NCBI GenBank assembly: GCA_030144965.1
Contig: JAMPUU010000007.1
Span: forward strand, 124,001-188,000
Direction: 5' to 3'
From: Nitrospira sp. BO4
GTDB taxonomy: Bacteria; Nitrospirota; Nitrospiria; Nitrospirales; Nitrospiraceae
DNA: 64,000 nt
The notes beneath the pieces were generated by a model. The model saw only the letters and a list, made by a program, of their open reading frames with translations. It did not search any database and was not told where the DNA came from. Each line of letters opens with the position of its first letter. The stretch's first letter is position 1. The translations under genes and the position numbers were made by a program. Shown piece by piece: positions 1-64,000 of this stretch.

Positions 1-358
1 CCGTAAATATATTGCCTCGGCCGACGTGACCCGACAGGACACAGATCGAGAAGCGGGCTGCATCGTCGATGCAGACCACCGCCGGATCGACCTTCTTGTT
101 CTTCAAGAGCGGCGCGATCATCCGCACTACCGCCCCGACACTGATAATGAAAATGTGGCAATCGTAGGCAGGAAAGGTCTCGATCAGCGTAGGCCCCATC
201 GGCAACGGCAGGCGAAGCGCACCGGCTGGCGCCGAGGCGATCAGCTTCTCCGACACGAAGAGGTCCGCGCCGGATAGCTGCGGCAGCAAGCGGGAGGCAA
301 TCGCGATCCCATGCTTCGTGATGGCATAGACCGCAAATGGTTTGCGTTCGACGATCAT
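1..358 (-). CDS. cbiG: CbiG, cobalt-precorrin-5A hydrolase (N-terminal part)
   Basis: The first 119 codons are present; the rest lies beyond the left edge. CbiG opens the delta-lactone ring of cobalt-precorrin-5A and releases acetaldehyde in the oxygen-independent corrin pathway. Reading down from the ATG at 358, the protein shows AITKHGIAIA, then GAVVRMIAPLLK, DPAVV and LSGHVGRGN, the usual order of CbiG N-terminal motifs. Its ATG overlaps the cbiL stop as ATGA, which fixes the start and argues for translational coupling. It is the last visible gene of the riboswitch-controlled operon. Family assignment rests on motif recognition, and the C-terminal half cannot be checked here. Confidence 0.85.
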   Translation of the reverse strand, partial: MIVERKPFAVYAITKHGIAIASRLLPQLSGADLFVSEKLIASAPAGALRLPLPMGPTLIETFPAYDCHIFIISVGAVVRMIAPLLKNKKVDPAVVCIDDAARFSICVLSGHVGRGNIFT

Positions 359-1137
359 GCCCCTGTCTCTCTTGTGGCCAATCTCGGGGTCGCAGGCACC
401 AGACCTGCCAACAACCCGCTCCGTTCCTTGCGCGACACGATGATCATTGCGAAACAATCGCCCCGCTCGGTCTGGATCGTGCGAATGTCCCGGACGATTC
501 TCTGTTCTGCCATGGTGGCCTTCGATACATAGACCGCCCGATCGACGAGTCCCTGCCGCTCCAGCGCTTCGACCACCTTGGGAATCTCTGTACCCATCTT
601 CATCAAAACGACGGTGTCGAACATCTCCAGCACCTGGCTCAAATCCTCAACCCCGTAGCTCGCGGGGAGAATGGCGATCCGCTCCTGCCCATCTGCCAAG
701 GGAATGCCGGTCACGGAAGGCACAGCCATGATCGACGAGACGCCTGGGACGACTTCGATACGGATACCGGGCCAGCGCAACGGAGCTTCCCGGCGCAGAT
801 AGATGAAGGTGCTAAAGAGCGAGGGATCGCCTTCCGTCGCAAAGGCAACCGACAGGCCTTTCTCCAGCCGCTCCCCGATGGCCGTGAAGGCCGCGTCCCA
901 GGCAGGCTTCAACCGCTCCGGGTCCTTGTTCATCGGGAACGTCAAAAAAATCCGTTCCTGCCCCGGAATCTCGCCCAAGGTCGGCTTGAGGATCTTCCAG
1001 GCCATCGACTCTCCGTAATCGGAGCTGCGAGGCAGAGCGAGGACCTGCGCCTCTTTCAACACATTGAGCGCGCGGAGCGTAATCAGATCCGGTGCGCCTG
1101 GACCGACCCCGACTCCATATAATGTTCCATAGTTCAT
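355..1137 (-). CDS. cbiL: CbiL, cobalt-factor II C20-methyltransferase
   Basis: 260 aa, full length for the CbiL/CobI branch of the tetrapyrrole methylases. It transfers a methyl group from S-adenosylmethionine to C20 of cobalt-sirohydrochlorin (cobalt-factor II). The N-terminal GVGPGAPDLITLRA glycine-rich loop, the central ATEGDPSLFST and the VVPGVSSIMA segment are the typical SAM-binding and substrate-cleft motifs. With cbiD, cbiX and cbiG alongside, the cobalt-early enzyme (CbiL) is more likely than aerobic CobI. The start overlaps the stop of the cbiET gene by 4 bases, and the stop overlaps cbiG the same way. Confidence 0.93.
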   Translation of the reverse strand: MNYGTLYGVGVGPGAPDLITLRALNVLKEAQVLALPRSSDYGESMAWKILKPTLGEIPGQERIFLTFPMNKDPERLKPAWDAAFTAIGERLEKGLSVAFATEGDPSLFSTFIYLRREAPLRWPGIRIEVVPGVSSIMAVPSVTGIPLADGQERIAILPASYGVEDLSQVLEMFDTVVLMKMGTEIPKVVEALERQGLVDRAVYVSKATMAEQRIVRDIRTIQTERGDCFAMIIVSRKERSGLLAGLVPATPRLATRETGA

Positions 1138-2390
1138 GAGACCGCTCCTGTCTGGCTGGGCTTCTCGACTGAGAAAATTTGAATCGGGTTCAAGGATTCG
1201 TACCGAAGATAATGGGCCAGGGGTTCGGCGCGCGACACTTGGAGCAAGGTCACCTCCGGCACCAACCCGCGCTTGCGAAGAGATTGATAGGTCTCCGCCA
1301 CATTCTCCAGCGTGATGGCGTTCACCACCAGGCGGCCGCCCGGTTGCAGCCGGTCCATGACGACATCGATAATCTCTTCCATGCTCCCCTTGCTGCCTCC
1401 GATGAAGACCGCGTCCGGCGCTTCCAATCCTGTCAGCGCCTCCGGCGCCCGGCCTGCGATGACTCGCACATTGTCCACCCCATGGGCCAAGAGATTTTCT
1501 CGGCAGATCTCGACGCCTTCCGGATCGACCTCGATCGCATAGACCAGGCCTTTCGGCGCGAGTAAGGCTGCCTCGATCGATACGGACCCGGAACCGGCTC
1601 CGATATCCCAGACCACGCTGTCCGGCCTGATCCCCATCGCAGCCAGCGACAACAATCGCACTTCACGCTTCGTGATGAGGCCCTTTTTCGGCATCCGCTT
1701 CGCGAACTGATCCTCATGAAGAAAAGGAATGGCACAGGGAGCGCGCCAGGAGGGATCGGAGCGAACGAGCAACAAGACGTTGAGCGGCCCGATATCCTGG
1801 CAGGCGGCCAGAGCCGCTACGTCGAATCGCCGGACCCTCTCATCCGGGCCGCCAAGATTCTCACAGACCCAGGCCTCCCAGGCCGTCTCTCCATGTTCGA
1901 CCATACGCTGAGCCAAGAACTGCGGCGAATTCTTTTCATCGGTGAGGATCGCCACCTTGGCCTGGCCCTTGAGCCTGGTGAGGAATCCCTCAGACGAGCG
2001 GCCATGGAGAGACACAAAGGCTGCGTCGTCCCACTTCAACCCGGCTCGGGCAAAGGCCCATTGCATCGAACTGGGCTGAGGCAGCACCTCGACATGTTCG
2101 GCGCCCAACCGTTTGATCACCAGACTGCCGATACCGAAAAATAATGGATCGCCGGAGGCCACGACACAAACATTCTGTTCCTCTGCCAGTTCCGCCACCC
2201 GGTCCAGCACCGACGCCACGCCACCCTTGAGCACGATCCTCTCGCCCTGAAACTGCGGGAAGAACTCAAGATGGCGCTCGCCACCCACAAGCACCCCCGC
2301 CTTCATCACCGCATTCACGGCGCGGCTCGTCAGGCTTGCACAGCCGTCGTCCCCGATCCCGATCAAGGTAATGGCGCGTCTTGGACTCAT
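1134..2390 (-). CDS. cobL: CbiET fusion (CobL type), precorrin-6Y C5,15-methyltransferase (decarboxylating)
   Basis: 418 aa bifunctional protein. Residues 1 to about 205 form a CbiE-type tetrapyrrole methylase domain (GIGDDG loop, ASGDPLFFGIG). Residues from about 235 form a CbiT-type Rossmann methyltransferase, with the entry LITKREVRLLSL and the SAM motif DIGAGSGSVSIEAA followed by AIEVDPEG. Together these methylate C5 and C15 and decarboxylate the C12 acetate side chain. The enzymes are separate in Salmonella (cbiE, cbiT) and fused in many other bacteria. The start at 2390 lies inside an ATGA overlap with cbiC. No missing motif was seen. Confidence 0.93.
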   Translation of the reverse strand: MSPRRAITLIGIGDDGCASLTSRAVNAVMKAGVLVGGERHLEFFPQFQGERIVLKGGVASVLDRVAELAEEQNVCVVASGDPLFFGIGSLVIKRLGAEHVEVLPQPSSMQWAFARAGLKWDDAAFVSLHGRSSEGFLTRLKGQAKVAILTDEKNSPQFLAQRMVEHGETAWEAWVCENLGGPDERVRRFDVAALAACQDIGPLNVLLLVRSDPSWRAPCAIPFLHEDQFAKRMPKKGLITKREVRLLSLAAMGIRPDSVVWDIGAGSGSVSIEAALLAPKGLVYAIEVDPEGVEICRENLLAHGVDNVRVIAGRAPEALTGLEAPDAVFIGGSKGSMEEIIDVVMDRLQPGGRLVVNAITLENVAETYQSLRKRGLVPEVTLLQVSRAEPLAHYLRYESLNPIQIFSVEKPSQTGAVS

Positions 2391-3037
2391 GCAGGAGCCT
2401 TTGCTGAAAGGAGCAACAGGGCATGGATGATCGCAACGGCAATGGGGCTGCCCCCCTTACGGCCGCGGGCCACGATAGAGGGAGTCGAGAGTTCCAATGT
2501 CACGTCCTTCGACTCAGCCGCCGACACGAACCCGACCGGCACGCCGATGATGAGAGCCGGCTTCGCTCCCTCCTCGCGAATCAGACGGGCCAGCTCCAAT
2601 AAGGCAGTCGGGGCATTGCCGATCGCCACCACCGCTCCATCGAGCAAGTTGAGGCGATGCGCCTTTTTCATGGCCTCAATCGCGCGAGTCGAGTTGTTGG
2701 CCTTGGCAGTCGCAATCACATCCTCGTCCGAAATAAACGAATAGACCTTGCAGCCGTAGGAAGAGAGCCGCTCCTCGTTCAGACCGGCAGAAATCATCTT
2801 CACATCAACCAGGAGGGGGCAGCCTCCTTGAAGAGCCGCCACCCCGGCACGAACCGCGTCAGGATGGAATCGCATCAGGGTCTTAAACTCGAAGTCCGCC
2901 GTGGCATGGATCACCCGGCGCACGACCTGCCATTCGTCTGGCCTGAAATCGTGCGGGCCTGCCTCCTGGTCGATGATCGCGAAACTGCCATCTTCGATGC
3001 TCCGCCCGAGCGCGGTCATCTGTCTCATATCATTCAT
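2387..3037 (-). CDS. cbiC: CbiC, cobalt-precorrin-8 methylmutase
   Basis: 216 aa, normal length for the CbiC/CobH family, which moves the C11 methyl group to C12 to give cobyrinate. A longer frame runs upstream, but the ATG at 3037 is preferred because it makes an ATGA overlap with the cbiD stop and because the protein then begins at a sensible N-terminus (MNDMRQMTALGRSIEDGSF). Visible family motifs are the HATADFEF segment with the catalytic His, then GCPLLVDVKMI, then AIGNAPTAL, then GVPVGFVSAAESK near the C-terminus. It is co-translated with cbiD and cobL. Confidence 0.93.
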   Translation of the reverse strand: MNDMRQMTALGRSIEDGSFAIIDQEAGPHDFRPDEWQVVRRVIHATADFEFKTLMRFHPDAVRAGVAALQGGCPLLVDVKMISAGLNEERLSSYGCKVYSFISDEDVIATAKANNSTRAIEAMKKAHRLNLLDGAVVAIGNAPTALLELARLIREEGAKPALIIGVPVGFVSAAESKDVTLELSTPSIVARGRKGGSPIAVAIIHALLLLSAKAPA

Positions 3038-4146
3038 GTCTGAACCTCCGGGTAACGACCGAGCAAGGAGCCGCCGAAATCCACCAGACAGGTTTCCACT
3101 GCCAGCTTGCCGCCCGCATGGGCCTGACAATGTTCGACGACCTTCTTGCAAATCAGCGACGTGATACCGACGAGGCCTGCCTCGCGGCATAGTTCCAACA
3201 CATGGCGGGCTGTATTGGCCTGGCGGATGGCCGCCACCAACTCGTTCGGGGCCGACAATTCAGCCGCCAGCGACGCCAGAAACTCCATATCCACTTCCGA
3301 TCCCGCGGCATGGGTCTGCATCTTGCCGTTGGCCATCTTCGAGAGTTTCCCCATCATCCCGACGATGATGGCCCGCGCGATCCCTCGCTTCGCACATTGC
3401 TTGACGCCGACGCCGATGAAGTCGCCCACCTGGATAAAGGCCTGTTCCGGCAACTGCGGGTACAACGCCATCGCATATTGTTCCGACTTGCCGCCGGTCG
3501 TGAGCACCAGTTCGCGCAGGCCGCCCGCCGCTGCGACATCAATCTCCTGCATGACACTCGCTTTGAAGGCCGCCGTGGAATAGGGCCTCACGATGCCGGT
3601 CGTGCCGAGGATAGAAATGCCGCCCAGGAGGCCGAGCCGCGCGTTGGTGGTCTGCTTGGCCATCTCTTCGCCGCCCGGCACGCTGATCGTCACGACCGCG
3701 CCCTCGCAGGAAGCGCCGGCGAGTTCTTCTCCCACCATCTCTGTAATGTTGCGCCGCGGGACCGGATTGATCGCAGGCCCGCCGATCTCCAGACCCAAGC
3801 CGGTCTTGGTCACAGTAGCCACGCCAGGACCGCCCCTGATCTCGATACCTGGTTCGGTCCTCAGCTCCACTTCCGCCGTCAATTCTGCTCCATGGGTACA
3901 ATCAGGATCGTCGCCGGCATCTTTGATGATGCTGCAGACCACGCGGCCGTCCATTCGCTCGCAACGGGCGAGCACGAAGGTCACGCGCGTTCGATTCGGC
4001 AAGGTCGTTTCAATTTCAGACAGCATGGAGCCCTTCACCAGACAACGGGTCGCAGCCTTAGCCGCTGCCGCTGCACAGGCGCCGGTGGTGAAACCGGTCC
4101 GCAACCCCTTCCGATCTTTTGGCGGGACGCTTTTGTCCATGCTCAT
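3034..4146 (-). CDS. cbiD: CbiD, cobalt-precorrin-5B C1-methyltransferase
   Basis: 370 aa, the expected size. CbiD methylates C1 in the anaerobic pathway and has no counterpart in the aerobic one, so it is the best marker that this is the cobalt-early route. The N-terminal GFTTGACAAAAAKAA motif is diagnostic, and GLGLEIGGPAINP and GILGTTGIV-like segments follow (LLGGISILGTTGIVRP). The ATG at 4146 overlaps the stop of the ChuX-like gene by 4 bases. Confidence 0.95.
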   Translation of the reverse strand: MSMDKSVPPKDRKGLRTGFTTGACAAAAAKAATRCLVKGSMLSEIETTLPNRTRVTFVLARCERMDGRVVCSIIKDAGDDPDCTHGAELTAEVELRTEPGIEIRGGPGVATVTKTGLGLEIGGPAINPVPRRNITEMVGEELAGASCEGAVVTISVPGGEEMAKQTTNARLGLLGGISILGTTGIVRPYSTAAFKASVMQEIDVAAAGGLRELVLTTGGKSEQYAMALYPQLPEQAFIQVGDFIGVGVKQCAKRGIARAIIVGMMGKLSKMANGKMQTHAAGSEVDMEFLASLAAELSAPNELVAAIRQANTARHVLELCREAGLVGITSLICKKVVEHCQAHAGGKLAVETCLVDFGGSLLGRYPEVQT

Positions 4147-4520
4147 GTCCCGGAGCCTTCCACCAGATCGCTGAAACGCTCATGGATCTTCGCCGCACGT
4201 TCCGGATTATAATTCTCTACCTTCGCTCGATTCGTGCCACGAAACGTTACTCGACAGAGCAAATCCCCATCGGCCCCTATGAACTCAAGCCCTGCATTCG
4301 CCTCGTCCTGCTGCCGGTAAAGCAACTTGCTTCCCTCTTCGATCTTGAGATGCACATGGGTCTGGCCCTCTTCGCCCAGCGTGACCCACTCAGTCCCCTG
4401 CCGCAGAGTCACGAGCCCATGGACCTCGGCAATCGCCCCGGACGAACGGACGATGACGCTCGTATCCCCATATGCAAGCGCTGCTTCCAGCGCTGAGAGA
4501 GTCTGCTCCCGTCCAGTCAT
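4143..4520 (-). CDS. Small HemS/ChuX-like protein in the cobalamin operon
   Basis: 125 aa, no signal peptide or membrane segment. The central THVHLKIEEGSKLLYRQQ and the following LEFIGADGDLLCRVTFRG resemble the heme-utilisation HemS/ChuX/HutX fold, in which an H-x-H strand is followed by a 'FF..dG..lfkvf' strand. The resemblance is weak and comes from reading alone. Because it is coupled at both ends by 4-base overlaps to cbiD and the flavoreductase gene, a role in handling a tetrapyrrole (corrinoid or siroheme-like) intermediate is a reasonable guess. An unrelated small conserved protein remains possible. Confidence 0.5.
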   Translation of the reverse strand: MTGREQTLSALEAALAYGDTSVIVRSSGAIAEVHGLVTLRQGTEWVTLGEEGQTHVHLKIEEGSKLLYRQQDEANAGLEFIGADGDLLCRVTFRGTNRAKVENYNPERAAKIHERFSDLVEGSGT

Positions 4521-5242
4521 GCGGATTTCTTCGGCATATTGAAAAACGACTCCACCTGCTCCTTGCTCACGGCCACTCCGGCGGCCATCACATCATCAAG
4601 CAACACCTGGTTCACGGCTCCATCGCCCGCGATGAAGACCTGAGCAACATCGCCGCGCAACAACACCTCACGGAGCATAGCTCTGGCCTGAGGAATCCGG
4701 TCTTGATGGCCGACCGCAGGGATCGCGGCAATCCTCACCTCGCCACAGGCGGCGGGAACCTGCTGCTGCACGAACTCATCCGGGAGAAAATACTCCGCCG
4801 AACCGCGCAACCAAATGAGCTGAGCCTGAGGGAGCAGCGACGCAAAACGAGTCGCACGTAACAATCCCAGCGCGGCGGTAATCCCTGTATCAGTCGCCAG
4901 GATCAGCGTCCTCCCGGACGCCCCCTCTCTCGGACAGAACTTACCCCAGGGTCCGCTGAACGAAATGTCCGTTCCCGCGGCAAGCCCATGCACGAAGGCG
5001 GAACCCAGTCCATCGGGGATACGTTTCACGGCAAGCTGGAAGCGACGTTGCTCCGCATCGCCGGTGAGAAACGAATAGGCCCGCTTGACGGCCTTGCCGC
5101 TCGGCAAGATGATTCGACTATCGAGGATGAGGTACTGTCCGCCGACGAACCCCACCGGCTCGGTCGCGCACAGATCGAGCAGCAGGGTATCGGGCCCCAC
5201 CCTCTGGGTTCCCACCACGTAAGCAGTCTTCGCCACGGCCAT
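4517..5242 (-). CDS. FNR-type FAD-binding oxidoreductase
   Basis: 241 aa. The N-terminal half is a flavin-binding barrel with GGQYLIL and the FAD motif RAYSFLTG (about residues 74-81). The C-terminal half has a nucleotide-binding TLILATDTGITAALGLLR segment and ends with an aromatic SFFNMPKKSA. This is the ferredoxin-NADP reductase superfamily, cytosolic. Its place between DUF3209 and the ChuX-like gene, with a 4-base overlap downstream, suggests it supplies electrons in cobalamin synthesis, for example cobalt reduction before adenosylation or the precorrin-6A reduction step if cbiJ is absent. No cbiJ/cobK is visible here. The precise substrate is inference. Confidence 0.75.
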   Translation of the reverse strand: MAVAKTAYVVGTQRVGPDTLLLDLCATEPVGFVGGQYLILDSRIILPSGKAVKRAYSFLTGDAEQRRFQLAVKRIPDGLGSAFVHGLAAGTDISFSGPWGKFCPREGASGRTLILATDTGITAALGLLRATRFASLLPQAQLIWLRGSAEYFLPDEFVQQQVPAACGEVRIAAIPAVGHQDRIPQARAMLREVLLRGDVAQVFIAGDGAVNQVLLDDVMAAGVAVSKEQVESFFNMPKKSA

Positions 5243-5247
5243 GGCTG

Positions 5248-5622
5248 CTACTCCGCCGGATAGATCTCATGGACAAAATCATGCATCTCATCGAGGTCGC
5301 GGTAGAGATGGGTGAGCCCCTCGATCTGATGCGCCAGGTCGAGATCGACCTTCTTCGTGAGCACCACGAGGGTGCGCAGATAGGGAAGTTTCGGGTCATC
5401 GGAGCGTGTCGCGGACACTCGCTGCTCAAGCGCGGAAACCGCCCCTTCGTAAAACTGCTTGAGCGTGGCCAAATCTTTGGCCCCGCACATGGAACGAATC
5501 GGCCCCGGTTGATCGGCCCCGGTCCCCAGCTCCGCCAACTCATGCTGCCGTTCGGCTTCGTTCTTCACTCCCAACACTTCCATCAAACCCAGCCGCAGCC
5601 CTGCGATTTCATGACAGGCCAT
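5248..5622 (-). CDS. DUF3209 family protein
   Basis: 124 aa soluble protein that I recognise as DUF3209 from its opening MACHEIAGLRLGLMEVLG and the ERQHELAEL helix. It is mostly helical, with LPYLRTLVVLTKK in the middle. The ATG at 5622 is chosen over an upstream alternative because GGAGGAGAG precedes it at the right distance. Members of this family are often found beside cbiX in cobalamin operons, as here, but no biochemical role is established to my knowledge. The 25-base spacing to the flavoreductase gene and 13 bases to cbiX place it in the same transcript. Confidence 0.8.
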   Translation of the reverse strand: MACHEIAGLRLGLMEVLGVKNEAERQHELAELGTGADQPGPIRSMCGAKDLATLKQFYEGAVSALEQRVSATRSDDPKLPYLRTLVVLTKKVDLDLAHQIEGLTHLYRDLDEMHDFVHEIYPAE

Positions 5623-5635
5623 CGTCTCTCCTCCG

Positions 5636-6817
5636 TTACTGCATAATGTTATCGACCAGGCGACTGACGAGCCGATCGCCGAGCAAATGCTCCTCGACCA
5701 ACTCCTTCGCATCCGTCTCTTTCACGCCCCGATACCAAATACCGTCCGGATAGACCGCAACGGTCGGCCCTTCGCCGCAGCGGCCCATGCAGGACGTCTT
5801 CGTCACTCGAATATCCTGATCGCGCCCGGCATCCTTTAACAGCCGCCGTAATGTAGCAATGAGGGAAATGCTCCCGCCGTCGGCACAATCGACATTCCCG
5901 CAGACCAGGACATGTTTGGCGAGTGGGCGATGCGCATGCACATGCGGCATGGCCTGCGCATGGGTAAACCCGTGTCTTAGACTCCAGAGCAGCGCTTTCA
6001 GCCCGCCGACGTTCCCAGTCACGGCGGACACAGGCACACGATATTGGCAGGTGTCGCAGGGAAGCGGACGTTCTCCCTCCGTCGCTTCGGAGAAGCGCTC
6101 ATCCATCAACGTGAGCAGGCGGTCGTCAATTCCCAAATGCGGTACCAGCTCGGTCTTGATCCAGGGATAGCGTGTTTGGAACGACTCCACCTGCTCACGA
6201 ATCTTGGCAATTAACCGTCCGCCAAAGAGAAAGTACGGCACCACGACGATCCGTTCAGGGCGTGCACGCGCGACCAGTTCCACCGTCTCCTCAAATAGCG
6301 GTCTCGTGACGCCGATGAAACAGGGCACCACCCACCCGACCGCGCGCCCTTCTGCGAGGAGGCGAACGACTTTACAAAAGTCCCCGTTCGCATCCGGATC
6401 GCTGGCGCCACGCCCCACGACCACGACGGCGGTCTTCGCAGGATCGCGGGCGCCTTCCAGCGCCGCCCGGGCACGCTCGAAGGCCAGCTCGACAAGATTC
6501 GGATGGACGCCCAGGGCGTTGGCTACAGTAAAACGAACGGATGGGAAATCCTGCCTGGCCTGCGACAGCGCGAGAGGAATATCGTTCTTCACATGCCCCG
6601 CGGCAAAGAGGAAGAGCGGCAACACGACAAGCAAGTCAGTCCGTTGCGCCAGATCGCGAAGGGCCTCAGCCAACGACGGCTTGGCCAGCTCCACATAGCC
6701 GTGCGTGACATCAATATCGGGGTGCGCCGCACGATAGGCGGCAACCACAGCCTCGAATTCGACATTCGCGCTGGGATCGCGGCTACCGTGCCCGACGATG
6801 AGCAGTCCTGTGCTCAT
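5636..6817 (-). CDS. cbiX: CbiX sirohydrochlorin cobaltochelatase with C-terminal 2Fe-2S ferredoxin domain
   Basis: 393 aa from the ATG at 6817, with the start at GLLIVGHGSRDP; upstream alternative starts at 6841 and 6865 would add a short unconserved tail. It inserts Co2+ into sirohydrochlorin, the first committed step of the anaerobic pathway. Two CbiX-like halves are visible: residues 1-115 with the catalytic GHGSRD histidine, and residues 130-245 where the equivalent motif reads GRGASD, so only the first keeps the His. From about residue 305 there is a thioredoxin-like 2Fe-2S ferredoxin domain (CGNVDC then CMGRC). Long CbiX proteins with an Fe-S centre are known. It is the first gene after the riboswitch. 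Confidence 0.92.
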   Translation of the reverse strand: MSTGLLIVGHGSRDPSANVEFEAVVAAYRAAHPDIDVTHGYVELAKPSLAEALRDLAQRTDLLVVLPLFLFAAGHVKNDIPLALSQARQDFPSVRFTVANALGVHPNLVELAFERARAALEGARDPAKTAVVVVGRGASDPDANGDFCKVVRLLAEGRAVGWVVPCFIGVTRPLFEETVELVARARPERIVVVPYFLFGGRLIAKIREQVESFQTRYPWIKTELVPHLGIDDRLLTLMDERFSEATEGERPLPCDTCQYRVPVSAVTGNVGGLKALLWSLRHGFTHAQAMPHVHAHRPLAKHVLVCGNVDCADGGSISLIATLRRLLKDAGRDQDIRVTKTSCMGRCGEGPTVAVYPDGIWYRGVKETDAKELVEEHLLGDRLVSRLVDNIMQ

Positions 6818-6900
6818 ATTGCACGGACCGGTCTGGGACATGCGGCCAAATCCGGGGGGAAGCAATCAGTCTTGCGCTGATCCAGAATGGCGGAGGGCAT

Positions 6901-6937
6901 AAAAAAACCTCCAGCCCCGCAACAGGAACAAGAGGTC
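6901..6937 (-). terminator. Intrinsic terminator between the cobalamin riboswitch and cbiX
   Basis: On the minus strand, ACCTC pairs with GAGGT across a G/U-rich inner stem (GTTCC with GGGGC), followed directly by a run of seven T (6901-6907). It sits 70 bases downstream of the riboswitch and about 85 bases before the cbiX start. This fits a transcription-attenuation expression platform. The exact antiterminator pairing was not worked out. Confidence 0.65.
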
Positions 6938-6984
6938 ACATGCCAACGAGGCAGGCGAGATCTCCGTTACCGCGCGGAGAAACA

Positions 6985-7180
6985 ATGCTCTGTCACCTCG
7001 GATAGGTCTCCTGGCTCGTAGGTTCTGAAGGTCAGACCTTCAACGCTTCCCTCAGCCTTCCCCGACAAATTCGTCGAGTGGCTTACACGGGGGTCGCTTC
7101 CTACTTACAGTGGCGGGACCGCGCCGGATTTTCACCGGACTTCCCTGTTACGCCCTTGCGGGCATCCGAGAGGTTACTCA
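6985..7180 (-). promoter_or_regulatory. Cobalamin (AdoCbl-type) riboswitch
   Basis: Read on the minus strand, this leader contains the conserved cobalamin riboswitch elements in order: an AACAGGGAAGTCCGGTG block, AAAATCCGGCGCGGTCCCGCC, the GCCACTG core (7108-7114), a long variable P-arm with AGGTCTGACCTTCA, and the B12 box GCCAGGAGACC (7005-7015). It precedes cbiX and thus the whole cobalamin operon. High adenosylcobalamin should switch the operon off, here probably through the terminator at 6901-6937. Confidence 0.95.
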
Positions 7181-7295
7181 ATTATCAACCGTGATATCTA
7201 TCGCGGGCTAGCGGGCGCTGTCAAGGCTGAAATGTAGGAAGGCCATCTGATTGGCTACCGGCTGCAATAATTCTAGTTCTCTGTGGGCTAGGTTT

Positions 7296-7709
7296 ATGGA
7301 AGAATGTTACATTGGTGCTTCCACCAGGAGGACTCTCTCGACGTCAACTCAACTCTTGGCCAGCGGACACTATATGGCCCTGTGCATCGAATCAATCGGC
7401 CATTCTGCTGAAGGTAATCCCCTAATCTCGCTCGCACATGACGGGGTGCAGAATGGCGACTTAATGGCGGACCCAGAAATGACCTTTGAAGTGTATGCCT
7501 ATCCCTCGTCGGCAGCGGAGCCGATGACCTACCGCAACGATTATCTGGGCGTGATGCAAGGGGTCTACGAATACAGTCCCAGCGGGAAGAAATCACACAT
7601 CCGACCACAGCTCAAGAAGGATCTTCGCCACTTCGCCGGGCTCTGGTTTCGCAGTCTCCACGCGCAAGGCTTTCTCTCGGAAAGTGCCATGCGGGAGATC
7701 CGTTCGTGA
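7296..7709 (+). CDS. DUF6908-like protein
   Basis: 137 aa from the ATG at 7296; the frame is open to 7251, but the earlier start adds only low-complexity residues. The segments ESIGHSAEGNPLISLAH, QNGDLMADPEMTFEVY and RNDYLGVMQGVYEY, then a C-terminal FAGLWFRSLHAQGF, match what I know as the DUF6908 domain, a small soluble family carried mainly by plasmids and integrative elements. Function is unknown. It stands alone between the cobalamin riboswitch and the first repeat of the accessory island, so it probably marks the start of acquired DNA. Confidence 0.6.
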   Translation: MEECYIGASTRRTLSTSTQLLASGHYMALCIESIGHSAEGNPLISLAHDGVQNGDLMADPEMTFEVYAYPSSAAEPMTYRNDYLGVMQGVYEYSPSGKKSHIRPQLKKDLRHFAGLWFRSLHAQGFLSESAMREIRS

Positions 7710-7724
7710 GGCCCTGGGCTACTG

Positions 7725-7766
7725 CCGGTTTCAAAGACACCGAGTTAGGTGTATGAATGAAACCGG
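7725..7766. other. Long stem-loop after the DUF6908 gene
   Basis: CCGGTTTCA (7725-7733) and TGAAACCGG (7758-7766) are perfect inverted repeats, with ACACC and GGTGT forming an inner stem. It begins 16 bases after the stop codon. There is no T-run on either side, so it is not a textbook intrinsic terminator. It could stabilise the mRNA 3' end or mark a recombination junction. Confidence 0.6.
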
Positions 7767-7776
7767 AGGTAGGTCA

Positions 7777-8034
7777 ATTTCGAGAACTTACAGGAAGACA
7801 TGTCGGCAGGTGTTGTGGACACGGACACGCGTATGAGATGCCGGTTTTACGACTCTCCCCCAGCCGACTCATCCCCACTCCAGCCACGCGTCGCATGAAG
7901 CGGGCACCATCTCAAATGAACGGCAGCTTTCCGGCCTGGAATGTGCCGTAGCGACTGTCGCCAAGTGGCCGAACTGTGACCGTCGTCATGCGACCCAAAC
8001 CCGAGGTCCACGACCGACCGCTATCAGAGGATCA
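7777..8034 (+). repeat. Dispersed non-coding repeat, family 1, copy A
   Basis: About 260 bases shared, imperfectly, with 11685-11945, 16875-17162 and 24379-24655, always in the same orientation. Common landmarks are TTCGAGAACTTAC, GGAAGACAT, CTCCCCCAGCCGACTCA, AATGAACGGCAGCTTTCCGG and GTAGCGACTGTCG. There is no convincing protein in any frame. In this copy the repeat runs directly into family 2 copy 1, so the two may once have been one unit of about 660 bases. Confidence 0.8.
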
Positions 8035-8437
8035 ACTTGAATGGGGTGATCAAGACCAAACCGACACGTCCATGTAGCCTAATAGAATCGAGATTCAACC
8101 GAGATTAAGAAATGGCTCCCAAAGGGCGAGTGCGTGGCGGAAAATCGAGCGTTTCTTTCGACAGAACCGGATCTAGCCTGCTTGAATTGATCTCGGCCAT
8201 TGAGTTCCCGCACAGTTAAAAAAAAAGAGCGCAGGTTCACCGCAGGAGTTGTACCGCACCTAGTGCCGAAGGCGGGATTTGATTTGCGGCCAATTCAGCG
8301 CCTTGAATGATTATGCGAGATTCACTGATTATTACTCAGAAAATCCACTAGCTGTGTGTTCAGATTGAGTGAGATTGAGTGAGAGGGAATGAGCGGGAGA
8401 TAGCTCTGCTATACGACTGTTTTGCGGCTGGAAATTG
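8019..8437 (+). repeat. Dispersed non-coding repeat, family 2, copy 1, with tRNA 3'-like core
   Basis: About 420 bases also found, in direct orientation, at 20282-20697. The best conserved part is roughly 8019-8215 (GAGGATCAACTTGAAT through CGAGCGTTTCTTTCGACAG). A second conserved block contains GTGCCGAAGGCGGGATTTG at 8263-8281. Its reverse complement reads like the T-loop and acceptor end of a tRNA (CAAATCCCGCCTTCGGCAC). No complete tRNA cloverleaf can be drawn. The remaining bases up to 8524 hold nothing I can name. Confidence 0.75.
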
Positions 8438-8524
8438 GAGTTTCGTGTGGCTTTGATTTAACTAAATTAACCTCAGTGCGTTTCACTACGCTTGCCACCC
8501 GGACTAGGCTTCTCAACCATATTG

Positions 8525-11500
8525 TCATGCCAACCGCAAACTATCCGCGACTTGGCCACGTGCGCTAAAGGCCGGCTCAAAAGTAATTTGCAGGCCTGAC
8601 TTTAGGACAAGGCCAGAGAATTTCGATGCTGGACAAAAGAAGTCTGGATAGCCAGAGGCTCGGACAAAAGCAAATCCTGCCTTCACGGCAGTTACTTTTC
8701 CAGGGAGGCGAAGAGGTCTTGTCCGATCACCAGGAGTGCATGGCCGAAATTGTATTCTCTGGGATTCTGTCGCGGGAAACTCCTGTCTGATCGAGTCAGT
8801 AAATATTTTAGAAGCAGCGGTGAAATCATTATTCATGAAAAGCATGCCACCGAGAGTTGCAACAAATCTCGGATCGCTTAACCCATAAAGAGTACTCAGG
8901 TTTAGAACTGCAATGGCTTTAGAGTAAACCTCTCCATCTTCTACTAAGGCGAGCGCATATTCCACGGTTGGCCGAAATTCATTTGGATCTCTTAATACTA
9001 AAGCCTTAAGAACTTCTAGAGCCTTCTTTACTTGGCCACCCCTTCGATACGCTCTTCCAAGGAGATAGGGAGCAATGGCACTGCCAGGATTCTCGGAAAC
9101 AGCTTTCTCGAGTGCTTTCAAATGGGCGGGTTCATCACCTAACCATTTTTGAATCTCGGAAGAGACCAGCCAGAGTGAATCACGATTACGAACAACCTTT
9201 AACCCTTCGTTAATAACTTCTTCGGCCTTGGATACATATATTGTGGCCTCTTCTGGATTCGCAATTCTCTTGGCCCATCCTAGAAACAGTTCGGCTAACC
9301 CTTGATATGAATAATCATCACGATTATGAGCTGCAATGCAGCGCCGAAACTCATCCTCACTTTGCGCCAAACGCTTTCGAGCTATTTCGACGCTTTCAGT
9401 TTGAAGAGCCATTTGGGAAAGTATAATTCCTTTGGTGTGACGCAATACTCGACTGGTGGGATTTATTTTTAATGCTTGATCGATCTGTCCAAGAGCTAGC
9501 TCAACACGTTTTTCCCTAAGAAGCATACGTGCATAGTGTTGTTTGACATAAGGATTTTCTGGGTCCTTCCTGGACGCAGTATCGAAATACTGCGTTTTCC
9601 CTTCCAAGGTACGGATACTGTCTACCATACGATCCGATTGCACGAAGTGGTCAAATGCTTCACGATCTGAACGATAGTTGAGGTTTAATGTGTTGAGAGC
9701 TGATAGCAACAGTCTTTCCCTATCGGAGGGATTGCCACATCTCTCCCATATGACCTGAGCTATCAGTCTGTGCCTAGTGCGAGCTGTATATCGGCCATAT
9801 GTTTCGTCGATGCAATCAAATATCACCACTCCCTGCGTGGCGTCGCGTGTCGAACTATATAGTTCCTCTATGGACACTTTCAGGAGGTCAGCCAGCAGGG
9901 TATCTCTAGCCGGAGCATTGTGTTGGTGAAAACATGAAACTGTCAGGTATAGATCTCGAGATATTGAGTTGCTAATTCCCCTGTATTCATCTTCAAGGAT
10001 AGCGTCAAAGGCTTTCCCTTCGGTTGCCTCGCGCATAGCAACAAGCAATTCTTTTTGATGCTTCTCCTTGACCGCGGAAAACCTAAGGTTTTCGTCCAGA
10101 TCCCGTAGGATCCCAAGGCCATTGTTTTGATCCAAAAACTTAATTAACCGATGAATTTCGGGATCGCTTAAATGCTCAAGTACAAACTCTTCTGCCTTCA
10201 GTTTTACGGGTGATTGCCGCCATTCGTTCAGACGATCACCTAATAGGAAGCAAGCTGATTTCCCAATATCAGTAAGCCTCTGAAATGCTGATAGAAGTGA
10301 GCTTACATTGTCCGCGGCATTGTCAATTATGAAAAACGGTCGCTCCTTGACGATTGAGGTCGCATACTCGATATCACCTTCTCTGAAAGCAGAATTGGGA
10401 GTGTGCCAAAATACAGGTCCGGCACGTTCATTAACTAATTTTGCCGCAAGACTCATCAACAGAGTTGACGTCCCATATCCGGCAGGGCCGAGAATAATAT
10501 TAAACTTCGGTCTTTTGCTTGAACTGGTCGCATAGTCGAGAAGCGAGTCGAAAACCTGTTCTTCAATATCCCGTTCAAAATGAATTCTATTTCCAACAAG
10601 GCCCCAATTGGCCCTATCACCATGAAGGAAGTCTGGGACATTAGGCTTTTCGTCGAAAGGCGCCTGATTCACATATGACCAAGACGAAAGTAATCGCGCC
10701 GTTGGGGCTGGAGATTTCTCAAAGGCATCTAGTAGATCGGGTGGAACTTTCGATCTAATTCTAGAGAGACGGTCAGGATCCGCTCTTTGTTCGGAAAGAG
10801 TAGAAGAAACAATTTCCACAAACTCATCTATTGAACCATCGATAGTTTCAACGCCCTGCGCTTTTAGGATCTCCCTGTCGAGGGCGTCTGTTCCTGGTGC
10901 TAAGCGATATGCCTGCGGCAAGGTTGACGGCAAGAATTCGGCTTTGATGTCATTGAAAACAAACTTCCAGTTTGGATCTCGATTTGAATAGCCAATATAA
11001 AGAAACGTTGATGTCGCAAACTCTTTTTTCAGAAGCTCAAAAAGCATGTTGCGACGGTCTCTGAAACGCAGATAGTCGTCTTCTGTGATTACAAGTTGAG
11101 ACTTAGACGTGTCGAAAACAGTGCCGTGTAAGTGATAGATGGGGACCTCAAAACGACGGTCAAACTCGACCAAATCCGACGTAGAGGAAATCGTGATAGG
11201 ACGCTGTGGTGGTACAGGGTTTAAGTCATAGGCTCTTTGAATAGAGCCATCATAATTTGTAGTAAATATGGCTTTCCATCTAAGGGTAAACAACCATCGC
11301 AATCTCTCATCTGGCTCAAGACTTCCAAGTCGCTTGCGGATAAATGATTCTAATTCAGTTCTTCCTTTTCTTATTTGTACAATCTGAGAGATTTTCGAAA
11401 GTTCGTAATTTGTGGTGTCGATCGAGAAAGCCTCGGCCAGCTCTTTGGCCAAGGACGAGGCGTCTGGGGCGGGCTGTCCATTTGGTCCCTTGAGATGAGG

Positions 11501-11593
11501 ACCAATGCCTGCTCCTATAAACAGGACGCACTCGCCTGCCTCCAATGAATAGCGCAGGCCTAAAGGCAGGGCGTCATTCACGTAAAGCACCAT
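8525..11593 (-). CDS. SIR2-like NADase / STAND-like NTPase / TPR / cold-shock-domain protein (candidate antiphage protein)
   Basis: 1022 aa from the ATG at 11593; a GTG at 11617 would add 8 residues. Residues 1-270 are a SIR2 domain with VLFIGAGIG, IFTTNYD, the catalytic HLHG and IGYSNRDP, so NAD binding and hydrolysis look intact. At about 370-380 a P-loop reads GPAGYGTSTLL, with Thr where Walker A has Lys; FFIIDNA may be Walker B. Residues 660-920 are TPR-like helices. The last 60 residues (GKVTAVKAGFAFVRA, DFFCPASKF) look like a cold-shock/OB fold. SIR2-STAND proteins deplete NAD to abort phage infection. This gene stands alone between repeats, as defence modules often do. Confidence 0.8.
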   Translation of the reverse strand: MVLYVNDALPLGLRYSLEAGECVLFIGAGIGPHLKGPNGQPAPDASSLAKELAEAFSIDTTNYELSKISQIVQIRKGRTELESFIRKRLGSLEPDERLRWLFTLRWKAIFTTNYDGSIQRAYDLNPVPPQRPITISSTSDLVEFDRRFEVPIYHLHGTVFDTSKSQLVITEDDYLRFRDRRNMLFELLKKEFATSTFLYIGYSNRDPNWKFVFNDIKAEFLPSTLPQAYRLAPGTDALDREILKAQGVETIDGSIDEFVEIVSSTLSEQRADPDRLSRIRSKVPPDLLDAFEKSPAPTARLLSSWSYVNQAPFDEKPNVPDFLHGDRANWGLVGNRIHFERDIEEQVFDSLLDYATSSSKRPKFNIILGPAGYGTSTLLMSLAAKLVNERAGPVFWHTPNSAFREGDIEYATSIVKERPFFIIDNAADNVSSLLSAFQRLTDIGKSACFLLGDRLNEWRQSPVKLKAEEFVLEHLSDPEIHRLIKFLDQNNGLGILRDLDENLRFSAVKEKHQKELLVAMREATEGKAFDAILEDEYRGISNSISRDLYLTVSCFHQHNAPARDTLLADLLKVSIEELYSSTRDATQGVVIFDCIDETYGRYTARTRHRLIAQVIWERCGNPSDRERLLLSALNTLNLNYRSDREAFDHFVQSDRMVDSIRTLEGKTQYFDTASRKDPENPYVKQHYARMLLREKRVELALGQIDQALKINPTSRVLRHTKGIILSQMALQTESVEIARKRLAQSEDEFRRCIAAHNRDDYSYQGLAELFLGWAKRIANPEEATIYVSKAEEVINEGLKVVRNRDSLWLVSSEIQKWLGDEPAHLKALEKAVSENPGSAIAPYLLGRAYRRGGQVKKALEVLKALVLRDPNEFRPTVEYALALVEDGEVYSKAIAVLNLSTLYGLSDPRFVATLGGMLFMNNDFTAASKIFTDSIRQEFPATESQRIQFRPCTPGDRTRPLRLPGKVTAVKAGFAFVRASGYPDFFCPASKFSGLVLKSGLQITFEPAFSARGQVADSLRLA

Positions 11594-11684
11594 TTTCTGA
11601 TGAAACGGCACAGACACGGAATATGTTGAATCTTATTCATAGGCAGGGCGGTACTGTAGCACTGTGAAATTCAGGACACAAATT

Positions 11685-11945
11685 ATCTGATTTCTGGACG
11701 GTGGGAGTCGAGTTATTGGTCACATGAGTTCGAGAAGTTACGGGAAGACATTTGGGCAGGTTTTGTGGACACCGACACGCGTGTTAGGTAACTGTTCTAC
11801 GACCCTCCCCCAGCAGACTCATACCCAATCCAGCCAAGCTTAGCGCGAAGCGAGCACAATCTCTAATGAACGGCAGCTTTCCGGCGCGGAGCTTGCCGTA
11901 GCGACTGTCGCAAAGGGGCCGCGAGCAGACCCTTAGCAACGGATC
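11685..11945 (+). repeat. Dispersed non-coding repeat, family 1, copy B
   Basis: Starts with ATCTGATTTCTGG and continues through ACGGGAAGACATTTGGGCAG, CTACGACCCTCCCCCAGC and GAACGGCAGCTTTCCGGCG to GTCGCAAAGGGGCCG, closely matching copy C at 16875. It fills the gap between the SIR2 gene and the thioredoxin-like gene. The 60 bases on either side contain nothing else recognisable. Confidence 0.8.
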
Positions 11946-12010
11946 GAGGCGGCCCACCTGTCGGCGAGCCCTGACACGCCCATCCACATGGCCGACGTGC
12001 TCATAGCATG

Positions 12011-12586
12011 CTAGGCGTAGGAAGGGGCGTGGCCTCGCTTCCACTTGATGCTGCAGCCGATGCTGGCCTGTTGGTTGCTGTTGACGGGCTTTCCGGCGAG
12101 CACGGCATCGATCGCGGCGCGTAGGTCGCGGCCAGTAACTGGCTTGTTGTTACCGGGCCGGCTCTCATCGAGTTGCCCGCGGTAGACGAGTCGCCGGTCC
12201 CGGTCGAACACATAGAAATCAGGTGTACAGGCCGCCCGATACGCCTTGGCGACGTCCTGGGTTTCGTCAAAACAAACGGGAAAGTTCACATGCAGGCGCT
12301 CGGCCAGCTCTTTGAGTTTGGGCGGCGCATCGTCCGGATATTGTGCCGGATCGTTGCTGCTGATCGCCACGATGCCCAGGTTGGTGTCACGGTAGTCGCG
12401 TCCGATCCGGGAGATCTCCTCTTCGACATGCTGCACATAGGGACAGTGTCGGCAGAGGAACATGACCAACAACGCGGCCTTTCCGGCAAACGAGTCGAGC
12501 GAGTAGAGGTTACCACTTACGACATCGCGCAAGGAAAACGGGGGAGCGGGCGTTCCCAGCGGGAGCATCACCGACGCGACGGTCAT
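12011..12586 (-). CDS. Thioredoxin-fold (AhpC/TSA-like) protein
   Basis: 191 aa, cytosolic by appearance (no signal peptide). After a PAPPFSL redoxin opening comes MFLCRHCPYVQHVEEE, a CxxC redox motif at the helix start, then the cis-Pro region CTPDFYVFD and the tail GRDLRAAIDAV and IGCSIKWK, which recur in a common family of thioredoxin-like proteins of unknown substrate. The ATG at 12586 follows GGAAAGGTG at good spacing; a GTG two codons upstream is the alternative. It likely reduces peroxides or protein disulfides. Its neighbours do not suggest a partner. Confidence 0.8.
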   Translation of the reverse strand: MTVASVMLPLGTPAPPFSLRDVVSGNLYSLDSFAGKAALLVMFLCRHCPYVQHVEEEISRIGRDYRDTNLGIVAISSNDPAQYPDDAPPKLKELAERLHVNFPVCFDETQDVAKAYRAACTPDFYVFDRDRRLVYRGQLDESRPGNNKPVTGRDLRAAIDAVLAGKPVNSNQQASIGCSIKWKRGHAPSYA

Positions 12587-13860
12587 AGGCACCTTTCCAC
12601 CAGCCGGTGTTCGCGGGGGAAATATAGACGCGTCGTAGCGCGCGCGTCCTGCGGACCACTGTAGCAGCCGTCTTCCGTTCGACTCAAGAGCCGAAGCTAA
12701 GAAGTAAGTCTGATCACTTTTTGCACCACCTGCTCACCTTGCGCTCAGGTCAAAGATGGGGAGTCTCCGTGCACGCGGGAGGCGTTCATGTCTGAGGGCG
12801 TCTGTGCATGACTTCTCGCCGGACTCGTGGTGAGTGCTGGATGTGACTGTTCTGGCAGAAGAGTGATGAAGTCACAACGTGCCCTGCTCGGGGAGCCGGA
12901 ACGCTGAACTATGCATCGAGTGGATTGACGAACGCTTAGCAGACGCACGGTCACCACCGTTCATCCGCCTACACGACCGATTGGGATGAGCTGCCTGTGG
13001 CCCGCGCCTCCTGACCTGACGGGACAGAACCGTTCCACTCCTTGACCTCGCGCGAAGGACGGTTATCTTAGAAGTGAGCGGAGGCCTCGGTGAGAGGAAC
13101 ATTCAAGGGAATCGAGGTCAAGCGCAGGGGTGGTGAGCACGCCCACCGACGGGTGGGAAGCCTAAAGCTCCTCCAAGACCTCCACAATATACACAGCGCT
13201 CTCAGACCCGCCCCCGCTCCGATTTTTTATTCCCCCTCCTTGCACTCCCCCACGAACGAATTCTCTACTCATAGTGTGTGGTTTTTCTGAGACCTAGGCG
13301 TCGTAAGTCGCTGTCTGGGAGAAGGTCGCGTCTACTGAAGGGGGATGAAGCTATGAAGGTTGGTGAAAAAAAACCAGCTCTCATTAAAATAACGGCCCGC
13401 TCTTGTGTGGGATACCGAAGCTGCCATCCGAACCGGGTGAGATCCAGCAATCCTTCAGTCGCCCTCGCTGATTGCCCCGCGCCTCACTCTTTGTTCAGGC
13501 TCGCATCTCGCGGCCGTGCCTACTGGCACCGAGCAGATAGCGCGTCCCTTGAACCATCACCCCGCCACTGAAGCAGGAGCGGCGCCCATTGCACGCTGGC
13601 TGCACAAGAGCGGGTCTTATTCGAACCAGGCTGCTGACCTCTTGAAGCGTTCCACCTCTCTCAGTTACCAGATAATCACGCTCTCCCGAAAATCAACGAG
13701 CCCGAGGCTGCCACGCCCTGTGGAGAATCGCCTCACATAAATCCGTATGGTGGTGGACCCAGACCGGTCGTTTGACACGGTCTCACGATCGGCCTAGCCT
13801 TGCCGATCGAACCCGAACACCGTGGCCCCCGCCACCCCTCTCACAGAAGGAGCAACCACG
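12587..13860. other. Gene-poor stretch
   Basis: About 1.27 kb with only short overlapping frames whose translations are rich in Arg, Ser and Pro and show no domain. No repeat of family 1 or 2 lies here. A mildly gene-like sequence near 13340-13500 (AUG-led, AGCTATGAAGGTTGG) ends without a recognisable product. I see no tRNA or clear promoter. Confidence 0.5.
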
Positions 13861-14172
13861 ATGCGCATGACGTGGCCACTCAGGTGCTGCGTGCTGATGA
13901 TGATCCTTGGGCTCTCAGCAAGCCTCATCACCCTCCCCTCACTCCTGACGACGACCGCGATCGTCTTCGCCGCGGACACGGCCGAACCCCTCGACCTCAA
14001 CACCGCGACCGCGGACCAACTGAAGGCGTTGCCCGGGATCGGCGAGGCGTACGCGGCCAAGATCATCACGGGGCGTCCGTACAAGCGCAAGGATGAGCTG
14101 GTCCAGCAGAAGATTCTTCCACAGTCGACCTACGACAAAATTAAAGAGCAGGTTGTGGCGAAGCAGAAGTGA
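13861..14172 (+). CDS. Secreted helix-hairpin-helix (ComEA-like) protein
   Basis: 103 aa. The ATG at 13861 is preceded by AGAAGGAGCAACC, a good ribosome binding site, and begins a hydrophobic signal sequence ([15 protein letters not shown]) ending near AVFA-like VFAADTA. The mature part is a single pair of helix-hairpin-helix motifs: [30 protein letters not shown] and the second helix IKEQVV. This is the DNA-binding unit of ComEA, here as the stand-alone secreted form common in many bacteria. It may bind DNA in the periplasm. It lies 190 bases before a secreted nuclease on the same strand. Confidence 0.82.
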
Positions 14173-14360
14173 TGTGTCCACGGTCGGCTGGGCGCGCTAC
14201 GAAAGGCACGCGTGTCTTGCTCTTCAAGGCACAGTACAGAGAGAACAGGACCGCATTGGGGTGAGTGTCGTGGGGGGAACCGACTTGACCGGCACCGAAT
14301 GACACGTCGCATGGAAGTGATGCCATCGTCACCTCCCGCCAGGGCATGGGAGCCGCGCCC

Positions 14361-14858
14361 ATGACCCGTTTCCCTGCGCTCGGGATCGCCCTGACGGTAT
14401 GCGGCCTCCTGCTCGGAACAGGACCACATGCTGGCGCAACGGATATCACGGGCCCCGTCATTCGTATCCTTGACGGCGACACCCTCGAAGTCCTGCACGA
14501 TCAACACCCTGAACGCATCCGCCTCAGCGGCATCGACTGCCCCGAGAAGGGCCAAGCCTACGGCCAGAAGGCCAAGCATGCTGCCGCTGACCTGGCGTTC
14601 GGGAAGGACATCACCGTTCGGACCTCTGGTCACGACAAGTACCAGCGCACCATTGGAGAGGTGATCCTGCCCGATGGCATGCACCTCAATCAGGAACTCG
14701 TGAAGCAAGGCTGGTGCTGGTGGTATCGGAAGTATGCGCCAGGGGATACGGTGCTGGAAGGGTTAGAAACTGAAGCGCGAGAGGCCAAGAAAGGCTTGTG
14801 GGCCGATCCGCAACCGGTGCCGCCGTGGGAGTGGCGAAGACGAAAAATTGAAAGATAG
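14361..14858 (+). CDS. Secreted thermonuclease (SNase family)
   Basis: 165 aa from the ATG at 14361, which has GGGAG eight bases upstream; an ATG at 14346 is the alternative. A signal peptide (IALTVCGLLLG...HAGA) precedes the staphylococcal-nuclease OB fold. Visible active-site segments are VIRILDGDTLEV (Asp ligand), ERIRLSGIDCPEKGQAYG (catalytic Arg and Glu) and YQRTIGEV (second Arg region, usually DKYGRT/Y.R.). The C-terminal GLWADPQPVPPWEWR tail is typical. Predicted Ca2+-dependent nuclease acting outside the cytoplasm. Together with the ComEA-like gene it could process extracellular DNA. Confidence 0.87.
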   Translation: MTRFPALGIALTVCGLLLGTGPHAGATDITGPVIRILDGDTLEVLHDQHPERIRLSGIDCPEKGQAYGQKAKHAAADLAFGKDITVRTSGHDKYQRTIGEVILPDGMHLNQELVKQGWCWWYRKYAPGDTVLEGLETEAREAKKGLWADPQPVPPWEWRRRKIER

Positions 14859-14944
14859 GAAAGTCAAGGATCTCTCAACAATGACCGAGCATGCGGGCTT
14901 CCCAGCAGGAATAACTTACGAGTCTATATTCGGAAAGAAACGCA

Positions 14945-15975
14945 GATTCAACTCCCCAGTGCATAATCTTCAGCCCCGTTTAGCCAGCGCGTGAAAGACC
15001 TCGTTGGGCGTTTGAAAGCCGAGCGATTTGCGGGGTCTCCGGTTGAGCAGGCGCTCCACCTTCGCCACCGTCGCCGGATGGATTGTAGTGAAGTCCGTGC
15101 CTTTGGGGAAGAAGTCACGGATCAGACCATTCGTGTTCTCGTTCACCCCGCGTTCCCACGCATGATAGGGCGTGGCAAAGAAGACGTGAGCTTGCAAGCA
15201 CTGGGCAGTTTTCCGGTGTCCGGCGAACTCTTTGCCGTTGTCATAGGTAATGGTGTGAACGTGGTTGCGCAACGGAGTCAGGCGATGCACCGTGGCGCGG
15301 TGCGTGGCCTGGGCCGTTGGCCGTGACAGTTTCGAGATCGTCGTGAACAAGCTTTTGCGCTCAACATGCGTCAGCAGCCCGCCTTGATGACGGGCGCCCA
15401 CGATGGTGTCGCCCTCCCAATCTCCCAGCCGTGACTTGGCAGCCACAATCGCAGGCCGTTCCGCGATGTCGATCCGATGCGGAATCACGCCGCGGCCCGC
15501 CGTGTGAGCCCCGCGCCGGTTGTAGCACTTGCCCCGTCGCCGCAAGAATCGCCAGAGATCGCCGCCTGTGCGCTTGTTCGCCCAGATCATCTGGTAGATC
15601 CATTCGTGACTGACAGCGAGGCCGCGCTCGGCCCGCAACCAAAAGCTGATCTGCTCCGGACTCCACCGCTCCGCCCGCAACTTACGGGCGATGGCGCGAC
15701 GGACACGGCTGGTCAGTTTGCGCGGCTGGTGCCGAGTCTGCTGCTGTCGGGCCTGCGCCGTGTGCTGTGCTTGCTGAAAGCGGTAGCCCCGGCCTCCTGT
15801 GTTTCGAGCCAGTTCCCGGCTGACCGTTCCTTGGCTGAACCCAAGTGCCTGGCCGATCTCAGCCTGGGTCTTGCCCGCCTTTCGCAAAGCGTAGAGCTGA
15901 CAGCGATCTTCGTAGGTGATCCGACGATATGGTCTCATTCGTAACCCCTTGGTATGCCAAGAGGTTACTCCATCA
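14945..15975 (-). mobile_element. IS30-family insertion sequence
   Basis: The boundaries are approximate. The transposase fills 14970-15938. I do not see clean long terminal inverted repeats: CAACTCC..GTGCATA left of the gene and TAACCTC..GGCATA (reverse complement, right side near 15955-15975) are only loosely alike. AACCCCTTGG and CCAAGAGGTT form a hairpin at 15945-15970 just upstream of the transposase. No target-site duplication could be assigned. Confidence 0.6.
14970..15938 (-). CDS. IS30 family transposase
   Basis: 322 aa, full length. An N-terminal helix-turn-helix (YALRKAGKTQAEIGQALGFS) is followed by a second DNA-binding region (WSPEQISFWL) and a DDE catalytic core: DWEGDTIVG (first Asp), TYDNGKEFAGH (second Asp) and ERGVNENTNGLIRDFFPKG (Glu). 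The C-terminal LNRRPRKSLGFQTPNEVF is the standard IS30 ending. No frameshift or stop interrupts it, so it may be active. It separates the thermonuclease gene from the uncharacterised gene at 15992. Confidence 0.96.
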   Translation of the reverse strand: MRPYRRITYEDRCQLYALRKAGKTQAEIGQALGFSQGTVSRELARNTGGRGYRFQQAQHTAQARQQQTRHQPRKLTSRVRRAIARKLRAERWSPEQISFWLRAERGLAVSHEWIYQMIWANKRTGGDLWRFLRRRGKCYNRRGAHTAGRGVIPHRIDIAERPAIVAAKSRLGDWEGDTIVGARHQGGLLTHVERKSLFTTISKLSRPTAQATHRATVHRLTPLRNHVHTITYDNGKEFAGHRKTAQCLQAHVFFATPYHAWERGVNENTNGLIRDFFPKGTDFTTIHPATVAKVERLLNRRPRKSLGFQTPNEVFHALAKRG

Positions 15976-15991
15976 CGCCGTCGGTGAACTT

Positions 15992-16684
15992 ATGCACTGG
16001 CTACTTGAATCCGCGAAACCAAGAAGCGCGAGAATATATCAATTCAACCTTCGAAAGCTTTTCCCCCCTGATGATGAATTTGCAACCTGCATAGCCAGAC
16101 TTTGCATCCTTCGAGAAGACCTTTCGCTGGAGATCAAAGGCATTATAGCCGGTCCCTTCGACAGTCTAGACACTAATACGGTTGCCTGGAGACACAACTA
16201 TTTTTTCCGCAATTCTGTAAGAACTCTTCAGGAAATTGCGAGTGCGCTTCATGGGTTGAGGTCCGTGCCAGAATTCAAAAGGACGCTCCAGAAGAGATTT
16301 TCCACTGGTGAGCGCAAAACTTTCGAAGAGTTTTGTGCACAAATGCAAGATGCCGGTGGACTTATTGGAGAAGTCAGAAACATTATGGGTGGTCATGTAA
16401 AGCATATGGCTGTCGGTAAGGGGCTGAAACTGATCAACCATGATCGCACCGGCTTCTGGGAACGTCCCTTTTCTCCTGAAGATAGATTGGCTCATACTCG
16501 CCACACTTTTGTCAGCGAGCTATTTATAGCCATACTTCAAGCAGGCGATGGAGGTGATGATCTTCCGCCGAAAGATGTGACCGAAGTGTTAGAAATCGCC
16601 TCGGTGATGGCCAAGCTAACGGCAGCAATCCCACATATTGATTCGCTGTTTGAACTGTACGTGGCCGAAAGGCAACTACTTTAA
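15992..16684 (+). CDS. Uncharacterised protein next to IS30, possible HEPN-like
   Basis: 230 aa from the ATG at 15992; the frame is open into the IS30 end, so the native N-terminus may have been lost. I do not recognise a family. It looks mainly alpha-helical, soluble, with no signal peptide. Residues near 140-150 read EVRNIMGGHVKH, an R-N-x4-H pattern of the kind seen in HEPN ribonucleases, but one short motif is weak evidence. The gene lies inside the defence-rich island, just before repeat copy C and the Gabija-like operon. Confidence 0.5.
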   Translation: MHWLLESAKPRSARIYQFNLRKLFPPDDEFATCIARLCILREDLSLEIKGIIAGPFDSLDTNTVAWRHNYFFRNSVRTLQEIASALHGLRSVPEFKRTLQKRFSTGERKTFEEFCAQMQDAGGLIGEVRNIMGGHVKHMAVGKGLKLINHDRTGFWERPFSPEDRLAHTRHTFVSELFIAILQAGDGGDDLPPKDVTEVLEIASVMAKLTAAIPHIDSLFELYVAERQLL

Positions 16685-16874
16685 ACCACGATCAGGGGCT
16701 GCTTTGTCCATTTGGCTGCCGTTGAGCGGGCGTTATGTGCGAAGGAGGGGCATTCTAGGAGCGAGGGGAAAGTGGGAGCCTTGTGTCTGTCGCCGTACAG
16801 GTCGGGTGCCATTTTTATGCCCCCCCCCACCTGCCGAACAAGCCCTCGGTGTTACGTCGCGTTGTCTCTCAATC

Positions 16875-17162
16875 ATCTGATTTCTGGGCGGTGGAAGTCG
16901 AGTTCTTGAGTCACATGAATTCGAGAAATTCCGGGAAGACATGTGGGCAGGTTTTGTGGACACCGACACGCGTGTGAGGTAACGGTTCTACGACCCTCCC
17001 CCAGCCGACTCAGACCCAATCCAGCCAAGCGTAGCGCGAAGCGAGCACCATCTCTAATGAACGGCCGCTTTCCGGCGCGGAGATTGCCGTAGCGACTGTC
17101 GCAAAGTGGCCGATGGTAGTCCTCGACCCTTAGCCGACGTCCACGACCGACGGCTATCAGGT
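16875..17162 (+). repeat. Dispersed non-coding repeat, family 1, copy C
   Basis: The longest and cleanest copy: ATCTGATTTCTGGGCGG at the left, then CGGGAAGACATGTGGGCAG, CTACGACCCTCCCCCAGCC, AATGAACGGCCGCTTTCCG and GTCGCAAAGTGGCCGATGG, ending CCACGACCGACGGCTATCAG. Bases 16685-16874 hold nothing recognisable. The AT-richer stretch 17230-17400 between this repeat and the OLD-nuclease gene probably contains its promoter (TTGTTC at 17250 and TTATAC at 17274, 18 bases apart, weak). Confidence 0.8.
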
Positions 17163-17424
17163 GTAGGGGGCTTACGCCGATCCACATAAGAACCCGTGAT
17201 AAGCGGTCCCACCGTCGCAACTCATTGAACAAGCATCGACTATGGCGTATTGTTCACGAACCGTAGCGGCATGTTATACGGATATAAATTGGCAAATCCG
17301 GTTGTTATATGGATCTGTCTAAACATTGTTGGGCCGCCAGCGGGCAGTTGAGATATGCGTGCACCGTTCAATCAGACCGCCGGTGCGCTAGACAAGCGGC
17401 GCCCCTCGCGAGAGGAGGTGATCA

Positions 17425-19026
17425 TTGATCACAAAGATCAATATACACGGCTACCGGATCTACAAGGATCTCACGCTCGAGCCGAACCGGAAGCTGAACC
17501 TCATTGTCGGAGCAAACGAAAGCGGGAAGTCGACTCTGATGGAGGCCATAGGTCTCGCTCTGACGGGTCGCATAAACGGCCGCACGGCTTCTGAGGAACT
17601 CAATCCCTATTGGTTCAACAGCGAGCTGATCGAGGAGTTCGTTCGCCAGCGCACGTCGGGAAATCCGGTTGCTTGGCCGGTGATTCGCATAGAACTATTC
17701 CTGGAGAATCGAGACGAGCTGCAGAAGCTGTGCGGCGCAATCAATACTGATTTGCCCACCAATGCGTGCCCGGGCATATCAATGGCAGTTCTGCCCGATC
17801 CTGCGTACTCCAAAGATCTCGATGAATGGGCTAAAAACGCCTCGCCGCTTTTGCCTGTTGAGTACTACTTCATCGACTGGAGGTCTTTCGCTGATGAGGT
17901 GATCACCAAACGACCGCCGCAGCTCGCGACTGCGATCATCGACTCTCATACCGTGCGCTCATCCACGGGCATCGACTACCACCTGCGCCACATTCTCAAC
18001 GACGGATTGCAGCCAGCAGAGCGGGCTGCGATCTCGGTCGCTTATCGCAAGATCAAGGCCTCGCTGTCTGACACCGCGCTAAAGAGCGTTAACGAGCGGA
18101 TGGCCGAGGCACACGCAACGCTTCATGACGAGCCGATCGTGCTTGCGATGGACCAAAGCGCGCGAACATCCTGGGAAGGTGCTGTAACACCCCATGTCAA
18201 CAACATCCCTTTTTCGATGTCAGGGCAGGGGCAGCAGGCTTCCGTTAAGATCGCTCTAGCTATGAGCCGCCACTCCGAGCGTACGAACTTCGTAATGGTA
18301 GAAGAGCCAGAAAACCATCTTACGCACACGAGTCTCGCAACGCTCATATCGAGAATGGAATCGCTCTCCGGCGAGCACCAGCAGCTCTTCGTTGCGACCC
18401 ACAGCTCATTCGTCATCAATCGATTGGGCCTGGACGGTCTACATCTTCTCGGCGGAGCCCAACCTTTCCGACTGACAGACTTGAACCCCCAGACGGTGGC
18501 CTATTTCCGAAAGCTTCCCGGGTATGACACGCTTCGCATGGTGCTGGCGAAACGAGTTGTCCTTGTTGAGGGCCCTTCAGATGAGATCATCTTCGAGCGA
18601 ATCTTCAAAGACAAGTATGAGAAACGACCGATAGAGCTGGGTATCGATGTTATCAGCATGCGAGGATTGTCGATTGGTCGATGCCTAGAACTGTGCGCCG
18701 CGCTCGACAAGACCGTCGCTGCAGTTCGTGACAACGACGGTATTGACCCCGACGAACTGCGAACTCCCATTCAGAAATGGCTTGCGGACGGTCGGCGTGC
18801 CGTATTCATTGGAGCGGTGGATCACGGTCACACCCTCGAGCCTCAACTCATCCACTACAATGGCGAGTCGCAGCTGCGGAAGATTCTGAAGGTCACCGAC
18901 CGTGCAGATATAGAAACATGGATGAGCCGCGAGAAGACCGAGACGGCAATTCGAATAGCAGATGCCGAAGAATCGATAGCTCCCCCGACCTATTTGCTTG
19001 AAGCAGCCACCTTCATTCATGGCTAA
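17425..19026 (+). CDS. gajA: GajA-like OLD-family ATPase/TOPRIM nuclease
   Basis: 533 aa. The TTG at 17425 is chosen because AGAGGAGGTGATC precedes it closely and the protein then opens MITKINIHGYRIYKD, the usual OLD start. ABC-type ATPase: Walker A GANESGKST (29-37), signature SMSGQGQQ (264-271), Walker B VMVEEPENHL (290-299), H-loop ATHSS. TOPRIM: VLVEGPSDE with Glu382 and RDNDG (435-439). This is a class 2 OLD nuclease, defined by a following UvrD-like helicase, as in the Gabija antiphage system, where GajA nicks DNA when nucleotide levels fall. It is shorter than typical GajA (about 580 aa). Confidence 0.8.
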   Translation: MITKINIHGYRIYKDLTLEPNRKLNLIVGANESGKSTLMEAIGLALTGRINGRTASEELNPYWFNSELIEEFVRQRTSGNPVAWPVIRIELFLENRDELQKLCGAINTDLPTNACPGISMAVLPDPAYSKDLDEWAKNASPLLPVEYYFIDWRSFADEVITKRPPQLATAIIDSHTVRSSTGIDYHLRHILNDGLQPAERAAISVAYRKIKASLSDTALKSVNERMAEAHATLHDEPIVLAMDQSARTSWEGAVTPHVNNIPFSMSGQGQQASVKIALAMSRHSERTNFVMVEEPENHLTHTSLATLISRMESLSGEHQQLFVATHSSFVINRLGLDGLHLLGGAQPFRLTDLNPQTVAYFRKLPGYDTLRMVLAKRVVLVEGPSDEIIFERIFKDKYEKRPIELGIDVISMRGLSIGRCLELCAALDKTVAAVRDNDGIDPDELRTPIQKWLADGRRAVFIGAVDHGHTLEPQLIHYNGESQLRKILKVTDRADIETWMSREKTETAIRIADAEESIAPPTYLLEAATFIHG

Positions 19027-20128
19027 CTTCCTCACGCTTGCCGTCGCCGGATCGCGTAAAACGCAGGGAATCGTCGAACACTGCGCTTCGCTACCACACG
19101 ACCGACGCGCACTGGTCCTCACCTACACTCAGACCAACCAAGCCGAGTTGCGTAGTCGCCTAGCTAGACTTGCAGGCGATCATCCCGGAATCTTGGTGAT
19201 GGGTTGGTTCACATTCCTCTTGCGAGATTTCGCGCGGCCGTTTCTTCCATTTCAGTTCGCTGGACACAGGGTCCGTGGCTTCAACTTTGAAGGACGGCCC
19301 CACAGAATGGCGACGGGGCCGAGGCGATTTCTCGACTCAAACGACTGCGTCTATTCATGCGAACTTGGTCGTTTGGCGCATGAGTTGGTCCAAGTGAGTC
19401 AGGGTGCGCTATTGCACAGGCTTGAGTGCATCTACGATGAGATCCTCCTCGACGAAATACAGGATCTTAGTAGTCACGACTGGGAAGTCATCGACATCCT
19501 ACTACGCTCGGCCCTCGACATTCGTATGGTCGGTGACATCCGGCAGGCGGTACTTTCAACTAACCCGCGAAGTCAAAAGAACAAAAGGTACGCATACGCG
19601 TCGGCGTTGATGTGGTTTCGTGAACGTGAGAATCGTGGTGAATTGCAGATCATCGAGAACGATACAACTTGGCGTTGTCACCCTGAAATTGCCACGTTCT
19701 CCGACTCAATATTCGACTCGAGCTGGTCGTTTCCGCAGACGCAGTCGCTAAACAAGACCGTGACCGAGCACGATGGTGTCTTTCTCATTCGCTCCAAGCA
19801 CGTCGCCGAGTATGTGGCTAGATTTCGTCCGCGGTGTCTGCGTGACAGCGCTAACTCGGGCAAGGCGTTCGATCTCAACTATGTGAACTTTCGGCTTGCG
19901 AAGGGCATGACATGCCAACGTGTTCTGATTGTTCCGACTGCTGGAATCAAATCTTTCATCCAATCTGGCACGCGCTTGGATCCAGTTCCAGCGTCGAAGT
20001 TTTATGTGGCAGTCACCCGGGCCGAGCAGAGCGTGGCCATTATGATCGACGAGCCCGGATGTTCGCAGCTTCCGTACTGGGATCCTTCGATGGCTGCCCA
20101 GCAAGGGGTTGAACCGGACGCGGAATAG
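19019..20128 (+). CDS. gajB: GajB-like UvrD/PcrA-type helicase, short form
   Basis: 369 aa from the ATG at 19019, which overlaps the end of the OLD nuclease gene by 8 bases; an upstream in-frame start at 18998 is less likely. Superfamily 1 motifs: Walker A AVAGSRKT (residues 8-15), where the usual GSGKT has Arg in place of Gly; motif Ia VLTYTQTN; Walker B ILLDEIQD; motif III-like MVGDIRQAV; and the C-terminal FYVAVTRAEQSV. The protein is about 100 residues shorter than GajB of Bacillus. It is the expected partner that senses DNA and activates GajA. The altered P-loop could weaken ATP hydrolysis. Confidence 0.72.
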   Translation: MANFLTLAVAGSRKTQGIVEHCASLPHDRRALVLTYTQTNQAELRSRLARLAGDHPGILVMGWFTFLLRDFARPFLPFQFAGHRVRGFNFEGRPHRMATGPRRFLDSNDCVYSCELGRLAHELVQVSQGALLHRLECIYDEILLDEIQDLSSHDWEVIDILLRSALDIRMVGDIRQAVLSTNPRSQKNKRYAYASALMWFRERENRGELQIIENDTTWRCHPEIATFSDSIFDSSWSFPQTQSLNKTVTEHDGVFLIRSKHVAEYVARFRPRCLRDSANSGKAFDLNYVNFRLAKGMTCQRVLIVPTAGIKSFIQSGTRLDPVPASKFYVAVTRAEQSVAIMIDEPGCSQLPYWDPSMAAQQGVEPDAE

Positions 20129-20281
20129 CGTGGTCCAAATGCCCGCTGTGCCGTTCTGGCATCAACCTCTTCAGGCTCGGCGGGACCCGGCGGCGCTATT
20201 CCACGCGGTTAACGCTGATCCATCAATGCGGCAGGGCTGAGGACCGCTTTACGGCGGTGCGATATCGGCGCCGAACTTCCG

Positions 20282-20697
20282 CTTTTGGCCGCTATGAGAG
20301 GATCAACTTGAATCGGGTGATCAAGGCCAAACCGACACTTCCATGCAGTCTAATAGAATCGAGATTCAACCGAGATTATGAAATGGCTCCCAAGGGCGAG
20401 TGCGTGGCGGAAAATCGAGCGTTTCTTTCGACAGAACCGGATCTAGCCTGCTTGATTTGATCTCTGCCATTGGGCTCCCGCACAGTAAAAAGGAGCGAAC
20501 ATTCATAGCAGGAGTTGCACCTCACGTAGTGCCGAAGGCGGGATTTGACCTGAGGCCAATTCAGTACTCCCAATGCTAATGCGCGTTTCACAGAATTTCT
20601 TGAGGAGACTCAAATAGTTGGATGCTAATGAGGAGTGAGATTGAGCGAGATGGAATGAGCGGACGATCGCTCTGCTATACGACCGTTTTACGACCGC
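20282..20697 (+). repeat. Dispersed non-coding repeat, family 2, copy 2, with tRNA 3'-like core
   Basis: Direct-orientation match to 8019-8437. It shares GAGGATCAACTTGAAT, AATAGAATCGAGATTCAACC, GCGGAAAATCGAGCGTTTCT and CTCTGCTATACGACCG. The 19-base core GTGCCGAAGGCGGGATTTG lies at 20529-20547. Upstream, 20122-20202 contains a 9-base inverted repeat GGAATAGCG...CGCTATTCC of unknown meaning. Nothing in 20129-20856 looks coding. Confidence 0.75.
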
Positions 20698-20856
20698 TGA
20701 GCATATCTAATTGCCCCCTCTCCGAAATTCCAGATACAACCCTGTAAAAAATCCACCTAGAATGCCAGCGCAGAGTTGATCGATTTCTCAAAGAATTTGA
20801 CTTATGCTGGAGTCGGTCACAAACAAAATTCTTTGCCATGGTCAGTAATATATAGC

Positions 20857-22470
20857 ATGTCGAAACTTGGCCGAAACGATCCTTGTCCATGCGGAAGCAA
20901 TAAAAAATATAAGCGTTGTCACGGATTCTACCGAGAGCCTCTCGTGTCCACAGAGGAGGTCGAGTATGCCACGAACCGCATCCGAGCTGCCCAGATCCAA
21001 CGTGAGCGACAGCAAGGACTGGGCATGCCAATCATTTCGGCAGAGGCGTTTGGGCGTCGCTTCGTTGCTGTGAAAAACCGGTTACTGCATTCGAAAGGTT
21101 GGCTCACATTTCATGATTTTCTCGGCGACTATATCAAAATGGCGATGGGGGTAGACTGGGGCAGCACCGAGCTTGCGAAGTCACTTGACCAGCGTCATCC
21201 GATACTGGTTTGGCATCATCTCCGCGCCGAGCAACTGAATCGCGTCACTAAAGAGCCAGGGAAAGTGCATTCGATGCCCATGACGGGAGCTGTCGCGGCT
21301 TATTTACGATTGGCGTATGACCTTTACGCGCTAGACCATAACGCTGAACTGCAAGAAAAACTCATTAACCGGTTGCGAAACAAGGACAACTTTCCCGGCG
21401 CACGTTATGAGGTTTTTGTTGCCGCAACTCTGATTCGTGCTGGCTTTGAACTTGAATTTGAAAATGAAGACGACGGCAGCACGACACACTGCGAATTTAC
21501 GGCAACTTGCAAGAAGACGGGTAGGAAGTTTTCAGTCGAGGCTAAGCACCGTGCGGGTAGCACATTCAGGCTCGGACGCCAGCTAAATAGGGCTTTGGCG
21601 AAGAAAGCAAATCACACTCGCCTGGTCTTCATCGATATCAATGTGCTGGATGATACCACTGATACTGAAGTGCCAGCGTATATGAGAAGGGCACTTGCAG
21701 ACCTCCGGAAATTTGAAGGCAGGATCATCAATGGGAAGCCGCTGCCCGACGCCTATCTTGTTGTAACGAACACTCCGTGGCATCACCATTTGGACACTTC
21801 GAATTTCCGATGTGTTGCGATGGCGGAAGGCTTTCAGATTCAGGATTTTAAGGTCGATTCAACGTTTCCAAGTCTACGGGCGGCGATTGATTCCCGGGAT
21901 CATCACATCGAAATGTACGACTTGATTCAATCGATGAAAGACCATGCTGAAATTCCGTCTACTTTTGATGGAGAGATCCCTGAGTTCGCATTTGGAAATG
22001 CTGAGGCGCGGTTGCTTATCGGTCAGCGATATCTCGTTACAGACCCAGACGGGAACGAATCTCCGGGGCTATTAACGACTGCGACGGTCATTGAAAGTGA
22101 GCAAAAGGTTTACTGCGGGCTATCATTCGATAACGGCAAATCAGGCATTTATACGTGGCCCCTGTCCGATGTCGAAATGGCCGCATGGCGAAAGCATCCG
22201 GACACATTTTTCGGCGAGGTCGGACAGCGGTCAACCAAAGCAGAAGACCCACTTGATCTTTATGATTTCTTCCACAATTCTTATCGCCAAACGCCCAAAG
22301 AACGACTACTTGAGTTCATGGCGGACGCACACGATGTTGAGGAACTCAGGAAGCTTGAGCAGCCACAGCTAGCCAGTATATATGCGGAGCGTTGCGCTTG
22401 TTCGATAGTCGCACGGCAATCACAGTCAGCCAACGCGTCTCCCGTTAACACCGAGAGTGGGACGGCATAG
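20857..22470 (+). CDS. SEC-C zinc-motif protein with possible PD-(D/E)XK nuclease domain
   Basis: 537 aa from the ATG at 20857; the frame opens at a TTG at 20776 but the SEC-C motif then would not be N-terminal. Residues 2-20 are a classic SEC-C zinc hook: KLGRNDPCPCGSNKKYKRCH. From about 185 the sequence RYEVFVAATLIRAGFELEFE, then HCEFTATC and FSVEAKHR, follows the E..D..ExK order of PD-(D/E)XK nucleases, though the middle acidic residue is not certain. A C-terminal part (330-480) is unrecognised. Proteins that join SEC-C to a nuclease fold occur in defence islands, and this one lies between Gabija-like genes and a predicted nuclease. Nuclease activity is inference. Confidence 0.6.
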   Translation: MSKLGRNDPCPCGSNKKYKRCHGFYREPLVSTEEVEYATNRIRAAQIQRERQQGLGMPIISAEAFGRRFVAVKNRLLHSKGWLTFHDFLGDYIKMAMGVDWGSTELAKSLDQRHPILVWHHLRAEQLNRVTKEPGKVHSMPMTGAVAAYLRLAYDLYALDHNAELQEKLINRLRNKDNFPGARYEVFVAATLIRAGFELEFENEDDGSTTHCEFTATCKKTGRKFSVEAKHRAGSTFRLGRQLNRALAKKANHTRLVFIDINVLDDTTDTEVPAYMRRALADLRKFEGRIINGKPLPDAYLVVTNTPWHHHLDTSNFRCVAMAEGFQIQDFKVDSTFPSLRAAIDSRDHHIEMYDLIQSMKDHAEIPSTFDGEIPEFAFGNAEARLLIGQRYLVTDPDGNESPGLLTTATVIESEQKVYCGLSFDNGKSGIYTWPLSDVEMAAWRKHPDTFFGEVGQRSTKAEDPLDLYDFFHNSYRQTPKERLLEFMADAHDVEELRKLEQPQLASIYAERCACSIVARQSQSANASPVNTESGTA

Positions 22471-23063
22471 AAATATGGGGTGCCGTCCCTACCCACGCAT
22501 GTCGCGCGAGCGATTCGGAGATTGCCAAAGCAAAATGAGTTTGTGATCAGTTCCGCTCCCGGGAAAAACCGCCAGACGTGAAACTTGAATATCAGCTGGT
22601 CATTGACTGTCTTTGATGCGGTGAAGTTTGCATGAAAAACCTACAATCAGGAGGCCCGAAGATGACAAGTACCGTGAAACTGGATAACTGGCCTGAAGCC
22701 ATTAGAAAGACGGACTTTTGAAAAGTCCTTCCAATAAGAGTTGTTCTTGAGGCAGCCATTGCAGGGGGCGGAAGCAGAAGAACAATGTGGTGTTGCTATG
22801 ACCGTGGAGGGAAAGCATTTTGATTGCTGCGCTTTTTCAACTCGCGACCCGCTGAACGTACGAACTGACTTATCAACCTTTCGCTCCTATGCAGCTATCA
22901 AGGATTTATAACTGTCTACGATCATGCCAACGCTGTATGTAGATAGAGTTGACAAGTCTACGAGCCAACAGGAGAATCGCACTGAAGGTGACTTGCTCTA
23001 CCTTCGAACTATGCCGGTCAGTATACTCAATAATTATTTGGTGGATCTTTCGCAGCGAACAGT
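22471..23063. other. Intergenic stretch with a short leader-like ORF
   Basis: No full gene. At 22662-22721 a 19-codon frame opening MTSTVKLDNWPEAIRK has a good ribosome binding site (AGGAGGCCC) and ends in GGACTTTTGAAAAGTCC, a perfect hairpin covering its stop codon. It may be the broken start of a lost gene or a tiny ORF. The remainder shows nothing recognisable. Confidence 0.4.
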
Positions 23064-24191
23064 ATGGATGAGATGTTCCGAGAAATTGAGCGTGTCTCAC
23101 GCGAATTGACACGATCCATGTCGGTTTACAGTGATATGGCTCGACAGCTCCAACTGTCACCATCCCCCTTCACATCTTTGCATTTGCAGGATTCGATCGC
23201 GAAGCAACTCGCATTCGACCACACCCTGATGAACTCAACTTCGTCGATCCTTTCACAGGCTCGGCTGACTGCATTGGCAACAACAAATTGTAGCGACTTA
23301 GCGATCGCCAACCAGAATCTCGCCGACTTGGTTTCAAAAGCGTCGATTAGTGATTCAGTGATTTCGAAAGCCTTTGCGGAACACAATGCACTTCGCACCT
23401 CATTTGCATCGATTGCATCGCAGACCGTAGTTAGCGATCTCCTTTCATCGCTTGACACTACTAAACTCCTGCACACGTCGTTAACCTCACAGTTTCGGCT
23501 GCTAGACCTCGAGGCCCACTCAATTGGCAAGCTCGTAGGGGCATCTCCGGTACTGGCGAACGACCTGACTGCTACGTTCAGCAAGTTCACTCGCTCGTAT
23601 CGTGATGTTCTAGAATGCATCCCGCAAATCCCCGAGTTCCAAGTCCCGCTCATCGCAAAGTACTCTCCGCTTGAGTACTCGCTTGAGCTGGATGTTCTTG
23701 AACGCATTTCCGTTGACGAAGAGAAGGCCGAAGCCAACGAACCTGAAGGTCTCCCGTCGGTCGACGAGGAACTTGCTTCATTTGACGGCAAGTTACTGAA
23801 CCTAATTAACGGAGCACGACAATCCCTCAAGTCAGACAATCCTGACCGCGCAAGGCACGTAACAACCTCGGTACGGGAGCTATTCACCCAGATCTTGCAC
23901 GGCCTAGCACCGGATGCCGAAATTAAGACGTGGACGAATGATGCGGAACACTTTCATGATAATCGTCCAACACGTCGCGCCAGACTTTTATACATTTGCA
24001 GGAACTTCTCCTGTGATCCTCTCACGAAGTTTGTCGAAGACGATGTTCGTGCGGCACTGACGTTAATTGACTCACTCAATGCTGGTACTCATGTCGTCGA
24101 ATCCAAGCTCACTACGTTTCAGCTTGAGGCAATCGTTTACCGCATGGAGGCTCTGGCCCTCTTTCTGCTCAGAATATCGCGTGGAGAGTAA
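23064..24191 (+). CDS. Predicted pPIWI-associating nuclease family protein
   Basis: 375 aa. The N-terminal 225 residues are Ser/Leu-rich helices without a recognised domain. The C-terminal 150 residues, from SVDEELASFDGKLLNLI through GARQSLKSDNPDRARH, VRELFTQILHGLAPD, HFHDNRPTRRARLLYICRN and GTHVVESKLT, match my memory of the 'predicted pPIWI-associating nuclease' Pfam family, found with prokaryotic PIWI-RE genes and in other defence contexts. No pPIWI gene is present in the window, so here it acts alone or with the SEC-C protein upstream. The family's activity is predicted, not demonstrated, as far as I know. Confidence 0.65.
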   Translation: MDEMFREIERVSRELTRSMSVYSDMARQLQLSPSPFTSLHLQDSIAKQLAFDHTLMNSTSSILSQARLTALATTNCSDLAIANQNLADLVSKASISDSVISKAFAEHNALRTSFASIASQTVVSDLLSSLDTTKLLHTSLTSQFRLLDLEAHSIGKLVGASPVLANDLTATFSKFTRSYRDVLECIPQIPEFQVPLIAKYSPLEYSLELDVLERISVDEEKAEANEPEGLPSVDEELASFDGKLLNLINGARQSLKSDNPDRARHVTTSVRELFTQILHGLAPDAEIKTWTNDAEHFHDNRPTRRARLLYICRNFSCDPLTKFVEDDVRAALTLIDSLNAGTHVVESKLTTFQLEAIVYRMEALALFLLRISRGE

Positions 24192-24378
24192 TCCGCCAAA
24201 TTACGATTGCATGCACCGGAGCTGCCGATCCGGACGTTTTGAGAATGGAGTATCTGCTGCTAAGGCCCGTTGATGCGTGTCGTTGTACTCGTTTTATGCT
24301 TAACCCCACATCATTCCACTCACTAGGTCTACTCTATCCAAAGTTCATTTGGTCCCAGACTAAACCTGTCCCCCAGTC

Positions 24379-24655
24379 TTCTGATTTTGTGACGGTACTA
24401 ATCGAATTCTTGAGTCACACGATTTCGAGAACTTACGGGAAGACATTTGGGCAGGTTTTGTGGACGCCGATAAGCGGGTGTTCTCCGACACTCCCCCAGC
24501 CGACTCAGACCCACTTCAGCCAAGCGTAGCGCGAAACCCAACCTTTGGCTGGAGTTGACTGGAATGAGGTAGAGTTGAGCATGAAACAAACAAAATCTAA
24601 TGAACGGCAGCTTTCCGGCTCGGAGATTGCCATAGCGACTGTCGCAAAGGGGCCG
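24379..24655 (+). repeat. Dispersed non-coding repeat, family 1, copy D
   Basis: The most diverged copy. TTTCGAGAACTTACGGGAAG, CATTTGGGCAGGTTTTGTGG, CACTCCCCCAGCCGACTCAG, AATGAACGGCAGCTTTCCGG and TAGCGACTGTCGCAAAGGGG are retained, but about 50 extra bases (24536-24585) interrupt it. It is the last copy before the conjugative element. Confidence 0.75.
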
Positions 24656-24919
24656 GATGCCGCCGGTCGCAAATGGCCATTTGCCGCCTGATTTGCGGAC
24701 AGAGTGAGCTAGACAGGACGCACGAGTTTACGCGGGATATACGACCCGTGCGCAACAGGTTTTATGGACATAGAGTTTACAATGCGATCACTTTTACACT
24801 GATCTTCTCTCTCCATATTCCCCTACCTCTTTCATCAGCCGATAGCCAGATGAAGCTTGTTCCTGTTTCAAACTTTATTACCGAGTTTCAAACATTATTC
24901 CCAAGTCTCATACTTTCTC

Positions 24920-25204
24920 ACTGCCAACACCACCCGTATCCGAGGCCTCATCGCCATCCATGCAGCCAAAGAATTCGACCAGGCCGCCTACAACTGGCTA
25001 CGTGTCCATCGACCCGAACTTCCTCTCACATCACCCGCAGACTGTCCCCATGGCGGCATCATCGGCTCCGTAAACCTCGTCGACTGTGTCTCCTCGCATT
25101 CAAGTCTGTGGTTCAGCGGACCCTATGGATTCGTGCTGGAGCGGCCACAGCCCTGTCCATTCATCCCACTCAAAGGCCGACTTGGATTCTTTCCCATCTC
25201 CTAG
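24920..25204 (+). pseudogene. 5'-truncated ASCH-domain gene
   Basis: In one frame the sequence reads TRIRGLIAIHAAKEFDQAA, then GGIIGSVNLVDCVSS, WFSGPYGFVLE and a C-terminal PLKGRLGFFPIS. That is the middle and end of an ASCH-domain protein of the type often carried by mobile elements (RG.L.IHAAK, GG..G.V.LVDCV, GPYGFVL). The expected N-terminal 35-40 residues, with the LSIRQPWAWLI-like motif, are missing, and the upstream bases in any frame do not supply them. A start at 24857 opens the frame but gives unrelated residues. It is probably a relic at the island/ICE junction. The bases 25205-25652 hold nothing recognisable. Confidence 0.6.
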
Positions 25205-25652
25205 CCCCACGAGTCGACGCAGTCCTAACTGAACACGCCACGACCCATAGCAATCACTCGCTTTTCCTTCTCCCCTGGCCGGATCACAGGACCAATCATG
25301 AGGGAGAGACCGTTGCCGATGTACCCACAACCCAGACGAGTGCGGGAACCTTCGAGCGGTTTATGACAATGTGACCGATTCCTTGCCATTTGGCACGATT
25401 CTGCTGCCCAGAACTCCTGGCAAGAAATGCCTTCCGAAACACTCCCAACTCGGACGACGCTCAAAGGCTCCCTTGACAGGACTCGAACGTTTCTTCTCCT
25501 GAACAGGAATAGGAAGACAGACGACACATCTATCCAGGCAGCACCTCCTTGCCAAAACCTTATCTCGCAGTCGAATCCTTGCCAAGAACCATGTTTGACG
25601 AATCCCTAGGATGAATGATGATAGGGAGGAGAGATGAAGAGGGAGAAACGGA

Positions 25653-26012
25653 TCAGCCTTCAGTGACTCGGTACTGTCCGTTGGATTCATAGACTACAGA
25701 CTTATTCCCCGCATTTTCACGTCGATCTTGCTCGAGATTCACCAGTAAGGTTCGTGGTACCTCAATCCCTAACTTCCTCAGATGTGCAGCAAAGTACGGC
25801 AGCTGAGATGGAACTGGCGGGACATGGTCGTCATCCAGATTGGTGTAGAGATAACCGTTGGCATCGACCTCACACGCGGAGGAGCCTGGCTCGACCCAGT
25901 CATCATCTAGCGCCTGAATCACCAAAAAATACTGTTGGAGCGGACGATCCCACCCACAGAGGACCTGAATTGCCCGACCCTGCGCGACCGTATTGAAACG
26001 ATGCTGACTCAT
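25653..26012 (-). CDS. Small conserved hypothetical protein of the mobile element
   Basis: 119 aa, soluble. It opens MSQHRFNTVAQGRAIQVLCGWDRPLQ and continues YFLVIQALDDD, NLDDDHVPPVPSQLPYF and LGIEVPRTLLVNLEQD. I have a sense of this pattern ('QVLCGWDRPLQ..FLVI...LYSNLDD..') from integrative and conjugative elements, but I know no function. It lies at the left end of the conjugation operon, downstream of a broken gene remnant, and could be transcribed from the same promoter. Confidence 0.7.
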   Translation of the reverse strand: MSQHRFNTVAQGRAIQVLCGWDRPLQQYFLVIQALDDDWVEPGSSACEVDANGYLYTNLDDDHVPPVPSQLPYFAAHLRKLGIEVPRTLLVNLEQDRRENAGNKSVVYESNGQYRVTEG

Positions 26013-26076
26013 CGATGCACTGAGCGTTTCATCATACGCCCCTTCCGCTCACAGCTAGACTGAGAGATCGAACTCA

Positions 26077-26171
26077 TTATTGCCCCACACGCCGAAACGT
26101 TTCCTTCCACATCGTCCGACACACTGGAAATGGCACAAAGACAACGTCGATATCCCGGCCCGGCACCACCA
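26077..26171 (-). pseudogene. C-terminal fragment of a paralogue of the 132-aa secreted protein
   Basis: Read on the minus strand, 31 codons encode VVPGRDIDVVFVPFPVCRTM then WKETFRRVGQ and a TAA stop. This matches the C-terminus of the protein at 34577-34975 (VVPSRGVDVVFVPYSLCRKM, WKEEIERF). The match begins exactly where the upstream membrane-protein gene ends, with no start codon of its own. It looks like a deletion or recombination scar that removed the first three quarters of a duplicate. Confidence 0.7.
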
Positions 26172-26924
26172 CTAAATCGCATCATATCGCCGCTTCAGCA
26201 CATCTTCTTTCGCCGCCCGAATGGAACCAAAGATAAAACTGATACACGGGATCGCCAGACAAATCATCGTGCTCACCACGACAAAGAATCCGGACTTAAA
26301 GAGCGCATTGCGCATCTCGACCAACCAAAAGAAGAACGTATCCCACTGATCCAGCGTGAAAAACGACCGAGCCATCCAATACGAGGCCGTTAAAATATGC
26401 GACAGCAGCTCGGGCGTGACCTTCAGATAGAGAAAATGAAAGGTGAAAAAGACCAGGATCATTTTCAGGATGCTCCCAGTCACGAACCCCCCATACAATT
26501 GCCAGATCGCATGACGGCAGACATTCCCGAAGAAACAGGAACCCAGATTGAAGGCCATCAAAATGTTATAGCCCAGCATATAGCTAATACTGATCACCAT
26601 CGCAAACACCTGGTCCATGATCGTGGGATCCGTACTCCCAAATATGGGCACTACCCGATCGATCACCCCGACACTGAGCGGGACAAATATGAGACTCACC
26701 AAGGTGTCAGCCCACCCGCCCTTGAGTCCCACATCGAAATACCCCACCTTTTCATTCAACAAGAGAAAATGTTGCGGAATCGGATTGCCGGTCCGCTCCA
26801 CCGCCGACAACTTCTCAATGTCCGAAATCGCTTCTAAGAGACTCTTTGGCTTCGGTCGGGAGGTCGAACTTGGAAACATCGGACCAGACGAACCCTTGCC
26901 ATATATCCCGCCGCCATCTGCCAT
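26172..26924 (-). CDS. Multi-pass membrane protein of the conjugation operon
   Basis: 250 aa. After about 75 soluble residues there are four to five hydrophobic spans: LVSLIFVPLSVGVI, VFAMVISISYMLGYNILMAF, a third around GSILKMILVFFTFHFLYL, then FFVVVSTMICLAIPCISFIFG. The C-terminal tail is basic (AAKEDVLKRRYD). I do not recognise a family. Its position, two bases after the 98-aa membrane gene and downstream of the HD protein, suggests an inner-membrane accessory of transfer or of the element's maintenance. Confidence 0.72.
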   Translation of the reverse strand: MADGGGIYGKGSSGPMFPSSTSRPKPKSLLEAISDIEKLSAVERTGNPIPQHFLLLNEKVGYFDVGLKGGWADTLVSLIFVPLSVGVIDRVVPIFGSTDPTIMDQVFAMVISISYMLGYNILMAFNLGSCFFGNVCRHAIWQLYGGFVTGSILKMILVFFTFHFLYLKVTPELLSHILTASYWMARSFFTLDQWDTFFFWLVEMRNALFKSGFFVVVSTMICLAIPCISFIFGSIRAAKEDVLKRRYDAI

Positions 26925-26926
26925 AG

Positions 26927-27223
26927 TTATGGCCCCCCAATCCCTAAGATACGCGCCACCGAACCCAGATAGGCAAAACAGGAAGTAAAGATAAAGAACA
27001 TCACCCCGAGCCCGAATTTCTGCTTATAGGTGCCATACCAGAAGGAATAAAAGAGACAGACACAAGCGCCGATGCGCGCCATGGTGCCCTGGAACATCAT
27101 ATTAAACACCGTCAACCACATGGTCCGATAGGACGCTTCGTCCGTATAGGTGAGGGGATCGAGATAGTCGAACAAACTTGCGGCTGCCGAGACGAGATGT
27201 ACACTCGCCGTAAGATCGATCAT
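26927..27223 (-). CDS. Small membrane protein
   Basis: 98 aa with two predicted membrane spans: MARIGACVCLFYSFWYG (about residues 50-66) and FGLGVMFFIFTSCFAYLGSVA (70-90). The N-terminal half is amphipathic (LVSAAASLFDYLDPLTY). No family recognised. It is tightly packed between the HD-domain gene (15 bases) and the 250-aa membrane gene (2 bases), and the two membrane proteins may form one complex. Confidence 0.65.
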   Translation of the reverse strand: MIDLTASVHLVSAAASLFDYLDPLTYTDEASYRTMWLTVFNMMFQGTMARIGACVCLFYSFWYGTYKQKFGLGVMFFIFTSCFAYLGSVARILGIGGP

Positions 27224-27238
27224 TGCGCCGCCTCCTCC

Positions 27239-28588
27239 CTAGCGCACCACATCTTCAATCTGTGTAAAATACGCCGTTTTCCGCTGTTCCAACTCGGATG
27301 GCGTGGTGGCAAATGCCGATTCGACAATCGGCACGCAATAGTAGCCATACTGTTTTTTTGATCGAAGCCGAAACGTATACTTCCGCCCATAAAATCCTTC
27401 ACCAATCGGTTCTGACAACACCCCCGCCTGCGCCAGCGACCGCGCTAACCGACGCATGACCTCTTCTCGGTCAGAGGCCCGTAACAGATGGATATCGATG
27501 ATCTGCTTATTCCGCGCCAGCTCTTTCACGAGGCCATAGAGCGAATTGGCTTGGCAATAAATCACGCCGTGGACCGAGACCGCCACCCATTCAGATTTCC
27601 GACTCCCCGTCGGTTCCCCCCGATTGATTAACGGTTCAACGAGGGCTAAAAATTCCGCCGCGACAAACCAATCCTCCCACTTCTTAATCTCCATCGTCTT
27701 CGTCACATAAGCGACTTCTTCTTCACGCGCCCGCCCGTCCGCCTGCTTGAGCAAGGATGCAAACCCATCTTTCACATGCCGATGATGCGCCGAAATCACC
27801 TGGCAAACTTCTTCTAGCCAAAACACGTCATGCCCTTCAAAAGCTTCTTTTACCTTCACGATACTGATGGCCGGATGATCCCGCATGGAATAGATCCCGG
27901 ACTGTCGAAACGCCGGAATCTTCCCTAAATCATGCCCCAAACAGGCCACCAACATTTTCGGAATCAACGGCTCCGGATCTTTGTAACTGGCTAGCAACAC
28001 CGCTAACCCGTGGCGAGTCACCCGATGCGTATGGTCTTTCAGGTTTACTTGCGCCAATGTGTCTCGAATGCTGTAGAGATCGCCACATTCTTCGTCTTGG
28101 GTCTTCTGCTCGAGGACAACAGACGGACATTGTCCATACTCCTCAAGGAGGTCGATGATTCTGACAATGGGCACCAATACGCCCTGCGTCTGCAACATCC
28201 CCTGATAAGGCATCACAAAATCCCGTACCAACTGGGACGACGGAGACCGGAACGTAGGGGACGCAGCGACCGGAACGGCTGGCTGTGAATCCCTCGTACC
28301 TCCCGGCACTGCGGGAGCCTCAGGCGCTGGAGCAGCAGAGGTGATCACCGTCGACTGAGGCGTTAACGCCTCCGCCATACTCATTTCAATCCCAGATCCC
28401 ATCCGAACCCCATCCTCATGGGTCGGCCGAAAATCCTCGTTATGACGCAACCAGATCGGCGACAGGTCTTGAAGGGACAGCACGAGCGGCTCAGGAGGAG
28501 GCAAAGCCCGCTGTTTCACCCCAAGCAGCAATTTGAGCGGAAGCCGGACGATGGCCGACTCCCGGACCTGGGCTAACCACGCACGCAT
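27239..28588 (-). CDS. HD-domain protein, possible MOBH relaxase relative
   Basis: 449 aa from the ATG at 28588, whose A/T overlaps the upstream gene's TAA as TAATG; longer frames exist but would run through that gene. Residues 150-340 contain an HD hydrolase: DHTHRVTRHGLAVL, CLGHDLGKIPAF, MRDHPAIS and ISAHHRHVKDG then KQADGRAREEE. The C-terminal part (YCQANSLYGLVKELARN, HLLRASDREEV, IGEGFYGRKYTF) resembles the winged-helix C-terminal domain of TraI_2 proteins. MOBH relaxases of SXT/R27-type elements have an HD core, so a DNA-processing role in transfer is plausible, but it is shorter than those enzymes. Confidence 0.6.
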   Translation of the reverse strand: MRAWLAQVRESAIVRLPLKLLLGVKQRALPPPEPLVLSLQDLSPIWLRHNEDFRPTHEDGVRMGSGIEMSMAEALTPQSTVITSAAPAPEAPAVPGGTRDSQPAVPVAASPTFRSPSSQLVRDFVMPYQGMLQTQGVLVPIVRIIDLLEEYGQCPSVVLEQKTQDEECGDLYSIRDTLAQVNLKDHTHRVTRHGLAVLLASYKDPEPLIPKMLVACLGHDLGKIPAFRQSGIYSMRDHPAISIVKVKEAFEGHDVFWLEEVCQVISAHHRHVKDGFASLLKQADGRAREEEVAYVTKTMEIKKWEDWFVAAEFLALVEPLINRGEPTGSRKSEWVAVSVHGVIYCQANSLYGLVKELARNKQIIDIHLLRASDREEVMRRLARSLAQAGVLSEPIGEGFYGRKYTFRLRSKKQYGYYCVPIVESAFATTPSELEQRKTAYFTQIEDVVR

Positions 28589-29022
28589 TACTGCCACACC
28601 TCCGGCACCGCGACTTCCGAGAGCTCCGCGACCGCCAATGCCTGCTCCACTGGACGACCCAGCAGCACAAAGACCACCCATGCCTGATCACCCTCCACCC
28701 GCCGCACAGTCCCCACCATCGACATTGAGCCTCGTACCACTTTCACCATCATGTCCACACGAATAGGCGGCGGGGACACAAGAGACTCAGATAAGGGCAC
28801 GATCACCTCATTCGGCGCCGGCAGCACCGCCCGCACACCACGCCACGACCGCACTTCCTGCACCATCGCGATCGAACTGGTCATCGAAAGATACCCCATA
28901 CCGACATGGACAATGGCAGAGGCCCCCACACGCGCCAGCAGACGCGCAATCCGCGCTTCATGACCCGGAAGCACTTCCACAACAAACGGCTCCATCGCCT
29001 GATCGGCTGGCAGCGTGAGCAT
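28588..29022 (-). CDS. NusG/Spt5-like (NGN-KOW) protein
   Basis: 144 aa. The N-terminal 90 residues read like an NGN domain: FVVEVLPGHEARIARLLA, then IVHVGMGYLSMTSS (the 'GYIFVE' strand region) and WRGVRAVLP with VIVPLSES. A KOW-like segment follows: VDMMVKVVRGSMSMVGTVRRVEGDQAW and VVFVLLGRPV. Length and order fit Spt5/NusG. Specialised NusG paralogues (RfaH, ActX) are known to antiterminate long pilus and transfer operons. The gene is inside a transfer operon, joined ATG-to-TAA with the lytic transglycosylase gene. The assignment rests on pattern reading and needs a profile search. Confidence 0.6.
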   Translation of the reverse strand: MLTLPADQAMEPFVVEVLPGHEARIARLLARVGASAIVHVGMGYLSMTSSIAMVQEVRSWRGVRAVLPAPNEVIVPLSESLVSPPPIRVDMMVKVVRGSMSMVGTVRRVEGDQAWVVFVLLGRPVEQALAVAELSEVAVPEVWQ

Positions 29023-29556
29023 TTATGGAATCTCCTTCAACGCCTGATGAATTTTCCAGGGATATTGCGGATTCACGCCGTTGTACCGTTCGATCGCTTT
29101 CCAGTTATAGCCATGACGATCAATCGATTCCCGAAGAATCCGCGCGGCATACCGCAAATTCGTGCACGGGTCTAACAGATAGACGGGGTGAATCTTGAAC
29201 CGTTCCATGTTGATCGTGTTCACCTGCCCGAGCCCGACGTCGAAGTTTTCATTCTTCTTCCAGAGCGCCGTCACGGTTTGCACCGCTTGGTCATACGACC
29301 GCACCGATTGAGGATACCCCCGTCCTCGTCGATTAATGGAGATGGCCAGCGGGTTCCAGGCACCGTTTTCTACACGAACAATCGCGTGCAACAATCGAGG
29401 ATGTAAGTGATAGGCACTGGCTGCGCCTTGCACACAGGCCTGATAGGGCTTCGACTGATCCCGCACTGCCTTCCGGTCTGCCGCCGACGCCCACCCTGTG
29501 GTTAGCACCAGCAGGCACCCGCAACAACACAACATACTCAGTATTCTGTTCACCAC
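29023..29556 (-). CDS. Lytic transglycosylase of the conjugation apparatus
   Basis: 177 aa with a signal peptide (LSMLCCCGCLLVLTTGWASA). The SLT fold is clear: LLHAIVRVENGAWNP with the catalytic Glu, FDVGLGQVNTINM, PCTNLRYAARIL and the C-terminal AIERYNGVNPQYP. It is the VirB1/P19-type enzyme that opens peptidoglycan for the secretion channel. The start appears to be a GTG (29556) following GAGGGGGA. It lies directly downstream of traN. Confidence 0.87.
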   Translation of the reverse strand: MVNRILSMLCCCGCLLVLTTGWASAADRKAVRDQSKPYQACVQGAASAYHLHPRLLHAIVRVENGAWNPLAISINRRGRGYPQSVRSYDQAVQTVTALWKKNENFDVGLGQVNTINMERFKIHPVYLLDPCTNLRYAARILRESIDRHGYNWKAIERYNGVNPQYPWKIHQALKEIP

Positions 29557-29574
29557 TCCCCCTCGTGGACCGCC

Positions 29575-31566
29575 CTAGCACGAACTGCCACTCATCGCAC
29601 AGGCTTTGGTTTTCATCGTGGCCGACACGGCCGCCGAATCAAAGGTCGTCGTAATCTGCGCAAAGAATTCCGTCCAGTTAATCGCTTGAAAGTTGATCGA
29701 GGCAAACTCGTTCAACGTGAATCCATCACAATCTTCCGCCCCCGGCGTGCCGAAATTCAGCCCGAGTTGGGACTTCCCTTGCTGTTGAATAATGCGTCCG
29801 AGCATGGATGTATAGGTACAATACGCATCTTCTTTCCTCGTACAAATCCCCAAAATCTTCTCCACGCACCGCGTCCCGACATAGATCACTTCGAACGCCT
29901 TCTTATCCTGCGCCAACGATATTTCTTCCGCACTACAGCTCCCAAGCATTTTGTCCGGATCATTCGAACAACAGTCGATCAAAATCGTCCCGATCGTCGA
30001 GTAGTCACAGCGTTTCGCCGTGCCGGTAAAGATCCTCAGGGTATCCTTGTTGAAGCCATCCTGCACTTCTTTGACCATCGCCATCATCGTCGCCGCTAAC
30101 TGAAAATTAGTATTCGGTGGTGTGCCCGTCGGCATACAGAACGGCACCAGACTCCCCGGTGTCCCGCACGAATTACACTGGAGATTATCTTGCCACTTGC
30201 TGCAGACCTGGCCCCCATTACACTGAAACGTATTGGTGTACACCCGACAGGTCCCACTGACCGGATCGAGCTCCGTGCAGACCGAATCCAACTGAGTACA
30301 GGCCGCGTCACGATAGGTCTGACAAGAATCAGGTATTTGCGTCGGAATATCGTAGACAAAGGACGTCTGCCAGCAGCCCGTCAGCGGATTAACCGAATAC
30401 GAATTGCGCAGTAGTCCGCCCATCACGGTAATAGTCCCGCTCGAAATCCCGCCAAGGCTGTAGCTGAAGGGAATTGTAAAACTCGTGGGAGTCGTCCAGG
30501 TCGCCGTGCCGAGTGTAAAGCTGACGCCCGTTCCGAAACAGCCGCACTTGCTGTTGCAATAATTCACCCAGCCCGGACCACTTACCGATTGACCTTCGCT
30601 GATCGTCCAAGTTCCCCCACCATAGGTCCCGTTCGTACACCCATATTTATTTTCGCCCACGGCATTGCCGCTCACAGAAAACTGGAGCGAATAACCACCA
30701 GAACCATTGGCAATCGGGACGCCATAATTAAAGGCATAATAACCACTCCAAGTGCCGGACCCGGAATTAACCGCAAAAGCCTGCGACGTCGGCATCAGAA
30801 AACTCACCGAACTATAGTCATTACAGGCCATGACCCGCGTCGTCGCATCCGTACAGGTACTCGACACGAGAATCGCTTGGCTTGAGCTGATCAAGGTCGC
30901 ATACGGCGTACACCCATCAATAAATGTTTCGTCCGTATAGGGAGGACTCGTAAGCGGATACACACCACACGCACTCGACTTCAATGATGGGGAATAATTC
31001 TGATCGCAAAACACCCGCGTCATTCCCGGCATCGTACACGTGACCGGCGCCGTCGGTGCCGCGACATACTCAATGCAAATCGGATTATTGACACACGTCT
31101 GATTCGTCTGTGGCACATTAGTCCACCCGGTTGCGACACTCTGGGCCGACATCACCGGACTGGTCGACGCCGCATTCCATCCTTTTGCCTGAGTATCCAT
31201 GTCACGCACTTGAGCCGCCTTGGAATCCGTCGCATAGGCTCCCGTCCCCGCTGCATTCAAAGGCCCGATATTGCCGGTATTGCTGTAATAGCCAGACTGA
31301 GAGGCCCCCGCACAACTCTCATTTGTACATCCAGTCGACCCTCCATATTGAGGTGTTGCACCTTGTTGTGTGTTCACCGTGGCCGGATTCAACGCCCCTG
31401 TTGCCGCAATATTCCCCTGCGCACATTGCGCCTTCGCCAAAGGATCCAAAATAGTGCTGCAATCCGCGGCCGAGCTCAACGGAAGACCAGTGAGGAATAA
31501 TCCGATGATCAGCACCAGATATCTGACAATGCGGACATCGCCACACTGCGCATTCGAGATCATCAT
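29575..31566 (-). CDS. traN: TraN, mating-pair stabilisation outer-membrane protein
   Basis: 663 aa from the ATG at 31566, which follows GAGGAGCCGAGG; upstream frame extension is not expected because it lacks a signal. The N-terminus is a signal peptide (YLVLIIGLFLTGLPLSSA). The protein is very Cys-rich with recurrent CxxxC and CxC patterns, a Ser/Gly/Thr-rich central region, and the TraN-like C-terminal block CCSNDPDKMLGSCSAEE, ..KCVEKILGICTRKEDAYC.., LGRIIQQQGKSQLGLNFGTP and DCDGFTLNEFASINF. F-type TraN anchors the recipient cell during mating. Exact receptor specificity cannot be read. Confidence 0.88.
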   Translation of the reverse strand: MMISNAQCGDVRIVRYLVLIIGLFLTGLPLSSAADCSTILDPLAKAQCAQGNIAATGALNPATVNTQQGATPQYGGSTGCTNESCAGASQSGYYSNTGNIGPLNAAGTGAYATDSKAAQVRDMDTQAKGWNAASTSPVMSAQSVATGWTNVPQTNQTCVNNPICIEYVAAPTAPVTCTMPGMTRVFCDQNYSPSLKSSACGVYPLTSPPYTDETFIDGCTPYATLISSSQAILVSSTCTDATTRVMACNDYSSVSFLMPTSQAFAVNSGSGTWSGYYAFNYGVPIANGSGGYSLQFSVSGNAVGENKYGCTNGTYGGGTWTISEGQSVSGPGWVNYCNSKCGCFGTGVSFTLGTATWTTPTSFTIPFSYSLGGISSGTITVMGGLLRNSYSVNPLTGCWQTSFVYDIPTQIPDSCQTYRDAACTQLDSVCTELDPVSGTCRVYTNTFQCNGGQVCSKWQDNLQCNSCGTPGSLVPFCMPTGTPPNTNFQLAATMMAMVKEVQDGFNKDTLRIFTGTAKRCDYSTIGTILIDCCSNDPDKMLGSCSAEEISLAQDKKAFEVIYVGTRCVEKILGICTRKEDAYCTYTSMLGRIIQQQGKSQLGLNFGTPGAEDCDGFTLNEFASINFQAINWTEFFAQITTTFDSAAVSATMKTKACAMSGSSC

Positions 31567-31600
31567 CCTCGGCTCCTCGTCGATTCCCTCGTTGTCAGAC

Positions 31601-32038
31601 TTATGCGGCCGCTGTCTCTGGCACGGATGAGGACGAGGCGCCACTGGCCGCCACAGGGTGAAATTTCACGACGGTACCGAACATCGTCACTTGCATCATC
31701 GACATCCCTTTTGAGGACAGTGGTTGCACATTCATCACAAAACCCAAAATAGCATCGGGAGCCTCGTGCGATTCCGAGCCATAAATGTGATGCGCCAGAT
31801 CGCTCAACTCACGCAACGCCGGGATAATCAAATCGGTATGGACCGAATTGTTATACGTCCCGACGTTGCCTCCGAAGAAATCCTTGATTCGGGCCAAGAC
31901 ATCACGAAACACGCCCATCCCCTCTGTCTTGTGTACGAACACCAGTCCCAAGGGCTGTACCCGCACTTCGCCTTGCTCCTGAAGCAGCTTCGATTCATGC
32001 ATGCTAAAGATCGGCAAATATGGATAGTTCTGTGTCAT
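31601..32038 (-). CDS. YbjQ/DUF74-like protein
   Basis: 145 aa, soluble. The central segment QPLGLVFVHKTEGMGVFRD, FFGGNVGTYNNSV, LRELSDLAHHIYGSE, APDAILGFVMNV and MMQVTMFGTVVKF follows the YbjQ_1 (formerly 'heavy-metal-binding', DUF74) family, which forms pentamers. The usual 'GG....Y........R..A...M...A...GA.A..G' spacing is recognisable. Why a conjugative element carries it is unknown; the gene overlaps the upstream lipoprotein gene by 4 bases and precedes traN. Confidence 0.6.
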   Translation of the reverse strand: MTQNYPYLPIFSMHESKLLQEQGEVRVQPLGLVFVHKTEGMGVFRDVLARIKDFFGGNVGTYNNSVHTDLIIPALRELSDLAHHIYGSESHEAPDAILGFVMNVQPLSSKGMSMMQVTMFGTVVKFHPVAASGASSSSVPETAAA

Positions 32039-33060
32039 CGAATTACATCCTTATTCTCGTACGGCTTCGCAGAAGGAGCTGCCGACCGTGGAGCTGGTTC
32101 CTGCGCAGCTGTTTGGACGGGCTTCTTCCGTCCCAATTTCTCCCCGATCCACTCCATCCAAGTTTGCTTAACAGACGTCACCTGTTTGACCGGTTCAGTC
32201 TTGCGGGCAAGGGGAGACGGCTCGACGATGCTCACAGGATCAAGACCCTTTGCGGGCCCCACCGGCAAGGATGCCGTCGGAGACGACACTACATCAGAGG
32301 GTTTCGGACCCATCGTCGTGGGCCCCACACCCGGTCCTGCCCCCGGCAGAACCGGAGCCGCCCCGTCTGGTTTTACGGCGGTCTGCGGTACTCCGTCTGA
32401 AGTTCCACTGTCCATCGACACCTTCTGCTCTGGCAGAGTGAGCGGCGGACCATCCGAAGGCTTCGCCACCGGCTTAATCCCAGGCTTCGCCGGTCGATAG
32501 CCCAACTTCTGATCGATCGCCCGCTGGACAGCCGACTTGTCCCGTTCAAGATCGACCGTCCCGGATCCACCATCAACCCGATCCTTCCCCTCAATGGATT
32601 CCACCATGCGCGCAGCCTTTGCTGGCGCAGGACGTTTCATACTGTCCAACTTAGTCGACATACCCGTGAGCGAGGCATTGGTCGCTTGCTGCTGCTCATT
32701 AATGGTCCGAAGAAATTGCAACGTCTCGTTCGCCTGCATCCCCAGCTTCGTCACTTCCCCACGCAACAGCGTCTGCTCCTGTCCCATCAAACCCAAACGC
32801 GTCTGGATGGCTTTCAGTTCATTGGTCGCATGCATCACGACACCTTCCATCCCGGTCAACCGCATCGATTGCCCAGAATAGGCCCGATTCAGCGCCTGCA
32901 CATCCGCATGGAGGCCATCACGCTCAATATCCTGTTCTGTCTTTACCGTCCGCAGGTGATCCGCAATCGCCACCTGCTCGTCGTACGACCACTTCGACAC
33001 GCATCCCCCCAATAACACCACGCACAGCACTGCCACCGTTCCGGTTGACACCACACGCAT
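32035..33060 (-). CDS. Coiled-coil lipoprotein
   Basis: 341 aa from the ATG at 33060, preceded by GGAGG. A lipobox (VVLLGGC) gives a lipidated Cys near residue 20. Residues 30-150 are heptad-rich helices (LRTVKTEQDIERDGLHADV, NELKAIQTRLGLMGQEQTLL) that predict a coiled coil; the C-terminal half is Pro/Lys/Gly-rich and disordered. No family recognised. It may span the periplasm as part of the secretion assembly, since it is coupled to ybjQ-like and traN. Confidence 0.65.
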   Translation of the reverse strand: MRVVSTGTVAVLCVVLLGGCVSKWSYDEQVAIADHLRTVKTEQDIERDGLHADVQALNRAYSGQSMRLTGMEGVVMHATNELKAIQTRLGLMGQEQTLLRGEVTKLGMQANETLQFLRTINEQQQATNASLTGMSTKLDSMKRPAPAKAARMVESIEGKDRVDGGSGTVDLERDKSAVQRAIDQKLGYRPAKPGIKPVAKPSDGPPLTLPEQKVSMDSGTSDGVPQTAVKPDGAAPVLPGAGPGVGPTTMGPKPSDVVSSPTASLPVGPAKGLDPVSIVEPSPLARKTEPVKQVTSVKQTWMEWIGEKLGRKKPVQTAAQEPAPRSAAPSAKPYENKDVIR

Positions 33061-33103
33061 ACCGTCCTCCATTTCGTAGTCCATCCGTGAATCACGCGCC
33101 TAC

Positions 33104-33814
33104 TTAACGAACTTGAACCGGCTGAGCGACGACATCGTGTGATGGAACTCCTATGACCGTCGACTCCGAGCTCTCGCTGACCCCCACCACCTGATCTTTC
33201 GAGACCACCCGTTGCAACTTATTCGGCGCGTGATACTCGACCTGAGCCGACTGACATACCTTCGCCACCGCCTCATTGAGTTCATGGACCAATCCCGAGG
33301 CACGCGTCAGGCGGCCATCATGTTGAAGGGTTTCCAGGCTCACCATCCGTAATGTCACCAACACCTGGTCCATCCGCACGATCGATTCAATGGCTTCCCG
33401 CGCCTCATCGGTTTGCGGGACAATGACATGCGCATCCCGATGTTGCGCCAACTGCTTTCGCTCAGGACCACTGTTCCGCAACACCGTTGGCATCAGAATC
33501 AAATCCCCCCCCGATTCCCTGAGCCAGAATGTCACGTGAGCCTGCCATGCACGAATCGGCTCAATCGCCGCCATCACCGCCTCCACCGTCAGCGGCATCC
33601 CCACCAACCGTCGCAATTTCGACAGCGCCTTATTCAATGGATAAATCATCCGCACCATAATGCGGGTCTCCGGTGAATGCGGCACCAGCACCTGACTCCC
33701 GAACTGCTGCAGCAACTCAAGGTTTCGCACCCGCCGCTCCTCTTGCGAGAGAAATGGCCGGCCCTTCCGTTGTACTGATGCATCCGCTGGACGCGAAGGA
33801 GCTTGTGCACTCAT
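33104..33814 (-). CDS. Uncharacterised protein of the transfer operon
   Basis: 236 aa, no signal peptide or membrane segment. It is helical, Arg-rich near the N-terminus (LSQEERRVRNLELLQQFG), with a middle AFWLRESGGDLILMP-like strand pair (VTFWLRESGGDLILMPTVLR) and a Ser/Val-rich tail. I do not recognise it. It lies between the KH-like gene and the coiled-coil lipoprotein gene, with 16 and 43 bases between neighbours, on one transcript. Confidence 0.6.
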   Translation of the reverse strand: MSAQAPSRPADASVQRKGRPFLSQEERRVRNLELLQQFGSQVLVPHSPETRIMVRMIYPLNKALSKLRRLVGMPLTVEAVMAAIEPIRAWQAHVTFWLRESGGDLILMPTVLRNSGPERKQLAQHRDAHVIVPQTDEAREAIESIVRMDQVLVTLRMVSLETLQHDGRLTRASGLVHELNEAVAKVCQSAQVEYHAPNKLQRVVSKDQVVGVSESSESTVIGVPSHDVVAQPVQVR

Positions 33815-33830
33815 AAACCTTTCCTCCTCT

Positions 33831-34487
33831 TCACAATAGACACGGCGGCATTACCTGCTCGGCCGGTACCACACGTATGCCATGACCGGTCAAACGACTC
33901 GCCACCGCCACATTCATTCCTTTGATTCCCACAAATCGCCCGAGAACCGACGCCGGCACGCGGATAATGGCCTCGCGCGAGGCCCGACACAGCTCGACCG
34001 ATTCGATCGCAGTCACGGGCGCAGGAACCAAGGCTTGCTTGATGTATTGCTCCACCATATGGGAATAGCGCACCAACGACGGATGAAGTCGACAGTAGGT
34101 GCGAAACTCTGGCAGATACGGCATGCAGAGCTTGATGGGGTCTTCTCCCGTCGGACTTGAAACGGCAATCTTCACGAACCCCGCCTGCTGCACCGTCGCC
34201 ACGGCATCAATCACGACGCGCCGTTCCGCAATCAAGGGACGAAACACAAGTTCACACACTTGACGAAGAAAATGGCCGGATCGTTGAGACAGAATGGGGT
34301 ACTGCTCGCCCACCGACTTAATCGACGCATAGAACCGGTCTTGCACCCGATAAGGCCCATCGGCGCAACTTTTCGGCAGGACCGCGAGTTGATCCGTCCC
34401 TCCCATACAGGCGAGGTACGCATCCCGGTCAAGCTTTGCCTTGACCACCACCCCCAATACAAAATGACCAACCTTATCTAGCGCCAT
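33831..34487 (-). CDS. NusA-type KH-domain protein
   Basis: 218 aa. The first 150 residues are unrecognised, with Cys at several places. Residues 175-215 read IIRVPASVLGRFVGIKGMNV and VASRLTGHGIRVVP, close to the NusA KH2 pattern 'AIGKkGQNvrLAs.LtGw.I.v', with the GXXG loop as GIKG. A single KH domain binds single-stranded RNA or DNA. With the NusG/Spt5-like gene in the same operon, a role in transcription elongation or RNA binding is suggested; this is inference. The start at 34487 has no strong alternative. Confidence 0.55.
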   Translation of the reverse strand: MALDKVGHFVLGVVVKAKLDRDAYLACMGGTDQLAVLPKSCADGPYRVQDRFYASIKSVGEQYPILSQRSGHFLRQVCELVFRPLIAERRVVIDAVATVQQAGFVKIAVSSPTGEDPIKLCMPYLPEFRTYCRLHPSLVRYSHMVEQYIKQALVPAPVTAIESVELCRASREAIIRVPASVLGRFVGIKGMNVAVASRLTGHGIRVVPAEQVMPPCLL

Positions 34488-34576
34488 GTCCCTCTATTAC
34501 GGACAAGAAACGAGGAGAAACTCCTCTCACCACATATTCCCTCGCTCGAAACCGCTGTTCTGCAATAGATCGCACC

Positions 34577-34975
34577 CTACCGACCTGACCCCTGACGGCT
34601 AAATCGCTCAATCTCCTCTTTCCACATCTTGCGACACAGACTGTAGGGCACAAACACCACATCAACTCCACGCGACGGCACCACCACTTTGACCATGTAA
34701 CGACCTTCATATTCGCCGGTCACGGTACTCACTTGAACGCCCTTCGCCCGAAGCGAGTTCACAAAGTCTTCAGGGCCACCCCAATTGGGCAGATCACGCA
34801 GCTCACCCGTAATTGACGTCACAGCCGAACAGCCTCCTTGTCCTGTCGCCACCATCCAATGATCGGGACGGTCTGACGTCTTGGCGAAACACAAAGAAGA
34901 GATACCAGCACATACACACACCGTCATCGCTACAACACGACTGATCCCGCGTCTCCCCCTCTGACGAATGTTCAT
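34577..34975 (-). CDS. Small secreted protein heading the left transfer operon
   Basis: 132 aa. A signal peptide (VVAMTVCVCAGISSLCFA) is followed by about 100 mature residues with three Cys, GCSAVTSI, LPNWGGPEDFVNSL, KVVVPSRGVDVVFVPYSL and a helical end. The ATG at 34975 has GAGGCAATT before it. No family recognised. A truncated paralogue lies at 26077-26171. It is the first gene of the leftward operon, divergent from the lipoprotein pair, so the 120-base gap at 34976-35094 should contain both promoters. Confidence 0.6.
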   Translation of the reverse strand: MNIRQRGRRGISRVVAMTVCVCAGISSLCFAKTSDRPDHWMVATGQGGCSAVTSITGELRDLPNWGGPEDFVNSLRAKGVQVSTVTGEYEGRYMVKVVVPSRGVDVVFVPYSLCRKMWKEEIERFSRQGSGR

Positions 34976-35094
34976 AATTGCCTCATGTCAAATATCTCAC
35001 TACCTTCTTCACGCACTATGAGGAGAAAGGAGTAAATCCAAAGCAAATATGGTATTACTGAGGAATATTACGGTTCGCAGATGGGACTATCGGA

Positions 35095-36333
35095 ATGCGT
35101 ATCTGGCACTTCCGTTCGATCAGCTTCGCGGCCAGCCTCACCCTCTTGAGCCTCATGGGCTGTACGTCCTCGTACTTCGTTCCCATGGAACTCGCACCAT
35201 TCGACATCACACAGCAACACACCGTCAGACAGCCCTTGCACGACCCGCAGCTACACGTACAGACGCATCCCGATGGACTGGGATGGACCGTCTCCGCCAC
35301 GCAAATGTGGGAAGAAACCACAACAGTAGAAGAGCGAGAAATCTGGAGGGGACTCAGCTATCAACCCAGCGAGAACACCACACGACAGATCGGATTGACC
35401 CTAGCCACTCCGATCACCTGTCCAGGCAGTCTCGTCGCCCACCTCCTCCAGCGAGGGATACGACTGATGGGCGTCATGGATGGGCCTGCACCAACATGGA
35501 AACTTGTGTATACCTACTGTGTGGTGCCCCTGCGCGGGCTCGATCCCGCCAAAGAATCCTGGACCTCACAACCAGCAGGGGCAACAACACAACATACATT
35601 TACCACTGTCACCAACACGCCAATCACCGACGGACGTCTGCAACTCCAATGGCGGCAGCCTCAGACAGATCCAGTCGGCATTGAATATCCGCTCACACCG
35701 ACTCAGCCCTTGGTCGATCTTCGACTCCGAGACCTCGCCAGTCTCGTCCAACGAGATCAGACGCCGCCTCACCTTCGCCAAGGCCACGTCGATATCGTCC
35801 TACTGACGTCGGACAAATCACCCGTGCACGAACCACTTCCAGTCAACAGCCACACCCTCGCCGCCGCCCTGGCATCCGATCTCGCGCAACGCCCTCCCGA
35901 TGACTGGCCCATTGTCAAACGGATACGCATTGACAGTACTCGGCCGGACTTGCTCGCGCTTGCCGAACATACCGCCACCGACCTCGGCATCCCCATCGTC
36001 GCACGACAGCAATCCGCACAGGTCCTCCAGCGGCTCCAACAACAAGAAGTGTCGCCACAATTCACCGACACCACTCCCTCAACGATCGGACATTGGACCG
36101 GCGCCACGCTCTTCTTGTCACTCCGATCGACCACCGACTATCCGGGACACCAATTCATCCACGCAACCGTCATCGCGATCGAAACAGGGCTCGTTCTCGG
36201 ACAAGTCACGATCGAAGGTCCGATGACCACCACGCCAGAATTCACCGGCCTGATCCGTGGCGAGCTGGACGCCCTACTCTCGCCGTCCCACGGCAGTCGA
36301 CGACAAGGCGTCCTGATCGAGGACAAACCATGA
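35095..36333 (+). CDS. Lipoprotein with CsgG/LpoB-like C-terminal domain (first of a pair)
   Basis: 412 aa. Lipobox LLSLMGC puts the lipidated Cys near residue 23. An N-terminal region with MELAPFDIT and GWTVSATQMWEE is similar to the next gene's product. Residues 260-390 (KRIRIDSTRPDLLALAEHTA, LGIPIVARQQSAQVLQRLQ, ATVIAIETGLVLGQV) resemble the CsgG/LpoB fold of periplasmic lipoproteins (name a resource, 'ver...l..l', tG.v.). These two genes are the only plus-strand genes in the conjugation region. They may be outer-membrane assembly or surface-exclusion factors; that is inference. Confidence 0.62.
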   Translation: MRIWHFRSISFAASLTLLSLMGCTSSYFVPMELAPFDITQQHTVRQPLHDPQLHVQTHPDGLGWTVSATQMWEETTTVEEREIWRGLSYQPSENTTRQIGLTLATPITCPGSLVAHLLQRGIRLMGVMDGPAPTWKLVYTYCVVPLRGLDPAKESWTSQPAGATTQHTFTTVTNTPITDGRLQLQWRQPQTDPVGIEYPLTPTQPLVDLRLRDLASLVQRDQTPPHLRQGHVDIVLLTSDKSPVHEPLPVNSHTLAAALASDLAQRPPDDWPIVKRIRIDSTRPDLLALAEHTATDLGIPIVARQQSAQVLQRLQQQEVSPQFTDTTPSTIGHWTGATLFLSLRSTTDYPGHQFIHATVIAIETGLVLGQVTIEGPMTTTPEFTGLIRGELDALLSPSHGSRRQGVLIEDKP

Positions 36334-37433
36334 TGCGCTCGCGTGGAATCATAATCTGTTCAGTCCTCGTGCTCGGTGGATGCCACACCTTAATGCCGGT
36401 CGAACTCCCGACCACCAAGACCGTGATGATCGAACGAGAGCGGTTGCCGCATGGAGAACCAACATCAACACTCCAAGCTGATGCCGCCAATCGACGCTGG
36501 ACCGTCGATGTGCGACAAGCCTATACAATCCGCACCGACACCATGACGGTTCAAAAAGAGGGAGTCCGTCGTTATCTCTGGTGGCCACTGGCTCCATTGA
36601 ATGGACTCCTCCAATGCCCGATCGGGATTCTTGCATCCACTGTTTCTGACAGCACCAGCGCACGCACACTCCGCCAAGTCGGATGCATGCGCCTGATTGG
36701 GATGGAACCTTTGCAGGGAGTGGCGGAACATCAGACACATACCACCACCAGTAGCGCACGCCATGAGGACACCGCACCGGCTGCCGGCATCGAGGTAACA
36801 TTTACGCCGGACCTTTCTCCCGACGACATACTCCGAACTGTGACAGGACGCGATGGTGCCATGACATTGACTCACCAACGAATTCACACATCGACACCAG
36901 CCCCCATCACGGGACGTCTCGAAGTGAACGACAATCACAAGACGATCCTCTCACGCTCCATCACGATCACCCCTGATCCTGCCGACCCCTTCCGCAATCC
37001 CAAAACCGCACCGCCAGTCTTACCGGCGAACGACCCGATCATCGTGCAAATCGAGCCATTCACCCGGGAAGACGGCACACCTGATCCCACCCTGCATCCA
37101 GCACTGATCGCCACCCTCCTCCGAGCAGGAATCACGGTCATCGCGAATCAGACCGACACGCAACAACTGGCACAGGAAATCGGATTGCAGCAAGGACTCA
37201 GAATTGACGATGCGGCAAAAGTCCGGCTGGGGAGACTGACACAGCCCACGATCGTCATTGAGGGGAAGGTGCGGACAACCAATCAGATCAAAACACTGAC
37301 TGCGTCGTTGTATCTCGCTAGAACAGGCGAGAGAATCGTACTGAATGGACTGTTAGATCGGGAACTCGGGGAGTCTATCAAAGAAATGTTAACGGGAAAC
37401 CGACAAAGCAGACTGACGAAGACCCACAACTAA
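36330..37433 (+). CDS. Lipoprotein paralogue, second of a pair
   Basis: 367 aa from the ATG at 36330, which makes an ATGA overlap with the preceding gene; longer frames run into that gene. Lipobox VLVLGGCHT. Residues 20-110 repeat the layout of the first lipoprotein (VELPTTKTV, RWTVDVRQAYTI), supporting duplication. The C-terminal part, VQIEPFTREDGTPDP, AGITVIANQTDTQQLAQEIGLQ, LTQPTIVIEGKVRT and LTASLYLARTGERIVL, fits the CsgG/LpoB pattern better than the first copy. The gene converges on the 139-aa secreted-protein gene, 25 bases apart. Confidence 0.6.
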   Translation: MMRSRGIIICSVLVLGGCHTLMPVELPTTKTVMIERERLPHGEPTSTLQADAANRRWTVDVRQAYTIRTDTMTVQKEGVRRYLWWPLAPLNGLLQCPIGILASTVSDSTSARTLRQVGCMRLIGMEPLQGVAEHQTHTTTSSARHEDTAPAAGIEVTFTPDLSPDDILRTVTGRDGAMTLTHQRIHTSTPAPITGRLEVNDNHKTILSRSITITPDPADPFRNPKTAPPVLPANDPIIVQIEPFTREDGTPDPTLHPALIATLLRAGITVIANQTDTQQLAQEIGLQQGLRIDDAAKVRLGRLTQPTIVIEGKVRTTNQIKTLTASLYLARTGERIVLNGLLDRELGESIKEMLTGNRQSRLTKTHN

Positions 37434-37458
37434 TCACCACCACACCACTGCAGAGCCT

Positions 37459-37878
37459 TCACTTTACCAGTGACGTGACTTCTGTCACACAATCTCCTTC
37501 ATACTCTCGAAACATCCCATTCGTGATATTCGTACTGGGACTACTAGCAGGACCCGGAACAGTCCCAAGCGCTACAATAGATCGAATATTGATCACAGCA
37601 ACTCCTCCACCTGGAGCCTTTTTGCATTCCACGACAAGATGTTGTGATAGCGGTTCATCTATATCAGCCTTGAGCATTCGATCGACAGACTGCCATCCGC
37701 TAACGCTAACAAGATTGGATTTCATGACTTTGTACCCAGGTATTTCAGATCCAATAAAAAGACCAAGCCATGGCTTTGAATCTGGCTTTTTCACTTCCGC
37801 ATGAAGAAAGACCGGAAGAAACGCCGTCGCTAAGGCAATACACACTGCAATAACAATTCGCCTAGAGCAAATTACCAT
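37459..37878 (-). CDS. Secreted protein downstream of traG, possible entry-exclusion factor
   Basis: 139 aa with a signal peptide (IVIAVCIALATAFLPVFLHA). The mature protein has WLGLFIGSEIPGYKVMKS, two Cys that could pair (ECKKAPGG and EGDCVTEV) and no recognised domain. In SXT and R27-like elements the gene after traG is the entry-exclusion gene, of similar size. Position therefore suggests an exclusion role, but sequence similarity to known Eex proteins was not tested. It follows a 51-aa ORF by 6 bases. Confidence 0.5.
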   Translation of the reverse strand: MVICSRRIVIAVCIALATAFLPVFLHAEVKKPDSKPWLGLFIGSEIPGYKVMKSNLVSVSGWQSVDRMLKADIDEPLSQHLVVECKKAPGGGVAVINIRSIVALGTVPGPASSPSTNITNGMFREYEGDCVTEVTSLVK

Positions 37879-37884
37879 CAGTTT

Positions 37885-38040
37885 TCAATCCCTTTCATGG
37901 TCATCCCCATCAAATGGATGCTCCTGATAATCATACGGCCACTCAAGACGTAGAAAATCGTCCTCATCAAGCGAAACCTGGCCGGCAAGAGTAAACCCGC
38001 CCTTAATTAAGTGCCATATATTGGCAAGCCACGCAATCAC
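37885..38040 (-). CDS. 51-aa small ORF between traG and the putative exclusion gene
   Basis: A GTG start at 38040 follows AGGGG closely and begins MIAWLANIWHLIKGGFTLAG, an amphipathic/hydrophobic helix, then an acidic tail (SLDEDDFLRLEWPYDYQEH). It ends with TGA at 37885. Its spacing (9 bases after the traG stop, 6 before the next gene) fits a real member of the operon, but it is too short to be certain and no homologue is recognised. Confidence 0.45.
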   Translation of the reverse strand: MIAWLANIWHLIKGGFTLAGQVSLDEDDFLRLEWPYDYQEHPFDGDDHERD

Positions 38041-38049
38041 TTTTCCCCT

Positions 38050-41000
38050 TCACTTCCTTCTCGACTTCGGAGTGATCCCTCTGCTTTTCATAAACTCATC
38101 AACTTGTTGTTTCGCAGCATCATACGTCCCCTTCAATGCAGGATCACTGGGCGCGTTCGGATCGTATCGAGGTGATTCACCGGAGCCTCCCAAGATTTTG
38201 TCCGCCGATTGCTTAAACCTCGCCGCTCGAAGGGCCTCCATCGAAGTGCTCCAGCCCAACCTCACACCTTCAGCCGTTCTGGCAGCATCTTTCCAGACTC
38301 CTGGCTGATCAGGATTAAACGGCTCAGCCAGCCCGAGCGCCTCAAGCGACTGCTGACCCTTGCCCACCAAAGTAGACTGTTCGTCTATTTTAGTATGTAA
38401 ACCGTATTGATGGAATTCTTCTCGGTCGATACCTTTATTCCCCTGACTAGAGATAACTGCACCAGCTTGATTCAGCACATCGCGAATATGAAAACCTCCC
38501 GCTGACTCAGCTTCACGATGACTCACTTCTCGTTCATTCGTCAACCGCCCCTTTGAGGGATCACGCGGATCAGCCTCTACATCGGCCACAGTAAAGATTG
38601 GTCCCTTTTCTCCCTGATGATAGCCGACCTGTTTTCCAGTCGCCGCATTCGAAAAATTCATGCTAACAATATCACCGTCATGAGACATGTCAATCTTACC
38701 TGCAACGCGCGTCGAGCCCTGTCCATCAGAACGAGGCACTTGAAACGTTCCTGAAAAGCTATTCTCATTTGACCGTGATTGAGTCAGAACCTCAAACTCC
38801 CCCGTCCCATCACCACCACGAGCAAGAGTTTTCGTTACTAACTCTCCATCACCATTTCCCGTCCTCGAATCGACCACGCCTGACTTTGTTCCAGAAATAA
38901 TCTCACCTGATGAATCTTTGTTCAAACGCTGCGTTTCCCTACGACCATCCACAGTTTGAACATTTTGCGTCGTATCGATTGAATTAATCTTTTCAGTACC
39001 AGCCCCCGCAGAAATTACATACCCGACACCCTCACCACCATGGAGAACACCTGCCTCAGTAACCGTCGACCCACCCTCGGGTTCCACAACAGACAAAGAG
39101 GTTTGCCCAATGGGCAATTCACTCAAAGGACGCTCAGCCACATCCACCGCCAATGATCGCTCTCCAAACGCCGACTTATTTTCTGCCACGGTTGTATCTG
39201 GACTTTTCATCAACCGATCCAAGACTGAGCCTTCTTTATTGGGGTCAACAGATGCATGCCCTCGAGAAGTAAAATGCGTTTGACCAATCGATGTCAAATG
39301 TCCATATCCATCATCCTTAAACGCCAGGCCAGTCCAACTTTCTTCATAGGTGAACTGGTCACCACCTAAACTACCCATTAATGTAAGACGATGCCCATCG
39401 TCGTCCAAAACGTGTTGCGTACCCCCTGACGCCAGATCTGAGAAGAAAATCTGTCCATCTTTCCCCTCAACATGCGCTTTGGACGTATGCTGCCCCTTCT
39501 CAGTAGCCGGACCATCATACGACCAAGCAGTCTGAGGGTCATGGGGATTACCGTGAAACGTAAACCGCCCTCCGGCAAGAGTCATATCCGAATGAGGAAG
39601 ATGCATCGACACACCTGACGATTCTCCTTGAAGCCTAGATTGCCAGGTCTCGTCAGAGGCATGAAGCTCCCATCGTTGATCCTTATCGCTATACGACAAC
39701 TCCCCTTTCAGATCTCCACGAAACCCGTCCTGATCTACCGTCAACTGACCCTGAAACGGCAAAGATGATCCATCTGCAGCAACACCACCTTGCCCACTCA
39801 CCACTCCCCCCATGAGCTCATGTGACCCATCACTATGAAACACCTCAACTCCCTCTGCCGGTGTCCCAGTGTACGATCGAGTGAGTTCACCAGCACCACC
39901 TTCTGATGTCGTCGTCATTAATCCATGACTGCTCCCGGTCTTCATCATAAGATCGGTACCATGCCCACTGGTCACGGTCATCCCCTGTGAAAAGTCAGGC
40001 ACACCCCGGTCATCGGTTTTCACATCAGAAAGAGAGTATTGGAAATCCCCATGTTCCGTCGAATGCGCGGTCATCACCCCCTCCCCCCAAGGCGAATCGG
40101 CCGAAGGACGGGAGAAACTCGCGGTTACATCCGCCGTCACTAAGTCTGTCTGACCATTCCTTGTCAGCGGCACCTGAGCTGTTCCAACGTGTTTGCTGTG
40201 CTCACTCCCGTCTCCCATCGTCGTAATTTGATGCGTAAAACCTTGATCAGAGTAGGTGTCCGTTTTCATCTGTCGCTGATTCGCCCCCTGGTCCCACACT
40301 TCTTTATTCTCATGGTTCACGCCATGCTCATCAGTCGACGTATAGGCCACATCGACGTGATCCCCTGAGACTTGAAACTCTGCTTGATGGACCTGCCCCT
40401 GTTCATCCCGAAACTCTTGACGCCACGCCCCTCCCGTATATTGATCACCCTTACGAGCCCATGATCCTTCAGCGCCATGATATTGCTCGGTCCCATCCGC
40501 GCCGCGAAGCAAACTACTCCCATCACTATAACTATAAGCCGTCGACCCGTCTTGACGATGCACCGCAAGACCGGACGAATCCGCATAATGAGAGCTGGCC
40601 TGCATATGACCATGCGCATCCTGACTCCACGTGGTTTCTTCTTTCAAATGTTGACCCGGCTCGACATATTTCCCGTCTCCATGCGCATACGCCGAGGCCT
40701 CATAATTTGCCGCTTGCTGCGCCCCACTTGCCGCGCCGGCCAGCGACGATGCCATCGACGACATGCCATATGTGACCACCGTCGCGAGCGTCGGAACCGC
40801 CCAAATCAGTTTCCCCATAAACGTATTTAAGCCGAGCAACACATTAAAATACTGGTCATAGGAATTGAAGGTGATCTGATTAACCGTAATCAGATTCATC
40901 TGATCAACCCCATAGCGGTAACTCACAAAATTCATAATGACAAACATTGGGATCCACATAAATAACCACCCATACCCCGTAATCGCTCCGCGAATCGTCG

Positions 41001-42060
41001 CAAACATCGCGGGGCTCATGGCCAGCGCCAGCATCAAGGGCGTGAGCAAATAGACCGCACTTTCCGCCACCGTTCGCAAGAGTGGAACAAAGCGAGCCGA
41101 CAACATGGAATCGTTAAAGGCCTGATTCTTGAGATCCTCAGAGATCGATCGATTCATCTTCCCCACAGTGGTCGCCGTATCATTCCCCTCTTCCGCATCC
41201 AACACTTCCGCATCTTTCCAACGCTCACGAAGCAACACATTATTGATGAGCACACGAGGACCCTGTGCAGTCCCAATAATGTTGGTTGAAAACGATTGAA
41301 CCGGCGTCAGTTCATTATCGGCAACATCTTCGATCCCCAACGCCGCCCGGAATTGCCGCATGGTCTCCGCATAGCCAGGCTCTGCCTGTACCAACCCATT
41401 CGTAATCCACCGATCGTACATTTCTGGACAGGTCCGGCTCGCAAACGGGTTTCCCAGTCGCACCTCCATCGTTGAGATCGCAGCATTGGTCGTTTGAATC
41501 GCCGCCGCCATATCCACTGCATCTAAAATCGTGCCTCGATTCAACTCGCCGAGTTGAATCGCCGGAAACGTACAATCCTTCAAATAATTCGTCACATTGA
41601 TTTGAAGATCGCCAGGAATCATTTCCAACGATAGGGTCTTTTGCATATCAAAGAACCCTTTGCCGATCGTCGAATTCACGAGACGATATTCAGCAGGAAG
41701 GCCAAACGTCGTTTCCACACCCACCATGGTCTGGTAACTAATCTCCGAGGTCATATAGGCCGGAAACGCAACCGCTAACGGAACATCCGCAATCACCTGA
41801 TCACCCACCCACGGATGCACCAAATCATGCACCAGAATGGGCATCCGAATATTCATCGTGACAGCCAAAATCAGCAACGCCCCAATCACCCACTGCCAAA
41901 CCACACGTCCGCGCCCCAGATACGCCGACACACTCCCAAAGATCAGGCAAATCATGCCCAGGCGCAGCAAACTCTCATATCCGCCGCCCATCATAAACAC
42001 GATACTGCGGAAGACATCTGACAGCACATCGCCATTCCCAAAGGTATTGATCTGCCACAT
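38050..42060 (-). CDS. traG: TraG, mating-pair stabilisation / inner-membrane protein
   Basis: 1336 aa, in the usual size range for large TraG proteins. The N-terminal third has membrane spans (YESLLRLGMICLIFGSVSAYL, VVWQWVIGALLILAVTMN, and AESAVYLLTPLMLALAMSP, LFMWIPMFVIMNF) and the TraG_N topology. From about residue 480 it is a long hydrophilic, Gly/Asp/Ser/His-rich region with repeated SYSDGSS/YSDQGF-like and 'HSDGSH' units. This exposed part is the one that recognises the exclusion protein in the recipient in F and SXT. It lies directly downstream of traH (13 bases). Confidence 0.87.
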   Translation of the reverse strand: MWQINTFGNGDVLSDVFRSIVFMMGGGYESLLRLGMICLIFGSVSAYLGRGRVVWQWVIGALLILAVTMNIRMPILVHDLVHPWVGDQVIADVPLAVAFPAYMTSEISYQTMVGVETTFGLPAEYRLVNSTIGKGFFDMQKTLSLEMIPGDLQINVTNYLKDCTFPAIQLGELNRGTILDAVDMAAAIQTTNAAISTMEVRLGNPFASRTCPEMYDRWITNGLVQAEPGYAETMRQFRAALGIEDVADNELTPVQSFSTNIIGTAQGPRVLINNVLLRERWKDAEVLDAEEGNDTATTVGKMNRSISEDLKNQAFNDSMLSARFVPLLRTVAESAVYLLTPLMLALAMSPAMFATIRGAITGYGWLFMWIPMFVIMNFVSYRYGVDQMNLITVNQITFNSYDQYFNVLLGLNTFMGKLIWAVPTLATVVTYGMSSMASSLAGAASGAQQAANYEASAYAHGDGKYVEPGQHLKEETTWSQDAHGHMQASSHYADSSGLAVHRQDGSTAYSYSDGSSLLRGADGTEQYHGAEGSWARKGDQYTGGAWRQEFRDEQGQVHQAEFQVSGDHVDVAYTSTDEHGVNHENKEVWDQGANQRQMKTDTYSDQGFTHQITTMGDGSEHSKHVGTAQVPLTRNGQTDLVTADVTASFSRPSADSPWGEGVMTAHSTEHGDFQYSLSDVKTDDRGVPDFSQGMTVTSGHGTDLMMKTGSSHGLMTTTSEGGAGELTRSYTGTPAEGVEVFHSDGSHELMGGVVSGQGGVAADGSSLPFQGQLTVDQDGFRGDLKGELSYSDKDQRWELHASDETWQSRLQGESSGVSMHLPHSDMTLAGGRFTFHGNPHDPQTAWSYDGPATEKGQHTSKAHVEGKDGQIFFSDLASGGTQHVLDDDGHRLTLMGSLGGDQFTYEESWTGLAFKDDGYGHLTSIGQTHFTSRGHASVDPNKEGSVLDRLMKSPDTTVAENKSAFGERSLAVDVAERPLSELPIGQTSLSVVEPEGGSTVTEAGVLHGGEGVGYVISAGAGTEKINSIDTTQNVQTVDGRRETQRLNKDSSGEIISGTKSGVVDSRTGNGDGELVTKTLARGGDGTGEFEVLTQSRSNENSFSGTFQVPRSDGQGSTRVAGKIDMSHDGDIVSMNFSNAATGKQVGYHQGEKGPIFTVADVEADPRDPSKGRLTNEREVSHREAESAGGFHIRDVLNQAGAVISSQGNKGIDREEFHQYGLHTKIDEQSTLVGKGQQSLEALGLAEPFNPDQPGVWKDAARTAEGVRLGWSTSMEALRAARFKQSADKILGGSGESPRYDPNAPSDPALKGTYDAAKQQVDEFMKSRGITPKSRRK

Positions 42061-42073
42061 AAATCCCCCGCTC

Positions 42074-43444
42074 CTACTGTGTCCCTTGCTTCTTACCTGA
42101 CGCCTTCGGCAGCGACTTCTTCAATGTATGCGTCGAGTAATAGGTAAAGGACGGACCTTTATCCATACGTCCGAGCTCCACCATCATCGCGGAATGTGCG
42201 ACATTCTTAACGGCCCTAACCTGGGTATAAAAGTCCTTCAAGTCAGCCGGAAATCCCTCCTGCTTTTGTGCCCACCGACTCGCCTGTTTTTCCACTTCCT
42301 TGACCGCCCGATCGATCCACGCCCACGCGAACTCCGCACCGAGCAACGACCCCACTTGGGCTTTCAACACTGCAGTTTGACCCGGCTGCGTTGCATACCC
42401 GATGAGCAGCCGATACAACGGAATCGGCGACTTATCGATCAGATCGCGCTCCACGTCAGTGAGGGGTACACGATCAACCGTAATTTTTTGCACAATGGAA
42501 TCGTACATCTCCTCAGCACGCAACTGCGTGCCTTTCAGGGTGAGATTGTCGGTTTCTTCAACCGCCAGACACCGAATGGGATCCGCGGCCGGGCAGGTCA
42601 ACATCCGGATATTGGTTGAAGTACCATTTGAATTAATCAGATCATGCAGCTCGATCGTCGGTTGTTTCGTAATGGGAATCCCATCAAGACCGACGACAAT
42701 CGTTCCCACTACACTTTGCATCAACACCGCATCGTCAACGGCCCATCCCGCCTCGGTCAACGCTTGATAGACGAGATTTCCTTTCGGATCGCGGGGTGTC
42801 CCTTCCAGGGAGCTCGCGCCATCTTGCAGCGTCTGATTTTTCTCCGTATCCTGCGCCGCCCAGTAATCCATTAACGCGCCCGACGCCACGCCGACTTCTT
42901 TCACCGAATTTTGGATATTCGTCGCAATCCCTGATAGCTGATTCGGTTCACCCTTCACCATCTTCGCTAGCTCCTGACCGGTCTGACATGGCCCGATGCG
43001 GCCCGCGGCATTGATGGCACGCGCCGCCGCTTCTAGCTTGGAAATAATGTTCTCACACGGCTGACAGAGCTCCATTAATGCCAACTGAAAGGCAAAGCCT
43101 AGCACCCCCGATGTTCCCAATTGTTGCAGGAGATCCGTGAACCTGGACAGGGAGGGGAAGCTGATCGACCCCAGATACAGATCCACTTTCCCGCACCCGG
43201 CTGAAAATCGAGGCGGACTCAAGCTGATCAAATTAAACGTCTCATTGGGAATACGAACCCCCAAGGACCCGCCCATCAAGGCCCCACCCACCTGACTTTG
43301 ATACGCCCCGGGCCGCGTCGAGGTTACTCCACCCCATCCATTGAACATCCGTTGCAGCGAATCGTTGATATCCGCCCACGCAGCCACGGGCGTCACACAA
43401 CTCATCCCGAGCCACAACACCATGACCCACGATCGGATACGCAT
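42074..43444 (-). CDS. traH: TraH, pilus assembly protein
   Basis: 456 aa. Signal peptide, then the conserved opening DINDSLQRMFNGWGG and GAYQSQVGGALMGGSLGVRIP, RFSAGCGKVDLYLGSISFP and CQPCENIISKLEAAARAINA. These are the standard F-type TraH landmarks, including the Cys residues that need TraF/DsbC for folding. The protein belongs to the periplasmic assembly of the F pilus. Neighbours traG and traF are in the usual order. Confidence 0.93.
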   Translation of the reverse strand: MRIRSWVMVLWLGMSCVTPVAAWADINDSLQRMFNGWGGVTSTRPGAYQSQVGGALMGGSLGVRIPNETFNLISLSPPRFSAGCGKVDLYLGSISFPSLSRFTDLLQQLGTSGVLGFAFQLALMELCQPCENIISKLEAAARAINAAGRIGPCQTGQELAKMVKGEPNQLSGIATNIQNSVKEVGVASGALMDYWAAQDTEKNQTLQDGASSLEGTPRDPKGNLVYQALTEAGWAVDDAVLMQSVVGTIVVGLDGIPITKQPTIELHDLINSNGTSTNIRMLTCPAADPIRCLAVEETDNLTLKGTQLRAEEMYDSIVQKITVDRVPLTDVERDLIDKSPIPLYRLLIGYATQPGQTAVLKAQVGSLLGAEFAWAWIDRAVKEVEKQASRWAQKQEGFPADLKDFYTQVRAVKNVAHSAMMVELGRMDKGPSFTYYSTHTLKKSLPKASGKKQGTQ

Positions 43445-43454
43445 ACGCCTCCCC

Positions 43455-44339
43455 TTATGATTTGAGTGGATGGGGCTTCAGAGACGAACGATTTTTCAAG
43501 ATCGACAAGACCCGCTGGCGCAAATCATCCAAGGTAATCAACCCGGCGCCGATCGGCACAATAAACTGCTCGTCAGGAATCGCCAAAAACATCACCGGAA
43601 CCTTATTCACCCCCAACTGCTCCCCCATGCCGTTATCCACCACCGCTTGCGGAAACTCTGGCAGCCCACGCCCATCTTGCGTCACCGCCTTGATCGAAAT
43701 TCCATAGGTATCACTGAACACCTTGAGCAACTGCGATTGCTTCTGACAATACGGACACGTCGACGTGAAGAAAAAGAACAGACCTACCTTCTCGCGCATG
43801 GAAGCCAGAAATTCATCTTCACTCTCTTTCTTCGACACCGCATAGATATCGTGGCCGGCTCCCGAAGAGGGATTCGTCGAGGCATAATCATTCTCCGGAT
43901 GTGTCCACATCACTAAGGCCCACATATCAGTAAACCGTTGGGACCGATTAAACACTTCCTTGTGAACTCGAATGTAGGTCAGTAACGTGTCTTCGGTTTG
44001 CTTATCCAATGCCGCTTCTTTTTTTGCCGTGAGGAGAATCTTGAGCCATGCGGCAGGAAGATTCGGGAGATCAATGTTGTCGATCGGGAGTTTTTTAAGC
44101 GCTTCCTTCAGCGCCACTTGATCTTTGAAATGCTCAGGCTGAAGCGGCATCGCCGGCGTCTGCGGGAGTTGCTGTGGAGGAGGCACCTCGATCTCCGGCA
44201 TCGGATCTTGATAAAAATAATACCCCCTCCAATCAGGGGTCGGCGAATTGCTAATGAGCTTATCGATATCGGCCAACGCTGATGACGTATACACCAGCAC
44301 ACTCACTGCATAGACAATTCCAGCCAGTAGAGATTTCAC
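43455..44339 (-). CDS. traF: TraF, thioredoxin-like pilus assembly protein
   Basis: 294 aa. It starts with GTG at 44339 after GGAGG; a signal peptide (LLAGIVYAVSVLVYTSSALA) follows. The C-terminal half has FFFTSTCPYCQKQSQLL, a CxxC motif retained (unlike F-plasmid TraF, which lacks it), then DTYGISIKAVTQDGRGL and NKVPVMFLAIPDEQ. It probably forms or shuffles disulfides in TraN, TraH and TraU, as the dsbC-like gene at 51197 also suggests. Confidence 0.92.
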   Translation of the reverse strand: MKSLLAGIVYAVSVLVYTSSALADIDKLISNSPTPDWRGYYFYQDPMPEIEVPPPQQLPQTPAMPLQPEHFKDQVALKEALKKLPIDNIDLPNLPAAWLKILLTAKKEAALDKQTEDTLLTYIRVHKEVFNRSQRFTDMWALVMWTHPENDYASTNPSSGAGHDIYAVSKKESEDEFLASMREKVGLFFFFTSTCPYCQKQSQLLKVFSDTYGISIKAVTQDGRGLPEFPQAVVDNGMGEQLGVNKVPVMFLAIPDEQFIVPIGAGLITLDDLRQRVLSILKNRSSLKPHPLKS

Positions 44340-44354
44340 GTTTAGATTTCCTCC

Positions 44355-44564
44355 CTACATCAGCTCATCTATGACAAGTTCTACAAATCGGTGATACGAC
44401 CAAACCACCGACATAAAGACCTGTGCATGGGCTAACACCTGAAACGGTACAAACCAACAACCATCAACTAGAATGAGATAATCCCCAATATTTGTCAGAA
44501 AGATCCCCACCGTCGCCAAAACCATCCAATGACAGTCATCGCGAGATAACCAGAAGGTAGCCAT
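44355..44564 (-). CDS. Small membrane protein between traU and traF
   Basis: 69 aa with two hydrophobic stretches (WMVLATVGIFLTNIGDYLILV and VPFQVLAHAQVFMSVVW). The ATG at 44564 is preceded by GAGGGAG; a GTG at 44570 is the alternative. No family recognised. It lies 15 bases before traF and 19 bases after traU on the same transcript. It may stabilise a neighbouring transfer protein. Confidence 0.5.
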   Translation of the reverse strand: MATFWLSRDDCHWMVLATVGIFLTNIGDYLILVDGCWFVPFQVLAHAQVFMSVVWSYHRFVELVIDELM

Positions 44565-44583
44565 AGGCACTCCCTCTCTCTAA

Positions 44584-45708
44584 TTACGCCAGACAACAGC
44601 GCTGCAACTTCCAGAGGAGAAAGACAAAGTCATCCCCATCCACCGGATATGTTTTGGCGAGCCCCCACCGCAGCTGCGTCCGGCCTAAGGGTGAGCAACA
44701 AGGTCCACCGACGATTGTGGTATTGGGAATCGGATACAGCAATTGAAATTTATACTGGCTCTTCACCAATAAGAATGTGGGGAAATCACTACAGATCAAC
44801 GGCCCGTCCGCCGCCCAATACAATTCCGATCCCATGCGTGAGAGCTTCGCGAGGATTCGCACCATGACCAGCGCTGCCGGTTTGACCTGGCCACTATAGG
44901 ACCCCGACGTATAGCCTGATGGCGGATAGATATTGCCAAAGGAGCCAGCACACCAAAATAAGGGATCAAGCGGGAAGCTGATCGAGGCCGCAACGGAATC
45001 CACTGAACAGGCCGCGGTCGCAATGGGGTTCGCAAACAGTACCGCTTCCGGAAACATGAGTAAGGACAGGGCATCGTCACCCCATTGAGGATCAAGTTCC
45101 GACAAATAGGCAATATCAATGGCACTCGCCGAGCTACTGCCCGTACAGACAAACTCAAACCCGGTGCCCAACAGCGCCCACAAGGGGAAAATGATGAAAT
45201 GGGTGTGGTAGTAGGAAAATTTGAGACTGGGATCATCTTGTGCCACATCAACCATCCCCCGATCGATAAAGTTGGGATCTGCCCCCATGGTCATTCCGCC
45301 TAAGCTGGGGAAACACAGGGGAGTCCGAACGACTTCAATCAGATCGCTCGGGATAAAGACCCCCAACGGCAAGCCGGGGATACAGAGGTAGGGGGTGAAG
45401 CAAACGCACCCACACAGCTGCGGCGGATAGACGGCGGATTCTCCTGGCCCCACCGCCGGCAAGACGCTATCTTCGCCGGTATTCATGACCGTGACGCCGA
45501 TCAAACTGAGAGGGAACATGCATTCCCAGCAGGTCTGCGAAAAGGTTTCCGTTAAGATATTCGTGGACGGACAATACGCCTCCGCCTCAAGACTCATCCC
45601 GATAGTCCCCATCAACACTAAAACCGTCATCAATAAGACCAAGCACCACACACGCCACCGGCCCCCTCCGTCGTCTGTTACTGGATGATGCAACGGGTTC
45701 TGACTCAT
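44584..45708 (-). CDS. traU: TraU, DNA-transfer/pilus assembly protein
   Basis: 374 aa. Signal region (WCLVLLMTVLVLMGTIGMSLEA) then TraU landmarks: TFSQTCWECMFPLSLIGV, PPQLCGCVCF, IEVVRTPLCFPSLGG and a C-terminal YWAADGPLICSDFPTFLLV, PCCSPLGRTQLRWG. The many Cys are typical and need periplasmic oxidation. The start overlaps trbC-traW stop by 4 bases. Confidence 0.93.
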   Translation of the reverse strand: MSQNPLHHPVTDDGGGRWRVWCLVLLMTVLVLMGTIGMSLEAEAYCPSTNILTETFSQTCWECMFPLSLIGVTVMNTGEDSVLPAVGPGESAVYPPQLCGCVCFTPYLCIPGLPLGVFIPSDLIEVVRTPLCFPSLGGMTMGADPNFIDRGMVDVAQDDPSLKFSYYHTHFIIFPLWALLGTGFEFVCTGSSSASAIDIAYLSELDPQWGDDALSLLMFPEAVLFANPIATAACSVDSVAASISFPLDPLFWCAGSFGNIYPPSGYTSGSYSGQVKPAALVMVRILAKLSRMGSELYWAADGPLICSDFPTFLLVKSQYKFQLLYPIPNTTIVGGPCCSPLGRTQLRWGLAKTYPVDGDDFVFLLWKLQRCCLA

Positions 45709-46937
45709 AACGCCACCTCATCAACCTGAAGCATGGGTCCGTTTTGCGAAATCAGACTTGGCACGTGTGTGAGCTGAAACCGTGCGAGAATCTCCGGCTG
45801 GGCCCAAAAGATCCGATGCTGAAGCGCTTTCGACACCTCCTGAAAGTCCCCTGCCGTCAACATCACTTTTACGTGGAGCGCCCCGTACTTCGCCAACTGC
45901 GCTTTTGCATACGACACCTGCGTAGAATCTCGCCCATCAATCACCAGGTAATGATCGTGAAGCGACACGTAGAGCAACGGATTAATTTCCGTACCGGCTT
46001 TCACCACAATGGCCGATCCATCATGATTGGGAATATCGTGCTCGTAGCGTTGCGTTAGATCGACCGTAAACGCGCGCGACTGAATCGCCTTCGGCAAGAC
46101 CAATCCTGGGCCTTCCTTTAATTTGTCACGCACACGACCATCCAACTCGCGCCGCTTCGCCGCCCAATCCACCTGACGAATCCGCTCCTTGATCAGCGCT
46201 TCCATATCGCGCTCGGCAATCGGATACCGGGTCAACGTTGCCGGCACATGCTTCATACCGACAAGCACCGGCATGACGGGACGAGGGTCAGTAATGGGCC
46301 CACCTCGATCCCAACTGCGTCCCTTCCCCTCCGCCCATTCCAATAATGGTGTAACCCCACGTTCTTCCCGAGCCAGCAGCGTCAAGAGATGTGTGAGTGG
46401 CGCCGCCCCTTCCACAAATACCGCTTGTTGTTCCTTCGCAATGGCCAGAGCCGGGACCGCCGTCACGCCAAAGTGCCGGAAGATGACGGGATCGATCGTC
46501 GTATGAGGCGCTTCTTTATCCAACTCCACGGCCATCGCTTTCGTCCGATCAATCGTCTTTCGCATGTCGTCGTCTATCATCCCGCGAAACACGACCGTCG
46601 CACCCAGGTGAAAGGCTTCACGAAGATACCTCTTCAATTCCTGATCTGGAATGGACCACGACACGAAATAGAACAGCCCTTCTCGACGCTTGATCCCGGA
46701 AGGTGTAGGCAAAGCAGCAGCCTGAGCCGACTGACGCTGTTGGCGCATCATCTCGGCACGTCGTTTCACGCCCTGCGCCGCCTCAATGGCCGAAGAAATG
46801 GAAGGAGAAGAAGGAAGCAATGAAGGCTCGGTCGCCGGGACAGCCATCGGAGCTATCACTGCCAATCCGACGATCAGAAACGCGCAACACCCCTCCCGCA
46901 CATACCTCCATGAACAGACTCCGCCCCCTCTCCTCAT
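45705..46937 (-). CDS. traW: TrbC-TraW fusion protein
   Basis: 410 aa from the ATG at 46937, which overlaps the stop of the next upstream ORF as ATGA. Residues 60-225 form a TrbC domain (FYFVSWSIPDQELKRYLREA, GATVVFRGMIDDDM, TTIDPVIFRHFGVTAVPALAI). Residues 250-410 form TraW (LPKAIQSRAFTVDLTQRY, IVVKAGTEINPLL, LVIDGRDSTQV, VPSLISQNGPMLQV). The F plasmid has separate genes; fusion is seen in SXT/R27-type systems. The two proteins act together in pilus assembly, which explains the fusion. Confidence 0.9.
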   Translation of the reverse strand: MRRGGGVCSWRYVREGCCAFLIVGLAVIAPMAVPATEPSLLPSSPSISSAIEAAQGVKRRAEMMRQQRQSAQAAALPTPSGIKRREGLFYFVSWSIPDQELKRYLREAFHLGATVVFRGMIDDDMRKTIDRTKAMAVELDKEAPHTTIDPVIFRHFGVTAVPALAIAKEQQAVFVEGAAPLTHLLTLLAREERGVTPLLEWAEGKGRSWDRGGPITDPRPVMPVLVGMKHVPATLTRYPIAERDMEALIKERIRQVDWAAKRRELDGRVRDKLKEGPGLVLPKAIQSRAFTVDLTQRYEHDIPNHDGSAIVVKAGTEINPLLYVSLHDHYLVIDGRDSTQVSYAKAQLAKYGALHVKVMLTAGDFQEVSKALQHRIFWAQPEILARFQLTHVPSLISQNGPMLQVDEVAL

Positions 46938-47188
46938 ACGAACCACCCTTTCTCCACACGAGGATATTCCGGACACACCTCACACACGGAGTCCAAAGAC
47001 GCCATCGCCCAATGTGTATCGGGTGCCGGATGGACATGGGCAGGGAGCTCACGCATGACCACCTTCATCACAAACCACAACAAAATAGCGAGTAGAGCAG
47101 CTTGCAGGACCTGACTAAGAAGATCTTCATACAACACTGAATCCGACTCGCCCATCTGACGGACATGACTGGTTAGAAAATTGGCCAT
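46934..47188 (-). CDS. Small single-span membrane protein
   Basis: 84 aa. A membrane span LSQVLQAALLAILLWFVMKV lies at about residues 24-43 with a short N-terminal cytoplasmic part, followed by a Cys/Pro-containing periplasmic tail (CEVCPEYPRVE). It overlaps the peptidase gene by 16 bases and the trbC-traW start by 4, so it is translated as a coupled unit. No family recognised. Its position corresponds to TrbI-like small proteins, but it does not look like TrbI. Confidence 0.55.
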   Translation of the reverse strand: MANFLTSHVRQMGESDSVLYEDLLSQVLQAALLAILLWFVMKVVMRELPAHVHPAPDTHWAMASLDSVCEVCPEYPRVEKGWFV

Positions 47189-47742
47189 ACCACACCTTTG
47201 ATATCTTTCTCAGATACATATCCGATCACCCGGCTATCAAATGACCTCGGATGGGGAAGCCCAAGATAGTAATGTCCAGAAGGAATAGGCGACTCGAACT
47301 GAGCTGGTTCAACCGGTTGCATAAAAATGTCTTTTTCAATCACGGTCGCGACCGTCCGCCCATTGACCACAACCGTCCGTCCCTCGACAGACACCTCATC
47401 GCCCACGATCCCATAGGCTTCCTTCAGCCATAGTTTGCCGACTCGTGAATACGGACGCTGAAACCCGGCAGGACGAACGCGATCCGCATAGGCTTGTGCC
47501 ATTTCGAACGCGACTAAATCCCCACGCTGAGGGGGCACACCTTTCTTCAGGAGAAAGAACGAATACTGGGGCAGGCTTTCATCGTCACGCACGTAGATGC
47601 CATACCAGGGACTAACAGCCACCATCGACAAGGTCACCACCGCGAGTCCCATCACAGCCCACTTCACAGCAGGATACCGATCTGGCCACTGCAACAGCTT
47701 CGACCATTTCGAAGGGCGCTTGGATATCAACACCAGCTCCAC
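47173..47742 (-). CDS. trhF: S26 family pilin signal peptidase (TrhF/TraF-type)
   Basis: 189 aa. One N-terminal membrane span (WAVMGLAVVTLSMVAVSPWYG) is followed by SLPQYSFFLLKKG with the catalytic Ser, RGDLVAFEMA, VGKLWLKEAYGIVGDEV with the catalytic Lys, and GHYYLGLPHPRSFDSRVIGYV. This is the conjugative peptidase that cleaves pro-pilin TraA. Its target is the traA gene at 57075-57350 in the same operon. Name used follows R27 TrhF. Confidence 0.88.
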   Translation of the reverse strand: MELVLISKRPSKWSKLLQWPDRYPAVKWAVMGLAVVTLSMVAVSPWYGIYVRDDESLPQYSFFLLKKGVPPQRGDLVAFEMAQAYADRVRPAGFQRPYSRVGKLWLKEAYGIVGDEVSVEGRTVVVNGRTVATVIEKDIFMQPVEPAQFESPIPSGHYYLGLPHPRSFDSRVIGYVSEKDIKGVVWPIF

Positions 47743-47784
47743 ATCTACCTCCAGGATTACCCAACAACTCTGAGCCTTGCAGAT

Positions 47785-50304
47785 CTACGCGACTTGCTTT
47801 AAGCCCTTCTTTGCCGCAGACTTACGTTCATCCTCCACAATGGTCGCAATCGCCTCCTCCGTCGTCATACCCTTCTCTTTCAGCACTTCGATCTTTTTAA
47901 TCTCGGTGGCATCCGTGGTGTAGTTCAGCTGCGTCTCGCGCGGCACGGTCAACCGACCGATACCACGACCGGTTGGGCCCAAGAACATCAACTCCGAATA
48001 CCCGTCTCCACGATGCACGCTCCGCAGCACATTGAACTCATAGTCGCTCAAAACGAGACGCTCATGCTTCTTTAAGCTCATCAAGCTCTCAACCTTTTGC
48101 ATCAACAGAATCACGAAGTCAGAGTTCTCCATGAGCGCCTTACCGGTACTGCCCATGACATCGTAGAAGTCATTGACCCCCTGGGTGATCGTCAAGACCG
48201 ACCCGTTATATTTCCGTACGCGCCGGACCGCTTTATTGAAAAATGCGGACACGTTGCTGACTTGATCCCCCCGCTGCGCGAGAAGATCCCACGCTTCATC
48301 GATGCCGCAGATTTTCCGTTGTCCACGATCGCCCAAATACATCGCAGACTGAATATTCATGATTAATTGCAACAGAATGACGGAACGAAGTTCAGGCAAC
48401 TGATCGAGTCCGTCGAGCTCGAGAACGATAAACGAGTTCTCAAAGTTCACATTGTTCTTGCCGTTGAACATCAACCCATAGTTACCGCCCTCACAATACG
48501 GCATCAGCATGTGGGCCAAATCACGAGTCCGACCATGCTGATCTTTCATCTCGAGCAACACTTTCATCACGTCAGTCGGCGTGCCGTCCGCTCCCACTGT
48601 CTCAATCACCTTCATAATGGCGTCTTGCATCCAAGCGCTCTGGAGATCAGACAAGATCTTGCTGGGGGACGCCATCTGACCGAGAAGATCCTTCACCATA
48701 GCGATCCGCTCCTGTACCTCGTCCTTAATGTCGGACTCGGATCGGCCTGCTCGTGGCACATCGAGGAGCGTCAAAGGATTGAGACAAAAGGTATCCCGCT
48801 TCGTCGCAAACTGAATAAATTGTCCCTTTAAATGCTCGCAGAGCTTCTGGTACGACTTGCCGGCGTCAATCATCCACACCCGACCTTGTGTCCCAAGATA
48901 GGAGCGAATGAACTCATTCGCCCAAAACGACTTCCCGGCACCGGATTTGGCAGCCACACACGTATTAAAATTCCCTGTGGGATTCGCAAAGATGTCGAAC
49001 GACATGATTTGGCCGCACCGAGACGTGAAAATCATCAGCGGCGCACCCAACCCCTTCCAATCACCGACCACGGGAGCCACCTCGGCTGGAATGTTGGCCG
49101 GCACAGTCTTTAAACGACGGAGTTTGTCACGGAGCAATTGAGAATCCGGCGGCAAGCCCATGGGAAGAGAAAACATAAAGAGGGGAAAACCAATGAAGGT
49201 ATCTTCCTGGAGCATCCACTCCTGGCTCCGGTAGAGTGATTGCACGGCCTGACTATGCTGTTCGAGCACGCTGGCGTCGTCCCCATACAGCACTACTTGG
49301 TAGTACATACCGATCGGCTGATTGCCTTCGGACATCGCATCGACCATCAGATCGAAGTTGTCTTTTTTCTTTCCAATAATCGGAATCAGTTTCACAATCC
49401 CGCTCACTGCTTGATTCGTCACCAGCGTATGGCCGCGCGTGATCTCCGCGCCCATCTTGATGGTGTTGTAGCGTACGACGTTGAGCGTGATCCAAAACGG
49501 GCAGGTGATCTGATCTTGCAGCCGCATGAGACTGCCGATGAGCTCACGATTGCGGCTGCCATCCCACTCTTCGGGAAACTGCTGCACCGTGAGACATTTC
49601 ACAAACCGATTGTCGAGGAAGATTGATTTAGATGAGAGCTGACACTTCGTGTCGCGCCGCACGGCTTGTGCCTTAATCAACTGCCCATCGTCATAGGTGA
49701 CCGGACGCTCTGACCACGGATGCCCGGGATTCAGTAACAAATGAAGCAAACACAATAACTCGTACGCCGACACCTTGCGCGGAAAGAACCCGCAGCTCTC
49801 GAGCAACTTTTCGATCCCGTTCAGCTTGTCCCAAATCAACTCCAGGCGCATCCCATCCGGAAGCTCGCCCTCTAAAGGAATCGTCACACTGACATACACA
49901 TTACAATCGCGAGGGCGGACCCCGGTGCTTTGAATAAGCCGCGTATCTCGCGCACGAAGATAGTAGTCTTCAAATCGCTGTGCATCACGGTACGCCGTTG
50001 AGCCATGTCCGGCGTTATTCCGCAGCGCGACGTAATGCTCCAACACCGGTTCAATCGTACCTGACCCATGATGGCTGACTTGAATCGTGCTGCTCGGCGG
50101 AAGATCCATCGCAAATAATCCTCCCAGGCCTTTCGCCGCCGCGTCCGACAGACCGGTCAAAGGAGGCATTACCCACACCGCCCCCACACGGCCATCCGTC
50201 AAGCGATATACGCCACGTTCCGGATCAAAGGCCCCATAGACTAAAAAGTCACTCAACGGAAACCGAGTGAGGGCATCCTTCATAAAGGCATACGGCAAAG
50301 CCAT
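47785..50304 (-). CDS. traC: TraC, VirB4-like ATPase of the secretion system
   Basis: 839 aa, typical size. Walker A CVAAKSGAGKSFWANEF at about residue 450; Walker B and neighbouring motifs FIVLELDGLDQLPELRS and CGIDEAWDLLAQRG. The N-terminal PFSLSDFLVYGAF-like opening (FPLSDFLVYGAFDPERG) and the TRGHTLVTNQAV stretch fit F-type TraC. It drives pilus assembly from the cytoplasmic side. It lies 47 bases downstream of traV. Confidence 0.96.
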   Translation of the reverse strand: MALPYAFMKDALTRFPLSDFLVYGAFDPERGVYRLTDGRVGAVWVMPPLTGLSDAAAKGLGGLFAMDLPPSSTIQVSHHGSGTIEPVLEHYVALRNNAGHGSTAYRDAQRFEDYYLRARDTRLIQSTGVRPRDCNVYVSVTIPLEGELPDGMRLELIWDKLNGIEKLLESCGFFPRKVSAYELLCLLHLLLNPGHPWSERPVTYDDGQLIKAQAVRRDTKCQLSSKSIFLDNRFVKCLTVQQFPEEWDGSRNRELIGSLMRLQDQITCPFWITLNVVRYNTIKMGAEITRGHTLVTNQAVSGIVKLIPIIGKKKDNFDLMVDAMSEGNQPIGMYYQVVLYGDDASVLEQHSQAVQSLYRSQEWMLQEDTFIGFPLFMFSLPMGLPPDSQLLRDKLRRLKTVPANIPAEVAPVVGDWKGLGAPLMIFTSRCGQIMSFDIFANPTGNFNTCVAAKSGAGKSFWANEFIRSYLGTQGRVWMIDAGKSYQKLCEHLKGQFIQFATKRDTFCLNPLTLLDVPRAGRSESDIKDEVQERIAMVKDLLGQMASPSKILSDLQSAWMQDAIMKVIETVGADGTPTDVMKVLLEMKDQHGRTRDLAHMLMPYCEGGNYGLMFNGKNNVNFENSFIVLELDGLDQLPELRSVILLQLIMNIQSAMYLGDRGQRKICGIDEAWDLLAQRGDQVSNVSAFFNKAVRRVRKYNGSVLTITQGVNDFYDVMGSTGKALMENSDFVILLMQKVESLMSLKKHERLVLSDYEFNVLRSVHRGDGYSELMFLGPTGRGIGRLTVPRETQLNYTTDATEIKKIEVLKEKGMTTEEAIATIVEDERKSAAKKGLKQVA

Positions 50305-50351
50305 GAGTGTGCTAATCCTTTCTTCGTCAGTCGCTCACTCCCCGACATCCC

Positions 50352-51107
50352 TCAGGGAATCATCCGGTCCCGTTGATCCTGCATCCGCTCATACTTCTGC
50401 TCCTGAAGCATCTCCGGATCCACACCAGGTTGTGGACCCCCAAACGGCGCGGGAATCGCCCCTGCCCCCGGCACACTCGGCATCTGTTGCTGAAGCTGAC
50501 GCAGAATCGCCGAAGGATCGGTGGCAGCCGGAGGCGACATCGGTGCAGCCTGCGGAACCGAGGTTGCTAAGGGCGCCGCCATCATCGGCATGCCGCCATT
50601 CGGTCCCGTTTTGGCCCGTTGCGGCTCAACGAGACTCCGAGACATCAAGGGCGCAAAGGTATTCTGATTGGCCAATTTCTCGATGTGTTTCGGCTTACGG
50701 CCATACAACCAATCCGCCGGTTCGACAATCGCGTACACCAACGAGGCTTCATGGAGAAAGTTCTTGGCATCACGCCACGGCGCAATCCACACCTGAAGAA
50801 CCTGCGCCTGCGAAATATTCGGTTGCCCAAGATGAAATTCCGTCTGTCCCGCTACCGCCGCCACACGATCGACCACCGCCAGCGTCGTCGAGGCAGGAGA
50901 CGATCCGGACGCGGAGGAATCCCCATCTTCCGGCTTCATGCGAGTCAATTGTTCATGGCGCATGGCATACACTTCGGTCGTCGGACGACACGTACTATTC
51001 TCGGGATACCCCTTACAGGCAAAATCCGATTTGTAATGGCCACAGCCACTTAGGACCACCGATACCAATCCGACACCCAGCACCACACCGCGTTTGATCA
51101 CCACCAT
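50352..51107 (-). CDS. traV: TraV-like outer-membrane lipoprotein
   Basis: 251 aa from the ATG at 51107 (a GTG one codon earlier is possible). Lipobox VVLSGCGHYK, then SDFACKGYPENSTCRPTTEV, the short TraV hallmark with two Cys. The middle (TEFHLGQPNISQAQVLQVW, LHEASLVYAIVEPADWLYG) and the Pro/Gln-rich C-terminus are less conserved. TraV anchors the TraK-TraB channel in the outer membrane. It sits between the dsbC-like gene and traC. Confidence 0.8.
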   Translation of the reverse strand: MVVIKRGVVLGVGLVSVVLSGCGHYKSDFACKGYPENSTCRPTTEVYAMRHEQLTRMKPEDGDSSASGSSPASTTLAVVDRVAAVAGQTEFHLGQPNISQAQVLQVWIAPWRDAKNFLHEASLVYAIVEPADWLYGRKPKHIEKLANQNTFAPLMSRSLVEPQRAKTGPNGGMPMMAAPLATSVPQAAPMSPPAATDPSAILRQLQQQMPSVPGAGAIPAPFGGPQPGVDPEMLQEQKYERMQDQRDRMIP

Positions 51108-51196
51108 CACGCCCTCTCTTTCTCACTCACGTTCGTACCACTGTTACGTACGTGCACACTCTGTCCTCAGCACTCTCCCAAACGACGAGGCCTTGG

Positions 51197-52018
51197 TTAT
51201 TGGGTCAGTTGCTGCGCCAAGGTCGGCGCCATCCCCAACATCGACATCAACTCCTGCGCCGACTTCTTGCCTGCGATCGAGCGACCGTCCGGGAAGACGA
51301 TATACGGCGTTGGCCCACCGCCTAATTGACGCGCCAAGGTTAAATTCTGCTCGATCGGTGTCTCGCACGGCTTCGCTACATCAGGCACCGCTTTACCGGT
51401 CAAGGCCAAGTCCAAGCTCTCCGTACGATTCGCGGAACACCAAATGTTGACGGATTTTTGCGTAGCCCCCTTATGAATGCGTTCCACTGGATGCAAAAAA
51501 ACCGCCACTGTGACACCACTGGCCACCAATTGTTTCAGTTCGGGATGCAGCTCACGGCAGTACGGACAATCTGGATCGTCAAACACATAGAGCGTACGCG
51601 TTGATGACGCGGTATCAGCCGTTGAGGGCGCATAGACTACGGCACGCTCTAACGACATCGACGCCAACACCTCGCGCCGCTTCCCAAGAATGAAATCTTG
51701 CGTCAGGTTCTTTTGACTCTTCATGTCGAACAGCGCGGCTTGCGCCAGGAGGTATTGACCGGATTGATCGACAAAAAAGACCCGATCGTCTTGATTAAGC
51801 GTGAACATATACATGCTCGGAATCGGCGCGGGTTGCCAATTCTGAATAATGGCGCCAGGAAAGGTTTTCAAGATCGCCACCCGAGCGGCATTAACTTCCG
51901 GATCCACCAGATCTGGATGCGCAAAGCTCACGGTCTCAGATCCCACTGAGAACAACATGCTCACACACAGCACTTGCCCCACTCGCTTTATCACGCTCAG
52001 TACTCCATCCTGTCTCAT
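51197..52018 (-). CDS. dsbC: DsbC-like periplasmic disulfide isomerase
   Basis: 273 aa from the ATG at 52018, preceded by GAGGAGGGTG; a start at 52039 is weaker. Signal peptide, N-terminal dimerisation region, then a thioredoxin domain with VFDDPDCPYCRELHPEL (CxxC). The C-terminal GGGPTPYIVFPDGRSIAG with the cis-Pro completes the fold. Such genes (dsbC, trbB) often accompany F-type systems to fold Cys-rich TraU, TraN, TraH and TraV. Confidence 0.87.
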   Translation of the reverse strand: MRQDGVLSVIKRVGQVLCVSMLFSVGSETVSFAHPDLVDPEVNAARVAILKTFPGAIIQNWQPAPIPSMYMFTLNQDDRVFFVDQSGQYLLAQAALFDMKSQKNLTQDFILGKRREVLASMSLERAVVYAPSTADTASSTRTLYVFDDPDCPYCRELHPELKQLVASGVTVAVFLHPVERIHKGATQKSVNIWCSANRTESLDLALTGKAVPDVAKPCETPIEQNLTLARQLGGGPTPYIVFPDGRSIAGKKSAQELMSMLGMAPTLAQQLTQ

Positions 52019-52085
52019 GACACCCTCCTCATCCTTCATTCCACGTTAACGACATGAACGCTCCAGCCCCCGCTCCATCCGGGGC

Positions 52086-53408
52086 TTATAACGGCGCTTC
52101 CGATATTTCACGTCCTTCCATAATCACCAAGGTCCCTTGACGACCGGCATCAATTTCAATAATCGGATAGATTTCTTTCGCCAGCTGAGAATAGTGCCTC
52201 GCCAAGATCTGCGCCGCACCCCCCAAACCTCCCGCTACCCCCGCCATCCCGACCTTTTCTGGATCTGGAAATTGGAACGCTTGCTGCGGGCTGGGGGCAA
52301 TAAAGAAGCCCTGTTGATACGGCATGAAAATTTGAGAAATCCCTCGGACAAACCCAGCCATCAACGCTTTGGCCAAGATTGCGCCTTCACGCTGCACCAC
52401 TGGGCCACGCAAGCCGATCTTCCCGTCTTCTCCGGTTAAAATACCCTTGATCTGAATATCGACCGCCGTCTGTTCCTCTTTCTTCACGCACGACAACGCA
52501 ATCGCACGAATCTTCGCCCGTTCCTCCGAGAGATCCCCCATCCCCTCGCCCAGTACAAAACATTCCCGCATATCCATTTGTACGTTGTTCGGCAACACCG
52601 ACATTTCTTCCACAAACATCAAGACGGGATGGGATTCTCCACCGAGCGCCGCACTCTTCCCTGGCGCATCTAACCCTGTGAGCAGCTTGACGGGAATCAT
52701 GCTCCCTGTCGGAATCCAATACTTCGTCGCCGAGCCCACCCCTTGCACCGGTTGAATATCCGGAGAAAACACGCGAATCCGATTCGTGGGTACGGTCGGC
52801 ACCTGAAGCGGCGCTTGCAATCCATTGACCCCCAACGGTCGTCCTGGCATACCGCCTGCCGCTGGCGGATACATCGAAGTGGCCCGCGCCGAGCTCGTCG
52901 GAATCGCTTGACCCGTCGAGGGCATCGGCGGCAGCGCCGCCGAAGGTGGGAAAATGGACGAACGGGCTGCGCCCTGGACGGACGGTGCTAACGCCGCGAG
53001 TTTCTCGCCCGGCTTGCCAGACGACGCCTGCTGCTTCATCTCCTTTTCCAACGCCGCATCTTTTTGTCGCATTTCCTCTTGGAGAGACTTCACCGCTTGC
53101 TCCAACATCTGAACCTGCTGTTCGTTCTTCGTAACACGACCCGCCGCCGCTCCCAGCCACGCTTCCTTATCGGCGTTCGGATTGAGCGTCACAGTTTTAC
53201 TCGCGGGCTTCCCACTGATCCCAAGTGGTTCAGGGGTCGGGTCTGCCCGGAGGCTCTGCAGCGCCACCGTCCCCACGAGCAAGACCACCCCCACTACCAG
53301 GATAATCTTCCAGCGGTCCATGCCCGCCTTTTGTGCCCCAAAAGGATTCGCCTCCGTCTGCGCCACCCCGAGCAATTTTTCACCGAGTCCACCCTGTCCC
53401 GGATTCAT
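52086..53408 (-). CDS. traB: TraB, channel scaffold spanning the envelope
   Basis: 440 aa. A single membrane span near residues 32-50 (WKIILVVGVVLLVGTVALQSL) is followed by a coiled coil (KNEQQVQMLEQAVKSLQEEM) and a Pro-rich linker. The C-terminal VirB10-like domain has IPTGSMIPVKLLTGLDAPGK, FVLGEGMGDLSEERAKIRAI and the GFVRGISQIF antenna region. It bridges inner and outer membranes with TraK and TraV. ATG overlaps the traK TAA. Confidence 0.93.
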   Translation of the reverse strand: MNPGQGGLGEKLLGVAQTEANPFGAQKAGMDRWKIILVVGVVLLVGTVALQSLRADPTPEPLGISGKPASKTVTLNPNADKEAWLGAAAGRVTKNEQQVQMLEQAVKSLQEEMRQKDAALEKEMKQQASSGKPGEKLAALAPSVQGAARSSIFPPSAALPPMPSTGQAIPTSSARATSMYPPAAGGMPGRPLGVNGLQAPLQVPTVPTNRIRVFSPDIQPVQGVGSATKYWIPTGSMIPVKLLTGLDAPGKSAALGGESHPVLMFVEEMSVLPNNVQMDMRECFVLGEGMGDLSEERAKIRAIALSCVKKEEQTAVDIQIKGILTGEDGKIGLRGPVVQREGAILAKALMAGFVRGISQIFMPYQQGFFIAPSPQQAFQFPDPEKVGMAGVAGGLGGAAQILARHYSQLAKEIYPIIEIDAGRQGTLVIMEGREISEAPL

Positions 53409-54208
53409 TAGTTACTCCTCCATGGTTCAGGATCAGGTGAATTCGTCTTTCGCTGATCAGGCGGAAGGGGTTGCGTGTACGTCACAATGTAGATCACCGC
53501 ATCGTCGGCCGGTTTCAACACATGCCGATTCAAGGAAATGCTCAATTCATTGCCCGTAAAGAATTCCGTCTGTCGAAGACTTTGGATTTTCTCCGCACGG
53601 TTGTAAATGTGATACCGGACTACGGTATAGACCGAACAACGGAACTCCTTGCCTTCAAGAACCTCCAACTCCAACCATTTCGGATAGGCTTTCTTCGAAA
53701 TCTCCCGTGGCACGCACGATTTCGGCAACGACCCCTGCACAGTCTGTTTCAACAACTCCACATTGGCATCCACATAGCCTTCCCCGCGCTTGAGCGGATC
53801 GGCCTCCAGCTTCCCCCCGCCATTCGGGACACGCGTATCCTGGACAACAATCGTCTCGGCTGGAATCGGTCTCGGTCGAAGCTGAAAGAGATAGGACTGA
53901 TGCTCCGTCATCACGACGAGATCCGCCAGTTGCGTCGTCCCCTTAGGATCAATCGCCACATTCTTCCCATTGGCTTTGATCTCAAGAGCCGGGCTCACCG
54001 TAATGAGGCCATTCGGCACGATCGAGGATGGGAGCTTGATCAGCGTCAACTGCGAGGACGAGATATCGACCGCGATCGGCGCATCGTCACTCACCGTGAC
54101 ATCTTGTTTCGCCCAACCCGCGGAGGCGCCCACTCCACTCCCCAACGCCACCACCAGCCCGATCACCCAGAGTCGACGCCTCACCCATGCCATCATCGCG
54201 TTCCTCAT
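53408..54208 (-). CDS. traK: TraK, secretin-like outer-membrane component
   Basis: 266 aa from the ATG at 54208; ATGs at 54196/54193 with GAGGA before them are also possible. Signal peptide (WVIGLVVALGSGVGASAGWA), then DDAPIAVDISSSQLTLIKLP, IDPKGTTQLADLVVMTEHQS and RCSVYTVVRYHIYNR, the TraK (VirB9-like) strand pattern. Its start lies just after the traE stop (30 bases). Its partner genes traB and traV are adjacent. Confidence 0.88.
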   Translation of the reverse strand: MRNAMMAWVRRRLWVIGLVVALGSGVGASAGWAKQDVTVSDDAPIAVDISSSQLTLIKLPSSIVPNGLITVSPALEIKANGKNVAIDPKGTTQLADLVVMTEHQSYLFQLRPRPIPAETIVVQDTRVPNGGGKLEADPLKRGEGYVDANVELLKQTVQGSLPKSCVPREISKKAYPKWLELEVLEGKEFRCSVYTVVRYHIYNRAEKIQSLRQTEFFTGNELSISLNRHVLKPADDAVIYIVTYTQPLPPDQRKTNSPDPEPWRSN

Positions 54209-54237
54209 AACCGATCTCAGAGTTAGACTACGTTCTC

Positions 54238-54816
54238 CTACTGCACCATCGCCGTGGGTGCACCACCCTGGTCGACCGGCGTCCCTGCATCCAGGGCAAC
54301 CACCATCGGCTTCCAATCCTGCATCTTGATCTTCAATCGGTAATACCGTTTCTCTCCGTCCTTCACGAGCGTCCCGGCGATATACCGCCGTTCCAACCCA
54401 ATCAGCGACACCGTATCCTTCACCACTTGCACTTGCGTGGGAAAGAACGACCGCGACATCTGCCGATCAATGATGTAGGCCTTGTCCGCATTCAACCGCT
54501 CCTGTATCACCCCCGCCACATCTGGATGCACATACCCCATAAACGTCTTGAAGCTAAGATCGACGGATTCGGGATGGACCGTCGCGAGATAACTGATCAT
54601 CGACATGGCCACTTTCGTTAAATATTCAGGAGACGCACTATTTCCCGCCGCCCACATTTCTCGATCGATCTCCGGTGGTACCATCACTACGACGGTTCCC
54701 CCACGAAACAGCCCGTTGGCGAGCAAGGCCAGCGCCAAGACCACGGCTAAGCCGGCAAAGACCAACGTCTTCGTTCGTGAATCTGCGAGTTGATCTCCGT
54801 ACAGTTGAAACCTCAT
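54238..54816 (-). CDS. traE: TraE, pilus assembly protein
   Basis: 192 aa. One N-terminal span (TLVFAGLAVVLALALLANGLF) and the VirB8-like periplasmic domain (VVMVPPEIDREMW, ASPEYLTKVAMSMISYLATV, RSFFPTQVQVVKD, AGTLVKDGEKRYYRL). The ATG at 54816 is right beside the end of the IscB insertion, and the 15 bases upstream (CCCGCGCAACGCG) contain no ribosome binding site. Expression may therefore depend on read-through or reinitiation. Confidence 0.92.
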   Translation of the reverse strand: MRFQLYGDQLADSRTKTLVFAGLAVVLALALLANGLFRGGTVVVMVPPEIDREMWAAGNSASPEYLTKVAMSMISYLATVHPESVDLSFKTFMGYVHPDVAGVIQERLNADKAYIIDRQMSRSFFPTQVQVVKDTVSLIGLERRYIAGTLVKDGEKRYYRLKIKMQDWKPMVVALDAGTPVDQGGAPTAMVQ

Positions 54817-54824
54817 CGCGTTGC

Positions 54825-56515
54825 GCGGGAAACCTAGGGCTTCAGCCCGAGGATGGATAGCGCGGCAGGCGTGCCCTGCCCTATTCCCGCATCTCCTTTC
54901 TTCACTGCTATCGTGGTGAAGGCATACCCATATCCATCGGCCCGTTGTAGCAACGAGCAGACCCGATATGAGAGGCCTTGGATCAGACCTTGTGCGGTCT
55001 GGATATTGAAACGACCTGTCGCACGAATGGCGACACGGCCGACGTAGGTCCCTGGTTTCTTTCCGACAGTGACAATGGCCTGTACCATGTCACCAGTCTG
55101 AAAGCCGTACACCTGCTTTTGGCGCATCAAATAGCCCCGTGGAAAGCCGTACTTCGTGAGTCGAGTACGCTGATAGCTACCGCGACCAGCCGTTTTGATC
55201 TGAAGCACAGGACGTCGCCAACCAAGAATACGCGTCACTGCCCCGACACAGGCAGCGTCCAGCGCATGCGTCTTCGGAATACCGAGCCGGGCGCGGTTCC
55301 ACTTTGTGCGTCCGCCTGTACCCGTCTCCACCGGCACGCCGGTCACCTGGAGTCGAGTAAATAGCGCCCAGCGGGTGCTATTGACGGCAGCGGCGTCCTT
55401 CAAGGGCGTTTTGGCTTGAGCTAGCACACGGGTCAGGACGTCGGGGTTCTCTACAAGGAACACCGCGACATCCTGGTTGCCCTTCTTACGATTGCAGGAG
55501 TGGCAAGCTAGGGTGAGATTCGACACTCTATCCGAACCTCTGCGGGAACGCGGCCGGATGTGATCGATCTCTAGCGGCACGTTGTGCTTGTCACAATAGA
55601 TACAGTGACGTCCCCACTTCTCGAGCAGATACTCTCGAACTTCGTACACGGCCAGTGTGCCGTGCTGATACTCCACTCTGCTGATTTCGGGGTTTTGCAG
55701 CGCCTGCATGTCGAAGCGGACCAATTCAGTACTGATGGCACAGACTGGCGACAGACGTTGGAGGCGATGTACCCAAGACAGGGTGGTGTCCACACGGTGT
55801 TGCAGGGACGGTGCAAGCCAGCCCTCCGGTTTGCGGCGGTTCAGAAAGCGCGGGGCGCGGTGACGCAGATTGGTACTACGCCGTCGACGGCGAAAACTCC
55901 TCCGTTGGGTGAGCGCGTCTCGGATGGCGTGCCCTCTCTGTATTAACTCCGCCATCCAAAGCACGTGCGTAACACTTCGAATTTCGCCTGTGTCCCTGTC
56001 CCATGACTCGGCCTCACGCACCACCGCAATACCAGTGGTTTTGCTGCCGGGATCCAACTTCACCCGTATCGGTTGGGCCTCCCCACCGAGACGGACTTTG
56101 AGGCGGATGGTGAATGGATACATCTTGTGCACCACTGCATTGCCATGACTTAAAAGAAGCCGTGCCCGTTTTTCCGAGCACGGCATCAGCGGCTGTTGTC
56201 TCTTGTCTAATACAAAAACAGACATCTGTTTCTCCAAAACTTCGCCCTTACGGGCCTTGTGACGGAGCCTTTCGGCTCGCTCCCCTCGGGAATGTTGGCA
56301 ACCAGCTTTGGCTTTCGCCTCGTCGCAGACCGTTTCGTGGCTACCCGTGCCGTGTCTGCATCTGCAACTTCCAGAGCCTGGGACTGAGGAAGCATCCCAG
56401 AGTGGGTTTTGTACTTGTTGTCAACGTAGCCGGTTGGTTACGGCTCTCCCTGGTCAACCTCGGGCTTGCTCGGTTTACTCCGCACAAGCTCCTCCCTTCA
56501 GGGAGGGGTGATTGA
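54825..56515 (-). mobile_element. Non-autonomous IS200/IS605-type iscB element inserted between traL and traE
   Basis: Contains only iscB and its upstream RNA; no tnpA. The downstream end carries a GGGCTTCAGCCC hairpin (54837-54848), a feature of IS605-type right ends, while the upstream end begins near a CCTCCCTTCAGGGAGG hairpin at 56492-56507. F-type systems normally run traA-traL-traE, so this gap is an insertion. The exact left and right boundaries are uncertain by some bases. Confidence 0.75.
54834..56225 (-). CDS. iscB: IscB RNA-guided nuclease (RuvC/HNH)
   Basis: 463 aa from the ATG at 56225 (TTG at 56237 possible). PLMP domain: VFVLDKRQQPLMPCSEKRAR. RuvC-I with IRVKLDPGSKTTGIAVV, arginine-rich bridge helix RRSFRRRRRSTNLRHR, RuvC-II CAISTELVRFDMQALQNP, HNH CIYCDKHNVPLEIDHIRP...CHSCNRKKGNQ, RuvC-III PKTHALDAACVG with His and Asp. 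All catalytic residues appear present. IscB uses an omega-RNA to cut DNA and is the ancestor of Cas9. The gene reads in the same direction as the tra genes, and no stop interrupts it. Confidence 0.95.
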   Translation of the reverse strand: MSVFVLDKRQQPLMPCSEKRARLLLSHGNAVVHKMYPFTIRLKVRLGGEAQPIRVKLDPGSKTTGIAVVREAESWDRDTGEIRSVTHVLWMAELIQRGHAIRDALTQRRSFRRRRRSTNLRHRAPRFLNRRKPEGWLAPSLQHRVDTTLSWVHRLQRLSPVCAISTELVRFDMQALQNPEISRVEYQHGTLAVYEVREYLLEKWGRHCIYCDKHNVPLEIDHIRPRSRRGSDRVSNLTLACHSCNRKKGNQDVAVFLVENPDVLTRVLAQAKTPLKDAAAVNSTRWALFTRLQVTGVPVETGTGGRTKWNRARLGIPKTHALDAACVGAVTRILGWRRPVLQIKTAGRGSYQRTRLTKYGFPRGYLMRQKQVYGFQTGDMVQAIVTVGKKPGTYVGRVAIRATGRFNIQTAQGLIQGLSYRVCSLLQRADGYGYAFTTIAVKKGDAGIGQGTPAALSILGLKP

Positions 56516-56520
56516 CGCCG
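56226..56520 (-). ncRNA. Omega-RNA (IscB guide RNA) region
   Basis: The minus strand just upstream of iscB is non-coding but highly structured: CCTCCCTGAAGGGAGG, GAGCTTGTGCGGAGTAAACC, CAAGCCCGAGGTTGACCAG, AGAGCCGTAACCAACCGGC, CACTCTGGGATGCTTCC and GAGGCGAAAGCC lead to the iscB start. This order is typical of IscB omega-RNAs. The 5' guide would derive from host sequence beyond the element end, near 56510-56535. Exact ends were not determined. Confidence 0.85.
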
Positions 56521-56665
56521 AGTTACTCCTTCTCGCCAGTGACGCGGCCCACTGCTGCAATTGATGCCAGCCCGCCCGCCCCATCATCGTCATAATGAAC
56601 CCCACACCCGAACTCCAACACGAACCACTATGCCCACCCAACAACATGCCATCGTTAGCGCCATC
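56498..56665 (-). CDS. 55-aa ORF after traL, running into the IscB insertion
   Basis: An ATG at 56665 begins MALTMACCLGGHSGSCWSSG, continues VGFIMTMMGRAGWHQLQQWA and ends at a stop inside the omega-RNA. It is in frame with traL after its TAG. It may be a short real ORF (or the broken start of one) whose 3' end was replaced by the insertion. Around 56520-56530 the sequence GAGAAGGAG is a good ribosome binding site that would once have served traE. Confidence 0.35.
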   Translation of the reverse strand, partial: DGANDGMLLGGHSGSCWSSGVGFIMTMMGRAGWHQLQQWAASLARRSNSASITPP

Positions 56666-56670
56666 GCCGA

Positions 56671-56946
56671 CTACTCTAAAAACTCACGCCGATCGCCAGG
56701 CGGTACCCGACGAAATTGAAACGATGGGATGCTGAGCCAATAAAACCAATGAAAGATATATCCATCACTCTTGCCGTTCTTAAGCTTGGTGATGAAATAG
56801 GTCGCAATGAAGCCACCCAACAAAAAGTAGGTCAATTGGCGCGTCAAAATGCCGACAAAAAGAGACATAATGAGAACAATGATTTCATCCAACTCCCACC
56901 AGAGAATCTGCGGCTGGGTATCGATGTAGCGCGGGATCCTGACCAT
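56671..56946 (-). CDS. traL: TraL, pilus assembly membrane protein
   Basis: 91 aa. IPRYIDTQPQILWWELDEII at the N-terminus is the TraL signature, followed by two membrane spans (VLIMSLFVGILTRQLTYFLLG and FIATYFITKL) and a C-terminal FHWFYWLSIP, FRRVPPGDRREFLE. VirB3-like, it helps TraC attach to the membrane. It directly follows traA in the expected order. Confidence 0.9.
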   Translation of the reverse strand: MVRIPRYIDTQPQILWWELDEIIVLIMSLFVGILTRQLTYFLLGGFIATYFITKLKNGKSDGYIFHWFYWLSIPSFQFRRVPPGDRREFLE

Positions 56947-57074
56947 GACTTACCTGTATCCTCTCTCAGAAACCAGACCATGTGATTCGGAAATTCCGTC
57001 TTCACCGCGACCTACTCGCCTCACTACGAACCGAGGGGGGGCGAGGAGAACTCCCCGCCTCCCCCCTCGTCTGA

Positions 57075-57350
57075 TTACATCAAGCCCGTGGTGATCGTCG
57101 GGATGATGTTCGGGATGTAAAACGCGCCCATCGCCACCCCGATGCCGGCGGCCAACCCGATCCAGTTACCGCGGATCGCCGAGCCCACGCCCATGAGTGC
57201 GGCGAACAACGCCATCAAGGTTCCGAGCGACCCCTGCAGCCAGCCGGTCACCGTCACGACCAGAGGGGCAAAGGTGGCATCGGCACCGGCAAACGCGGAG
57301 ACCGAACCCAACAACAGGACTGCAGCCGCCATCACAATTGACTTACGCAT
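57075..57350 (-). CDS. traA: TraA, F-type pilin precursor
   Basis: 91 aa from the ATG at 57350, preceded by GAGGAGG. A leader (SIVMAAAVLLLGSVSAFAGA) is followed by two membrane-spanning helices (VTVTGWLQGSLGTLMALFAAL and GNWIGLAAGIGVAMGAFYIP) and a short C-terminus. This is the layout of F-like pilins; the site AFAGA fits cleavage by the S26 peptidase at 47173. The upstream frame in the 158-codon ORF is not real. Confidence 0.87.
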   Translation of the reverse strand: MRKSIVMAAAVLLLGSVSAFAGADATFAPLVVTVTGWLQGSLGTLMALFAALMGVGSAIRGNWIGLAAGIGVAMGAFYIPNIIPTITTGLM

Positions 57351-57432
57351 GAGAGACCTCCTCACAAAGTTTGGATGTGAATGAATATGTTGCTGTCTCG
57401 TCATCCCAAACTGAATGTGATGCAGTCCATTA

Positions 57433-58143
57433 TTACGGGGCCACGGGGACGCCTCCTTTGTGATCGACCTGTACACCGGCTGGCAGAGGGCCAGGTGGCG
57501 CCTGACGCCGCACCAACACCCGTTCACCGCAGGGATTACTAAAGATGCCAATGACGCGAAGACCGCGGATCAGCGCGAGCCCACCATCCTTCTTGGACAC
57601 CACCCGCTCCTCCTGGGTCATCGACGGCATCGTCACCATCAATTTCTCCGTCAGCATCCGAATACCCGCCATCTGACTCCGGAGCAATGCCACAGACTCC
57701 CCCTTCTCCGACGACTCCGGCAGATATCCAATCACCGACAGCCCACTGGGCATTTCGGCCAACAACCCCGTCAACGCCGCTTGACTCTCGGGCGTCAATT
57801 CCGCACGCCCGTTCACAAACGACACATCAATCGGCTTCGCTCGATATGTCGCCTTACATTGAAACGGCCCAGCAGATGCGATCGGTTTCGGAGAGATCAA
57901 CGTCGTTTCACGAATGCCACCCTCGTCCAAGACATCCGAGCTGAGTTGCCCAGCTGGAGGAGTCGAGACGGGAGGAGTCGGTGTGCGAGAGCCATCGGGC
58001 GACAACACTGTGCGAGGAGTGCAAAACTCGCTGCTCCCGACCATCCATTGAGGAGCAGGTTGCACCTGAACAATTCCCCCGTCTGGTGTCACGAGTTCCG
58101 GACAAAACAACAATCCTGTTGCCGCTAAAATCACGCCAACCAT
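57433..58143 (-). CDS. OmpA-like domain protein
   Basis: 236 aa. A short hydrophobic start (VILAATGLLFCPELV) leads to a Pro/Ser-rich linker and, from about residue 100, a peptidoglycan-binding-like domain (FVNGRAELTPESQAALTGLL, VIGYLPESSEKGES, LLRSQMAGIRMLTEKL), the usual OmpA C-terminal order. The C-terminal tail is Pro/Val-rich. The start at 58143 has GAGGCGGGG directly before it. It may tether the secretion complex to the cell wall. Confidence 0.6.
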   Translation of the reverse strand: MVGVILAATGLLFCPELVTPDGGIVQVQPAPQWMVGSSEFCTPRTVLSPDGSRTPTPPVSTPPAGQLSSDVLDEGGIRETTLISPKPIASAGPFQCKATYRAKPIDVSFVNGRAELTPESQAALTGLLAEMPSGLSVIGYLPESSEKGESVALLRSQMAGIRMLTEKLMVTMPSMTQEERVVSKKDGGLALIRGLRVIGIFSNPCGERVLVRRQAPPGPLPAGVQVDHKGGVPVAP

Positions 58144-58176
58144 CCCCGCCTCACTTTCTCATGCCCATCGTGAAAC

Positions 58177-58341
58177 CTAGGCCGCCAAGGACTCTGCCAC
58201 TTTGGGCTCATCCGCGGACACGGACGTCACCGAGGATTTCCGAGGCCGACGAAACACAAAATCCAGGAAAAAGCCGGACCCGATCGCCAAGCTCATTCCC
58301 CCAAGGCAATGTAGTAAGTTGAATTCGACTGGGCCACCCAT
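58177..58341 (-). CDS. 54-aa small membrane protein
   Basis: The ATG at 58341 follows CGAGAGGTG at 6-nt spacing. The protein is MGGPVEFNLLHCLGG followed by a hydrophobic helix MSLAIGSGFFLDFVF and a basic RRPRKSS, then an acidic tail. It lies between recD2-like and the OmpA-like gene, where I would expect a cotranscribed gene. No family recognised; it is small but well formed. Confidence 0.5.
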   Translation of the reverse strand: MGGPVEFNLLHCLGGMSLAIGSGFFLDFVFRRPRKSSVTSVSADEPKVAESLAA

Positions 58342-58429
58342 AGGACACCTCTCGTATGGACTAACTGACCTGTCACTAGAGAGGTATTACGGACCGAAAA
58401 TGGGGAGGAGCAGTGGATGGAGAACCGTA

Positions 58430-60598
58430 TTAGGAAGCGATCCGTGTCATCGCCCGCCGAAACAGCCCGGAGTAGCGTCCGGCCGGAGACGGATTCTTCA
58501 ACGCAACATGATAGGCTTGAGGCGAACCCAGCAGAAGCAGGTACTCGGTCGCGCACGTGACGGCCGAATAGACTAATTCCGCATGCAACGCCGCATACCG
58601 ACTGGTATGGAGCAGTACCAACACACACGGAAATTTAGACCCTTGCGCCTTATCCACCGTGAGACAGTAGGCCAACTCTAATCGATAGAACTGAGAGGAG
58701 AAAAACGGAACCGCCTGCATCGCAAAATCCACCACCAAATAGCCTTCTTTTTGATCAATCTTGATCACACGGCCCACATCGCCGTGAAACACTTCACGTT
58801 GATAGTCATCCACCGTATGACGGACACGATCCCCCAGACGAAACGGCCCTAATGATGGACAGGGCCACGGGACCGCCGCCTCTTGCAACACTCGATTCAA
58901 CGACTCAACCCCTAAAGGCCCTCCTCGGAACTGCACCAAGACCTGACAATCACCCCGGGCCACCCCGCGTTGTATTGACAGATCTTCCAATGATCGCATC
59001 AACTGTTCATGAATCCCGGCCACATCATTCGCCAAACACCAGGCATGGTTCTCTCCCCAATCTTGAGCCAACACCGGCAGCCGCCCAGACCGAATCTGAT
59101 GAGCTAACCGGACAATCGAAGATTGCGCAGCCTGCCGCTGCACCTCCTCTAATCGGGTCACTGGACACAGACCAGAAAGCACCAGATCCTGAATGACCTG
59201 ACCAGGTCCAACAGGGGACAACTGACCATCATCACCCGCAATCATCAGCCCGGTCCGTTCCGCATCGATCGCCTCGAACAGGTCGCGCGCCACATCGAGA
59301 TCCATCATGGATCCTTCGTCAACCACTACCAGATCCACATCCAAAGGCCGACCCTTACGACGCCGACACCCATGACCTGGCACAAACTCCAACGCGCGAT
59401 GTATCATCACACACGATTGTCCAGTCGCCTCCGCTACACGCTGTGCCGCATACCCGGTCGGTGCACACAACAACACCGTAAGCCCTAAACGACGCGCCTG
59501 GCGCACCACCGCCCCTACCACCACCGATTTCCCTGTTCCCGTCGCTCCCACCACCACAGAGAGGGGATACGACAACCCTCGCTTGACTCCAAGATCTTGC
59601 TCAGGAGATAACGCCACACTTTCCACACTCGGACTCGTCAGAAACGTCTCAAGCAAGGGGGCACGCACCAACTCCTGGACGCTGGATTCAATCGCCGCCT
59701 CAGCAGACCACAGCCGCGGGAGATACCAACTCCCATGGTCTTCAAGCAACTCACCGTGATCCCGCACCACACGTAATTGATCGGCCACTCGATCGCGCGA
59801 CACATCCAAGAGGGAAGCAGTCGTCCGAACCAGCTTGTCCGCAGGAAGGCAACTAGCCCCCAGTCCCACCGCCTCCTCCATCACATGGAACAACCCTGCC
59901 GCAAGACGCGAAGGATGGTCTCCCACCAAGCCCACTCGCTCGGCCACATAATCTGCGCGCACAAATCCCACACCCGACAGGGCCATTAAACGATACGGCG
60001 TGCTTCGGACCACCTGCCACGCCTCACCTCCAAAATATTCGATCGCACGCAACGCTACCGATGCAGTTAAGCCCAAGCCACATAACACCGAGAGCTGAGA
60101 CATCAACGTGGCTCGTTCCCGCCAAAACACTGTGAGAGACTGCACCGCGACAGCCCCGATTCCCTCAACTTCCAACACCCGTTCAGGCGTCGCCGATATG
60201 ACCTCCAACGTCGTCGCCCCAAACCGCTCCACAAGCCGCGCAGCTAACCGTGGACTTAACCCGTTAATCAGGCCAGATCCTAACCACGCTTTCACCCCAT
60301 CAAGCGTCGATGGCAGCGATTCCTCCACCGCTAAAATCCGATACCGTCGACCAAAGCGCGTCGTGATTTCCCAGTACCCCACCACATCGAAGCACACATC
60401 CACCTGCAACATCCTGATGACTTCACCGACCGCCACAAATTCGTCCGGCTCCCCTGCAAGAGGCTGTATATGACGCAAGGAAGCCACAACATACGACGCA
60501 TCGGGAGACCGAAAGAGGATGCGAACCAATGTCACTCGGTACATAACAGGACTGAGTTGTTGAGGAGACACAGAGGGCACACCCGAAGAGCCCATCAT
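58430..60598 (-). CDS. RecD2-like helicase of the conjugative element
   Basis: 722 aa. The N-terminal region has an OB-like segment and helix-hairpin-helix motifs (LSPRLAARLVERFGATTLE, EVEGIGAVAVQSL). Superfamily 1B motifs: Walker A GATGTGKSVVV, motif Ia LLCAPTGYAAQRV, Walker B LVVVDEGSMMD, motif III AGDDGQLSPVGPGQ, and C-terminal ELAYCLTVDKAQGSKFPCV. This is the RecD2/TraA-helicase group. It would unwind DNA 5' to 3' during transfer or repair. Start overlaps the zinc-ribbon gene stop. Confidence 0.85.
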   Translation of the reverse strand: MMGSSGVPSVSPQQLSPVMYRVTLVRILFRSPDASYVVASLRHIQPLAGEPDEFVAVGEVIRMLQVDVCFDVVGYWEITTRFGRRYRILAVEESLPSTLDGVKAWLGSGLINGLSPRLAARLVERFGATTLEVISATPERVLEVEGIGAVAVQSLTVFWRERATLMSQLSVLCGLGLTASVALRAIEYFGGEAWQVVRSTPYRLMALSGVGFVRADYVAERVGLVGDHPSRLAAGLFHVMEEAVGLGASCLPADKLVRTTASLLDVSRDRVADQLRVVRDHGELLEDHGSWYLPRLWSAEAAIESSVQELVRAPLLETFLTSPSVESVALSPEQDLGVKRGLSYPLSVVVGATGTGKSVVVGAVVRQARRLGLTVLLCAPTGYAAQRVAEATGQSCVMIHRALEFVPGHGCRRRKGRPLDVDLVVVDEGSMMDLDVARDLFEAIDAERTGLMIAGDDGQLSPVGPGQVIQDLVLSGLCPVTRLEEVQRQAAQSSIVRLAHQIRSGRLPVLAQDWGENHAWCLANDVAGIHEQLMRSLEDLSIQRGVARGDCQVLVQFRGGPLGVESLNRVLQEAAVPWPCPSLGPFRLGDRVRHTVDDYQREVFHGDVGRVIKIDQKEGYLVVDFAMQAVPFFSSQFYRLELAYCLTVDKAQGSKFPCVLVLLHTSRYAALHAELVYSAVTCATEYLLLLGSPQAYHVALKNPSPAGRYSGLFRRAMTRIAS

Positions 60599-60822
60599 GA
60601 AGCAATCACCATGGGAACAACCCAGAACTCAAGCTGACCACTGGACGTCACACAATACAACCGCGCACACAAACAACAGGTCCAGACAAATCTATCCAGG
60701 ACGAGATCCAAATCATCCGCCCGATACCGACGCACCATCCCTCCACAATGAGGACAGAGGCGCGACTGCGGTTCCCGGGTCGTCGGCTCATGATCCAACG
60801 ACCGACTCCTTACGCGGCGCAT
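60595..60822 (-). CDS. Small zinc-ribbon protein
   Basis: 75 aa from the ATG at 60822, with AGGGGTG before it; a longer frame upstream overlaps another gene. CPHCGGMVRR and WTCCLCARLYC form a four-Cys zinc ribbon, split by VLDRF. Such modules bind DNA or protein. It is coupled to the RecD2-like gene (ATG/TGA overlap) and to the 267-aa gene upstream (13-base overlap). Confidence 0.65.
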   Translation of the reverse strand: MRRVRSRSLDHEPTTREPQSRLCPHCGGMVRRYRADDLDLVLDRFVWTCCLCARLYCVTSSGQLEFWVVPMVIAS

Positions 60823-61613
60823 GCCGTCACCCCTGCGTCCATCGTAATCCACCGCGCTTCGACCTGCTCCAATTGTTGACGCACATTCGCCAACAACACC
60901 CGATCCGAAGGAGAACACTGTTCCTCTTTCTCGGATAATTGAGTCGCGGACCGATGAAGCATCCCAATGAGCACATGCACGCTAAACTGCTGATACAGGA
61001 CACTCTCACGGCACGTGAGAACCAGCCCTTGTGCAGACACATCCCCAACTGGCGACGGTGATACCACCTCCACCACACCCGATCTCTCTGGATTGGCCGC
61101 CGGTAATTCAACCGCGGGTGTTCGAGACTCGAGACCCAGTGCTTCAATTTGCTCGACAGCTCGCTCCAATCGAGAATACTTCTCGTCTTGATATAGCGCC
61201 CATTCCTGGGCATTCCACGCCTGCTCTTTCGTCACACGCGGAAGGATCTGCCGGATCAACATGGTATAGCTCAAGGGTTGCGCGAGATGTGCCGGCAGAC
61301 GTCGTTCGAACTCCCAGACACGCTCAATCTCGCCCCCGAACGCCTCGTACAATCGCGCCGCTTCATACAGGCGTTGAGGAAGAATCAGCTTCCCACATTG
61401 GTGGGTCAGCGTCCGTGCCAATCCCTCAACTGCCGCATCCTGTCGACCCGACCATTCCAACACCAGACGGACTAACCCCCCTAACGCAAACTTGAGCCGA
61501 ATCACATCACGGGATGACCGAATAATCCCCACACATAAACATTGAGCCTGTGCCACCAGGTCATCGATCGTCGATGGACGACACTCACGCTGAGACTGCC
61601 CCTCTGCAACCAT
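60810..61613 (-). CDS. Uncharacterised protein of the right transfer operon
   Basis: 267 aa from the ATG at 61613, preceded by GAGGAGTCT; upstream extension would overlap the outer-membrane gene. Mostly helical, with STIDDLVAQAQ, LFALGGLVRLVLEW-like hydrophobic helices, coiled-coil-like YSRLERAVEQIEALG, and a C-terminal LLANVRQQLEQVEARW. No domain recognised. Its position beside helicase and RusA-like genes suggests a role in DNA handling. I have no sequence evidence for that. Confidence 0.55.
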   Translation of the reverse strand: MVAEGQSQRECRPSTIDDLVAQAQCLCVGIIRSSRDVIRLKFALGGLVRLVLEWSGRQDAAVEGLARTLTHQCGKLILPQRLYEAARLYEAFGGEIERVWEFERRLPAHLAQPLSYTMLIRQILPRVTKEQAWNAQEWALYQDEKYSRLERAVEQIEALGLESRTPAVELPAANPERSGVVEVVSPSPVGDVSAQGLVLTCRESVLYQQFSVHVLIGMLHRSATQLSEKEEQCSPSDRVLLANVRQQLEQVEARWITMDAGVTACAA

Positions 61614-61620
61614 AGACTCC

Positions 61621-62412
61621 TCACCATACCCATGAGAGGCCAAGATTGGCTCTCATGGTCGCCTCTGTAGTTCCACCACCAAAATCACGCCCGCCGCCAC
61701 AGGTCAAAATCCACTCCTGAGCAATGCTCCACATGAACCCCACTTCCGGCGTCAACACGTTCCCTCCGAGTTGATTCGGATTCTGACTATAACTGACGTT
61801 CGCCACCATCCCGATGTCGTACCACAAGGCCTTCACGAAGCCACTCCGCATAAACCACACCCCATTTACACCGGAAGACTGAAGCCCCGGCTGTCCCCCT
61901 GGCACCACCTGATACCCCACATTGGTATGCGAGAACCACCCACTTGTCAGATCCCACGACGACAGCAACTCCGCTCGCAACGCGGGATTACTCCCTGGTC
62001 CACTGATCGGAATTTGCACCGTTGTTCGCACCGCCAAACTCGGCTCAAGCCCACCCGGCCCCTGCTGCCGTGTAAACCGATATAATAATCCCGCACGAAT
62101 CGCACGCGGATCATCCATCGTCCCTGGCTCTAGCGGTCCCCGGACGCCGGTCCCTCCTACAAACAGTTCGGTTCCCGCCCCCACCCCCCATCGAACATCG
62201 ATTGTTTGGCGCCCACGCCCATCCCCGCTTGCCGTCTTATCAAAACGAATCGCCGGCTGAATCACGACCGCGTGCTGATTCACTGGGTACGCATCATCTA
62301 ACTGCGTTGGAAACCCAGGCGATAAATTCAGCGGTGACACTTGCGCACCCACATTCGACACCAGCCCAAACGCTCCGTATAAGACGACAGCCCACACCCT
62401 AAGACGACCCAT
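61621..62412 (-). CDS. Outer-membrane beta-barrel protein
   Basis: 263 aa from the ATG at 62412, with AGAGGTG ahead of it. Signal peptide (VWAVVLYGAFGLVSNVGA), then alternating polar/hydrophobic strands ending in aromatic residues, VDVRWGVGAGTELFVGG, IRAGLLYRFTRQQ, LAVRTTVQIPI, and a C-terminal TEATMRANLGLSWVW, ending with aromatic Trp as barrel proteins do. It resembles the transporter/MetA-type porin-like families. It may be a surface receptor or exclusion component. Confidence 0.65.
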   Translation of the reverse strand: MGRLRVWAVVLYGAFGLVSNVGAQVSPLNLSPGFPTQLDDAYPVNQHAVVIQPAIRFDKTASGDGRGRQTIDVRWGVGAGTELFVGGTGVRGPLEPGTMDDPRAIRAGLLYRFTRQQGPGGLEPSLAVRTTVQIPISGPGSNPALRAELLSSWDLTSGWFSHTNVGYQVVPGGQPGLQSSGVNGVWFMRSGFVKALWYDIGMVANVSYSQNPNQLGGNVLTPEVGFMWSIAQEWILTCGGGRDFGGGTTEATMRANLGLSWVW

Positions 62413-62493
62413 ATCACACCTCTTCATCCCGCACACCAATACCGATCTGTTCGATGTTTCAGTATTACAGTCCTGTAGTTAGAAGAAAGAGAC

Positions 62494-63201
62494 CTAGGCA
62501 ACCGACGGCAGGGGAAACCAACAACACGGGCAGGCCAGACCCTCACGCAACAGCTGAGACCATGACCCTTCTGACACCAACGGAATCATCGGACACAACA
62601 CAATTTCTGCACGCGGCGCCTGACGATCTAACGGCATCGTTCGCCAAATGGGATCTTCAATTAGCTTGTCATTCGCAATCAGACCGCTCCGCTCAAACAG
62701 GTGATACAACGCGTCTTGCATCCCGGACCGATCCCGCGCGATCCGATCACCTGGCCAATACCACACGTACATCAACATCGGCACACGAATCGGAAGCGGC
62801 ACCTGCCACGCCCGTAGCTGCGTCAAGATTTGTTTATGCGCATCGGTACGCCACGACACGAACCGGGCCCGTGGATGTTTTCGAGGCCCCCCGGACTCAC
62901 TCACTGACGCCACTGGATCATAGCGAAGACCAATGCCATTTTTACCTGATGGCAACTGACCCTGTAACGAGAGATGCAACCCCGGAACACGCTGCCACAA
63001 CAGCGGGCCCAGATGCTGAGCTCGCATCGCATCGATGGCCACCAATTGCTGCTCACGCACCAACCGTTCGGCACGAGGCTCACCTGGGCGAGTCCGCTTT
63101 CGCGCCACCTCGATTTCCGTCGCACCAATGGTGAGTACAGGCACCCCCTGCCGGCCACGCGCGAAGCCACGTCGCACACGAATAGGGCGACTAGAGCGCA
63201 T
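62494..63201 (-). CDS. RusA-like Holliday junction resolvase
   Basis: 235 aa from the ATG at 63201, overlapping the helicase stop by 11 bases. The middle has VSWRTDAHKQILTQLRAWQV and PIRVPMLMYVWYWPGD, and the motif RIARDRSGMQDALYHLFERSG then LIANDKLIEDPIWR, as in RusA (D..N..K.i.D.L...g.i.DD..v). The first acidic site is altered (RDRSGMQDA) compared with Escherichia RusA. Phage and ICE elements often carry RusA to resolve recombination intermediates. The C-terminal CPCCWF is unexplained. Confidence 0.6.
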   Translation of the reverse strand: MRSSRPIRVRRGFARGRQGVPVLTIGATEIEVARKRTRPGEPRAERLVREQQLVAIDAMRAQHLGPLLWQRVPGLHLSLQGQLPSGKNGIGLRYDPVASVSESGGPRKHPRARFVSWRTDAHKQILTQLRAWQVPLPIRVPMLMYVWYWPGDRIARDRSGMQDALYHLFERSGLIANDKLIEDPIWRTMPLDRQAPRAEIVLCPMIPLVSEGSWSQLLREGLACPCCWFPLPSVA

Positions 63202-64000
63202 AACACCACGTCGCTTGTCGTCCACGTGTTAATCCCACATATTGCATGTGTGCCTCCTCCGCAAACTCTTTCGCCGCTGATGGCACCACAAACACCACGG
63301 TATCGAATCGGCTGCCTTGCACCTTGTGCACGGTCAAGCAATAGGCCAACTGCAAATCACGCGGCGCCACCGTCGCCAACAACCCGGTTTCCAACCGCAC
63401 CTGCACACCGGTGCCGACACCTCCGACCACCGTCCCCATCTGCCCGTTGTAGACGGGAACCGGACCGTCATAATCTGTCCGCACCACAATCACCCGATCT
63501 CGCACACGAAATCCCTCGCCCACCGGAGATCCAGATGGATTCATGGCCCGCTGCAAATAGGCATTGAGCTGTACCGTTCCTAATCGACTACTCTTTACGG
63601 GAGACAACACTTGCCACTCCTGCCCTTCCCGCGCACAGGTATGACACAGCTGTTGCAGATTGAAGAGTAAATGCTCCGTCGACCAATGCCGGACCATGGT
63701 CACGTCCACCGTAGGACGTACACCCAAATCATGGACTGGCAGGAGCGACAATAACTCCTGAAACACCGGTTCTCCTTCCACTGGAGGCAACTGGCGAGGA
63801 TCTCCGCAAAAAATAATATGTCCCGGAATAATTCTGAGTGCGGCAGATAGCATCGGCCACGTCAACATCGACACTTCATCGATGATCACCACATCGTATG
63901 GGACTGGCGTTTTCGAACAGCCCCGTGGACCAAATCCAATCAAGCGATGCAACGTCTGGGCTTCAGGACCAATCACGCTGGCCGCCTTCCCGGTCATCGC
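63191..64000 (-). CDS. RecD-like helicase, C-terminal part (continues past the right edge)
   Basis: The reading frame continues beyond 64000, so the start is not seen; the first codon visible is GCG, before the ATG at 63997. Visible motifs are TGKAASVIG, ALHRLIGFG-like (TLHRLIGFG), Walker B VVIIDEVSMLT, FCGDPRQLPPVEGE, GTVVGGVGTGVQV and LAYCLTVHKVQGSRFDTVVF. This is a second RecD-like helicase, 3 kb from the first. Walker A would lie outside the window. It is the upstream-most gene of the operon seen here. Confidence 0.83.
   Translation of the reverse strand, partial: AMTGKAASVIGPEAQTLHRLIGFGPRGCSKTPVPYDVVIIDEVSMLTWPMLSAALRIIPGHIIFCGDPRQLPPVEGEPVFQELLSLLPVHDLGVRPTVDVTMVRHWSTEHLLFNLQQLCHTCAREGQEWQVLSPVKSSRLGTVQLNAYLQRAMNPSGSPVGEGFRVRDRVIVVRTDYDGPVPVYNGQMGTVVGGVGTGVQVRLETGLLATVAPRDLQLAYCLTVHKVQGSRFDTVVFVVPSAAKEFAEEAHMQYVGLTRGRQATWCYAL

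Follow-up and report, generated by a model that had tools for sequence, protein, structure and literature searches.

A small NusG/Spt5-like protein and a NusA core are encoded together in the F-type transfer cluster of mobile elements of Nitrospira and related bacteria

The genome of Nitrospira sp. BO4 raises the question of why a transfer region should encode its own relatives of two transcription elongation factors, and whether these act together. The window, a stretch of 64,000 nucleotides (contig JAMPUU010000007.1, positions 124,001 to 188,000), contains one small gene that had been read from the DNA as NusG/Spt5-like and another that had been read as ending in a NusA KH2-like motif, and both reading frames were found on the minus strand (Table 1). 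A family of large mobile elements of Nitrospira and related bacteria carries a small NusG and the RNA-binding core of NusA of its own in the transfer cluster, a matched pair that seems to be undescribed; these proteins probably adjust RNA polymerase (RNAP) to ensure reading of the long transfer genes.

The two genes are located inside an F-type type IV secretion cluster (MPF-F), where the nusG-like gene of relatives is found too; in the window, Pfam models identified TraB, TraC, TraE, TraF, TraG, TraH, TraK, TraN, TraU, TraV and TrbC, together with DsbC. The original prediction of a shared transfer operon holds insofar as both genes belong to one minus-strand unit, with the nusG-like gene late in it; however, this unit extends over about 9.6 kb, and a single operon of about 37 kb is wrong because conserved plus-strand genes separate TraG from the nusA-like unit. 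The first gene of the unit is conserved in two relatives (G277 and G259), and the gene directly downstream of the NusA-core gene is shared by most relatives and by two elements of Desulfobacterota. The HD-domain gene, which served as the marker for finding relatives, encodes no more than a candidate relaxase, and an ORF of 515 aa resembling a T4CP (PF10412, 3.6e-5; DotL, 6e-5), with homologues in G176 and G052, lies outside the window.

Table 1. Features of the transfer region, in positions of the window
Feature	Position	Strand	Remarks
Two small predicted membrane proteins	26172-26924, 26927-27223	-	After HD gene, conserved
HD-domain protein	27239..28681	-	Adjoins nusG-like gene; true start probably downstream of 28681
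NusG/Spt5-like gene	28588..29022	-	144 aa; short NGN ~9-80, KOW ~84-140 (family profile and model)
SLT lytic transglycosylase	29023..29556	-	
TraN, F-type mating-pair stabilisation	29575..31644	-	PF06986, 1.3e-42
YbjQ-like protein	31601..32038	-	
Lipoprotein-like protein	32035..33084	-	Conserved in block
Conserved protein	33104..33814	-	No Pfam match; directly downstream of NusA-core gene
NusA S1-KH1-KH2 core-like gene	33831..34487	-	218 aa; without N-terminal RNAP-binding domain (profile and model)
CGTAATAG motif	34489..34502	-	Just upstream of nusA-like start; no clear Shine-Dalgarno
Small predicted secreted protein	34577..34975	-	First gene of unit, upstream of nusA-like gene
Two lipoprotein-like genes	35095..37433	+	Conserved in relatives; divide transfer region
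TraG	38050..42060	-	
TraH	42074..43444	-	
TraF	43455..44339	-	
TraU	44584-45708	-	
TraW/TrbC-type	45705-46976	-	
TraC	47785..50304	-	
TraV, DsbC, TraB, TraK, TraE	50352..54816	-	

The product of the nusG-like gene is, by profile and structural model, a NusG/Spt5-type protein with both an NGN and a KOW domain, as had been proposed. The single sequence gave no match to NusG in Pfam, NCBIfam or the PDB; the family profile matches E. coli NusG (9e-12) and the NusG of the same genome (3e-4), and relatives of the protein match the KOW and Spt5-KOW models. An AlphaFold model (pLDDT 85) contains NGN and KOW, and its top Foldseek matches are Spt5/NusG (best 2.1e-6). The KOW domain is modelled as beta only, although refolding from an autoinhibited alpha-helical form, as in RfaH, may escape AlphaFold. 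The GY strand of the NGN domain is largely retained across the family alignment (A5), and the KOW strand (L/I/M)FGR, the region that faces S10/Rho in E. coli NusG, is present in most family members, with FGR missing from the NPIRA members.

The second protein exceeds what had been claimed for it: rather than a KH2-like motif, profiles and model indicate that it is a whole NusA S1-KH1-KH2 core. It is matched by NCBIfam TIGR01953 (NusA; E 5e-10) and, in a phmmer search of the PDB, by NusA 4mtn (5e-6, aligned to residues 135-342 of E. coli NusA), and its family profile matches M. tuberculosis NusA 2asb (1.8e-14). The AlphaFold model (pLDDT 93, pTM 0.87) matches E. coli NusA in Foldseek (1.4e-17), and structural comparison (VIA) gave Z 22.2 to M. 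tuberculosis NusA 1k0r over 205 residues and Z 11.1 to archaeal NusA (2cxc). The profiles and folds of both proteins rule out chance resemblance to NusG and NusA. The ORF starts at S1, so that the N-terminal domain by which NusA binds the RNAP flap is absent and the protein cannot act simply as a second NusA. A separate N-terminal domain in an adjoining gene was also sought: the upstream gene encodes the predicted secreted protein, and the downstream gene, which matches no Pfam family, recovered from the PDB only designed helical proteins at weak E-values. The GxxG loop of KH1 is gone in nearly all family members, including the protein in the window, whereas that of KH2 is retained in 21 of 24 (as GIKG in the window).

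The pair is not peculiar to this genome. Among 296 Nitrospirota genomes, the NusA-core gene is present in 11, all of which also have the short NusG-like gene; no strong matches were found beyond these 11, the others being of housekeeping size. In nine of the 11 genomes both genes were found by strong profile matches, 4-6 kb apart, and in the other two the NusG-like gene was recovered by a wider profile. Nitrospira moscoviensis, a cultured host, has the locus (L037). Elements that are more distant have tens of kb between the two genes, which in G052 lie on opposite strands; in G176 the genes still share a strand although 38 kb, including tra genes, separates them, so the linkage has outlasted an altered gene order. 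Where their surroundings can be read, NusA-core genes are mostly found among transfer genes. Neither outcome that would have spoken against the original prediction was obtained: both proteins have profile matches, and the pair recurs in other elements rather than as isolated homologues away from transfer clusters. Five Desulfobacterota genomes with the NusA core, which mostly lies at a contig end there, yielded no short NusG, and L045 yielded none with a full NGN-KOW; HD homologues of greater divergence in delta-proteobacteria (L053-L064) are not accompanied by a NusA core.

Phylogenetic analysis placed the NusA-core proteins in a single clade separate from housekeeping NusA (100/100 support), which rules out a recent copy of the host nusA gene; long branches meet there, and placement within the clade is unsure. 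The clade includes members from Desulfobacterota transfer clusters with a different gene order. Values of dN/dS (0.07-0.16 for the NusA core, 0.11-0.28 for the NusG-like gene) indicate that both genes are under purifying selection, and the pair is ancient and linked across elements. A single-sequence search of genome and viral contigs found no close relatives of the NusA core, and a tblastn search of a plasmid collection found only two Paenibacillus NusA genes; the suggested kinship with SXT/R27-like elements therefore drew no support from that collection.

Intergenic regions were examined for sequences through which such proteins might be recruited. The CGTAATAG motif before the nusA-like gene recurs in this position in relatives and is a putative promoter-like or regulatory element. 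The most enriched intergenic 6-mer of the clusters is GTAATA (20 seen, 1.6 expected), which precedes the nusA-like gene in most elements; it contains a stop codon, itself a bias against coding regions. It is found before Shine-Dalgarno-bearing genes on contig C7, and 11-13 nt before the ATG of genes without a Shine-Dalgarno sequence. Genome-wide, CGTAATACCT is no commoner than its reversed control. Given the stop-codon bias, the reversed control and a placement like that of a promoter core, GTAATA reads more readily as a promoter-like element than as an antitermination signal. No ops-, nut- or boxA-like recruitment site was identified, GTAATA being the sole enriched intergenic motif, and a scan of the region for terminator-like sites showed no excess over shuffles.

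Several known systems resemble the pair in part. According to PMC8955417, RfaH, which acts on F-like transfer operons, is the one known system of processive antitermination that serves conjugation operons of Gram-negative bacteria; like it, the Nitrospira protein is a NusG paralogue associated with long transfer operons. RfaH, however, is encoded by the host and its recruitment takes place at ops, whereas both members of the pair are element-encoded, with no ops identified. ActX and the plasmid-borne RfaH of R6K and IncX plasmids are closer in that the mobile element itself encodes the NusG paralogue, alongside its type IV secretion genes (PMC7819879, PMC13250579, whose consulted passages mention no NusA-like partner), and ActX activates conjugation of IncX plasmids (PMC13250579). 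Unlike ActX, the Nitrospira protein is very divergent, with a short NGN, and its gene lies in an F-type cluster, late in its unit, with a NusA-core partner. The conAn system of the Gram-positive plasmid pLS20 is likewise element-encoded and two-component, giving processive antitermination of a conjugation operon of more than 30 kb (PMC8955417), but consists of a protein and an RNA rather than two proteins related to NusG and NusA. LoaP is a specialised NusG whose action, like that supposed for the pair, is tied to NusA, but it antagonises host NusA, needs no further factor and serves biosynthetic operons (PMC12691694). The NusA-core family has the fold of NusA S1-KH1-KH2 across its whole chain, a fragment that in M. 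tuberculosis binds boxC-like RNA (PMC6614801); it differs from bacterial NusA in the missing N-terminal domain and KH1 GxxG, and from archaeal NusA in having S1.

There is about an even chance that the two proteins constitute an element-encoded elongation module for the transfer genes, of which antitermination would be the presumed activity. In the manner of RfaH or ActX, the NusG-like protein would use its NGN domain to bind the RNAP clamp and would displace host NusG. The NusA-core protein would use S1 and KH2 to hold the nascent transfer RNA close to the exit channel and, having no N-terminal domain, would be unable to strengthen pause or terminator hairpins. Together they would allow RNAP to pass termination and pausing in long, rarely expressed transfer units. 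In favour of such a module are the folds and profiles of both proteins, their linkage, the separate clade, purifying selection, the retained KH2 loop and the precedents of RfaH, ActX and the M. tuberculosis NusA fragment; the missing recruitment site, the ordinary frequency of terminator-like sites, the lost KH1 GxxG and the Desulfobacterota genomes and L045 with no short NusG or no full NGN-KOW tell against it. More tentatively, they may assemble on RNAP at the transfer genes as a minimal Nus complex of clamp protein and NusA core, a dedicated two-protein antitermination machine. If true, no such element-encoded system would have preceded it in Gram-negative conjugation, and its NusA family would be the first to be borne by an element.

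It is possible, though somewhat doubtful, that the roles are separate, the NusG-like protein being an operon antiterminator of the ActX/RfaH type and the NusA core a post-transcriptional RNA-binding regulator of transfer mRNAs (translation, stability, autoregulation). The lack of an RNAP-binding domain, the wide spacing and G052 strand arrangement in distant elements, and the five Desulfobacterota genomes in which the short NusG was not detected agree with such a division, but co-occurrence in all 11 of the Nitrospirota genomes with a NusA core is more than it requires, and NusA S1-KH1-KH2 and NusG share the same elongation complexes in known systems. It is unlikely that the NusA core is instead an antagonist of host NusA, one that contends with it for nascent RNA or other factors and thereby defeats the pausing and termination that NusA stimulates, with the NusG-like protein confining this action to transfer genes. 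The absence of the termination-stimulating domain and the precedent of LoaP, a NusG paralogue that works by antagonising NusA (PMC12691694), would suit this role, but since the KH1 GxxG loop is lost, the RNA bound may differ from that of host NusA. Silencing would mean that transfer genes stay off before induction because the KOW domain recruits Rho, an effect that the NusA core would relieve or tune. It accords with the (L/I/M)FGR strand kept by most members but is very improbable, as the characterised transfer-linked NusG paralogues RfaH and ActX activate (PMC8955417; PMC13250579) and the NPIRA members lack FGR.

NusG paralogues on transfer operons were already known; the NusA-derived component is the new part, and none of the papers found reports a protein derived from NusA that persists in a mobile element and evolves there separately. 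Since this NusA core naturally lacks the RNAP-binding domain, it allows the RNA-gripping half of NusA to be studied alone. If the pair works together, the element would supply some of the elongation machinery itself and would depend less on host RfaH.

The NusA-core protein, a product of 218 aa, was matched to NusA along its entire chain, which corresponds to E. coli NusA residues about 130-350 and covers S1, KH1 and KH2. The NusA kinship in the original prediction therefore stands, but its restriction to KH2 does not. The AlphaFold model is confident (pLDDT 93, pTM 0.87) and resembles E. coli NusA (Foldseek 1.4e-17) and M. tuberculosis NusA (Z 22.2). The protein has neither the N-terminal RNAP-binding domain nor the acidic repeats, a shorter unrelated stretch takes the place of the GxxG loop in KH1, and the GxxG of KH2 is retained in 21 of 24 members of the family. 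The normal nusA of the genome lies elsewhere, on contig C10.

The NusG-like protein (144 aa), as a single sequence, had no match in Pfam or NCBIfam, nor to NusG-like PDB entries. Its relatives at the equivalent place in other elements are divergent (24-31% identity) and clearly NusG-like, for example in a KOW that has LFGR and, in some of them, a PGYV strand. The profile of these relatives matched E. coli NusG (9e-12), Spt5, and the housekeeping NusG of the genome that contains the window (3e-4). That genome has three normal-sized NusG-family genes. In the AlphaFold model (pLDDT 85; pTM 0.50, with a loose placement of the two domains), a five-stranded KOW comes after an NGN; Foldseek placed archaeal Spt5 and NusG at the top and RfaH lower, and the VIA Z, at about 9, is only modest since each domain aligns separately. 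Thus the bold assignment of NGN plus KOW from motifs proved right by family profile, relatives and model.

A scan with an alignment of the HD protein located 32 loci, including one on the N. moscoviensis chromosome. Both genes are present in 11 of these, which is almost all of the loci whose length would allow the two to be seen. An exception is locus L045, where the NusG slot holds only a KOW-like ORF of 86 aa (8475-8735, + strand), perhaps a version without NGN. The NusA-core family was found in 11 of 296 sampled Nitrospirota genomes (E below 1e-30, frames of 214-248 aa); weaker profile matches were all frames of at least 355 aa, i.e., housekeeping NusA. Strong NusG-like matches (E below 1e-23) occur in nine of these 11 genomes and in no others, and a wider profile found short NusG-like proteins in the remaining two: G176 (146 aa), where the pair lies 38 kb apart on one strand with tra genes bracketed between, and G052 (142 aa), where it lies 32 kb apart on opposite strands. 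Among Desulfobacterota, the phylum of the Syntrophaceae assembly G296, 7 of 395 genomes have a NusA-core gene, several of them adjoining transfer genes such as SLT, TraB, DsbC, TraV and TraC where the surroundings are readable. Two of the seven genomes also yielded a short NusG; for several of the rest the NusA-core gene is close to a contig end, so that failure to find the NusG there does not imply absence. The Syntrophaceae assembly G296 has three NusG-like copies (frames of 140-155 aa, on contigs C137, C411 and C438) and thus probably several such elements. A Mesorhizobium MAG locus (L038, JAHBYX010000018.1) is nearly identical to the Nitrospira elements and is probably a mis-binned contig rather than a transfer to an alphaproteobacterium.

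The F-type secretion genes of the region are TraN, TraG, TraH, TraF, TraU, TrbC, TraC, TraV, DsbC, TraB, TraK and TraE. The region is not a single operon of 37 kb: two genes on the opposite strand part TraG from a 9.6-kb unit containing the pair. A T4CP-like gene is located outside the window, and no relaxase was identified.

Features of the window
Feature	Coordinates	Strand	Remarks
Defence-like genes	8525-24191		beside transfer region
SIR2-STAND-TPR	8525-11617		defence-like
OLD-type AAA/TOPRIM	17425-19026		followed by next gene; the two resemble a Gabija pair
UvrD-like helicase	18998-20128
pPIWI-associated nuclease	23064-24191		defence-like
HD protein	27239-28681	-	beside NusG-like gene
NusG-like	28588-29022	-
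Protein of unknown fold	33104-33814	-	adjoins NusA-core gene in most Nitrospira and two Desulfobacterota elements; possible third partner of the pair
NusA-core	33831-34487	-
9.6-kb unit	start 34975		order: predicted secreted protein, NusA-core, unknown protein, lipoprotein, YbjQ, TraN, lytic transglycosylase, NusG-like, HD protein, two membrane proteins
Two lipoprotein-like genes	35095-37433	opposite	same opposite orientation kept in relatives
RRXRR + HNH protein (467 aa)	54834-56237	-	IscB-like; inserted between TraE and next transfer-side gene
Hairpin	56184-56159		strong, terminator-like

The most intergenic-enriched 6-mer of these clusters is GTAATA, often CGTAATAC, which in most elements precedes the nusA-like gene. 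It lies 11-13 nt ahead of an ATG without a Shine-Dalgarno in four elements and otherwise about 40 nt ahead of genes with one, and forms inverted pairs in the divergent region of two relatives. This spacing and the inverted pairs suggest that it serves the element as a core promoter; it is not claimed as a recruitment site. Another sequence, CGTAATACCT, has seven copies in the genome, three of them on contig C7 (JAMPUU010000007.1, which contains the window); of these three, two precede genes that have a Shine-Dalgarno site. Loci L067, L068 and L069 (188001-247700 of contig C7), with L077 and L078, encode a recombination directionality-like protein, TnpB, a Sigma70_r2 protein, ParB, UvrD, a DnaG-like zinc finger, DNA polymerase III beta and an RPA-type initiator; this gene content indicates that the element is large, has replication functions of its own and perhaps also a sigma factor.

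A tree of the S1-KH1-KH2 region split 24 element rows from 15 housekeeping rows with 100/100 support; the program warns of long branches, and only this split was used. A single NusA-core lineage is common to elements of the two phyla; it is therefore old and was not copied from the nusA of each host. The dN/dS values (0.07-0.16 for NusA-core, 0.11-0.28 for NusG-like) show purifying selection on both genes. In G277, an assembly labelled as the species from which the window comes, the NusA core is 62% identical and the NusG 30%. Among close elements, L038 is 99% identical to L039 in NusA-core and 83% in NusG-like, and 93.5% and 100%, respectively, to L040; the genes have thus swapped partners, as expected of mobile, recombining elements.

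RfaH acts on F-like operons, and no other processive antitermination system is said to be known for conjugation operons of Gram-negative bacteria (PMC8955417); ActX has an activating role in IncX plasmids (PMC13250579); LoaP works against NusA (PMC12691694); and an S1-KH1-KH2 fragment binds boxC-like RNA (PMC6614801). For the pair, the analysis shows structure, place, linkage and selection; from the known systems we infer that the two proteins may act in antitermination. The most telling feature of the NusA-core protein is the missing N-terminal domain. The protein would be expected to hold RNA but, since that domain is absent, not to favour pausing or termination that depends on hairpins; it might contact RNAP via the NusG-like protein, via the neighbouring protein of unknown fold, or not at all. 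In a search of the non-subscription literature, no paper brought a NusA-like protein together with both conjugation and antitermination, and the term 'NusA paralog' did not occur. NusG paralogues for transfer operons are already known; what is new is the NusA-core partner.
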